From Isoperla grammatica (lineage: Eukaryota > Arthropoda > Insecta > Plecoptera > Perlodidae): a DNA stretch of 64,000 nt. The translations under genes and the position numbers were made by a program. The DNA lies in contig OX246740.1 of NCBI GenBank assembly GCA_945910005.1, forward strand, positions 56,165,221 to 56,229,220, in the 5' to 3' direction. The stretch's first letter is position 1, and every line of letters begins with the position of its first letter. Shown piece after piece: positions 1 through 64,000 of the stretch. Under the pieces are notes generated by a model, which was not told the origin of the DNA, did no database searches, and saw only the letters and a program-made list of their open reading frames with translations.

Positions 1-13069: not shown

Positions 13070-15160
13070 AATATATTACAAAGCACATTAAATGCCATAG
13101 AATTCATTTTCCTTGATCCGCTATCTACCAATCAAATCGTTGGAAAGATGTAAATTTATCTATGACGTAACTTCTGTAAACAAGGTTTTTAAAATAATGG
13201 CTATGTAATACACAGATGAACGAAAACTACAATACCCTTGCTATGACAATGAAGATATTACACGTCGTAGTACATGTCAGCGTAATAGATGCTCTCAGGG
13301 CTCGCGACCAAGACTAATAAGTTAGCACACTTCGGGTTTTGATACCAGAAGGGACGACGCGTTCCTTCTGGTATCAACAAATTTGCTTTGCCTCTGGAAA
13401 AATAGATAGAGAATATAAAAATAAATAAAATACAATACAGCAACAGTTTCGGTAGCGAGGGTTTGGTATTTCTCTACTATACGCTGCTTCCAGGTTCCCT
13501 TGATTTAAATCAAATTTTTTTTAAATTCAATCAAAGTATATGAGTTGTTGCCATTACAAGCGAACCAGTGCAGCGATGACAACTCAATACTTATTATTCT
13601 TTTGGGGATAGTCAATCATAGAGAAGTCCGTTCAAATCATGTTTCTTGACACGCGTTAATGAGCACTTCCTCAATATTCTCGCCACTTCTCTTCTCTTCT
13701 GCTATTCACAATTTACCCACTTAGTTTTCAGGTTAAGTCAGAAAGTATTTACAGGCTCAAGAACAACAAATAATAAAAAATACAAATCAAATAATGATGG
13801 GTTTTATTGAATATTAAAAAAGATACAAAACAAACCCGCGCAAGAAACACGACTACCGTGATCTGCGTAATCTCGTAGCCAACAGGGACCCGTGTTCGAG
13901 TCCCGGCTGACACACTATTTATAACCCTTCACCCGGGTCCCCCTCCTTGAACTATCTCCTTGAATTATTCATGATAGTTTTTACATCTTGATTAAGCAGT
14001 TGTTTTTGAGCGTAGATAAAAAGCCCTTCGAATGAGTAACGCGCCTACTATTATAGCAGATACTGTGCTGTGTGTACTAACTATCAACATGTGCGCAAGG
14101 TTGCTCAACAGAACTCGACGCTAACTCGAAAGAAAACAACTTGATCATGAAAAACGATTAATATTGAATATATTGCGAAAAAAGATTTTTTCGCACGAAA
14201 AAAGGTTACCCCGTCGTCCTTGGGCTTCGCACCGCCTTGCTGTACACGTACACGTACACGTTCCATGCGCGTATCGGGCAGGCAGGCAGGCGGTGAGCTT
14301 TTGGACGCTACTTCATCACGTGAGCAGGACTTTAAAATATCGACGCAGTGATGCCGGGGCTGGAAATAGAAGAGATTGTTATGTAAGATATGGGAGGTAA
14401 TATTGGAGTAATTGTTTTCATAGCTGTTAGGTTTTCGCGTTTGCGAAACGGTAATGAGCGAAATGCATGTTTGAAGAGTAATGGGGGGGGGGGGGGGCGG
14501 TACAACGAGCAGGTACTCGCTAAACAACGGAATCGTTTTGAAAATTGTCGCATACAGTTTGTGTAGATAGTGAACTTGGTTGCTTGCAAATTGTCCGTAT
14601 ACAAAATTCCGTTTTGTATTCGAAATGATAAAAAAAATACATATTGTGTGTTCTGGTTTCTACCATTAAAATTGTCCATTACGCCCTGTTACTTTATTAA
14701 GTTAAATGTTCATTTATATTATTATAATTTGGTTCTAAAGACGTACTCGACAACTAGGTCATATGACGCCGCAGGAGATTGGCGGAAAGGGACAAGTATG
14801 AGGGAACAAGTAGTTGTATATGGGTTAATGGGTACAAAGGGAAAATTGAAGGCCCTCACCTCATTTCGTGGCCTCTTACAACTAGCAGAGTCACCCTGGA
14901 TTAATTCTACCCCGGGCCCAGAAGAGGCATTAAATATTGACATCAGCTATCGTCTAAAATAAATGTAAACAAAATACATTTCTCCTATAAATTTCAGGTC
15001 AATTATAACTATTGGAGTAAAGTAATGCTGGAGCAGCTCGCGCGAGGTCGGTAATATTTCAATGCAATATTAAGTTAACCTTGGAATGTAGTATTAGAAT
15101 GCAGCGACCTAGTAAATTTCGTTCAAATACCGTATTTACACAGCAATAATTACAACCTCA
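13070..15160. other. Non-coding stretch with a hairpin and a box-B-like site
   Basis: No gene is supported. A 14-bp perfect hairpin with an 11-base loop lies at 13339-13377 (TTGATACCAGAAGG and its complement). A box-B-like TGTTCGAGTCCCGG at 13891-13904 may be a SINE fragment. A G run lies at about 14484-14497. An open frame at 14570-14962 (130 codons) has no recognisable domain. Confidence 0.5.
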
Positions 15161-15795
15161 TAAGTAGCTTCGTCCCTGGCCGAGCGTTGATCGCTTGGAG
15201 CCAATCACGGGTAACTAGTTCCGTTGAGATCAATTGCAGTTGCCATGATTGGCCGTCCGCCTGTATGACACCCTGGTGCGCCCTGGTGTGTAAGTAGCTT
15301 CGTCCCTGGCCGAGAGTTGATCGCTCGGAGCCAATCACGGGGAAACTAGATCCGTTGGGATCAATTGATGCTGCCATGATTGGCCGTCCGCCTGTATGAC
15401 ACCCTGGTGCGCCCTGGTGTGTAAGTAGCTTCGTCCCTGGCCGAGAGTTGATCGCTCGGAGCCAATCACGGGGAAACTAGATCCGTTGGGATCAATTGAT
15501 GTTGCCATGATTGGCCATCCGCCTGTATGACACCCTGGTGCGCCCTGGTGTGTAAGTAGCTTCGTCCCTGGCCGAGCGTTGATCGCTGGGAGCCAATCAC
15601 GGGGAAACTAGTTCCGTTGGGATCAATTGATGTTGCCGTGATTGGCCGTCCGCCTGTATGACACCCTGGTGCGCCCTGGTGTGTAAGTAGCTTCGTCCCT
15701 GGCCGAGAGTTGATCGCTCGGAGCCAATCACGGGGAAACTAGTTCCGTTGAGATCAATTGATGTAGCCATGATTGGCCATCCGCCTGTATGGAGA
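15161..15795 (+). repeat. Tandem repeat, ~131-bp unit, 5 copies
   Basis: TAAGTAGCTTCGTCCCTGGC recurs at about 15161, 15291, 15422, 15553 and 15684. Each unit contains GAGCCAATCACGG and CCATGATTGGCC, so ATTGG/CCAAT boxes occur in opposed pairs. The last copy continues into a diverged tail near 15830. Confidence 0.93.
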
Positions 15796-16552
15796 GCCTT
15801 ACACTTGTATGACACCCTAGGGTGTCTGTACTCTTTAGAAACGGACGGTGTTCCGGTTTCCAAAACCCAGATGGTCAAAACATAAAAAGATGGATCAATA
15901 AAAAAAAATAATTCAAATAATTTGAACGACCAGTAAGGGGGGGGGGGGGGCTCTTAAGTTACATTTCCATTGAGAAGGATATTAAGTTGATATTGACACT
16001 AATATTGACTATATGGTAGGTCTGAGAGCTTCTTTTCTAGACCTTCCCCTCAAAAGTCTCAATATGTTTTATTTCCGCACTTGCCCAAATTTACCACTCT
16101 CCACTACTTTGTGTTGCTGTGTGCGCCACTGGTATGTGTCCATTTGTTTATACCAATTTATGTAATTGTATTCGAAGTAAAAAAAGTTTTCATGCAGTAT
16201 TATAATTTACACATAAACGGGTTTCATTAATTAAAATTATTCTATAATTTAGTTGCAAATACAACTCACAGTACAGAATAATAAACACGATAACATTGGC
16301 AGTGGCAACACTGTCGCCATATGACAACACCGCTTGTTGTAATAGTATAAACAACAATATCAATTAGCTTCAATAAATGGAAAAATTGAAGGTATGGTTA
16401 CAAAATGTGAATTGATTAAAACATTCCATTAATAAATACTGGGCAATTAAGTGAATAGAGAGAATAGAAAGAAAAGTGACGACGTTCTATAAGGAGGCGC
16501 TATTCACTTGTATTTGTTCGTTGATTGGATTGATTGATTGATTGATTGAGGG
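15796..16552. other. Non-coding stretch with a poly-G run
   Basis: No gene is supported; a G run lies at about 15938-15950. The sequence is AT-rich and otherwise unremarkable. Confidence 0.55.
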
Positions 16553-16697
16553 CCGGTCTTACAATCTCCTAATAAGAAAGTTATTTGTAGCAAATAAGCT
16601 ATTTGTAGGATTTCAAGGGTTTTGATTGGTGGTTGCTATGGAGAAAACAAGCTATTCGACGAATAAGTAATTATTGGGACATAGTAAGACTGGACCT
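16553..16697. mobile_element. MITE-like inverted-repeat element
   Basis: GGTCTTACAATCTCCTAATA on the left faces an imperfect complement on the right (TTATTGGGACATAGTAAGAC, 16672-16691). Inside lies GATTGGTGGTTGC(T)ATGGAG, a motif found again in reverse at about 63650-63676 beside another inverted-repeat element. No coding capacity is present and a target duplication is not clear. Confidence 0.4.
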
Positions 16698-16858
16698 GAT
16701 TGTCTTTTTGTTGCATAAAATAATGAAAGGTTGATTTGTACAAAAGATCCCACACGAAGGCTTCAACTTTATTACAACTACAAAACTCGTCCAATATCTC
16801 TCTTCACTGTCAAATTGTGTCCACACCCGTGTTTGTGCCAAGTGGCTGTGGTCGTTAT

Positions 16859-16958
16859 TGCAAAGCAAAGCAAAGCAAAGCAAAGCAAAGCAAAGCAAAG
16901 CAAAGCAAAGCAAAGCAAAGCAAAGCAAAGCAAAGCAAAGCAAAGCAAAGCAAAGCAA
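16859..16958 (+). repeat. CAAAG pentanucleotide microsatellite
   Basis: About 19 perfect CAAAG units. Because five is prime to three, every frame without a stop is open on both strands, giving spurious KQSKA- and LCFAL-type peptides. Confidence 0.97.
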
Positions 16959-19393
16959 TGGTACCTTCTACACATCAATCCCTGCCTGCAATACATGACT
17001 CACTTTACAAACACCCCCACAAGTTGGCAAGTTCCGTGTATATATATAGTTCATACACAATCAATAAAATACTCATTTCGAAAATTGTTCTAAACTATAA
17101 TATCGTATGCGAACAGTTGATTCCACGGTAGATCGGAACGAGACAGTAAACATTTGCATGCGCCATTTTACATTGGATTACCGGGAATAATGAGCGATAG
17201 AAGTTTAATCAATTGAGCCACTCGAAGCTTCCGGCATTTTATCGTCGCCCGTCCAAACCGCTAACGAATATTGACAGTTTACCTTTTACCATTGGTTTCC
17301 TTGAAGAAACCATCGATCTGCCGTCTTGAAGTAAAATAAGGTGTTTAATTCAATTAATGTGTTCACATATTTGTGTGATAAAATAGAGGAGACACTGTGA
17401 AAGTCTTAAGGTGTGTCTGCTTGATTCTTGTTGCTTAACGTCTCTATAATGGGACAAAGGACAATTTACAAAAAAAAAAACATGCCGAAGTCGTTTATAA
17501 TAGGAATAAATATTTTACACGCATATTCATACAAGATCTTATTCATAAATGTCGCACATTATTTCATAGCGAGAATAAGCTAAAATTAAATAAACTTCAC
17601 GGTTAACAGATTTCGAAATAAATCCCCAACTAGTTTTGTATTTGTTTATTTCCTGTAGTTCCATTACACTTTATTGCCTTCCTCATGCAATGTACAGTTC
17701 TAAATATATGTCCGCGTACTTCCGCTCGATCCCCGCCCGGTATTCGAACCCGGGAACATGTGGCTCAGGACGCAGAGCCCGTCTCGATTGAATCGATAGT
17801 TTTTCACGCAAAATGCAGCTGAAAGTTCACCCGTCATGACTGGATGGATGGTTGATGGGTGCAGCTCCCCCCCCTCCCCCCCACTTTATGGCCTAGCCTT
17901 GATGTGCGCGGCTCGCCGAACTGCATGCATGCACTAAGCAGATGCAACCGAAACACTGCACTCGATGCACCAGGGCTGAACAAACTACGAGAACTCTTCT
18001 ACCGTGTTAACAGGGCTTCACAATCACTGTTCGGAACAACAACGCATACTAACTTAACTTGTGACATAAATTTCATTTATTACATTAGATAGCTACATTA
18101 TCAACGTCCCAATTTTATTCACTTGGGTCGCAATACTGTTGTACTGTGTATTGTTTTACGTTTCAATCAATATTATGCTATTCGAAACTATGAATGGGAA
18201 AATCGTTTCCCTTTCCGTAATGCGAAGCTATGTCCGCTGATTGCAAACACGTCGGAAATTGGAAAAGGTGAAGGGGCTTAACTTGTCGCCTGGTATTTTC
18301 ATAAATGTTCAACAGTATATTATTTTATGACTGATTTAAAATACCTTATTTTTTATTTCATTGAATCTGAAAAACATGTAAGTGAACGGGGTTGGGAGAA
18401 AATGACAAGAACTCATCTCCAAACACAAACGGCGACGACTGCCAACCGATACTACAAGTAATTAAAAATTAAGTATAATAATAAACATATCATGAAACAA
18501 AAAATTACAGGGAAAAAAGAAAAGACAGCTATTTTTTTGCTTTTGATCTGTTTTTCACTTTATTGCTTGAATAGAGAAATTATTTGAATGTATTTTGGTT
18601 TTGATATTAAAGTGTATATGTTTAAATCAAATCATGTAACCGCGCATTAATGCTTACAACAAATTTTGAAACGTGGGGATGAAAACATTTCCAAAACATA
18701 AAACGAAACCCAATTCGTTATCATGTCTGAAGACAGATAGTTCCAGATGACTTGCATTCATTGACAGTCATTCATTGGCGTGGTTGAGGACGGTACAATA
18801 GAATGAAACGAAGAATGAGAAACACTCTCTTGCGAGGGACAAAGGAAACATCTTCAAATGCAAAAACACTTCTGACTTCTTTGACTAACAAGATAAAACA
18901 CTTTTCTTTTATAGTTTCTCATTCGTCGGTGTCATCCGGTACAGCTCCGGCATAACAATAATCACAATAACACCTATGTAATATTTTATTTGTTACAAAT
19001 TATTTTTATACCGTGTTTATTTGTAAGGTTCGCTAGATCTCTCAGTGGAGGCGATATGGAGGACTTTGTTGTATTTATTGCTGTCACTTTGTTCAACAAT
19101 GTAGGATAAGATGTTTCACACTGGACGTCAAGAAACGTTTCTATTGCGAGTCACAATCAACGGTGACTGACTAACTTGTCAAACATTCTGACCCCACCAA
19201 CAAAGATATTATAGATAACATAAATGGGGAATCATATTCAAAAGTTCAGAAAGTATAGCCTGATGTGGAATACTGTTAAAACGTTATAAGTATTTTCAAT
19301 CACTACCAAAAATACATCACAGATTTGTATTATTCGTCTTGAATCGTCCTGAAACAACCTAACGCCTTTACTGATGCTTTCCTCAAGACAAGT
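16959..19393. other. Non-coding stretch, little structure
   Basis: No gene is supported. A box-B-like GGGTTCGAATACC on the minus strand (17742-17754) may be a SINE fragment, and a C-rich tract lies at 17868-17882. The rest is AT-rich. Confidence 0.55.
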
Positions 19394-19446
19394 ACATGTT
19401 TCTTAGCCAATCAGCGAGCCCGATTTTCAAACACTGGTCGCTGATT
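19394..19446. repeat. Short palindromic dispersed repeat
   Basis: CCAATCAGCGA and its exact complement TCGCTGATTGG flank a spacer of about 25 bases with TTTCAAA in it. The same arrangement occurs at about 60112-60164 with similar spacer and flanks (GTCACGA), so it is a dispersed inverted repeat and not a chance hairpin. Confidence 0.5.
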
Positions 19447-19770
19447 GGTCACGAATGACGAACCCAATATACTTGCGCACAAACACAAACAAACACAGTA
19501 GCAATATCTAATCACTGTATCACTGGGATTAGTTCGAGTTCGTTTCAAATGTAATTAGCCAGGTTGTCACAGCAATTACCTGGGTATTTACGATATCCTA
19601 GATTTGTCATGGGTATTCAGGTCGCAGTCTATCTCCATCTCACAGCTCTATTTGCTGTCTGTACCGGATGAGCTGCCCGGGAAACAGCGGGGTCTGTCCT
19701 ACTCAGTCAGAGGCTGCCGCTATGATGTCCGTCACCGTCACAGACTATTCTGACTGAAGGTTTTATGATG
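19447..19770. other. Non-coding stretch, nothing recognised
   Basis: Unique sequence without a supported gene, RNA or repeat. Confidence 0.5.
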
Positions 19771-19935
19771 TAATCATAAGGTGTGTTGGACCCGACGTCA
19801 TAATATGACATGTAATCATAAGGTGTGTTGGACCCGACGTCATAATATGACATGTAATCATAAGGTGTGTTGGACCCGGCGTCATAATATGACATGTAAT
19901 CATAAGGTGTGTTGGACCCGGCGTCATAATATGAC
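19771..19935 (+). repeat. Tandem repeat, 42-bp unit, 4 copies
   Basis: The unit starts TAATCATAAGGTGTGTTGGA and includes GACGTCATAATATGACATG. The first two units have CCCGACGTCA and the last two CCCGGCGTCA. The 14-codon length keeps frames open. Confidence 0.93.
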
Positions 19936-20135
19936 CCAACAGTTCAGCATGTCGTTGGACACTGATGCCATCCCCTCATATGTTCCCTCCACAGCAGGGA
20001 TCCAACAAGGACATATCTTGTCGGACGTCAACCATCAACCTGGTATCAGAAGAACCACAAAATCACCGCTATTAGCGCACAGTTCTACGAGCCTCCACCA
20101 GAAGGAAATTTAGAACACAAAACGCAATTTTCTAA

Positions 20136-20222
20136 AGTGAGAAAACACCGAAAATATCGCGATAGTAAGAAAACACCGAAAATATCGCGATAGTAAGAAA
20201 GCACTGAAAATATCGCGATAAC
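20136..20222 (+). repeat. Tandem repeat, 28-bp unit, 3 copies
   Basis: GAAAACACCGAAAATATCGC followed by GATAGTAA, at about 20141, 20169 and 20197. The third unit has GCACTG in place of ACACCG. It sits just before the 87-bp array. Confidence 0.88.
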
Positions 20223-20298
20223 TTCGAATAGATAAAACATAGAAAATGCAAATCGTGAACCTACAATGCGCCGAAAGTAGTGACAGTGCCAGCTCTCG

Positions 20299-22537
20299 TG
20301 ACACCCCTGGGCGTAGTTTCGCCCGCGCCCAATGCACCCGCCACGCAAGCGGCAGCGAGGCTCGTAGCCAACTCCTGGTGGTCTGTGACACCCCTGGGCG
20401 TAGTTTCGCCCGCGCCCAATGCACCCGCCACGCAAGCGGCAGCGAGGCTCGTAGCCAACTCCTGACGCTCTGTGACACCCCTGGGCGTAGTTTCGCCCGC
20501 GCCCAATGCACCCGCCACGCAAGCGGCAGCGAGGCCCGTAGCCAACTCCTGGTGGTCTGTGACACCCCTGGGCGTAGTTTCGCCCGCGCCCAATGCACCC
20601 GCCACGCAAGCGGCAGCGAGGCTCGTAGCCAACTCCTGACGCTCTGTGACACCCCTGGGCGTAGTTTCGCCCGCGCCCAATGCACCCGCCACGCAAGCGG
20701 CAGCGAGGCTCGTAGCCAACTCCTGGTGGTCTGTGACACCCCTGGGCGTAGTTTCGCCCGCGCCCAATGCACCCGCCACGCAAGCGGCAGCGAGGCCCGT
20801 AGCCAACTCCTGGTGGTCTGTGACACCCCTGGGCGTAGTTTCGCCCGCGCCCAATGCACCCGCCACGCAAGCGGCAGCGAGGCTCGTAGCCAACTCCTGG
20901 TGGTCTGTGACACCCCTGGGCGTAGTTTCGCCCGCGCCCAATGCACCCGCCACGCAAGCGGCAGCGAGGCCCGTAGCCAACTCCTGGTGGTCTGTGACAC
21001 CCCTGGGCGTAGTTTCGCCCGCGCCCAATGCACCCGCCACGCAAGCGGCAGCGAGGCCCGTAGCCAACTCCTGGTGGTCTGTGACACCCCTGGGCGTAGT
21101 TTCGCCCGCGCCCAATGCACCCGCCACGCAAGCGGCAGCGAGGCTCGTAGCCAACTCCTGACGCTCTGTGACACCCCTGGGCGTAGTTTCGCCCGCGCCC
21201 AATGCACCCGCCACGCAAGCGGCAGCGAGGCCCGTAGCCAACTCCTGGTGGTCTGTGACACCCCTGGGCGTAGTTTCGCCCGCGCCCAATGCACCCGCCA
21301 CGCAAGCGGCAGCGAGGCTCGTAGCCAACTCCTAGCGGTCTGTGACACCCCTGGGCGTAGTTTCGCCCGCGCCCAATGCACCCGCCACGCAAGCGGCAGC
21401 GAGGCTCGTAGCCAACTCCTGACGCTCTGTGACACCCCTGGGCGTAGTTTCGCCCGCGCCCAATGCACCCGCCACGCAAGCGGCAGCGAGGCCCGTAGCC
21501 AACTCCTGGTGGTCTGTGACACCCCTGGGCGTAGTTTCGCCCGCGCCCAATGCACCCGCCACGCAAGCGGCAGCGAGGCCCGTAGCCAACTCCTGGTGGT
21601 CTGTGACACCCCTGGGCGTAGTTTCGCCCGCGCCCAATGCACCCGCCACGCAAGCGGCAGCGAGGCTCGTAGCCAACTCCTGACGGTCTGTGACACCCCT
21701 GGGCGTAGTTTCGCCCGCGCCCAATGCACCCGCCACGCAAGCGGCAGCGAGGCCCGTAGCCAACTCCTGGTGGTCTGTGACACCCCTGGGCGTAGTTTCG
21801 CCCGCGCCCAATGCACCCGCCACGCAAGCGGCAGCGAGGCTCGTAGCCAACTCCTGACGCTCTGTGACACCCCTGGGCGTAGTTTCGCCCGCGCCCAATG
21901 CACCCGCCACGCAAGCGGCAGCGAGGCCCGTAGCCAACTCCTGGTGGTCTGTGACACCCCTGGGCGTAGTTTCGCCCGCGCCCAATGCACCCGCCACGCA
22001 AGCGGCAGCGAGGCTCGTAGCCAACTCCTAGCGGTCTGTGACACCCCTGGGCGTAGTTTCGCCCGCGCCCAATGCACCCGCCACGCAAGCGGCAGCGAGG
22101 CTCGTAGCCAACTCCTGACGCTCTGTGACACCCCTGGGCGTAGTTTCGCCCGCGCCCAATGCACCCGCCACGCAAGCGGCAGCGAGGCCCGTAGCCAACT
22201 CCTGGTGGTCTGTGACACCCCTGGGCGTAGTTTCGCCCGCGCCCAATGCACCCGCCACGCAAGCGGCAGCGAGGCCCGTAGCCAACTCCTGGTGGTCTGT
22301 GACACCCCTGGGCGTAGTTTCGCCCGCGCCCAATGCACCCGCCACGCAAGCGGCAGCGAGGCTCGTAGCCAACTCCTGACGGTCTGTGACACCCCTGGGC
22401 GTAGTTTCGCCCGCGCCCAATGCACCCGCCACGCAAGCGGCAGCGAGGCCCGTAGCCAACTCCTGGTGGTCTGTGACACCCCTGGGCGTAGTTTCGCCCG
22501 CGCCCAATGCACCCGCCACGCAAGCGGCAGCGAGGCT
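20299..22537 (+). repeat. Minisatellite, 87-bp unit, ~26 copies, higher-order structure
   Basis: The unit starts TGACACCCCTGGGCGTAGTT and ends CGTAGCCAACTCCT plus a six-base variable linker. Two markers vary: GGCTCG/GGCCCG and the linker (GGTGGT, GACGCT, AGCGGT, GACGGT). The marker pattern of copies 10-17 (21082-21777) repeats exactly in copies 18-25 (21778-22473), giving a 696-bp higher-order period. The unit has 29 codons and no stop in several frames, so open frames of about 800 codons appear on both strands; they carry no domain and I do not call them genes. Confidence 0.96.
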
Positions 22538-24299
22538 GATAAGGGTCCCAGAGATTGCGCGCACGACGCTGCAACGCTATCCGACCCCCCCTTGCGTGCG
22601 AGAGACATGCGTCCAACCTCTACACTGCAAGGCTGAGCAACACACTCGATTAGTGGTGATAGGAAGCCTAAGACCCGGATGCAGAGACGTTTCCTAGTTA
22701 GGGAACCACCCGGTACTGGTTGTTAGGGAACTTTTACACATGGGTATTTTACATTTTCCATAAGGAAAAACAACTCTAACAGCTTTTGAATAGTTAGGAG
22801 ACCATTTATCTACGTCTATAATCACTTTTAACAAAGTCAGAGTAACTACAGGGATGTAAATTCATTCTTCGATAATCGATACACATTTTTTAAAATAATT
22901 TTTCAGGGGCATATCGTTAATGTAACAGCTAATGCTATTCAAATTATCATAAATAGTGCATTCATATTTAAAAAAATAAAGCATTCATTACAGGTGTAAT
23001 TTATAATTTAAATTTTCATTAAAAAGTGAGGGGTTAACCTCTGCCCACTAATGTACTAATGCTATGAGGGCAGAGGTTGAAACTGCGACCCCGACCGGTA
23101 CTCGAACCCAGGCCCAGCCCTCTCACAGGTGGAGATCCGGGTTCAAGTCACAAAAGTGATTTTTCTAAATTTCGTCTTTCCCACTGGAAGAAGCGACTGT
23201 TTTGGCCGCCATGTTTGAACCAACTGTTGCACAATGTGCATCGTTCCTCTCAATGGACATGTCACTTGCAATCAGCTGCACTGTCGCTTATTTACTGTGC
23301 AAATAAAACGAAATTAAGCAATTGCTCTCAGCCATGTTTGCCAAGACGCTCGTATTAGTCCTAGTTTCATCTCCTAAGTAGCCAGCATACATTGTCTCCG
23401 CGTTTCGATCAATTTGATATGTAGATTGCCGGCGAAATTATTATTTCACGGTGTTATTATTTAAAGTGATGTGTATTTAGGTTACACGCTATCGCTATAG
23501 GGCTCGTCCAAACCGATCCGGAAATGCATCTAGTGTGTCAATTGTGCACGTAGTGCCGATGTTGTCCGAGAGATGTCGCCAGCGCTGCCCACCAAGGTCC
23601 AGCTGTTGTGTTTGTTGTTGCATTGGGAACCAGGAAATGCAATTTCGCTAGCTACCAGTTTGTAACCTTGCTCACTCGTTAGTTCTACTAGTGCTCAAAC
23701 TTATGCCGATCTATTCTTCAAGGACGATCCTTTTGGCGCTCGTGTAGGTATAGCAGTGTTGCAGCCTGGCTGGCGTGTTGCGTCATTCGGCCACCAGAGT
23801 GATTTACTGGTAAAAAATGCCTGCCTGCACTTCTCCGAGAACCGAGATTGAGTAAAACCTTGTGGAGTTTTTTTTTTAAAGCTTCACTTACCAACACTCG
23901 TCAAGGGCTTCGAAGAGGTTTTGGGGTCAAACCTTACTTCCATTTAAAGACAACCTACATATCGATTTAGAGAATGTCGTTGCATCGATGAACTGAAAAG
24001 AAAATTGGTAACCATATTTTCAAATTACTCAAGGTCATGAGTTTAATTGTGTTAGGATAAAAAAATTAATTGTAACAATGCGAGACCTTGAAAACGTAGA
24101 GTGATTTGTTTAACTACTAAAATGAATTTACATATTCATTGAATGGAATCTCAGGCGTGGATTTCTCAGCTGATTCGCCCGTCGAGTTGGTTACACAAGG
24201 TTTGACGATTGCGACACAACTAGAGCCAACATGGCGGAGCTTGGTTCGACCACTATCGTCGTTTTAGCGTCCTTGATCGAAACGTGGAATTTCACTCGG
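22538..24299. other. Non-coding stretch, CpG-richer, possible regulatory DNA
   Basis: No gene is proven. A YY1-like motif (AAACATGGCGGC, minus, about 23207-23218) and a second AACATGGCGGAG (plus, about 24228-24239) lie in a region richer in CpG than its surroundings. The second ATG opens a frame of only 31 codons. Either could mark a promoter or first exon of a split host gene. Confidence 0.35.
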
Positions 24300-24400
24300 G
24301 ATTGTCATTCGCTGGAGGTCGATTAGGAGTAACAGGCTTCACGTACGAGTACAAGGAGTAACAGGCTATACATACGAGTACGAGGAGTAACAGGTCCACT
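24300..24400 (+). repeat. Short tandem repeat around AGGAGTAACAGG
   Basis: AGGAGTAACAGG or its near-variant TAGGAGTAACAGG appears three times at about 30-base spacing, separated by ACGTACGAGTAC-like sequence. Confidence 0.75.
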
Positions 24401-24599
24401 CCTCAACCAACGTGTATCTACTGCAAGGAACAACGCAACTGAGTACAACTGATAAGTACTCTACAATATGTGCTGGGCGGAGAGCAACTCCCAAGCTATA
24501 GGACCATATGTTCCAAGGAAGAGCTCTTATGTCAGACATAGTAGAGATTTGTAGGAGAATCTGAGTATGTTTATATAATTTGATTACTTTCAATTAATC

Positions 24600-25575
24600 T
24601 CAATTACAGATACTTTAAGCATATATGAACACACCTATGTGACATACCACAGATTTTGAGATAATTACGTAAGTTTCAGGTGCTGCCATTCGGATATTAC
24701 GTAATTTCAAACAAAGAATCGAATTGTAAGAGAATCTGAGTATATTTATTTAATTTCATTCCTTCCAATTAATCCCAATTACATCTTCTTTACGCGTATA
24801 TAAACAAACCTGTGTGACATACTACAGATTTTGAGACAATTACGGAAGATTGACGGGCTGTTATTCGAAAATTACGTTATGTCACACATAGGTGCGATTT
24901 GTAACAGAACCTGAGTATATTCATTGAATTTGATTCTTTCCAAATACGTCTACTTTAAGCATATAAGAACATACCTGCGTGACATACCATAGATTTGAAA
25001 TAATTACGTAAGTTTAGTTAGAGGCTGTCATTCGGAAATTATGTAATTTCCAACAAAGTATCGATTTGTTAGAGAACCCAAGTATATTTATTTAATTGGA
25101 TTCTTTCCAATTAATCACAATTACACTTATTTTAAGAATATATAAATAAACCTGCGTGACATACCACAGATTTTGAGAAAATTACGGAAGTTTGACGGGC
25201 TGTCATTAGAAACGACGTAATGTACCACACAGTATAGCGGTTTGTTAGGGAAACTTGAGTATATTCATTGAATACGTTTCCTTATAATTAATCTCAAATA
25301 CACCTACTTTAAGCATATATGAACATACCTGCGTGGCATACCACAGATTTTGAGATAATCACGTAAGCTTCAGGGGCTGTCATTCGGAAATTATGTAATT
25401 TCAAACAAAGTATCGATTTGTAAGAGAACATTAGTGTATTCATTTAATTTGATCCCTTCTTATTAATTCCAATTACATCTTATTTCAGCACATATAAACA
25501 TACCTGCGTGACATACCACAGATTTTGGGATAATTACGGAAGTTTGACGGGCTGTCATTATAAATTACGTAAACT
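24600..25575 (+). repeat. Diverged tandem array, ~175-bp unit, dimeric period ~347 bp
   Basis: The signpost GACATACCACAGATTTTGAG or a close variant recurs at about 24641, 24815, 24981, 25158, 25334 and 25509. After it, two unit types alternate: type A continues ATTACGTAAG...AGG and type B ATTACGGAAG..TTGACGGGCTG. The order is ABABAB, so the true repeating unit is a dimer. The units are AT-rich and diverged by substitutions and small indels, which makes this an older satellite than the 87-bp array. Confidence 0.85.
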
Positions 25576-25662
25576 CTTCGCCCCCTATATCCGGTCAATA
25601 CATGGCAATACTAAAGGATAGTTGGAAAGGAATGTCCTATTGTTATTTTCTTCTTTTCAGAA

Positions 25663-25745
25663 TTACCTGTGGTGGAATCGAACCCGCGATCTCCCGACAT
25701 AGTTTCGCGTGATACCGCTGAGCAACCTCCAACGGGGACGTGCTG
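25663..25745 (-). repeat. tRNA-like SINE head (partial)
   Basis: On the minus strand a box A-like segment (TTGCTCAGCGG) is followed by a box B-like GGGTTCGATTCC. It resembles the head of the full SINE-like copy just downstream (25838-26068), but the body is missing. Confidence 0.5.
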
Positions 25746-25837
25746 TAAGGGTGGGGGTGGGGGGTGTACCTGATGTAATACCACTACCAGGGCCAACAAT
25801 AGTTAATAATGTTTCGTAGGAATACCCGTTATAGGGA

Positions 25838-26068
25838 GCTTTACCTGATGTGCCCCTCTACAGGTGACTAACTAGGTTATTAGGGTGTTTGGATAGCTGG
25901 GGAGGAATGTCCGAGGGCTGTTAGTAGGACTCAATCCCAGCATTCGCCTTTACGACTGAGGAAAACCTCGGAAAAAACCTTCAGTCAGGACTGCCGGTGG
26001 CCGGAATCGAACCGGCGACCTCCCGAATTAGTCTCGCGTCTTACCGCTGAGCCACCTCTATCGGTCAG
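25838..26068 (-). mobile_element. tRNA-derived SINE-like copy (best preserved)
   Basis: The minus strand has box A TGGCTCAGCGG and box B GGTTCGATTCC (25996-26066), then the central motif with TTCCGAGGTTTTCCTCAGTC, then a body with CTAACAGCCCTCGGACATTC and CTATCCAAACACCCTAATAA, ending near GGGGCACATCAGGTAAAGC. It is the best copy to use as a consensus seed. The parent tRNA and SINE superfamily are not identified. Confidence 0.75.
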
Positions 26069-26460
26069 GGCCAATGTAGACATGAAACCACAGCGTTTTA
26101 GTCATATCTCGTTTATGCTATTCAGCACAAAATATGTACATGATCAGTATTTCTAGTATTGTACTCAGTAAGGTTGTTATTTTGTTGATTTTATCCATAA
26201 TTAGTACAAACCTTGCGATTAAAATATAATGAATAGCTGGAAGCTGTGTGAAGTGGCCTATCTACGAAACCACACACTTTTCAATGGTGAGTAATGAGTA
26301 CCATGTTTGAGATATGACTAAAAAAACTGTAATTGTCACGAATCTAATAGTGGGCTGCGCGTCATACGCCACAGCCAACACGATGTGACGGAATCTTTTC
26401 GCGGTTTCCAAATAACGATTGTGTCACTAGATGAGTAAACTGTTGTCGGGCCGCCTTCGC
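26069..26460. other. Non-coding stretch, nothing recognised
   Basis: AT-rich unique sequence with no supported feature. Confidence 0.5.
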
Positions 26461-26635
26461 CTGCATAATGTCTCTATGGTCGTGCGGTGAGTGATGTAAC
26501 GCCCGCTGTCCCACTGTCCCTTGGTCCTCCGTCTTCACTGTCCCTTGCCCTGCATAATGTCTCTATGGTCGTGCGGTGAGTGATGTAATGCCCGCTGTCC
26601 CACTGTCCTCCACTGTCCCTTAGTCCTCTCGGTGC
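26461..26635 (+). repeat. Two-copy tandem duplication, ~89 bp
   Basis: CTGCATAATGTCTCTATGGT followed by CGTGCGGTGAGTGATGTAA occurs at 26461 and again at about 26551, each followed by GCCCGCTGTCCCACTGTCC. Confidence 0.88.
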
Positions 26636-26989
26636 AGCTAGAGGCGCATTGTGCTCACTGTCTCACATGGGACAATGCAACAACGTCTCACAACAATATT
26701 TAGTTAAACCTTTGAGGCAACAATAGCACAAAGTCAAAAAAAGTATTCAGAGACTGAATACACACCTTTTCGAAACAAACTTTTTCAATGATTTCCAAAA
26801 AACCTGTCCATACATTAAAAAACTCCAGCCCGAGCCGGGAATCAGATCGCGGACCTTCTGCGTTGGAACCGGGAATAAACCCACCAACACAAGAGTTACA
26901 CATTTCAATAAATAAAACAAAATAAATGCAATATTGTGTATTGCCTATTAATTAATTAATATATATTCTCTCTACGAAGAAGTGTGTAG
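26636..26989. other. Non-coding stretch before the ATGT array
   Basis: No gene is supported. A weak tRNA-like GATTCCCGGCTCGGGCT on the minus strand near 26826-26842 is too degenerate to call. Confidence 0.45.
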
Positions 26990-27535
26990 TGTATGTATGT
27001 ATGTATGTATGTATGTATGTATGTATGTATGTATGTATGTATGTATGTATGTATGTATGTATGTATGTATGTATGTATGTATGTATGTATGTATGTATGT
27101 ATGTATGTATGTATGTATGTATGTATGTATGTATGTATGTATGTATGTATGTATGTATGTATGTCTGTATGTCTGTATATCTGTTTGTATGTATGTATGT
27201 ATGTATGTATGTATGTATGTATGTATGTCTGTATGTATGTATGTATGTATGTATGTATGTATGTATGTATGTATGTATGTATGTATGTATGTATGTATGT
27301 ATGTATGTATGTATGTATGTATGTATGTATGTATGTATGTATGTATGTATGTATGTATGTATGTATGTATGTATGTATGTATGTATGTATGTATGTATGT
27401 ATGTATGTATGTATGTATGTATGTCTGTATGTCTTTATGTATGTATGTATGTATGTATGTATGTATGTATGTATGTATGTATGTATGTATGTATGTCTGT
27501 ATGTCTGTATGTCTGTATGTCTGTATGTCTGTAGT
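26990..27535 (+). repeat. ATGT tetranucleotide microsatellite, ~545 bp
   Basis: Almost pure (ATGT)n with scattered GTCT variants at 27163-27190, 27226, 27423-27436 and again at the right end. It ends a few bases before the palindromic element starts. Open frames through it on both strands are trivial. Confidence 0.97.
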
Positions 27536-27537
27536 AC

Positions 27538-27541
27538 TCGT
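27538..27541 (+). repeat. Putative 4-bp target-site duplication (left)
   Basis: TCGT directly precedes the left end of the palindrome and matches TCGT at 42908-42911 directly after the right end; the flanks differ beyond it. Four bases can match by chance (1 in 256). Confidence 0.55.
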
Positions 27542-27619
27542 GAGTAGGGGGTAAATGGGGGTTCTGGAACAGTGGCGGATCTCGCTTTAGCATTGTAGTC
27601 CCATAAAGGATCCGCCACT
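27542..27619. repeat. Left terminus with terminal hairpin
   Basis: The end begins GAGTAGGGGGTAAATGGGGG. An 11-bp perfect inverted repeat (AGTGGCGGATC at 27571-27581, GATCCGCCACT at 27609-27619, 27-base loop) follows. The motif within it is that of the subterminal array, here in both orientations. The right end mirrors this at about 42831-42907. Confidence 0.8.
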
Positions 27620-28860
27620 CACACACAAAGGATCTCGGCAAACTAATGTGATGTAACCTACTTTCACTACGCTAAGACATCTAAATTTAACCTAACTCAA
27701 GGTCACAACGGACGTAACCACTAACCCCCCCCCCCCCTCACCACCCTCCAAAGTCATAAAAAAAAATATAGAATAATATATTCTTATATAACCTTACCCT
27801 TCCATTGATATTTTTTGCAACAATTTTCTAGTTCCACTGACGTTTCTATTTACAGATCTGAAAATGTGGCGGATCTCAACACACAAAGTATAACGTACTT
27901 ATATTAAACCTAACCACTCACTAACCCCCCCCCCCCCCCCCCCCCCCCCCCTCAGAATCATAAATGTATATTCTTATTCTTACATCTTACCCTAAATTGA
28001 ATATTTTTTACAACACTTACAATACCACTATCGTTTCTAATTATAGATCTAGAACTGTGGCGGATCTCAACGCGCAATGTAACATCAGTTACTAATATTT
28101 TTGCATTAGCTAACCAATATATTTTTATTTTCATCATTATTTGTTAATAATTGGGTTTTACGTTATTCAATTTATTTAATGATATTTTTATTTATTGTTT
28201 TGATTCCGTGGCGGATTTCACTATAACATTGGAACACGCGTGACGTCACACAAACCTGCTGAGACTTGCAGACACACGCATTTTCCTGTTAAGGTTTGAA
28301 AAATAAGCAGTGAAGCAATGATGTTTCTATTTATAGAGCTGAAACTGTGGCGGATCTCAACGCACAATATACAACGTAATTTTAATTTATAAAGTACCAC
28401 AAATATGTTTCCATTAATTACATTATTTTTATTTTTATTAAAATGTTTCTATTTATAGATCTGATACCGTGGCGGATCTCAACGCACAATATAACGCAAT
28501 AATATTTTATGTAAGTTATACACATATTTCTTCGATTCCATTATTTTATTTTACTTAAAATGTTTCTATTTATAGATCTGAAACCAAGGCGGATCTCAAC
28601 ACATAAAATACTTTTATTCTACATGAGATAACACAAATATTTCAATTCCATTATTTTCATTTAATTTACAGATGTTTCTATTTATAGATCTAAAACTGTG
28701 GCGGATCTCATCGCGCAATGTAACATACTAACATTTTACATAAGGTAACAAATATATTTTTATTTTCAATATATTTTGTTAATAATTGGGGTTTACGTTA
28801 TTTAATATATTATTTACTAATGTCTCTATTTTTAGTTTTGATTCCGTGGCAGATCTCACT
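27572..28860 (+). repeat. Left subterminal motif array (GTGGCGGATCTCA)
   Basis: Nine direct copies start at about 27572, 27866, 28057, 28208, 28347, 28469, 28586, 28698 and 28846, 110-300 bases apart, plus one inverted copy at 27609. Most are preceded by TTTCTATTTATAGATCTG and followed by CGCACAATRTAACG-like sequence. Two copies carry ACTATAACATTG instead. Long C runs lie at about 27726-27737 and 27927-27951. The layout resembles iterated protein-binding sites in subterminal DNA of transposons and origins, but no binding protein is known here. Confidence 0.8.
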
Positions 28861-29039
28861 ATAACATTGTTTACTAACAATATCGTCCAGATCACAGCAA
28901 TGATACTATGTATTATATAAACACACTTGTTAATATCTGTACAATTTATAAATGTATTTAAATATGCTACGGATGATGAAATAAGGATAGCTTGGGACTA
29001 AAAAGGATCAATTATATACAATATTATAATTATAACATA

Positions 29040-29045
29040 TTTATT
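29040..29045 (-). terminator. Polyadenylation signal of left polymerase gene
   Basis: AATAAA on the minus strand, about 125 bases after the stop codon. Between them lies a strikingly purine-rich GAAGAAAG-type stretch in the mRNA sense (29103-29170). Confidence 0.55.
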
Positions 29046-29170
29046 TTCCAGAAACCACACATTTTATATAATCTATTTATATACATTTTATAATACAATG
29101 TCCTTCACACTTTTCTTCCGTCCTTTCTTCGTCGTTTCTTCTTTCTTTCGTCCGTCTTTTCTTCTGTTCT

Positions 29171-32100
29171 TCACTTTTTCTTAATTCTAATATGACCATA
29201 TGCAAGTGTTTGAATACCATCTTCTAATAAATATCGCTTATCATCAGCAGGTGAGAGAGCAATCTTCCTCTGTTTGACGCTATACACTTCATGTTTATAT
29301 TGTCTTATGGTATACATTTCCTCACTTATTATTTTGCTGTTCAGTAAACATTTCTTGTAATGCTCGTGTTGTATTTTCTTTTTCAGTGTTTGTTTCACTA
29401 CACCTTTTGCAACTTTCTTCTCTTCACCGCTCTCCTTCAATAAAGAATACATTTTTGGTCTCAAGCCAATGAACTCTTTAATCAAACTTCCTCCCATTTC
29501 ATCCTTCATTTTACCAAGACATTTATTATTTCGCATATCAAATAGAACATGATTTTGTGGATAATTAGAAGTGTCGAATAGATGAGCATGTTCCCTTACA
29601 TCATTATAAACATCTTCAGTTCGTATTTCATAACACAACGAATCTGTGTCAGTGAACAGAAGACTTGCTTTGTTTCCAAATGTTTCATTCATAAAAGAAT
29701 AGTGGAAGTCATACATAAATGTTTTACTGAGTTCCAAGATAGAGAACCCAGCGTATATCGGTCTGTTCAACATGAGTGTTTTCTTAATTGATTTAATTGC
29801 TACTAGATTATTCGCAAATATAGTGAATCCCTCAAATGTTGGTGATGCAATTAATTTCTTCGCCCTCTTTTCAGTGGTAACTAAATCAACATTAACCCTC
29901 TTTCTAAGGGACTCTAAACTTTTGCCATAGATTGCATTGTTCATCAATTTATAGTAACTTTTCTCAAATTCATTTTTTGCACGTTTTCTCTTTTCAGTAT
30001 TTAAGTCAATAAAAGGTTTCAACCACTTACTTTGGTTAAATTCAATCACTCGATGGATTTTTTTCAATCTCATTCCATATGCTATATACTGCTGTAGATT
30101 TTTGTAGTGGATAACATAGTTTTCTTTGTTCTTTAGATTGGGAACTAGCTTTTTAATTTTCCCAGTGGTCTTAATATTTAATTTTGAATTTAAAGCTTGT
30201 GAAAATGGAGACAACAATTCATTCTTGATTTCCATTCGTTCTGGTGCAAGGGGGTAACAGTTATGTGTTTCATGTAAGTTTTCGGGATACTCCAAGTCCA
30301 CTTCTAGAATATACCCCTTACCATTTTCATCGCGCACATTTTCCACATCGAGTAATTCAATTTCGTTTTTATCTAACCAACGAAAACCACTGATAGGGAG
30401 ATTCTCAACCATTGACGTTCCATAGAGATTGTTGCAATCCCAATACATTATGTATTTACTTTCCTCGTTTTGTTTATAATCATCCATATACTTGTTGTTA
30501 GCAACTGAGAATCTTTTTGATATCATTGATACTCCCCCACGTATACCACTCTCTATAAAAATGTGCATGTCGATGTCAGTTAACAATTCGAGCTTCACCC
30601 CTGTTGTTTTTAGACAAGCTTGCCATGCAAAACCTGGAGCGGTATATAAGTGAGCTGGATCAATTTCATAATCTTCTAAGGCTAATGTTCTAAAATTTTC
30701 GAAAACATCAGCCAACAACAATACATCAGTCTGTACGTATAGGTCATGGTATTCTCCCATGGTTTTGATTTCAAAGGCATCCCACACTCTTAGTGCATGC
30801 TCATAGTCTTCAACTGATACACTGCTTTGAGTCAAAGTACTATAAAAAGCTTCTATAGGTGGTAAAAAAGTGTCATTCATTTTAGCATCAGAATCCATAT
30901 ACTCGTAAGGGAATACACCTTTTCTCAAAAGCAAAGACACTCGCTCATCATTAAAGTTTTGTTTCATGATCATAAAACGTTGAATGTTATCACACACCTT
31001 TAAATTTTCTACCAATTGTTCCAAAGATGTGTTCAGAAATTGAAACGAGTCAATAAACTGCAAGTTACCGAGAGAAAATGAAATATACTTTTCCATGTTG
31101 TTAGGTATGCAAGTAATTTTTTTGTTTTCTATTTTACCCATTCCTTGCATGATTAAATGCGAATCATAGTTTCGCAAATTATGGAAAATCACAGGAATCT
31201 TCTTTGAAAATTTGAAATTCAAATTACATACATTATGGGCGGCGCCTCTGAATTTACCTGTCATATGACAGTGATCTCTTACTCGATCATTGTGCATTGA
31301 CTTTTTGCATATATGACAACATTCTGAAGTTTGAAAAATAGACTCCTCGTCAGAACTCATCTCCATTGGCACAACACATCTTTTTATATCACTTATTATG
31401 TTTTCTTCGTTTAACATGCAATCTAAAAATGCATCTACAACATTTTTGCCTCTGTACACAGTCGGTTGTTTTACGCATTTTCCCTCTGAATCAACAACTA
31501 CATATGCAAACCCCGACGGAACATGATGAGCGATTTCAGTAGTATGTGAAATGTTTGGATCTTGTTCACATCCCTCGATGCGTTTCACAAAACATTCAAA
31601 ATCAGCGTAGATAACGAAGGGCACTTTCAATGCAAGGTGATGATTTTCAAATTCCATCCACTTAGTCTCTTGTGTAGGTAAGGCGATTTTTTGAGGCTCG
31701 TTTTCAGCACACCGCGGTTCGTGATCGTCAAGTAAATGTTTTGATGAGAAACGATGTAGACAATAATGACAGTAAAATGATCTGCATTTATGCTTGGTTA
31801 GAGAACTCATCAAACGATTAAAGTTTTTAATAAGACAATAATGTTTTTTCTCCCCATCGATTATATAAAGTAAATCCACATGTCTTTTACAACACTGTTT
31901 CGTAATGCGTAGTGGAAAAACTTCTTTTTCATATCCATACACGTTTACCGAGATGTTATTCTGTTGTTCAAACTTATCAATGTGTTTGATTGACACTGGA
32001 TAAGCAATTCCAGTCATGTTAAGCTCATCTTCCCACTCGATATATTTTTGTACACGATGTTGATTATCACTCACATGGTGAATTGCTGCTAAAACAGACC

Positions 32101-32923
32101 ATAGAAAGCAACGTTCGTCTTTGTTTTGAATGTTGATTATCGATTTTGTATTTCCAAGTTCACTTGGGAGCGCAATATAACTTGCAGCTGCAAGCGGAAC
32201 ATACTGAGAGATTTTTAATTCAAGATATTCTACTGATTCTTCATTCCAACCACTTCCGTCGCGTTGAAACTCCCAGCTTCTTCTTGTTAATAGCTCCATC
32301 ACCTCACTCACTTGATCATTAATCTCATGTTCTCCTAACAGTAAACAGCACCCACTTCTAAAACAGGGTGTTGATTTTACAGTTTCACCCTCACTATCAG
32401 TACGGCTAAATCTCACTAACATCGCTATATACCACTTTATACCCTTCATTTCACGAAGTTCTTCAGATAGTTTATGTTTAATAGTTTCGCTTAGACTATC
32501 CTTAAATGCTAAGTGATTTATCTCATTGTTTTGGTTTTTAAATTTATAAGTCTTCACAATATCATTCAATGCACTATTAAATTCACAAGGGTCGTCACAC
32601 ACTTTGTCTTGTTCAATCACAACTTTATCTTCTGGCACTTCTTCATCGCCAGTTGACGTTTTATTGCAAGATGTTTTCATGTGTCTCTTTAACGCGTCTT
32701 CACGTGAAAAGGTCTTAAAACAAGATGCACACTCCATTTTCGACGTTAGGTGTGTCTTCATGTGGCGTTCCAAGTCATCACGTCGCTTGAATATAGAAGA
32801 GCAAATGCTGCACTTTCGCATCAATAATGAAGTAGAATGTACATTTCGACGATGCCGATTAAGATTAGTCTTTTGAGTGAAGACTTTCTCGCAGTCAACA
32901 CACTCAAATCTCGCAGACGACAT
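29171..32923 (-). CDS. Family B DNA polymerase, protein-primed type, with zinc fingers and EndoVII-like module (left copy)
   Basis: The frame encodes 1250 residues from the first ATG (32921-32923, A at -3). From the N-terminus: three C2H2/C2HC fingers (about residues 8-29, 38-58, 65-86), a conserved region of unknown role (about 265-375), a fourth Cys/His finger (385-405), ExoI DFE (441-443), an endonuclease VII-like Cys/His cluster with DHCH, RG and CN motifs (536-567), ExoII NLRNYD (582-587), ExoIII YVQTD (729-733), Pol A D829 in YWDCNNLYG, Pol B KLMNNAIYG (992-1000), Pol C DTD (1092-1094) and KMY (1157-1159). The long stretch between Pol A and Pol B is where TPR1 sits in protein-primed enzymes. 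All expected exonuclease and polymerase residues are present, so activity is likely. The family is DNA_pol_B_2. Reading is outward, away from the palindrome centre. It differs from the right copy at residue 168 (Met here). Confidence 0.93.
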   Translation of the reverse strand: MSSARFECVDCEKVFTQKTNLNRHRRNVHSTSLLMRKCSICSSIFKRRDDLERHMKTHLTSKMECASCFKTFSREDALKRHMKTSCNKTSTGDEEVPEDKVVIEQDKVCDDPCEFNSALNDIVKTYKFKNQNNEINHLAFKDSLSETIKHKLSEELREMKGIKWYIAMLVRFSRTDSEGETVKSTPCFRSGCCLLLGEHEINDQVSEVMELLTRRSWEFQRDGSGWNEESVEYLELKISQYVPLAAASYIALPSELGNTKSIINIQNKDERCFLWSVLAAIHHVSDNQHRVQKYIEWEDELNMTGIAYPVSIKHIDKFEQQNNISVNVYGYEKEVFPLRITKQCCKRHVDLLYIIDGEKKHYCLIKNFNRLMSSLTKHKCRSFYCHYCLHRFSSKHLLDDHEPRCAENEPQKIALPTQETKWMEFENHHLALKVPFVIYADFECFVKRIEGCEQDPNISHTTEIAHHVPSGFAYVVVDSEGKCVKQPTVYRGKNVVDAFLDCMLNEENIISDIKRCVVPMEMSSDEESIFQTSECCHICKKSMHNDRVRDHCHMTGKFRGAAHNVCNLNFKFSKKIPVIFHNLRNYDSHLIMQGMGKIENKKITCIPNNMEKYISFSLGNLQFIDSFQFLNTSLEQLVENLKVCDNIQRFMIMKQNFNDERVSLLLRKGVFPYEYMDSDAKMNDTFLPPIEAFYSTLTQSSVSVEDYEHALRVWDAFEIKTMGEYHDLYVQTDVLLLADVFENFRTLALEDYEIDPAHLYTAPGFAWQACLKTTGVKLELLTDIDMHIFIESGIRGGVSMISKRFSVANNKYMDDYKQNEESKYIMYWDCNNLYGTSMVENLPISGFRWLDKNEIELLDVENVRDENGKGYILEVDLEYPENLHETHNCYPLAPERMEIKNELLSPFSQALNSKLNIKTTGKIKKLVPNLKNKENYVIHYKNLQQYIAYGMRLKKIHRVIEFNQSKWLKPFIDLNTEKRKRAKNEFEKSYYKLMNNAIYGKSLESLRKRVNVDLVTTEKRAKKLIASPTFEGFTIFANNLVAIKSIKKTLMLNRPIYAGFSILELSKTFMYDFHYSFMNETFGNKASLLFTDTDSLCYEIRTEDVYNDVREHAHLFDTSNYPQNHVLFDMRNNKCLGKMKDEMGGSLIKEFIGLRPKMYSLLKESGEEKKVAKGVVKQTLKKKIQHEHYKKCLLNSKIISEEMYTIRQYKHEVYSVKQRKIALSPADDKRYLLEDGIQTLAYGHIRIKKK

Positions 32924-33214
32924 TTTAAAGAAACTAAAACCAAAAGAAATATCCAAGTATTAATATACACATGGCTTAACTATTAGAATTACCACACATT
33001 ATTTGTTTAATAAAATATTATTATTTTATGTAGGTCTATCCACGCAAGTATATATATATACAAATAATTATAGTTCTTTTAATTTTTTAACCACATATTT
33101 ATACTATAAATAATTGACATAAAACATATACATATGTTATATATACAGACGCTTTTTAATTAATTCAAATGTAATTATGAGACCACAAGATGTCACACTT
33201 TACCGAACTCATTA

Positions 33215-33550
<336 letters not shown>

Positions 33551-33559
33551 AATAAGCTC

Positions 33560-34250
33560 ATTGTTTATTTTCATTGTTATTGCATATAAATAATCATATC
33601 ATGTTATTTTTATTCATAATGAATTATGTTTTCCAATATAAATTAAAAATGTATAAAGAACAATATCAAATGTAATTGTTATTAAATGTTACTATATTTA
33701 AATGTTACGTATAAATAAATAAACTTACTTTCAAAATATGAATCTATTCATTAAATTAAAACTGATGAAACTCGAAATTCGAAATTTTTATTTATTATAA
33801 TTATTATTTACGAAAACCAGAAATCTTAATAGGTCCGTCAATGACGATAGCTCAATGACTAATGAGTAAAAAGACAGTGCTCAGTACTTATATAGGGCAG
33901 GTATCTTACTTCAACTAAATTCCGTAAACACACGAAGGTACCCGAAGTTTGCCGAATATCAATCTTGTGATATTGAATAAAACAACTAATAAGCTGCTTG
34001 GCATACCGAAAAGTGATAATGTTATGATTGTACAAGTACAAACACATACCAAGTATTATGTTACATTGCGCGATGAGAACAAGTATGAACTTGTTTCATC
34101 GTGCCTTAGCGGAAGACTGCGGCACAAAAGTGAGTGAAAGTGATGGATTCATGTCAAAAACTGAAGGACAAAAACCAAACCGCTACTACATGTTTCAATA
34201 ATAATAAGTTAAGACAAGGAATAAATGTTAGGTTGTATGTCTGGCTAGTT
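33560..34250 (-). repeat. Block A, left arm (promoter-bearing duplicated block)
   Basis: This block is homologous to block B at about 34565-35200 (offset about 1005 bases) with many substitutions. It contains, on the minus strand, CCTATATAAGTACTGAGCAC (33882-33901), a TATA box pointing toward the polymerase gene. Shared signposts with B include CCGTAAACACACGAAGG and GACGATAGCTCAATGA. Its mirror copy lies at about 36193-36883. Confidence 0.7.
33886..33894 (-). promoter_or_regulatory. TATA box upstream of left polymerase gene (block A)
   Basis: CTATATAAG on the minus strand, roughly 970 bases upstream of the polymerase ATG. A promoter this far away implies a long leader or a 5' intron. The equivalent box is present in block B. 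Confidence 0.4.
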
Positions 34251-34313
34251 ATTCCATCTATATCGATTTGTTATGAAAATCCTAAGAGATAAGGTTATGT
34301 TAGGATATGTAAG

Positions 34314-34381
34314 TTTAGGTTAGGTTAGTTTCTACACGTTATTTTATATTTTTTGTTAGGTCTGATCCACCTAACCTAACG
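34314..34381. repeat. TTAGG-like inverted repeat
   Basis: TTTAGGTTAGGTTAG at about 34314-34328 faces CCTAACCTAACG at about 34370-34381. The motif recalls the TTAGG telomere unit of arthropods, but only two or three units are present. The mirror lies at about 36050-36130. Confidence 0.5.
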
Positions 34382-34424
34382 TAAAGTAAGAAGAAGAAGA
34401 AGAATTATTATAATTTTAATTATT

Positions 34425-34426
34425 AA

Positions 34427-34512
<86 letters not shown>

Positions 34513-34515
34513 TTA
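34425..34515 (-). repeat. ATT microsatellite (left arm, inner)
   Basis: Pure (ATT)n of about 80 bp. The mirror at 35908-36003 is 12 bp longer. Confidence 0.93.
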
Positions 34516-34564
34516 TTTTTCTTCTTATTATTATTATTATTAAGTACTATTTGTTGTTGTTGTT

Positions 34565-35201
34565 GTTTGTTATTTTCATTGTTATTATGCATATAAATAA
34601 TCATATGTAGCATTTTTTTCTTCATAATACATTTTTTACCAATACAAATTTAAAAAAAAAAAATATTTTAAAGGTAATTGTTATTAATATTATTATTTAA
34701 ATGGATGTTTGAATAAAAAAAAAATAAACTTACTTTCAAAGTATAATAGCAATCATTAATTTTATTACTTATGAAACTCGATCTTCAAAACTTTTTTATT
34801 TTATAAACTGCAGAAATCTTACTAGCTCCGTCGATGACGATAGCTCAATGATTAATGAGTAAGTACTCAGTGCACATAGCTTATATAGGGAAGGTATCTC
34901 ATTTCAACGAAAATCCGTAAACACACGAAGGTCGCCGAAGTTCGCCGAATATGCATCTAGTTGTATTGAATAAAATAACTGTTAAGATAAGTCTCATGTT
35001 ACAACGACGTGAGAACAAGAATGAACTTGTTTCATCGCGCCTCAGCAGAAGACTGCGGCAGCAAAGTGAGTGAAAGTGAATGATTCACGTCAAAACCTGA
35101 AGGACAAAGACCAAACCGCTACTACCTGTTTCAATAATATTCTGTCTAATAATGGGGATAATGTTAGGTTTTAAGTTTGATTAGTTAAGGTTGGATTGGT
35201 T
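34565..35201 (-). repeat. Block B, left arm, reaching the palindrome centre
   Basis: This is a second, diverged copy of block A and directly abuts the central stem. On the minus strand it contains CCCTATATAAGCTATG (about 34879-34894). Its mirror is 35218-35855. Between its left and right forms only a few substitutions close to the centre are visible. Confidence 0.7.
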
Positions 35202-35230
35202 CCATTTAGATAGATGAAACCAATCCAACC
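35189..35230. repeat. Centre of the palindrome: 13-bp stem and 16-base spacer
   Basis: GGTTGGATTGGTT (35189-35201) and AACCAATCCAACC (35218-35230) flank the spacer CCATTTAGATAGATGA, which is not its own complement. Two mismatches between arms lie within 20 bases of the stem. An asymmetric spacer argues against a simple fold-back at one point. Confidence 0.85.
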
Positions 35231-35855
35231 TCAACTAACCAAACTTAAAACCTAACATTATCCCCATTATTAGACAGAATATTATTGAAACAGGTAGTAG
35301 CGGTTTGGTCTTTGTCCTTCAGGTTTTGACGTGAATCATTCACTTTCACTCACTTTGCTGCCGCAGTCTTCTGCTGAGGCGCGATGAAACAAGTTCATTC
35401 TTGTTCTCACGTCGTTGTAACATGAGACTTATCTTAACAGTTATTTTATTCAATACAACTAGATGCATATTCGGCGAACTTCGGCGACCTTCGTGTGTTT
35501 ACGGATTTTCGTTGAAATGAGATACCTTCCCTATATAAGCTATGTGCACTGAGTACTTACTCATTAATCATTGAGCTATCGTCATCGACGGAGCTAGTAA
35601 GATTTCTGCAGTTTATAAAATAAAAAAGTTTTGAAGATCGAGTTTCATAAGTAATAAAATTAATGATTGCTATTATACTTTGAAAGTAAGTTTATTTTTT
35701 TTTTTATTCAAACATCCATTTAAATAATAATATTAATAACAATTACCTTTAAAATATTTTTTTTTTTAAATTTGTATTGGTAAAAAATGTATTATGAAGA
35801 AAAAAATGCTACATATGATTATTTATATGCATAATAACAATGAAAATAACAAACA
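35218..35855 (+). repeat. Block B, right arm
   Basis: Mirror of 34565-35201. It carries CTATATAAGC at about 35532-35541 on the plus strand, pointing toward the right polymerase gene. Confidence 0.7.
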
Positions 35856-35906
35856 ACAACAACAACAAATAGTACTTAATAATAATAATAATAAGAAGAA
35901 AAATAA

Positions 35907-35907
<1 letters not shown>

Positions 35908-36003
<96 letters not shown>
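35908..36003 (+). repeat. AAT microsatellite (right arm, inner)
   Basis: Pure (AAT)n, 12 bp longer than its left-arm mirror. Confidence 0.93.
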
Positions 36004-36004
<1 letters not shown>

Positions 36005-36192
36005 TTAATAATTAAAATTATAATAATTCTTCTTCTTCTTCTTACTTTACGTTAGGTTAGGTGGATCAGACCTAACAAAAAATATAAAATAACGTGTAGA
36101 AACTAACCTAACCTAAACTTACATATCCTAACATAACCTTATCTCTTAGGATTTTCATAACAAATCGATATAGATGGAATAACTAGCCAGAC

Positions 36193-36883
36193 ATACAACC
36201 TAACATTTATTCCTTGTCTTAACTTATTATTATTGAAACATGTAGTAGCGGTTTGGTTTTTGTCCTTCAGTTTTTGACATGAATCCATCACTTTCACTCA
36301 CTTTTGTGCCGCAGTCTTCCGCTAAGGCACGATGAAACAAGTTCATACTTGTTCTCATCGCGCAATGTAACATAATACTTGGTATGTGTTTGTACTTGTA
36401 CAATCATAACATTATCACTTTTCGGTATGCCAAGCAGCTTATTAGTTGTTTTATTCAATATCACAAGATTGATATTCGGCAAACTTCGGGTACCTTCGTG
36501 TGTTTACGGAATTTAGTTGAAGTAAGATACCTGCCCTATATAAGTACTGAGCACTGTCTTTTTACTCATTAGTCATTGAGCTATCGTCATTGACGGACCT
36601 ATTAAGATTTCTGGTTTTCGTAAATAATAATTATAATAAATAAAAATTTCGAATTTCGAGTTTCATCAGTTTTAATTTAATGAATAGATTCATATTTTGA
36701 AAGTAAGTTTATTTATTTATACGTAACATTTAAATATAGTAACATTTAATAACAATTACATTTGATATTGTTCTTTATACATTTTTAATTTATATTGGAA
36801 AACATAATTCATTATGAATAAAAATAACATGATATGATTATTTATATGCAATAACAATGAAAATAAACAATGAGCTTATTTTT
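36193..36883 (+). repeat. Block A, right arm
   Basis: Mirror of the left block A, with CTATATAAG at 36537-36545 and GACGGACC about 45 bases further on. It is a direct-orientation paralogue of block B at 35218-35855. Confidence 0.7.
36537..36545 (+). promoter_or_regulatory. TATA box upstream of right polymerase gene (block A)
   Basis: CTATATAAG followed after about 25 bases by TTTTTACTCATTAGTCATTG, which could hold an initiator. The polymerase ATG lies 975 bases downstream. A pyrimidine-rich CTTTTGGTTTTAG ends just before the ATG (37497-37509) and could be the acceptor of a 5' leader intron. Confidence 0.4.
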
Positions 36884-36889
36884 ATTATT

Positions 36890-37225
<336 letters not shown>

Positions 37226-37519
37226 TCGTAATGAGTTCGGTAAAGTGTGACATCTTGTGGTCTCATAATTACATTTGAATTAATTAAAAAGCGTCTGTAT
37301 ATATAACATATGTATATGTTTTATGTCAATTATTTATAGTATAAATATGTGGTTAAAAAATTAAAAGAACTATAATTATTTGTATATATATATACTTGCG
37401 TGGATAGACCTACATAAAATAATAATATTTTATTAAACAAATAATGTGTGGTAATTCTAATAGTTAAGCCATGTGTATATTAATACTTGGATATTTCTTT
37501 TGGTTTTAGTTTCTTTAAA

Positions 37520-40500
37520 ATGTCGTCTGCGAGATTTGAGTGTGTTGACTGCGAGAAAGTCTTCACTCAAAAGACTAATCTTAATCGGCATCGTCGAAAT
37601 GTACATTCTACTTCATTATTGATGCGAAAGTGCAGCATTTGCTCTTCTATATTCAAGCGACGTGATGACTTGGAACGCCACATGAAGACACACCTAACGT
37701 CGAAAATGGAGTGTGCATCTTGTTTTAAGACCTTTTCACGTGAAGACGCGTTAAAGAGACACATGAAAACATCTTGCAATAAAACGTCAACTGGCGATGA
37801 AGAAGTGCCAGAAGATAAAGTTGTGATTGAACAAGACAAAGTGTGTGACGACCCTTGTGAATTTAATAGTGCATTGAATGATATTGTGAAGACTTATAAA
37901 TTTAAAAACCAAAACAATGAGATAAATCACTTAGCATTTAAGGATAGTCTAAGCGAAACTATTAAACATAAACTATCTGAAGAACTTCGTGAAATGAAGG
38001 GTATAAAGTGGTATATAGCGCTGTTAGTGAGATTTAGCCGTACTGATAGTGAGGGTGAAACTGTAAAATCAACACCCTGTTTTAGAAGTGGGTGCTGTTT
38101 ACTGTTAGGAGAACATGAGATTAATGATCAAGTGAGTGAGGTGATGGAGCTATTAACAAGAAGAAGCTGGGAGTTTCAACGCGACGGAAGTGGTTGGAAT
38201 GAAGAATCAGTAGAATATCTTGAATTAAAAATCTCTCAGTATGTTCCGCTTGCAGCTGCAAGTTATATTGCGCTCCCAAGTGAACTTGGAAATACAAAAT
38301 CGATAATCAACATTCAAAACAAAGACGAACGTTGCTTTCTATGGTCTGTTTTAGCAGCAATTCACCATGTGAGTGATAATCAACATCGTGTACAAAAATA
38401 TATCGAGTGGGAAGATGAGCTTAACATGACTGGAATTGCTTATCCAGTGTCAATCAAACACATTGATAAGTTTGAACAACAGAATAACATCTCGGTAAAC
38501 GTGTATGGATATGAAAAAGAAGTTTTTCCACTACGCATTACGAAACAGTGTTGTAAAAGACATGTGGATTTACTTTATATAATCGATGGGGAGAAAAAAC
38601 ATTATTGTCTTATTAAAAACTTTAATCGTTTGATGAGTTCTCTAACCAAGCATAAATGCAGATCATTTTACTGTCATTATTGTCTACATCGTTTCTCATC
38701 AAAACATTTACTTGACGATCACGAACCGCGGTGTGCTGAAAACGAGCCTCAAAAAATCGCCTTACCTACACAAGAGACTAAGTGGATGGAATTTGAAAAT
38801 CATCACCTTGCATTGAAAGTGCCCTTCGTTATCTACGCTGATTTTGAATGTTTTGTGAAACGCATCGAGGGATGTGAACAAGATCCAAACATTTCACATA
38901 CTACTGAAATCGCTCATCATGTTCCGTCGGGGTTTGCATATGTAGTTGTTGATTCAGAGGGAAAATGCGTAAAACAACCGACTGTGTACAGAGGCAAAAA
39001 TGTTGTAGATGCATTTTTAGATTGCATGTTAAACGAAGAAAACATAATAAGTGATATAAAAAGATGTGTTGTGCCAATGGAGATGAGTTCTGACGAGGAG
39101 TCTATTTTTCAAACTTCAGAATGTTGTCATATATGCAAAAAGTCAATGCACAATGATCGAGTAAGAGATCACTGTCATATGACAGGTAAATTCAGAGGCG
39201 CCGCCCATAATGTATGTAATTTGAATTTCAAATTTTCAAAGAAGATTCCTGTGATTTTCCATAATTTGCGAAACTATGATTCGCATTTAATCATGCAAGG
39301 AATGGGTAAAATAGAAAACAAAAAAATTACTTGCATACCTAACAACATGGAAAAGTATATTTCATTTTCTCTCGGTAACTTGCAGTTTATTGACTCGTTT
39401 CAATTTCTGAACACATCTTTGGAACAATTGGTAGAAAATTTAAAGGTGTGTGATAACATTCAACGTTTTATGATCATGAAACAAAACTTTAATGATGAGC
39501 GAGTGTCTTTGCTTTTGAGAAAAGGTGTATTCCCTTACGAGTATATGGATTCTGATGCTAAAATGAATGACACTTTTTTACCACCTATAGAAGCTTTTTA
39601 TAGTACTTTGACTCAAAGCAGTGTATCAGTTGAAGACTATGAGCATGCACTAAGAGTGTGGGATGCCTTTGAAATCAAAACCATGGGAGAATACCATGAC
39701 CTATACGTACAGACTGATGTATTGTTGTTGGCTGATGTTTTCGAAAATTTTAGAACATTAGCCTTAGAAGATTATGAAATTGATCCAGCTCACTTATATA
39801 CCGCTCCAGGTTTTGCATGGCAAGCTTGTCTAAAAACAACAGGGGTGAAGCTCGAATTGTTAACTGACATCGACATGCACATTTTTATAGAGAGTGGTAT
39901 ACGTGGGGGAGTATCAATGATATCAAAAAGATTCTCAGTTGCTAACAACAAGTATATGGATGATTATAAACAAAACGAGGAAAGTAAATACATAATGTAT
40001 TGGGATTGCAACAATCTCTATGGAACGTCAATGGTTGAGAATCTCCCTATCAGTGGTTTTCGTTGGTTAGATAAAAACGAAATTGAATTACTCGATGTGG
40101 AAAATGTGCGCGATGAAAATGGTAAGGGGTATATTCTAGAAGTGGACTTGGAGTATCCCGAAAACTTACATGAAACACATAACTGTTACCCCCTTGCACC
40201 AGAACGAATGGAAATCAAGAATGAATTGTTGTCTCCATTTTCACAAGCTTTAAATTCAAAATTAAATATTAAGACCACTGGGAAAATTAAAAAGCTAGTT
40301 CCCAATCTAAAGAACAAAGAAAACTATGTTATCCACTACAAAAATCTACAGCAGTATATAGCATATGGAATGAGATTGAAAAAAATCCATCGAGTGATTG
40401 AATTTAACCAAAGTAAGTGGTTGAAACCTTTTATTGACTTAAATACTGAAAAGAGAAAACGTGCAAAAAATGAATTTGAGAAAAGTTACTATAAATTGAT

Positions 40501-41272
40501 GAACAATGCAATCTATGGCAAAAGTTTAGAGTCCCTTAGAAAGAGGGTTAATGTTGATTTAGTTACCACTGAAAAGAGGGCGAAGAAATTAATTGCATCA
40601 CCAACATTTGAGGGATTCACTATATTTGCGAATAATCTAGTAGCAATTAAATCAATTAAGAAAACACTCATGTTGAACAGACCGATATACGCTGGGTTCT
40701 CTATCTTGGAACTCAGTAAAACATTTATGTATGACTTCCACTATTCTTTTATGAATGAAACATTTGGAAACAAAGCAAGTCTTCTGTTCACTGACACAGA
40801 TTCGTTGTGTTATGAAATACGAACTGAAGATGTTTATAATGATGTAAGGGAACATGCTCATCTATTCGACACTTCTAATTATCCACAAAATCATGTTCTA
40901 TTTGATATGCGAAATAATAAATGTCTTGGTAAAATGAAGGATGAAATGGGAGGAAGTTTGATTAAAGAGTTCATTGGCTTGAGACCAAAAATGTATTCTT
41001 TATTGAAGGAGAGCGGTGAAGAGAAGAAAGTTGCAAAAGGTGTAGTGAAACAAACACTGAAAAAGAAAATACAACACGAGCATTACAAGAAATGTTTACT
41101 GAACAGCAAAATAATAAGTGAGGAAATGTATACCATAAGACAATATAAACATGAAGTGTATAGCGTCAAACAGAGGAAGATTGCTCTCTCACCTGCTGAT
41201 GATAAGCGATATTTATTAGAAGATGGTATTCAAACACTTGCATATGGTCATATTAGAATTAAGAAAAAGTGA
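37520..41272 (+). CDS. Family B DNA polymerase, protein-primed type, with zinc fingers and EndoVII-like module (right copy)
   Basis: This is the mirror of the left gene, with the same 1250-residue length and the same order of fingers, ExoI, EndoVII-like cluster, ExoII, ExoIII, Pol A, Pol B, Pol C and KxY motifs, all intact. The only visible protein difference is Leu at residue 168 (CTG at 38021-38023), where the left copy has Met (ATG). The frame also runs 11 codons upstream, but without an ATG. There are no introns within the frame, which fits a virus- or plasmid-like gene. The 70 bases after the stop are almost pure purine. Confidence 0.93.
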   Translation: MSSARFECVDCEKVFTQKTNLNRHRRNVHSTSLLMRKCSICSSIFKRRDDLERHMKTHLTSKMECASCFKTFSREDALKRHMKTSCNKTSTGDEEVPEDKVVIEQDKVCDDPCEFNSALNDIVKTYKFKNQNNEINHLAFKDSLSETIKHKLSEELREMKGIKWYIALLVRFSRTDSEGETVKSTPCFRSGCCLLLGEHEINDQVSEVMELLTRRSWEFQRDGSGWNEESVEYLELKISQYVPLAAASYIALPSELGNTKSIINIQNKDERCFLWSVLAAIHHVSDNQHRVQKYIEWEDELNMTGIAYPVSIKHIDKFEQQNNISVNVYGYEKEVFPLRITKQCCKRHVDLLYIIDGEKKHYCLIKNFNRLMSSLTKHKCRSFYCHYCLHRFSSKHLLDDHEPRCAENEPQKIALPTQETKWMEFENHHLALKVPFVIYADFECFVKRIEGCEQDPNISHTTEIAHHVPSGFAYVVVDSEGKCVKQPTVYRGKNVVDAFLDCMLNEENIISDIKRCVVPMEMSSDEESIFQTSECCHICKKSMHNDRVRDHCHMTGKFRGAAHNVCNLNFKFSKKIPVIFHNLRNYDSHLIMQGMGKIENKKITCIPNNMEKYISFSLGNLQFIDSFQFLNTSLEQLVENLKVCDNIQRFMIMKQNFNDERVSLLLRKGVFPYEYMDSDAKMNDTFLPPIEAFYSTLTQSSVSVEDYEHALRVWDAFEIKTMGEYHDLYVQTDVLLLADVFENFRTLALEDYEIDPAHLYTAPGFAWQACLKTTGVKLELLTDIDMHIFIESGIRGGVSMISKRFSVANNKYMDDYKQNEESKYIMYWDCNNLYGTSMVENLPISGFRWLDKNEIELLDVENVRDENGKGYILEVDLEYPENLHETHNCYPLAPERMEIKNELLSPFSQALNSKLNIKTTGKIKKLVPNLKNKENYVIHYKNLQQYIAYGMRLKKIHRVIEFNQSKWLKPFIDLNTEKRKRAKNEFEKSYYKLMNNAIYGKSLESLRKRVNVDLVTTEKRAKKLIASPTFEGFTIFANNLVAIKSIKKTLMLNRPIYAGFSILELSKTFMYDFHYSFMNETFGNKASLLFTDTDSLCYEIRTEDVYNDVREHAHLFDTSNYPQNHVLFDMRNNKCLGKMKDEMGGSLIKEFIGLRPKMYSLLKESGEEKKVAKGVVKQTLKKKIQHEHYKKCLLNSKIISEEMYTIRQYKHEVYSVKQRKIALSPADDKRYLLEDGIQTLAYGHIRIKKK

Positions 41273-41397
41273 AGAACAGAAGAAAAGACGGACGAAAGAA
41301 AGAAGAAACGACGAAGAAAGGACGGAAGAAAAGTGTGAAGGACATTGTATTATAAAATGTATATAAATAGATTATATAAAATGTGTGGTTTCTGGAA

Positions 41398-41403
41398 AAT
41401 AAA
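41398..41403 (+). terminator. Polyadenylation signal of right polymerase gene
   Basis: AATAAA about 125 bases after the stop codon, mirrored exactly in the left arm. Confidence 0.55.
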
Positions 41404-41579
41404 TATGTTATAATTATAATATTGTATATAATTGATCCTTTTTAGTCCCAAGCTATCCTTATTTCATCATCCGTAGCATATTTAAATACATTTATAAATT
41501 GTACAGATATTAACAAGTGTGTTTATATAATACATAGTATCATTGCTGTGATCTGGACGATATTGTTAGTAAACAATGT

Positions 41580-42879
41580 TATAGTGAGATCTGCCACGGA
41601 ATCAAAACTAAAAATAGAGACATTAGTAAATAATATATTAAATAACGTAAACCCCAATTATTAACAAAATATATTGAAAATAAAAATATATTTGTTACCT
41701 TATGTAAAATGTTAGTATGTTACATTGCGCGATGAGATCCGCCACAGTTTTAGATCTATAAATAGAAACATCTGTAAATTAAATGAAAATAATGGAATTG
41801 AAATATTTGTGTTATCTCATGTAGAATAAAAGTATTTTATGTGTTGAGATCCGCCTTGGTTTCAGATCTATAAATAGAAACATTTTAAGTAAAATAAAAT
41901 AATGGAATCGAAGAAATATGTGTATAACTTACATAAAATATTATTGCGTTATATTGTGCGTTGAGATCCGCCACGGTATCAGATCTATAAATAGAAACAT
42001 TTTAATAAAAATAAAAATAATGTAATTAATGGAAACATATTTGTGGTACTTTATAAATTAAAATTACGTTGTATATTGTGCGTTGAGATCCGCCACAGTT
42101 TCAGCTCTATAAATAGAAACATCATTGCTTCACTGCTTATTTTTCAAACCTTAACAGGAAAATGCGTGTGTCTGCAAGTCTCAGCAGGTTTGTGTGACGT
42201 CACGCGTGTTCCAATGTTATAGTGAAATCCGCCACGGAATCAAAACAATAAATAAAAATATCATTAAATAAATTGAATAACGTAAAACCCAATTATTAAC
42301 AAATAATGATGAAAATAAAAATATATTGGTTAGCTAATGCAAAAATATTAGTAACTGATGTTACATTGCGCGTTGAGATCCGCCACAGTTCTAGATCTAT
42401 AATTAGAAACGATAGTGGTATTGTAAGTGTTGTAAAAAATATTCAATTTAGGGTAAGATGTAAGAATAAGAATATACATTTATGATTCTGAGGGGGGGGG
42501 GGGGGGGGGGGGGGGGGGTTAGTGAGTGGTTAGGTTTAATAATATATCTAAGTATGTTACACTTTGTGTGTTGAGATCCGCCACATTTTCAGATCTGTAA
42601 ATAGAAACGTCAGTGGAACTAGAAAATTGTTGCAAAAAATATCAATGGAAGGGTAAGGTTATATAAGAATATATTATTCTATATTTTTTTTTATGACTTT
42701 GGAGGGTGGTGAGGGGGGGGGGGGTTAGTGGTTACGTCCGTTGTGACCTTGAGTTAGGTTAAATTTAGATGTCTTAGCGTAGTGAAAGTAGGTTACATCA
42801 CATTAGTTTGCCGAGATCCTTTGTGTGTGAGTGGCGGATCCTTTATGGGACTACAATGCTAAAGCGAGATCCGCCACTG
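41580..42879 (-). repeat. Right subterminal motif array
   Basis: Mirror of 27572-28860: nine copies of TGAGATCCGCCAC in direct order, seen at about 41588, 41738, 41850, 41965, 42087, 42226, 42377, 42573 and 42866, and one inverted near 42831. A G run at about 42493-42518 mirrors the left C run, with small length differences. Confidence 0.8.
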
Positions 42880-42907
42880 TTCCAGAACCCCCATTTACCC
42901 CCTACTC

Positions 42908-42911
42908 TCGT
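42908..42911 (+). repeat. Putative 4-bp target-site duplication (right)
   Basis: TCGT directly after the right end; see the left copy at 27538-27541. Confidence 0.55.
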
Positions 42912-44471
42912 GTGTCCTCTCAGTATGGCTATCTATGTCTTCAACAGTCTATCACGGATCTTGCATTGTGTCGAGATAATGGCTGATGAATACTGATGAC
43001 GGGAGACCCAACAATGAATGATGTGGTCACTATGCTACTGCAGGGGCGCATGGCCTGTTTAATAAACATACACCGACAAATATACTCACCACGGACTTGG
43101 CCGCTTATTTGAATCTCTAAACTACTCAACAACGATTCCATTCAAATGATTATGTCATAATTTCGAGCATTTTCCTTGTCAATGAGTTATTATAATTTTT
43201 AATGCAAATTAGCCAGAAATAAGTTGATTTGGAATAGAAACGTTTCGCAAGGACATGTGGCAAGCATGATAATATTCCCAGAATAGACAGTCAGTTCCCG
43301 AAAACATTTAGGAGGTTTCAAAGAAATAATCTTAACTAACGTTGTCGTTTTACTAATCAGTAATTACTTTCAAAATGGATAGTTACTTTACAAATTACCA
43401 AATCGAATTAGATTTCCTTGATTAGAAATTACCACCAACAAGAGTCTTCTCATTATGAGTAACAACTCATGATGAGTACTGACTGTTAACTGTTCGCTTG
43501 ACCTCGAAGCTGCCCACTAAGTCCACTGTCGAGTAGACTAGACTCTAACTGCTGCCCACTTTCCACCGTATGGTATTTATTAGTGAGATTACCATTTGCC
43601 TAATGTTTACTGACTATCACCTTCTATGTTCACGAACATTCGTACATCAATATCACAATTGAAACAACTGAAAACGAAGTAGGATTGAATAAACTAGACA
43701 CAACATGAGTTGGAAATTGATGTCGTGTTAAAGCGCACAATAAAAAATACGTACAATGTCAGAAAGTATTGACAGATTTGCTTATGGATTATGGCAATTT
43801 TTGTCCCAGTATAAAAATATAAAATTAATAAAACCTCAGTTGTATGATCTGCCTTTCTTCACCAGTCTTAGATAAAATGTATTTTGACTATTTGCTTGGG
43901 TGATAATGTTCCACTTCCAGTAACTAGAAAAGAATGTATGATGTGTACCTAACACTCAACACAGTAATTCAGATTATAATTCAAATCAGTTCATGATGAG
44001 TCACGATTATTTTTGTCGATTTCTAAGAACTACCGTTCATTTTAGGCAAAAATTCGTTGACTAATCAGTAATCAGCTAATTAAACTAAAACAGCGTCGAG
44101 AGTTGTTGACTTCTGAATACGACCATGTTGCATGTGGTAGTTTCATGCCCGTACACACCTTCTTGTTAAATACATATTCTATCGTATGAAAGCTATTACG
44201 CTCCAAAACGAACTCGCTATCTTTTCACTCCATCAGGGATTTCTCAATTTACCTAATCGTCGTGGTTTTGAAAGCAGCCGCAGTTTATCAAGCGGAAGTG
44301 GAACAATAATGTTTTGATCTTTTATCTTTCGTCCAATGAAAATATCGTGTTTCATGTATGTAGGCTAGCTAATCAATTGTTGCTACCACAAGTAATTAGT
44401 AAACATATTGCGTTTGATTTTTGATCGTTTATGTTTCGTTATTGACATGAGTCATTATTATTATCATCATT
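42912..44471. other. Non-coding stretch, nothing recognised
   Basis: AT-rich host sequence to the right of the palindromic element, without a supported gene or RNA. Confidence 0.55.
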
Positions 44472-44718
44472 TTAAACGTTTAAAGGCACAGTATTCAAGA
44501 TCTTCAGATACTCTACTTTGGACAGTTATCTGATTCAAATCTACATTCATTTGCAACGTTTAAAGGCACAGTATTCAATATCTTCAGAAACTCTACTTTT
44601 GACAGTTATCTGATTCAAATCTACATTCATTTTAAACGTTTAAATGCACAGTATACAAGATCTTCAGATACTCTACTTTGGACAGTTATCTGATTCAAAC
44701 TTAATTCAGTTTAAACGG
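44472..44718 (+). repeat. Tandem repeat, ~80-bp unit, 3 copies
   Basis: AACGTTTAAAGGCACAGTAT recurs at about 44474, 44555 and 44634, followed each time by ATCTTCAGATACTCTACTTT or a close variant. The third copy has AATGCACAGTATAC. Confidence 0.9.
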
Positions 44719-46259
44719 TTCTCTTGTATATATGATTGTATTCTATTCGTTTCTTAATTCAATCCAGCTTTATGAACAGTGATACGAGAGATATCGATAA
44801 CTGTAGTGTAAATTGTTCTGCCCGGGGATCGAGCTCAGAACATTCACATATTACCCATATCAAGGTATATGAGACAGTAGACTAAAACATGCGATACAAA
44901 ATGATCTCACAATTGCAGTCTACTGTTCGATCGCTCATATCTCAACAATCACAAACACAGAGCTACAAAGAGACGCCCAGAAATCCGAACCTCCCGCAAA
45001 CACTGTGCCAATAACCAACCAGGAACTGTTCACGAAGTATTATTATAATTCGATTCTCGTTAAGACAAATATAATTGTTGACCCTTTCATCCGTGAGTCA
45101 CGATGAGATTAAGATATCACGTGGCGTCGCGTCACTCCCAACATTCAGCGGAACTGCGATAAGACGGTGGCTCAAGTGTCGACTCTATTTCGGCATCTAA
45201 ACGCTCAAGCTGCTCCCAGAACCAGAGTCACGCATGTCAGTGCAATATCCGCTGTGACAACATCTTGCGTCCAGCTAAGAACCAAGACCAACAGATCAAG
45301 GACAGAGGAAATTAAAGAATAATCATAATTTTTAGTACGATTATTTTAATATTTATTATTTATTTAACGACACACGCTACAGATAGGTCATATGTCTTCG
45401 GTCGAAACAGATTCATCAGTTATCGCACATCGCCGGGGTCATCATAAGGGGAAGCAAAAACATTTGGGGGGGCCATTTTGTTAGGCCACAGAGAGGGAGA
45501 ATAGGAAGAGTAAAAAGGGAGAGAAAATGAGCAAGATCATGATGAATGATAGGGTGGTTGAAGATATCCTCCTTGCGGGCACCGGTCATTGCGAGGAGAG
45601 ACCCAACTTGACCGGTAAGAATGGTATGATCGACATTTTCATATGCGAGAAAACCGATTTTCTACGATAGCAATTGTTTTAATATTATTAATAATTTATT
45701 ATCAGCTCAGTTTTTCGCCATTCACATCAATTGTCACAGACACAGCCATCCAGACATATCCCTGACCTGTGAGCATAAGCGACGCAGTACTGACATCAGG
45801 TGCAGCTATTGTCACAGAGGATCTGTCATTCACTATAAACAATCCTCGTTTGTAATCAATTAGAACACAACAAATACATGACACATCGATAAATAAACAA
45901 ATTAACACAACAACTGCAATATAATAGCAAAAACCCATCAGCAGCCGAGCGTCGGTTTGAAATGATCGACTGCTATGGGTTGTTTTACATCGAGGGCCAT
46001 CGAGAGGTGAATGAAAGTATTACTAATAGTTCAGCAGGAAACTGAACCGGTTGAAATATGTTCATGAATTTCTCGTTCGTTCGAACCACAAAATTCAGCT
46101 TATTGAAAGGAAAGTTTATTACAAGAATTAATTTAAACATCTTTCTTTTCCCCTTCTCAGGACTCCACGATATTGTTTGCGGGCATTTAATAGATTAGCT
46201 TGTAACTGACTTGGTACAGCATTTTACTTACTAACATCGTAGTCGTGATGTTTACAATG
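44719..46259. other. Non-coding stretch, nothing recognised
   Basis: No gene is supported. A box-B-like GCTCGATCCCC on the minus strand (44824-44834) may be a retroposon scrap. A short minus frame (45702-45938) has a hydrophobic start but no recognisable family. Confidence 0.5.
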
Positions 46260-46310
<51 letters not shown>

Positions 46311-46338
46311 GAAGCAGAAGAAGAAGAAGAAGAAGATA
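46260..46338 (+). repeat. AAT then AAG microsatellite
   Basis: (AAT)n at 46264-46309 followed by (AAG)n to about 46336. Confidence 0.9.
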
Positions 46339-46451
46339 TATTAAGTAGTTCTAAGTAGATTTTAATAATGTAAACACATGGAAATACTTGACATTTGTGT
46401 CCGTACAACATGTTTATGCCGGTTTTGACCGAGTTTGTATGTATTGCAACA

Positions 46452-46455
46452 ATAA

Positions 46456-46543
<88 letters not shown>

Positions 46544-46545
46544 TA
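46452..46545 (+). repeat. AAT microsatellite
   Basis: Pure (AAT)n of about 90 bp, followed by ATCGTAAT-type degenerate units. Confidence 0.93.
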
Positions 46546-48711
46546 ATATCGTAAATATCGTAATAATAATATCGATAAATGAAAGCTTAACATTAAGACT
46601 CGTATCTCATTGTGTGTCCTTATTTTTTCCCCAAAAAAATCTCACAAATAGTTAACAGCTTTGAGCACGTTACTATTTTTTGTGTGTGTACAGACACACG
46701 AATACAGGACGGCGATCGGCTCAGAGGTTTTGGCCACTGATCACGTCACGACTAATAAATAACAACCAACTTTCGCACCCCGGTAAAACGAACACTCACC
46801 GACACAGTAGTCTGTGTTATTGTTGGTTGCAGTGATAAAACCCCCCAAGCATCACTAATACGAGCTACATATCAAGAAAGCGACGATCCGCGAGCAGTTA
46901 ACAGCTTCACTTCCAGTATTGTGTTAGTTCTTACTTATATCATTGTTTCACATTTCTATTATCACTTTGTAAACGTTATTACACTATTATGTACACAATA
47001 AGTGAATGTTTGTATCGCTTTGACTATCTACATCGATTCAACTATTAATAATCGATGTTGATGCCAATTTCCGACGTCGATGTTCTATACCAAATATCGT
47101 CTTAGGCTTTCTAAAATAAGGCCAAAATCAAACCGGTTCAAACTGATATTAAAACTTGATACTAAAACATAATCGAAAAAATATGTATATCATTTAATTT
47201 CGAGCGGAAACTGTAAATATGTGTCTCAAAAAGTAGCCTACACCCAATCTTCAATATCCCTCGTTCTATGAATTTTTTGATTTACCGGTATTTTTTCAAA
47301 CTCTACCGGAAAACGAAGAAAATTCAACAACCCATGATAAAGTGGATGACTCTCAAACTGGTAGGATACAAACATATCCTTATTATTATATTTATACTTA
47401 TGTATTGTTGTTATTGACCCCAAAGTGTTCGTGTCTTTACACCAGATCGGTGAGGTCACACAACTGGCCAGTTAGGCAGTGATACCGTTGTTCGAACCAT
47501 CACACAATAAGCATGGATCCTCGTGTTACCTATCATTACCAAAGACAAGTATTTCATATCGTGCCCGTACAGTCGTGCCCAGCACATTTGCAGCATTCTT
47601 CACGACCGTCTCTCGTCAAACTCTCATTTGTAAATCCGATTCCAATCGAAAAGAAAGAAAGAAATTGAGTTGAATTGAGTCAGTTCAGGTTTCCAATGCA
47701 CATACACACACAAAAAAAAACACGTTTTCTCCATAGGACAGGTAGTGCAGTTAGTTTTGTGAGTGCGCGTGCGTGCGTGTGCGTGTGAAAGCTCTAAATG
47801 AGCGCACTCGAGTTACCATGCAGCCGTGTGCAGTGTTAAGGTAGGTTATGGTGCATTACTCCGAAAGAAAACAATTAAAACTCAGGCAAAACTTGATTAC
47901 CGTGCTTGTCCCCCTCTTCGCGAGCCGAACAATGCTGCATGCCATCCATCCAGCTAGTTTTCATGAACTCTTATTGTCTACGGGGTCACCACATTGAAAT
48001 GAATGCTGTCTGTCTGTCTGTCTGTCTGTCTTGAGGTGAGGTGAGATGAGAAATCAAAGAAGTTGAATCGCTCTCCGTCTCTGCGCCGCATGGAACCAAG
48101 CTCATTGGAAATCTTGACCTCACTCAATGCTGCATCTGTGTGGTCTGGTCTGCGGACTAGACCGCCGAACGGTATTTGATTGCTTTGGACCTGGTATCGC
48201 AGAGTTACCAAAGCACTTAGCCAGACGGCCGGTCTGCGCGCTCATAAATAAGGCAGTGGTTTTTGTGTTGAGCCATCGAGCAAGCGAGTTCTCATTGTTG
48301 TCTGTCATTGCGTGCATGCATAGCACCCTTTGAGCTGGATGAAACCGACAGACTGCATGGCCACTTGAAAACAATATCACAAACGAAGGAAACAAAACAA
48401 AATCGATTGTTACATACACTTTTTTTTTAATCGTAGAAAATCAGCTCGAATTTTTTGGTTTATTAGTGACAAATTTTTTAATCTCTGCGAATGATCAGTT
48501 ATTAATTTCATCCTTCGCGAAAATGCAAAGTTTATAAAATTGCGAGTCCAAAATTTTGAAAATAGGCTGTGTGTTTTTTTTGTATACATTTTGGTTTCGA
48601 TAATTATCAAAAATGCATCATATTGCAACGTTTGAAACTAATTGTAACCTTCATATTCAGAAGCTATTTACATATATACATAAATATGTATATCTCGATT
48701 CGGTTGACAGT
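46546..48711. other. Non-coding stretch with small simple repeats
   Basis: No gene is supported. A TGTC run lies at about 48006-48031 and a GTGCGTGC-type run at 47762-47788. The last bases are the left flank of the LTR retrotransposon. Confidence 0.55.
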
Positions 48712-48989
48712 TGTTACATCTCCAAGGATGATTTAGGATAGTCAATGATGAGTAATGTCACTAATTACACGGATGCATAAGAAACGATGATTATTTATTA
48801 GTACTACGAATATTAAAATACTACAAATTACAGTGAATACATGGAACACACAATCACCCAGCACCGTGTCCGGTCACTAGGCTCTCCCGTTCCACACTGC
48901 CCCTCACACTCTCCCAGGCCTTGACCAAGGGCCCTCTTCGGTCCGCCCACCCCAACCTGACATAGAGGAGGAGGGGTGGTAACCCTACA
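48712..48989 (-). repeat. 3' LTR
   Basis: Starts TGTAGGG and ends GTAACA in element orientation. It is identical by eye to the copy at 52780-53057. Confidence 0.95.
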
Positions 48990-49001
48990 TTCTCCCCCCA
49001 G
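48990..49001 (-). promoter_or_regulatory. Polypurine tract
   Basis: CTGGGGGGAGAA directly upstream of the 3' LTR in element orientation; this is the normal plus-strand primer site. Confidence 0.8.
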
Positions 49002-49233
49002 ATTTTATAACACAAGGAGTAATAAAATCTTTAAGTGAAGCAACAATGGTCACAATTTTTTTTTTTTTTTTTTTAAATAGGACAGGTACAAGTACAAATT
49101 ACAAACCAAGTACTGAGTCCATACGAAACTACTTAAAACTAATACAAAACAATCTTCTAGTAATAAAAAAAAAGGAGACAAATGAAAACAACACAATACA
49201 ATACATTCCAACCAAAACACCTTTTGAAAACTC

Positions 49234-49461
49234 TTACACTTTGAGTGGTTGGTTATATTTTTTAAAATTAATCACATTGAAAATGCCCTTATCTTTTTCG
49301 TGTCCATCAAGTAACTGATATGCATTATTCCCCACTTTCCGATGAATAATATATGGGCCTTCGTAGAGCATAAAGAACTTTGCAATTTCACGGTTAGCCG
49401 CACTGGACAAGTGATTGGACTGTAGCAATACCAGGTCGCCAGGCTGAAATGTCGTTGGTTT
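49234..49461 (-). pseudogene. Integrase C-terminal fragment
   Basis: An open stretch of about 75 codons reads QPGDLVLL and then FMLYEGPYIIHRK, typical of the Ty3/gypsy integrase C-terminal GPY/F module. It lies in a different frame from the pol ORF, whose stop (49460-49462) abuts it. The N-terminal HHCC zinc module and the DDE core expected between RNase H and this point are absent, so an internal deletion removed them. Confidence 0.85.
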
Positions 49462-51538
49462 AGACTTCCGCTACCACGTCCATAATAGCCGGGATTCGAA
49501 CCGTCCCTGTTAGTGTGTCTTCACGATCACGTGTACTTGAAGATGGCGCTCGGCTCAGGGCATCGGCTACTACATTATCTTTTGCGGGGCAGTATTTGAT
49601 ATCGAACTGATACTGCTGGAGAATTAAAATCCACCGCGTGAGTCGGCTACTGAGTAGGCGACACTGACGAATGAATGATAGGCTCTTGTGGTCTGTCCAG
49701 ATCGTAAATTTTTCACCAATAAGGAAATGGCGAAATTTTTGCACGGCATAAACAATGGCGAGGGCTTCTTTTTCGGTAGTAAAATACCGTGTCTCTGGGC
49801 CTTTCAAAGCCCTGCTCGCGAAAGCGATTACGCGACGCTCGCCACTCTCATCAACTTGAAATAGCTGCGCGCCCACTCCTATGTCGGAGCTATCTGTCGC
49901 GAGGTGGTATGGCACACCAGGTATAGGGTGGTGTAGCATGACGAGGCTGATGAACAAAGACTTTGTGTTTTCAAAAGTCTCATTCATTTCATCATTCCAC
50001 ACCCACTTGACACCGGTCCTGAGTAACATGTATAAAGGCCCCACCACGTGTGCGTACTGGTCGCAAAACCGTTTAAAGAATGTACACATGCCTAAGAACC
50101 GACGTAATTGCTTAGCGTTTCGTGGATGGGGGAAATCCACAATAGGTCGTACCTTATCAGCGTCCACTCGAACACCCTCAGCTGAGACAATGTGCCCTAG
50201 GTAATTTACTTCAGCTTGCAAGAATTGACATTTTTCAATCTTTACAGTAATTCCTACATTACTGAGAGCTGTAAACACAGCATCCAGGTGTTGTAAATGC
50301 GACTGTAAATCGGGCGACGCTATCAGAAGGTCATCTACGTAAATGGTGACGTAACGTTTTATGTCTGTATTCAATATTTTATGTAGACAACGTGTCAGTC
50401 CTGCCACACTCGATTGTAACCCAAAGGGCACAACACAATATGTGTAAGAAATACCATTGTGTAGAAATGCAGTATATTTCCTGTCTTGTTTACGTAAGGG
50501 AAGCTGCCAGAAAGAGTTTGTTAAATCTAAAGTAGTGAAATACTTCATTCCATGGAACTTTTGTAAAGTCTCTTCTATGGGGGGTGGACTATCGTTTTGT
50601 GGACACATACGACTATTCAACAAGCGTCCGTCTAAACAAATGCGCACCGACCCATCTGGCTTTACGACGGTGACCATTGGGTTTATGTATGAGGACGGGG
50701 CAGCCTCTATTATATTCCATTCGAGCATTTGACGGACTTGGTCATCCACCGCCTGCCTCTTCGATAGTGGTATGGGGTAAGACTTTTGTAAAAATGGAGT
50801 ATTGTCTTTCATTTCTATTGTATGCTCAAACCCTTCTATACGGCCAGGCACAACAGAGAAAAGTGCTTCATGTTTCAAAAGTAAACGCTTGATTTCCTGG
50901 GCCTCCATAGAATCCGCGGGTAAAGATTTAACGTTTTGTTTGGCTTGTGCACCGAACCCTGGGTCTTTTAGAGTTTCCTTTTTATCTAATGTGCATTGTT
51001 GATCAATATACACCTCATTGCTCACAAGGGACAAGTGCTTTCCCACGTCCTGTGGGGAACAACTCAAGAATAAAGGAACGATCTGTTGTTCGGCCTGCTC
51101 TCCAATATACATAAGGCGATCTAAGAAATGTAATTTCGCCTTATTTTGAACAAGCCAATCAGACCCAATAATCATAGAGCGGTGTAGATTAGGGACTATT
51201 AAGAAGGTCATGTCGTAAACAGTATCTTGTATCGAAACTGGTAAGAAAGTTTGCGCATTTACACGCTGACTATTATTAGTAAAAGCACCCGCAATCAAAA
51301 TGCTGCGAGCGGGTAACAGTGGAAAGTTTGAAATTTGCAAAAGTTCCTTCCAAAACTGTTCAGATATGCATGTAATTTCGCTACCGGTATCAATAAGAGC
51401 ATTTACATGAAGATTACAAACACTTACATCTATCTCAGGCGCATGCGTAGTCGGTGTCTCTGCGTAGGCCCCTGAAGATTCTTCGTGATTGAGGTCGCGT
51501 TGCGTTGCATCTTGATCGAAAACATTGATGGTATTCAC
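49460..51538 (-). CDS. Pol: aspartic protease, reverse transcriptase, RNase H (integrase missing)
   Basis: Counting from the first ATG: protease DTGS at residues 50-53 with IIGSDWL near 123-129; RT with LDLTNSFWQ (337-345), VPFGL (370-374) and the catalytic YVDD (400-403); RNase H with ATDSS (547-551), EKEALA (589-594), TDHKSL (615-620) and ADALSR (658-663). The frame is open upstream into the end of gag, so Pol is probably made as a Gag-Pol product by -1 frameshifting and not from this ATG. The frame stops shortly after RNase H at the deletion point. The replication enzymes look intact. Confidence 0.93.
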   Translation of the reverse strand: MNTINVFDQDATQRDLNHEESSGAYAETPTTHAPEIDVSVCNLHVNALIDTGSEITCISEQFWKELLQISNFPLLPARSILIAGAFTNNSQRVNAQTFLPVSIQDTVYDMTFLIVPNLHRSMIIGSDWLVQNKAKLHFLDRLMYIGEQAEQQIVPLFLSCSPQDVGKHLSLVSNEVYIDQQCTLDKKETLKDPGFGAQAKQNVKSLPADSMEAQEIKRLLLKHEALFSVVPGRIEGFEHTIEMKDNTPFLQKSYPIPLSKRQAVDDQVRQMLEWNIIEAAPSSYINPMVTVVKPDGSVRICLDGRLLNSRMCPQNDSPPPIEETLQKFHGMKYFTTLDLTNSFWQLPLRKQDRKYTAFLHNGISYTYCVVPFGLQSSVAGLTRCLHKILNTDIKRYVTIYVDDLLIASPDLQSHLQHLDAVFTALSNVGITVKIEKCQFLQAEVNYLGHIVSAEGVRVDADKVRPIVDFPHPRNAKQLRRFLGMCTFFKRFCDQYAHVVGPLYMLLRTGVKWVWNDEMNETFENTKSLFISLVMLHHPIPGVPYHLATDSSDIGVGAQLFQVDESGERRVIAFASRALKGPETRYFTTEKEALAIVYAVQKFRHFLIGEKFTIWTDHKSLSFIRQCRLLSSRLTRWILILQQYQFDIKYCPAKDNVVADALSRAPSSSTRDREDTLTGTVRIPAIMDVVAEV

Positions 51539-51600
51539 GTGTCGAATATCGTCACTCCTGACCTGGTGTCGAACCGGAGACAGCGGAGTGTCCTGTCCCG

Positions 51601-52611
51601 TTACAGCTCGTTTCCCGCCGACTCAGTTGGTATGTCCTGCTCTTCCCTGGCGACGACGTCTAGGTCCTGTGTCACCGTCACCGCGTTCACTCGTGGCGCC
51701 TGGTTCCTCGGCGGCCCAGCGTCGCGACGCGGCGTCCCATGTCGTTGCTCCCTCCAGTTGTCCGTATACGGCTGTTGAGGGTGTAGACGTTGTTGCGTCG
51801 ATCCCATCATCTGCGGTGACTGCGAGCCACCTGTAGGCCGTCGAAATCCGTCTGGAGCATTTCCTTGACGCAACATTACTTCACGTTCTCGGCGTCGCGT
51901 CGCCGCGTCATCAAACCCGCGGAGTAGATGCAGCAGCGCGTGGGGTGTTTTCACATTCGCTGACAGGATCGCGTGCTCCACATTCGATGGGAACAAATGC
52001 GAAATCTGCCGAACAAACGCGTCGTCGGACATGTATGATGACACGTGCTGTAAGCGGCTCTTCCATGAAAGAAAAAACTCGGTCATCGTACCGTGCGTTT
52101 TCTGATCATAGTAGTCCTGGTGGAACTTGATGAGCACAGCATCCTGTGCGTTCGCCGACCAAAACATCTCACGGAAGGCAACCTTAAACTCTTCCCACGA
52201 ACGCCAAGTCTGGCGAAATGCCGCCCCCCAGTCCTTTGCAACACCCTCCAGTTGTCGGAGAGCTAACAGTAACTTCTGTCCTTCTGGGACGTTATATTGA
52301 CCAAACTGTTCTTCCATCTCCTCAAGAAAAGTTACCGGGTGAATTTTCCCGTCATTTTCGAAACGCGGAAAAGATGCCATAGGCACGGGACCCATCCCGG
52401 TAAACACCGCGTCAGCGCCTAACCCACGTCCAGACGGTTGTTGAGGGGGTGGCGTTTGCTCCCGCGAAACCTCTAACGCGCTAATGCGGTCGAGAACTGC
52501 TGACAACTGCGTAGTTATCGCAGTCAGCACTGCATTTACCGCCTCCATGCCGTCAGGTGCGGCAGCCGAACTTGCTTCACTATGTGTCTCTCCTCCACGC
52601 GTTAGAACCAT
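51601..52611 (-). CDS. Gag
   Basis: 336 residues from the ATG at 52609-52611; an upstream in-frame extension to 52722 has no ATG of its own and is leader. A short possible coiled coil (about 20-48) and a proline/glutamine-rich linker precede the Retrotrans_gag-like core (about 83-200), with ALRQLEGVAKDW and WEEFKVAFREMF. The C-terminal part is rich in Q, P and R. No CCHC zinc knuckle is present, so RNA binding probably uses the basic tail. Confidence 0.88.
   Translation of the reverse strand: MVLTRGGETHSEASSAAAPDGMEAVNAVLTAITTQLSAVLDRISALEVSREQTPPPQQPSGRGLGADAVFTGMGPVPMASFPRFENDGKIHPVTFLEEMEEQFGQYNVPEGQKLLLALRQLEGVAKDWGAAFRQTWRSWEEFKVAFREMFWSANAQDAVLIKFHQDYYDQKTHGTMTEFFLSWKSRLQHVSSYMSDDAFVRQISHLFPSNVEHAILSANVKTPHALLHLLRGFDDAATRRREREVMLRQGNAPDGFRRPTGGSQSPQMMGSTQQRLHPQQPYTDNWREQRHGTPRRDAGPPRNQAPRVNAVTVTQDLDVVAREEQDIPTESAGNEL
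51610..51616 (-). promoter_or_regulatory. -1 ribosomal frameshift heptamer
   Basis: G GGA AAC in the gag frame, three codons before the gag stop (51601-51603), fits the X XXY YYZ rule. Pol is in the -1 frame and is open from here. GGGAAAC is an established slippery sequence in retroviruses. A downstream pseudoknot was not modelled. Confidence 0.75.
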
Positions 52612-52654
52612 GTCGAAAGAGAAAAAAAAAATTGTCTTTGAAATTATATAGATA

Positions 52655-52741
52655 AACCACGCACTTGCGTACACGCGCGTCACCGAATAAAGTTCGCCAA
52701 ATAATGATAATAACCCACGCACTTGCGTACACGCGCGTCAC
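52655..52741 (-). repeat. Leader duplication in the retrotransposon
   Basis: ACGCACTTGCGTACACGCGC plus GTCAC occurs twice, 55 bases apart, between the primer-binding site and gag. The repeated piece is itself partly palindromic. Confidence 0.85.
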
Positions 52742-52760
52742 AGAAAAATTGTTTAGGTCT

Positions 52761-52777
52761 AGTACGTTGGGGCGCCA
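52761..52777 (-). promoter_or_regulatory. Primer-binding site
   Basis: TGGCGCCCCAACGTACT begins two bases after the 5' LTR in element orientation. It starts with TGG as expected for pairing to a tRNA CCA end; the tRNA is not identified. Confidence 0.75.
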
Positions 52778-52779
52778 GT

Positions 52780-53057
52780 TGTTACATCTCCAAGGATGAT
52801 TTAGGATAGTCAATGATGAGTAATGTCACTAATTACACGGATGCATAAGAAACGATGATTATTTATTAGTACTACGAATATTAAAATACTACAAATTACA
52901 GTGAATACATGGAACACACAATCACCCAGCACCGTGTCCGGTCACTAGGCTCTCCCGTTCCACACTGCCCCTCACACTCTCCCAGGCCTTGACCAAGGGC
53001 CCTCTTCGGTCCGCCCACCCCAACCTGACATAGAGGAGGAGGGGTGGTAACCCTACA
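52780..53057 (-). repeat. 5' LTR
   Basis: Upstream LTR in element orientation, 278 bp and identical by eye to 48712-48989. Confidence 0.95.
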
Positions 53058-56000
53058 CAGTTTTATACCTTATCTACAGACTTGCAACACTAATTCAAAA
53101 CATAAACCTGCATTTATTATCTACTTGCTCAGTTTAATTATAGAAACCATCAGTTGGGGAAGACATGTTTATGACGCGCCTCATTGCCATGACGACCAAG
53201 TCAATGTTTACACGTTGGCCAATGATGTCCACATGTTCGTATCATTATTCATGTGTCCGTCTAAAAGCCGGTCGATCATTTCTCAATGTACAACGGATGA
53301 CCTGTACACAGCGGTGTACGGACATAAGAATAATGATGTACAAGAGTTGTTGTACCCAACACAACGCGTGCTGATCGTTATATCGTGTCTTTACAGAGCC
53401 GGGGGCGTCGGTTATAATTATGAGCGCGGTACAATCAGATACACAATATTGCTATTAGGCCGGTGTGGCCTATCTCTCGTTAGCCGGTGAGTGGGTGGGA
53501 CGTGTTTTGGGGCCGCTAACTCATCGCTCTGTGACATATTAGGCCTTGTATTTACATCAAACGTTTATACCAATACGTTATTAAATTAAAAACTAACGAA
53601 GGAAACATTCACACATATCATTCATACAAAAAGAAAAGAATTGTAACAATGAAAAACTGTTTACCTCAGCATCAAACACAATCGACAACTCACAGATCAG
53701 TCTTTTCTAAATAGTAATCATGAGTGAAAGTCTTATAAAAGTGTATTAATCATTTTGTTGAGAGACATCTGTAAAAAAAAATTGGAAGAGCATTTCAGGT
53801 TCCAATTGTATGGGAACAGTAAATCTATGATTGACAGGTTTGGTTTATGGATGAGAAATGTGATGTCCAAACCTGTATTAAAGATATGATTTGAGGGAAG
53901 ACATTTTATAGTTATTGACATTATGTTGACAATAAGCGATTAATAAGAATACATTTTTGATATTTCTAGAGCAGAATATAAATACATGCTTCACAGAACC
54001 GAAGTTCCAGAACCCACAATAACAGGTCACTTCAGCTATACAATCACCTTCTTACAACGTAAAATAGCAGTTCAAATAGATACAAAAAGTATTAGCCCGG
54101 TTTCACCAAACGTTTAGTCAACCAATATACATTTCGAAGGTAGTGTTTGCTGAAACCACGGTTACCAATCCAAGATTAATAAAACAAAAAATCAGAAATA
54201 AACAAAATTTTGTAAATTCGGCCCACAGTCGCAGAAACATATGATTTATCTGAGAGCACCCAGGAAGCCGCTAGCTCATCCAGTTGCGTTCATTAAGTCG
54301 TCGTGGGAGTGTTGGTCGTGTCGTAGCCCTGTCCTGCTCGACGTGGAAACTGTAGTTTGTTTTTCACCCGACCGAATCTAAACGAAGCAAAGTACACGGA
54401 CGTCTCTTTCTGCGAAACAGTTCTCACGAGGTAGGGGTTGCGTAGCGGAACGTGCGTAGTTCGGCCACGCACTCACGCACGTCGGGGGGACTCTCCCCCC
54501 CCCCCATGCTATTTCACAGCTTATTCTCAATACAACGATTACCCATCTTTCAACACGATTATAACTTATTGGTACAAGCGATGCAAAATGATAACCATCG
54601 ACAAATACAATTCTGTGTTCGTTTTGACTTGGTGGTCATGTTGTGTAACATGTCATATTGCTACTGACACCAGGCTGTACCAAAACAAATACCTGCTGCT
54701 ACTAATTGGCCATCAAATCATAGACATGTTGTCATTGATTACAACACGCAAATAGATGATACTTGAAACATCTGTTAGTGCGATATTAACATACAAGGGT
54801 GAATATCGCTCTATCATCTCTATCAACATTATGGGCTGGTTTATAACGAGTTGACTATGAATACGGAGCTAAAGAGTGGGCAAGTAAAATAATAACAACA
54901 AAATTAAAGAAGAATGAATATGATAGTTTATTTTGCACTAAGCGCGAGCTAAAAAGGAAAAGCATTTAACAAGTTGTAACTTTACACAAATTAAACTTTG
55001 AATTACCTACGTTAATTAACCTGATATTACGTTAATTGAAATACGGGCATATCAAGTTAACAACATATATCCACGGTATTTCGAGAGCAAGAGAAGAGGG
55101 CCACCTATGTTGACACAACTCTGCTCACTTCCAGTACAGCACGTTGTAAATTGTTAGGTGTTAGGACGAGACCCGCCGTATTTTAGGTACACTAACATTC
55201 AAACCAGCGCAATTAAGACTCCCGGACTAATTCAGGCAAACCACTCAACTCAAGGGTAATGAGTTAAGTAACACGCTCAACAGGTTCTCGCTTAGTTGTG
55301 ATAATACAGCAACTCACGGGACACAATACCCTCGCCGGTACGTTGGTGGGACTCGGAGGGAAAGGAATAAAACAAAAAGATGCACATTTTCTTTTGTTTT
55401 GTCTATAAAAATCATTGCTGCATTGAACCAGGGATGCTTCAACTTGTCATTAAACAACACAGAACGCATATCTGACAACATAAGTGGGCCTGAACGTTGT
55501 AGCTATCTTTACAAGAGCGTCGCTCCATTTTCTTATTGCAGGGAAGTTTCAGATTCATTTTCAATCTTGTTCTGCCTCTAACATTTATCCCTTTCACTTC
55601 CCCTTGCTCTTCAGTTATATTCTTTAATATTCCTTCGTGATTCAATATGCGTTTCATTAGTCACCTTCTTCCTTCTTTTGTTCTTTCAAGAACTTCCACA
55701 TTTGTGACGGTTTCACCCAAGAGATCTTTACCTTCTCCAGTAACGACACATTTCAAATGCCACAAACGTCTACTGTTGCCATTTAGATGAATGTTGGTTT
55801 TAGTAGAACGTGGTACCAGACGTGAAATGCAACTATGGACCGGATTTATCCAAACCGCAATCGCGGTTTGATGCTATCAACGCGGTTTGTTTAAACGGAA
55901 CGCGCCACGGGCGGGACGACGAAATGCGAGTGAGGCATCACCGAAAACTTCCTCAAAAAAACTAAAAATAAAACACAATCTGTGATTGACGCACTTCCCT

Positions 56001-57705
56001 CTGGCCTGGTATCGACTTGACCCGGACTTGCTGTGTAGCGATGCCGGGTGACGAAACGTCGGGTTCGGTTAAGAGACAACCATACCACACCGTTCTTCCC
56101 GTCATCCTCCCCATCTTTGAGCGCACTCTCCAGTAAAATAAACACAAATGATCACATAAGCCGGTAAAGTCGTTCTATGTCGTTATCATTGACCACAAGA
56201 TTCCGCACCATCATCCACTCTTCCAGGGTCCTCATTCTATAAAATGTGAGAGACAAAACTAGATGAAAAATCCGGACACTGCAACAATCCAAAATCAAGA
56301 GTTTACACCAAGTTTTTGTCTCTTTGTGTTCCGCTTTTTTGCGAGTGTAATGGCGACTTGGAGTCACCTTCACAGAGCTTGGCATGGAAACATTACGTCA
56401 CTCGACACAGGCTGATCGCTCGTGTCACATTGTTGTATCGTAGTTCGGTCGGGTGTTTTAGATGCAACAAATACAGACACACGGGCATAAGATAGTCCTG
56501 AGTCTAGGCGATAAGACGTCATTCATACTTGCTGTGACAACAAGTGGTGCTGTAGAACGATTTTACATCCAGTGGGGTTAGAACCCAGATACTTAGGTCG
56601 AAAGAATGAAGGCTAAACAGGGAGCAGATGATTCTGAAAAATATAGAGGGTATTGATTGACATATCTCAGGGAAATGGGTTCGATTCCCAACACATGGTA
56701 ATTTTCTTTTATAATGTGCTGTTGCAACACAAATTAAACAAGACAATTTGAAAAACGCATCAGTGTTGTCTTGTCTAATGTCTAAACTCTAGTTGTATGC
56801 TTTATTACCCTCTTTTGTAAATGTATGAGACAAATTATGAGGGTAAACAACACATTAAGCAAATAAGTATGAGGTGTTTACCAAACGAGCCATTAGTTAG
56901 TTTCTTTTTACTTTCTTTTCAGATTGTAACTTGTAACGACGTGCATATAGTAACACAATGCTACACTAGGTCGTTCAGCGAGCTCAGTCAATGTTATATC
57001 GTGCATGTGTAGACCTGTACTTATTGAAACAATTACTGCTAATTAGAACCTCAAAGTCAGTGCAAGTTGGATTTCAAATTCCCAGGCTAAATTGGAAATA
57101 AATAGTAATGAAAAGGTAAAGAGATCTAGTGAAAGTTGATGATAAATACAAAATGTGCAACCTGATATTTCGGTTTAAACGGAATGGATGGATGCACGAG
57201 TGTACGGGAGGGGAGGGGGGGGGGGGAGGGGACGATCGATTACAATTTGTAACAGCTTTAATTGTTTAATTGCGAGCAGTAATCAAATTGCGCAGAATGA
57301 AACCCTCTTTACACAGCGTATATTCGCCCCTAATTGAGATGTAAACGGCAAACCAACCCCGTTCACGAATGTATCAACATTGTTCTGTAACATCCCTTGT
57401 GCACTAACGGTGGCGATACTTCGGTTAGCAACGATAACGACATTAACACTCTAATGGTGTTTCTTACGAGACTTGAAGAACTTTCTGCCAATAAAATCGC
57501 TCCGTCTCACTTCACACACAGTAGTGGGTGAGATCTTTACCGCTTCGCTTTGAGCTCCACTCTCAGCACTTCAATACGGTCCTTTGCACAGCAAGTGATG
57601 ATAAGTTTCTTTATTGCTCTAAGTATTCCGCCAACATGTGCTTATTAATTGGATACAGCATTACTTGTTCCTTTTCGTTTGTTGTGATCTTACGATCCTT
57701 CACAT
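53058..57705. other. Non-coding stretch, little structure
   Basis: No gene is supported. The open frame at 53044-53490 starts inside the LTR and shows no domain. There is a C run at about 54497-54506, a G run at about 57208-57224, a box-B-like GGGTTCGATTCCC at about 56678-56690 and a small hairpin (CAAACCGC/GCGGTTTG) at 55851-55870. Confidence 0.5.
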
Positions 57706-57786
57706 ACGGCACGGTACTGTACGGTACTGTACGGTACTGTACGGTATAGTACGGTACTGTACGGTACTGCACGGTACTGTACGGTA
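57706..57786 (+). repeat. 10-bp minisatellite (ACGGTACTGT)
   Basis: Eight units of ACGGTACTGT with single-base variants (ATAGT, CTGCA, AGAGT). The unit is nearly self-complementary (GTACGGTAC/GTACCGTAC), so the array can fold on itself. Confidence 0.92.
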
Positions 57787-57974
57787 GAGTAGGGGCCAAG
57801 CCATCTTTGGGCCACTTCGGCAACTTCTCATTTTTATTAAAAGGCTACACCGTGCATCGTCTAGCTAGCTTTTAACTTGTAGTGAGGTGTTAAACAATTA
57901 AATACTAACAAACAATAATGTTTTGTTTTAAAAAATTATGTATTGAACTAAAGAACAAATTTTTAACAAAATAT

Positions 57975-58037
57975 GTAACCGTCCGCGGTGACTCGTGTGG
58001 GGTTGGGGCGCAGGTTCTAAGGTCTTGGGTTCGAGCC
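57975..58037 (+). repeat. tRNA-like segment
   Basis: A tRNA-like stretch with a weak box A (TGACTCGTGTGGGGTTGG) and box B GGGTTCGAGCCCC. The box B arm pairs well, the rest less so. Probably a retroposon head or tRNA pseudogene. Confidence 0.35.
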
Positions 58038-58394
58038 CCGCGTAAGGCGTGTCCTTCACTACTTCGTCTTCATCCATCACGTGTCCAACAGCGTGACAGC
58101 AATAATAGAGACGTAAACCAACAATTAACAGTCATCGTAACAGCATTTTTAATATGTGTGCGTGTGTGTGTGTTTATGTGCTGGATGAGTGCATGGGTTT
58201 GTGTTTGATGATGCACATTTCAACTGTTATTTTAGAAAGTACAAGTCGAGGGTGAGAGGTGAGGTGATAGTATGTATAACTGATATTATTATTCTGCTGT
58301 CTATACTGCTCACTTCCAACTGATGTGCGGGGTCTATAAAATTAATAAATACATTTGTATTTGTTGCCTATACACTCAGTTTAAAAATATATTT

Positions 58395-58640
58395 TTTCTT
58401 ATGACACCTGCCCAGGGATAACCCATACCGCCCACATGCCTCTTGAGATGAGTAACGAAGTATTGCTGTAATCGAATAGTCGGAAGGTATGTCTGAGGGC
58501 GGTTAGTATGACTCAAATCCCAGCATCCGTCAGTGACTAAGGAAAACCTCGGAAAACCTTCAGTCAGTCGGGTATCGAACCGACTACCTCCCGATTAGAG
58601 CGTCGTGTGCTACCCCTAAGCCATCTCTATCAGTCACTCA
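58395..58640 (-). mobile_element. tRNA-derived SINE-like copy
   Basis: On the minus strand: head with box B GGTTCGATACC (58567-58637), central AGGTTTTCCGAGGTTTTCCT and body CTAACCGCCCTCAGACATAC. It has the same layout as 25838-26068 with scattered substitutions. Confidence 0.7.
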
Positions 58641-60111
58641 GTTACCATATCCGAATTCCAGGGTGGAAACTTTGTTATTGTTTACAATTAACCCTTGAAT
58701 AACTCCATCTTCCTTGCTCAGTGCAACTGCCTCACTGTATCCGGTGTAGAAGCCAAGTCGGCTACTTCAGAAGCTTGGCTGTGTTTCCCAGTGTTCGTAC
58801 CGACAACAGTATAATACTCCCCCTGTCTCAGCGTTATAATCATGAATTACAGCAGAGCACAGCCTAACGGGGCCTCATGTATCTGATGAATGGGGTGGTA
58901 AGGTAATGATACGCCCATACAGTGTAATGGAAGGTTGCAGTGCAGAGGGTTACCCTTGCATCTTGCGGTGCGGTCGCAGTACCTGGAATCAATCAGCGAG
59001 TAATAGTATCAATTGAGCCGATATTAGCCGCGTGGTAGCGCCGGGAAGGCGTTCTGGCTGCTGCAGGACCACAATCTTCCAAAACGGAAATGGAAATGCA
59101 ATCGTTTACTATTATTAATGGCGCCCTATCCAATTGTTATACTTCTTTATTTGTTATACACTTAAATAAAGCCGTTTGACCATTTTAAATTGTGCGTAAA
59201 ACATGAAGAATAAAGTAACAAATACCTAAGTTTAATATAGGCACAGAGACAGACGAAAAAAGCAATATTTTTATGTTTTAAAATGATTTTATGTTGACTA
59301 ATCTAAACAGAGCAATTCTTACAAATTTCCCCACCAGACTGATGTAAACGGATAGAAAACTCTTCAACGTTTCAATTAAGAGATTAGCTGAAAAAGGCGC
59401 GAAAATATCGGATGTAGGTATGAGTTATTAATTCGTATGACAAACTTATGTTCTTTCCTTTCCCACCGTAAAGTAATTCTTCTTTATTTGGTTAAGGACA
59501 TTCATTTATAAAAGAAATGCAATATCCAACAATTAAAATATGATCAGGCGGGAACGCAAACTTTGACAATTGACAAAATGTCTAGTTTGAAACACCGGCG
59601 CACTTGGCACCAAAGCGCAGCGAAGTATGACGCGCTCGACCGGGCAGCCATGACACAGAAATAATTTGGATTGATTCCCACTGTAAATCAGGTATCTCGC
59701 AATAAACAGCACGAGCGGAGTTGAGTGGGTGGGAACTTTCGTTTCAGTAAGCGCCCATTCATCGCCAATATTCATGAACCTCGCTAACTCGCACAATAAA
59801 TCACTTCACAAACAATACATCATATTTCTAAACCTAATGAGCTTCCGAACGAAAACAAAACCACATTCTAAACACGATCAAAACTACTCGGCGAAAAACA
59901 CGACAGAACGAGCATTATTAGCATTTGCTGTTTAGCGAATTGTCGTCTGTGAACATATCTATCTACAACTTTGCATATATCCTAAGGATATACAAATAAA
60001 GCCCCCAATATGTGAACAATAAACAAACTATAACCACCCAATGAAAAAAACTACATTTTACGATTTTTTTGTGTCAAAAAATAGCATTTTTGGTGACGAG
60101 TGATTCGTAGC
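58641..60111. other. Non-coding stretch, nothing recognised
   Basis: AT-rich sequence; short open frames only, none with recognisable features. Confidence 0.55.
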
Positions 60112-60164
60112 CAACCAGCGAGCACTAATTTCAAAATACCGATCGCTGATTGGTCACGAGTCAC
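60112..60164. repeat. Short palindromic dispersed repeat (second copy)
   Basis: CCAACCAGCGA...TCGCTGATTGG with a 25-base spacer containing TTTCAAA, and GTCACGA after it. It matches the element at 19394-19446; one arm base differs. Confidence 0.5.
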
Positions 60165-63100
60165 TCCGTCTATGACGAACGCATCGAGCAGAGCAAGTAT
60201 AGTTGATTGTTTTGTTTAGTTTTATAGTTGTTTTCTACGATCTGCTACCAGACCGCGCTCAACTCAATAGCGTCACGTGACTGTTTAGTGTTTACACACA
60301 CCTCACGCACGCAGGCCGCCAGCTAATGTTGTTGAATTATCTATAAAGGTTTTAGAAAGTGGCCAAGTGGTCTTTGCTTTTGTGAAATCTTATAATGATA
60401 CAGCTTAACGAAATAATGGCATAGCTGACATTTGAAAAGAACATTCAATAAAAATTGAATAGAGTATTGAGATCACTTAAATTTGCGTGGATGATTTATA
60501 ATTTCTCACACGAGTTGTGTTTTGATTTAAGTTGCATGAAAACAACTCATTCTAATTTTGAGATCAAGTTTCTAAAACAAATACATTTTCCGGATAAATA
60601 TCACAAGTGCTATTACATTTTTGATACAAGTTAAATATCGGAAAATTTAAAATTAATTAGCTGTGACAAACTAGACAGCTAAAATAGTCCCAATAAATAT
60701 ATTAATTAATGAACAAGCTTTGAGTGACATACATCGATAGGTAATAGACAAGACTGGGTATGTCGTAGACTTTATTGCACTCAATGACGGCATTTCACGT
60801 TAAATTTCGATTTCTCTAAGCTACTTTATTTTCAGCTTATTGTTTAATTACAGCTGCAACCGCGTTAATCAGTTTCTCGCATGAAAATAGGTGAAATCAA
60901 CAAATTGTATTCGCGGTGAAATCTACGCTTTCAAACGCTACTGGTGAAAAATGCAACATTTTGATGTGGCTCGTGATGCACACACGCACACACGCACGCA
61001 CACACGCACGCACACACGCACGCACGGACTCTCGCACGTTTAGTTGTGTAGTTACGCAACGTGGAGTTCCTGTTTGACGCGTGTATTTACAAAGATTACT
61101 CGAAATAGTACCACGATGCACCCGACACATTGTGACAACTAAACACAATCAAACACAATCAAATGTGTTTAGTAATATCTTCAGAACGGTTACCAATCGT
61201 CATTTAGTTTCATGAGAACTTAAAAACTGAATTAACGAAATTTCAAATATTGCAATCATTACGGTTGTCATTTTTAGCAACCAATTGATTATTCATTCTT
61301 TAATTTGTTTCCAAAATAAGAACCATAAGGATTGATATATTTGACACTTCTCAAACCAGTGTTTTGTTCTTAAAAAATTAAATGTTGTTTAGTACTTAGT
61401 AATTACTTATTTTAATATTGTGTATCGTTCTCAAAATATTATACTAAACCACGATAATTTGGAGGGGGTTTAGTAGTGAGTCTACCCAAAGGCCAACCGG
61501 TCGCCCAGATGTCGTAACACATCAGTAAAGTGGAGTAGATATATCGCACAGCACAAATACACGAGTGTCTCACAAATTCCTACAGTCAACAATTTACATA
61601 AAATATTCCACTAAAGCCTGTTTTTAAAATGCAACTGTTATGGGATTCGCTGGAGGCTAATTCTAAACGCAAACCATTCGCTCGTAGAAGGTCAAACCGC
61701 CAACTAGACACGATATACCTAAAGTCTCTGCATTGGCGCGTATAGACTCTGTTTTAATTGGTAATGCAGGTTGCACATCGTATATATGCACTTGCACACT
61801 AAGCGCATGGCGAGCTAGAAAAGAAATTCTTAATACAAGTTCGCCTTGTAAACGTTAGTTTTCTAACTGAAAGGCCAATGCTGCATGCTACGATGGTACA
61901 CATGTGTTTGACAAATCAGTTTCTAATGTGACTGTGTGTGTCTGTGTTGAGTGTGGCATGACCTACTACTTTCACAACAGCCCGTCGAACAGCGAACACT
62001 AAACTTGGTTCACCCACATCAACTGCTGCAGCATAAAACATAAAACCCAAGGACACAATTGCTCAGCTAAGCCACCGTAAACAAGTGTAATTTACTCCTA
62101 ACCTAGCCCAACAATGAACGAGCGGGCGCCGTCTTTTGTTGGAGCCAATCAGCGCATGCAACAATATCTCGGCGCACTCGCAATAATACTATTCATTATT
62201 ATCTAATTATTATTCATGTTCGCATTACAGAAGAAGTAAAAACTCCCATTTGACGAACAAATTATCCACTTATATTAGAAGTGAACAGAAGCAACTTGTA
62301 GTGTGGCTCGACGTCTAGTTGTTTCATCCCTGTTTCCAATTCAGAAGATCTTGGGCTCGATTCTTGGTTCAGGCTGTGCATTTATAATGTTGAAATGTGA
62401 CTTAGATGCATCTGTACGGACTAGTGTATATGTGAGCGGAGGCCTTGGAGACTTTGTAGCAACGAAGCAAATAATAAATAGTTCTTATAACTGAGCATGC
62501 AGGGTAGACATCAATACAAATTTATTTCATTGAGCAAAAATTTCCTCTTCAGCACTAATCAGCAATCACATACACATAACATATCTTAAACGTTCACAAA
62601 TCTACCCTAAAAGAAATTTTACCGTATTTCGTAATTACAATCAATGTATTAAACAATCCCAGTGGGCTGATACTTCTTGTCTTACAGAGTGCAGACCACA
62701 CTGCAAACAATCACACAAAATGAACATTGTTATTGCTCAAGACACTTAACAGACGACATAACATGGCGTCATCTGTATCTGTCGCATTCCACTCTCACCG
62801 TTACAAATAGATTTCTATTGAATCAATCTCTTCTCATCCAACTTCAAGAACCACCACAAGGAATGATGGCTACAGAAACACATTTCAATCGAACTATGGT
62901 GCGACTATGTTCATTAGTACACATTGTCGTCATTTGCAATGCATTATTTAAGTCAGTGTTTTATATTAAAACCATTTAAATAGTTTGGATGTTTAAACTA
63001 TTACTAAATACATCCTCGTTTCAATCTACAATATATTTTTTCTTCATTGTAACAGATTTTATCACAATAATTAAGTACTTTTGTGTTGTTATTTCTTGTA

Positions 63101-63214
63101 CGACGTGTAATTATATTTCCTTCTCCTTTTTTGTAAATCAATGTTACAACTTAGTACGATAAATGGTGTGGGAATTGAATTGCACTATTATATATAAAAG
63201 ATGAAGTTTTACTA
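60165..63214. other. Non-coding stretch with one CACG-type microsatellite
   Basis: No gene is supported. A CACACGCACG microsatellite lies at 60979-61026. Short frames at 62303-62494 and 62677-62979 have no recognisable domains. Confidence 0.5.
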
Positions 63215-63420
63215 AAGGTAGCTCTGCGGTATCACTCGATACTCTTAATTCCTCAGGTCACTGGTTCGATTCCGGGGACCAGCAAACGTGGATGAAGATT
63301 ATTCTAGAAGTTGACTTATAAGTCAGAAAGGGAGTGCCAGAATAATTTAGTTGCTACTAACAGCTCTCGGACATTCCAAAATCTATCCAAATACTCTAAT
63401 ATGCCTAAGGTGTAGAATTA
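63215..63420 (+). mobile_element. tRNA-derived SINE-like copy (plus strand)
   Basis: The head has box A-like TAGCTCTGCGGTA and a perfect box B GGTTCGATTCC (63218-63285). The body has CTAACAGCTCTCGGACATTC and CTATCCAAATACTCTAATAT, matching the reverse complement of 25838-25990. The central GGAAAACCT segment is replaced by other sequence, so this may be a subfamily or chimera. Confidence 0.65.
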
Positions 63421-63446
63421 TGACAGGCCAATAAATATTTTCTCCC

Positions 63447-63635
63447 GGACCCTTATTCTGTAATTATCCCGCTATGGAAGCGAACCGCTTTGGAAACAAT
63501 TAAGGAATAATAACACTACTATTGGAAATTATTGAGGCAGTTGTATTGTTGTGGAACCGCAATTGTTTCCATATCGCCCGCTTTCGACCCAAAGCGGCCC
63601 GCTTCCATAGCGGGATAATTACAGAATAAGGGTCC
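63447..63635. mobile_element. MITE-like element with 36-bp perfect terminal inverted repeats
   Basis: GGACCCTTATTCTGTAATTA and onward (63447-63482) is matched exactly by its complement at 63600-63635, and a second imperfect stem continues inward (GGAAACAATT/AATTGTTTCC). The total is 189 bp with no coding capacity. I do not see a clear target duplication; the flanks CCC and GGG extend the inverted repeat after one mismatch. Confidence 0.75.
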
Positions 63636-64000
63636 TGGGCTAACTTGTTTTCTCCATGGCAACCACCAATCACAAGCGTGATATCCACGGAGAAACTAAG
63701 TTATTCCCGGACTAAATATTCCTACAATCCTTATAAATCCTACAACAGGGATTCCTACTAAAAATGCTTCATCCACCTCACATCTTTGTCTTCCGAGTGT
63801 ATCTGTGCGTGGGTGTGTGTAGGCCTACGGCAGCCCCGCACCCACGCACCACGTACATACATTGCCTCACGAAACGGTGACCCCTCTAACTGTGCTCTAA
63901 CCTTTGACCCGACAACTACGGGAACATGAATCTGAGCTTCCAAACTGGATATGAAATCTTATCCTCACGTCCTGGCGCAATAATGCAACATGCTACATGT
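63636..64000. other. Non-coding stretch; short shared motif at the start
   Basis: About 63650-63676 on the minus strand carries the GATTGGTGGTTGCCATGGAG motif also present at 16638-16658. The rest shows nothing recognisable. Confidence 0.45.

Follow-up and report, generated by a model that had tools for sequence, protein, structure and literature searches.

The stretch of DNA analysed here (64,000 nucleotides, hereafter the window) carries at 27543-42906 a palindromic element of 15,364 bp, whose two inverted arms each harbor an intact gene for a family B DNA polymerase (PolB). With a probability of roughly one half, we regard it as a mobile element derived from a Polinton or adintovirus, which would have kept the polymerase-bearing end twice, face to face, by folding back, being inserted by the integrase of a helper and reading its own tips with the zinc fingers of its polymerase.

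In a minus-strand self-BLAST, 27542-42913 aligned with 42907-27536 at 99.44% identity over 15,406 columns, with 18 mismatches and 12 gap openings, figures that take in the flanking 6-mers and count every arm difference twice. This bears out the two inverted arms of about 7.7 kb that the first-pass annotation had placed at 27542-42907, while the arm alignment and the reading of the ends refine the bounds to those given above. The left arm (27543-35209, minus strand; 7,667 bp) and the right arm (35212-42906, plus strand; 7,695 bp) both direct the polymerase toward the outer tip and are separated by a 2-nt centre at about 35210; the GC content of the element is 30.8%, compared with 41.7% for the remaining window. 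For a palindrome of such size and identity, chance is ruled out. The arm alignment places seven substitutions between the arms inside the element (27890, 27895, 32422, 35180, 35187, 35202 and 35206) and six indels: one affects a C tract, one of 7 bp lies at 27901, two alter trinucleotide arrays by 12 bp and two consist of a single A. Four of the seven substitutions fall within the central 30 bp (binomial p 8e-9), 27890 and 27895 both adjoin the 7-bp indel, and 32422 is the third one outside the centre, which amounts to three substitutions per ~7.6 kb there. The centre itself (35170-35250), with its spacer of 2 nt, is an inverted repeat made imperfect by four mismatches, and it folds into a strong hairpin (z -9.95), as is expected of any palindrome centre. 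Long C tracts, one of them of 27 C, lie 3' of ACTAACC in both tips (near 27725, at 27925-27951 and in the mirror positions).

The element is flanked by a target-site duplication (TSD), read as CTCGTG at 27537-27542 with an exact copy at 42907-42912; in a control, 78 of 200,000 random flank-position pairs had an exact 6-bp repeat. Directly inside the TSD, the terminal motif AGTAGG (27543-27548, plus strand) is mirrored by CCTACT at 42901-42906, and AGTAGG//CCTACT has five of the six bases of (AGT)2, the comparison set being vertebrate Mavericks. An alternative parse with GAGTAGG ends and a 4-bp TSD also fits the letters, the longest exact repeat being six. For intact vertebrate Mavericks, the part of the source used here gives 6-bp TSDs, ends of (AGT)2//(ACT)2 or (AG)3//(CT)3 and lengths of 12,723-24,620 bp (PMC8097293), and 6-bp TSDs are named as typical of rve integrases in the section drawn on from a second source (PMC12220804). 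A TGTA array of 137 units (26985-27533) stops three bases before the left TSD, so that the insertion borders on a microsatellite.

Long-read data are known to contain perfect palindromes as artefacts, and such symmetry could come from a read that folded back or from the head-to-head joining of two loci. Here, however, the symmetry ends exactly at tips bordered by a single 6-bp duplication, the sequences on the two flanks are different, and the arms are set apart by seven substitutions and six indels, hence an assembly or read artefact is the least likely of all origins weighed. Chance and artefact were both rejected as sources of the palindrome on the arm differences and the TSD. As the TSD lies outside both tips, formation of the palindrome before insertion is the simplest reading of the sequence, and the duplication at both outer ends likewise speaks for the earlier suggestion that the element inserts as a complete palindrome. 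The same TSD and tips would be expected if a normal Polinton had been inserted and one of its terminal repeats had later, through repair synthesis, copied the other half of the element in place of the integrase and capsid genes; conversion between long inverted repeats can occur. Such copying in place would, however, have had to run inward for 7.6 kb, to halt halfway along the element at a small inverted repeat and to leave no old interior. Neither the arm ORF list nor tblastn nor Pfam on 10 of 21 short ORFs revealed remains of other Polinton genes, and this origin is unlikely.

Each arm contains one stop-to-stop open reading frame (ORF) of 1262 codons (29171-32959, minus strand; 37484-41272, plus strand), which from its first ATG encodes an intact protein of 1250 aa in the left copy (29171-32923, minus strand) and in its mirror, the right copy (37520-41272, plus strand); the two proteins are one residue apart (M/L). 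In the right copy, we take residues 441, 583 and 730 to mark the exonuclease motifs and residues 830, 993 and 1093 the polymerase motifs. The Pfam model DNA_pol_B_2 had no match to it and matched one of 18 aligned members, the precomputed DNA_pol_B_2 domain being present in 5 of the 120 relatives among the matches listed; no polymerase came up when the PDB was searched by sequence profile, PHROGs gave a polymerase match for the relative P0087 and none for the element polB (P0001), and an AlphaFold prediction made without an alignment was uninformative. The identity was decided by fold comparison, on which the protein is a protein-primed-type family B polymerase, in agreement with its initial assignment. 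Between the exonuclease motifs, at residues 533-569 (about 39113-39223, plus strand), lies a zinc segment resembling endonuclease VII, which is present in all 18 members of the polB alignment (A1). As regards the OTU-like domain that adintovirus PolBs have at the N-terminus, residues D270, C273 and H362 of the element polB are conserved, and Pfam gave no OTU match.

Trinucleotide arrays aside, the polymerase is the sole long ORF of the arm. The right arm has 51 ORFs of at least 45 aa, 21 of which, counting the polymerase itself, fall inside its frame or extend across it and nine of which are trinucleotide arrays, while the remaining 21 have at most 78 codons each; Pfam, run on 10 of these 21 short ORFs, gave none at the curated cut-off (best 16.1 bits against 26.4). 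There is no ORF of the size of an rve integrase in the arm and no Pfam match to one in the ten short ORFs, and tblastn with the integrase-like ORF of a PolB locus described below (L004) gave no match at E < 3.8. Genes for a packaging ATPase, protease and capsid were not found by the arm ORF list, Pfam on the ten short ORFs and tblastn, nor did these searches find a hexon or chromodomain integrase; with no second long gene in the arm, neither an NS1 helicase nor a parvovirus-type capsid lies beside PolB. Hidden further genes were rejected on the ORF list and the Pfam search of the ten ORFs, both of which agree with the first-pass annotation that each arm codes for one intact polymerase and nothing else. 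A terminal-protein gene was not found in the element either; the long N-terminal region of the polymerase may take this role, or the protein may be borrowed. Because no integrase was found in it, the element is at best half autonomous, and its integrase probably came from elsewhere.

A protein search with polB retained 7,911 of 7,993 scored candidates at E 0.001, the best 120 of which were examined. The nearest relative among the matches listed (P0003) is 66% identical, and those with a name include proteins from spiders, molluscs, cnidarians and a lacewing, as well as the PolB of Parasteatoda house spider adintovirus, at 49% identity to the element polB. In a quick tree of 121 rows, comprising 119 of the best 120 relatives (without P0115), the element polB from residue 426 and a piece of locus L001, the element polB is paired with P0003 (support 100) and falls in an 18-row clade (support 96) with spider proteins and the Parasteatoda adintovirus. 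A viral contig collection scanned with P0001, alignment A1 and an 18-base tip yielded no relative. Four PolB loci (L001-L004) lie in bacterial or archaeal genome bins, with no inverted repeat of at least 40 bp around them in the parts covered. Those of L001-L003 come from Gastranaerophilales, Ignavibacteria and Nitrososphaeraceae bins. ORFs were listed for L001 and L004. L004 (JANYCR010000279.1, labelled a Leptospiraceae MAG) has what looks like the ordinary many-gene layout of an adintovirus-like element, with ORFs beside a zinc-finger PolB that on inspection resemble a chromodomain-type integrase and a capsid; it is therefore probably a contig of eukaryotic origin within a bacterial bin.

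The best matches in the fold comparison include PolBs of the Densovirus/bidnavirus group, and the genome of Vesanto virus is divided into as many as twelve segments, of which many share similar inverted ends, according to the part of the source used (PMC8363768). Both points would suit a polymerase segment that was endogenised from a multipartite bidnavirus-like virus while in the form of an inverted dimer. Vesanto virus itself is, however, a far weaker fold match (rank 37), the named relatives among the best 120 are animal genome proteins and one adintovirus, and the 6-bp TSD together with the AGTAGG ends suggests that an rve-type integrase was at work, which renders such an origin highly improbable.

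In the window, no second copy was detected, as BLAST with an arm gave only matches of 22 bp and 19 bp and tblastn with PolB none; when seven proteins from a single, distant adintovirus-like contig were used as tblastn queries, a weak test for a helper, nothing fell below E 0.15. Rfam gave no family at cut-off anywhere in the window. A GC-rich 87-bp minisatellite at 20298-22537 (25.7 copies, 96%) has several open frames and produces spurious ORFs of up to 870 codons, and two adjoining ORFs of 720 and 378 codons at 49460-52737 (minus strand) have the look of a Gypsy-type retrotransposon, with 54% identity between the larger ORF and its best relative.

Both outer ends carry subterminal repeats with the core GTGGCGGATCTCA (up to two mismatches), nine copies on the left (27572-28858, plus strand) and nine on the right (41585-42877, minus strand), so that 18 of the 18 occurrences in the window lie in the outer ends, the shuffle mean being 0.54. 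Exact GTGGCGGAT is found in seven of nine tip repeats, and an eighth GTGGCGGAT lies on the opposite strand of the left arm at 27610-27618. The inverted pair GTGGCGGATC...GATCCGCCAC near the tip (27571-27619) is a weak potential hairpin (z -2.17; 5 of 200 shuffles as good). At its N-terminus, polB has three C2H2 zinc fingers (residues 7-86; 37535-37774, plus strand), whose helices QKTNLNR, RRDDLER and REDALKR are predicted by a recognition table to read 5'-GTG GCG GAA-3'. Similar finger modules are assigned to GTG, GCG and GAA triplets in the sections used of three papers; these sections contain no exact module for the third finger, the alanine of which has its counterpart in a module given for CTG, and in one table row a Q-N-R finger is paired, by column order, with the triplet GAT.

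GTGGCGGAT is one mismatch from the strict finger prediction. With up to one mismatch, GTGGCGGAA is present at 24 places in the window, and 16 of these are the GTGGCGGAT copies of the tips; shuffles have a mean of 8.06, with 0 of 100 reaching 24. For one tip, the 8 matches are equalled by 40 of 4096 GNNGNNGNN 9-mers (19 being G-runs) and by 16 of 512 9-mers made from triplets seen in the family (13 being G-runs), and the remaining five orders of the GTG, GCG and GAA triplets give 0 tip matches. As a control, 13 sites were predicted from 11 other PolBs with three or more fingers: those of P0018 and P0019 give 8 tip matches if the undetermined base is T, four give 1 to 3 and seven give 0, including that of the nearest relative P0003, whose fingers predict GTGGCGGGA. 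The match between fingers and tips is suggestive, at about the 1-3% level; the three fingers probably bind the GTGGCGGAT repeats at the tips, and tip repeats and finger specificity look co-adapted. In a pattern scan, 35 of 121 PolBs, the element polB included, have two or more fingers in the first 260 residues.

Toward the centre, the left arm has two direct promoter-like copies (33807-34251 and 34800-35187), which are ~1 kb apart and 82-83% alike in their aligned parts. In the right-arm mirror (about 35232-36624), each copy has TATATAAG toward polB (at 35532 and 36537), from which we infer that these regions are putative promoters. With two copies per arm, the promoter-like region looks as if it had been duplicated ahead of palindrome formation.

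For the mobile element proposed at the outset, a short imperfect inverted repeat would have let the polymerase-bearing end fold back, and replication past this turn would have yielded an inverted dimer, both outer ends of which are the same Polinton-type tip. Such a hinge is suggested by the clustering of the arm differences at the centre, as a small old inverted repeat would have acted as the hinge and the remainder would have been copied afresh. End duplication in protein-primed replicons has a precedent in palindromic defective adenovirus genomes. At 15.4 kb, the dimer would come close in length to a complete Maverick or adintovirus genome, and its two proper ends would be a substrate for a Polinton-type integrase, whereas a single arm could not supply two tips; an integrase supplied in trans by a presumed helper would then insert the dimer with a 6-bp TSD. 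The intact polymerase, its fingers placed on its own GTGGCGGAT tip repeats, would finally direct copying to its own ends.

Close behind this reading ranks the possible, if less probable, case of a one-off dead end, in which a Polinton or adintovirus folded back outside the chromosome, was inserted once by the integrase of its parent and never propagated as a palindrome. A single copy was seen within the window, the TSD and tips fit insertion by a helper, and the palindrome looks young, because the arms are near-identical outside the centre. Both polymerase copies are intact, however, and tip repeats and finger specificity look co-adapted, which speaks against a dead end, although neither requires palindromic propagation. 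A doubtful extension of the mobile-element reading is a 7.7 kb polymerase-only palindromic satellite of adintoviruses or Polintons, which would spread as a 15.4 kb inverted dimer and borrow the integrase, perhaps also the capsids, of a helper as a hyperparasite. Only the dimer would then have two integrable tips and the full length to fill a capsid, and a tip-reading polymerase of its own, with GTGGCGGAT-matched fingers, would have its genome copied ahead of that of the helper. To our knowledge, ideas on the replication of Polintons and adintoviruses, and on what is recognised by their polymerases, still rest largely on inference. An element reduced to tips and polymerase and inserted with proper ends would show which parts are sufficient for replication and which can be borrowed, and the match of fingers and tip repeats provides a directly testable idea of origin recognition in this group.

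Like Polintons/Mavericks, as characterized in the parts of the sources used, the element has a 6-bp TSD, ends close to the AG type, a comparable total length, a protein-primed-type PolB and inverted termini (PMC8097293, PMC12220804). Unlike them, it has two PolB genes, and no integrase, ATPase, protease or capsid gene was found in it; its terminal repeats measure 7.67 kb and leave no unique middle, in contrast to the 46-1,447 bp given for intact vertebrate Mavericks in the portion consulted (PMC8097293). The polymerase-only inverted unit of the "minimal linear element" described in the first-pass annotation stands, whereas its kinship had to be moved nearer to Polintons and adintoviruses on account of the 6-bp TSD, the AGTAGG ends and the adintovirus-group PolB. 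The element would be derived from the Polintons or adintoviruses, yet by gene content it is no Polinton member, as the searches for integrase and capsid genes found none. A literature search at title and abstract level, with most subscription journals outside its scope, found no palindromic or polymerase-only Polinton among the papers listed. The PolB is in the same group as that of adintoviruses, but the hexon and chromodomain integrase, both of which belong to the adintovirus definition in the part of the source used, were not found. With bidnaviruses and Vesanto virus, described in the sections used as linear DNA with inverted termini, the element shares a related PolB and the inverted termini (PMC4061559, PMC8363768). 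Unlike bidnaviruses, it is palindromic, its integration is flanked by a TSD, and it has no second gene, be it an NS1 helicase or a parvovirus capsid. In parvovirus-type replication, inverted dimers are intermediates, the palindromic dimer arising by copying round a hairpin; in comparison, the present element is PolB-based, and no NS1-type nickase was found. Palindromic defective adenovirus genomes, such as the symmetric recombinant of adenovirus 12, are protein-primed and have one end mirrored. Compared with that recombinant, the element, known from sequence alone, is integrated and transposon-like and keeps its polymerase gene.
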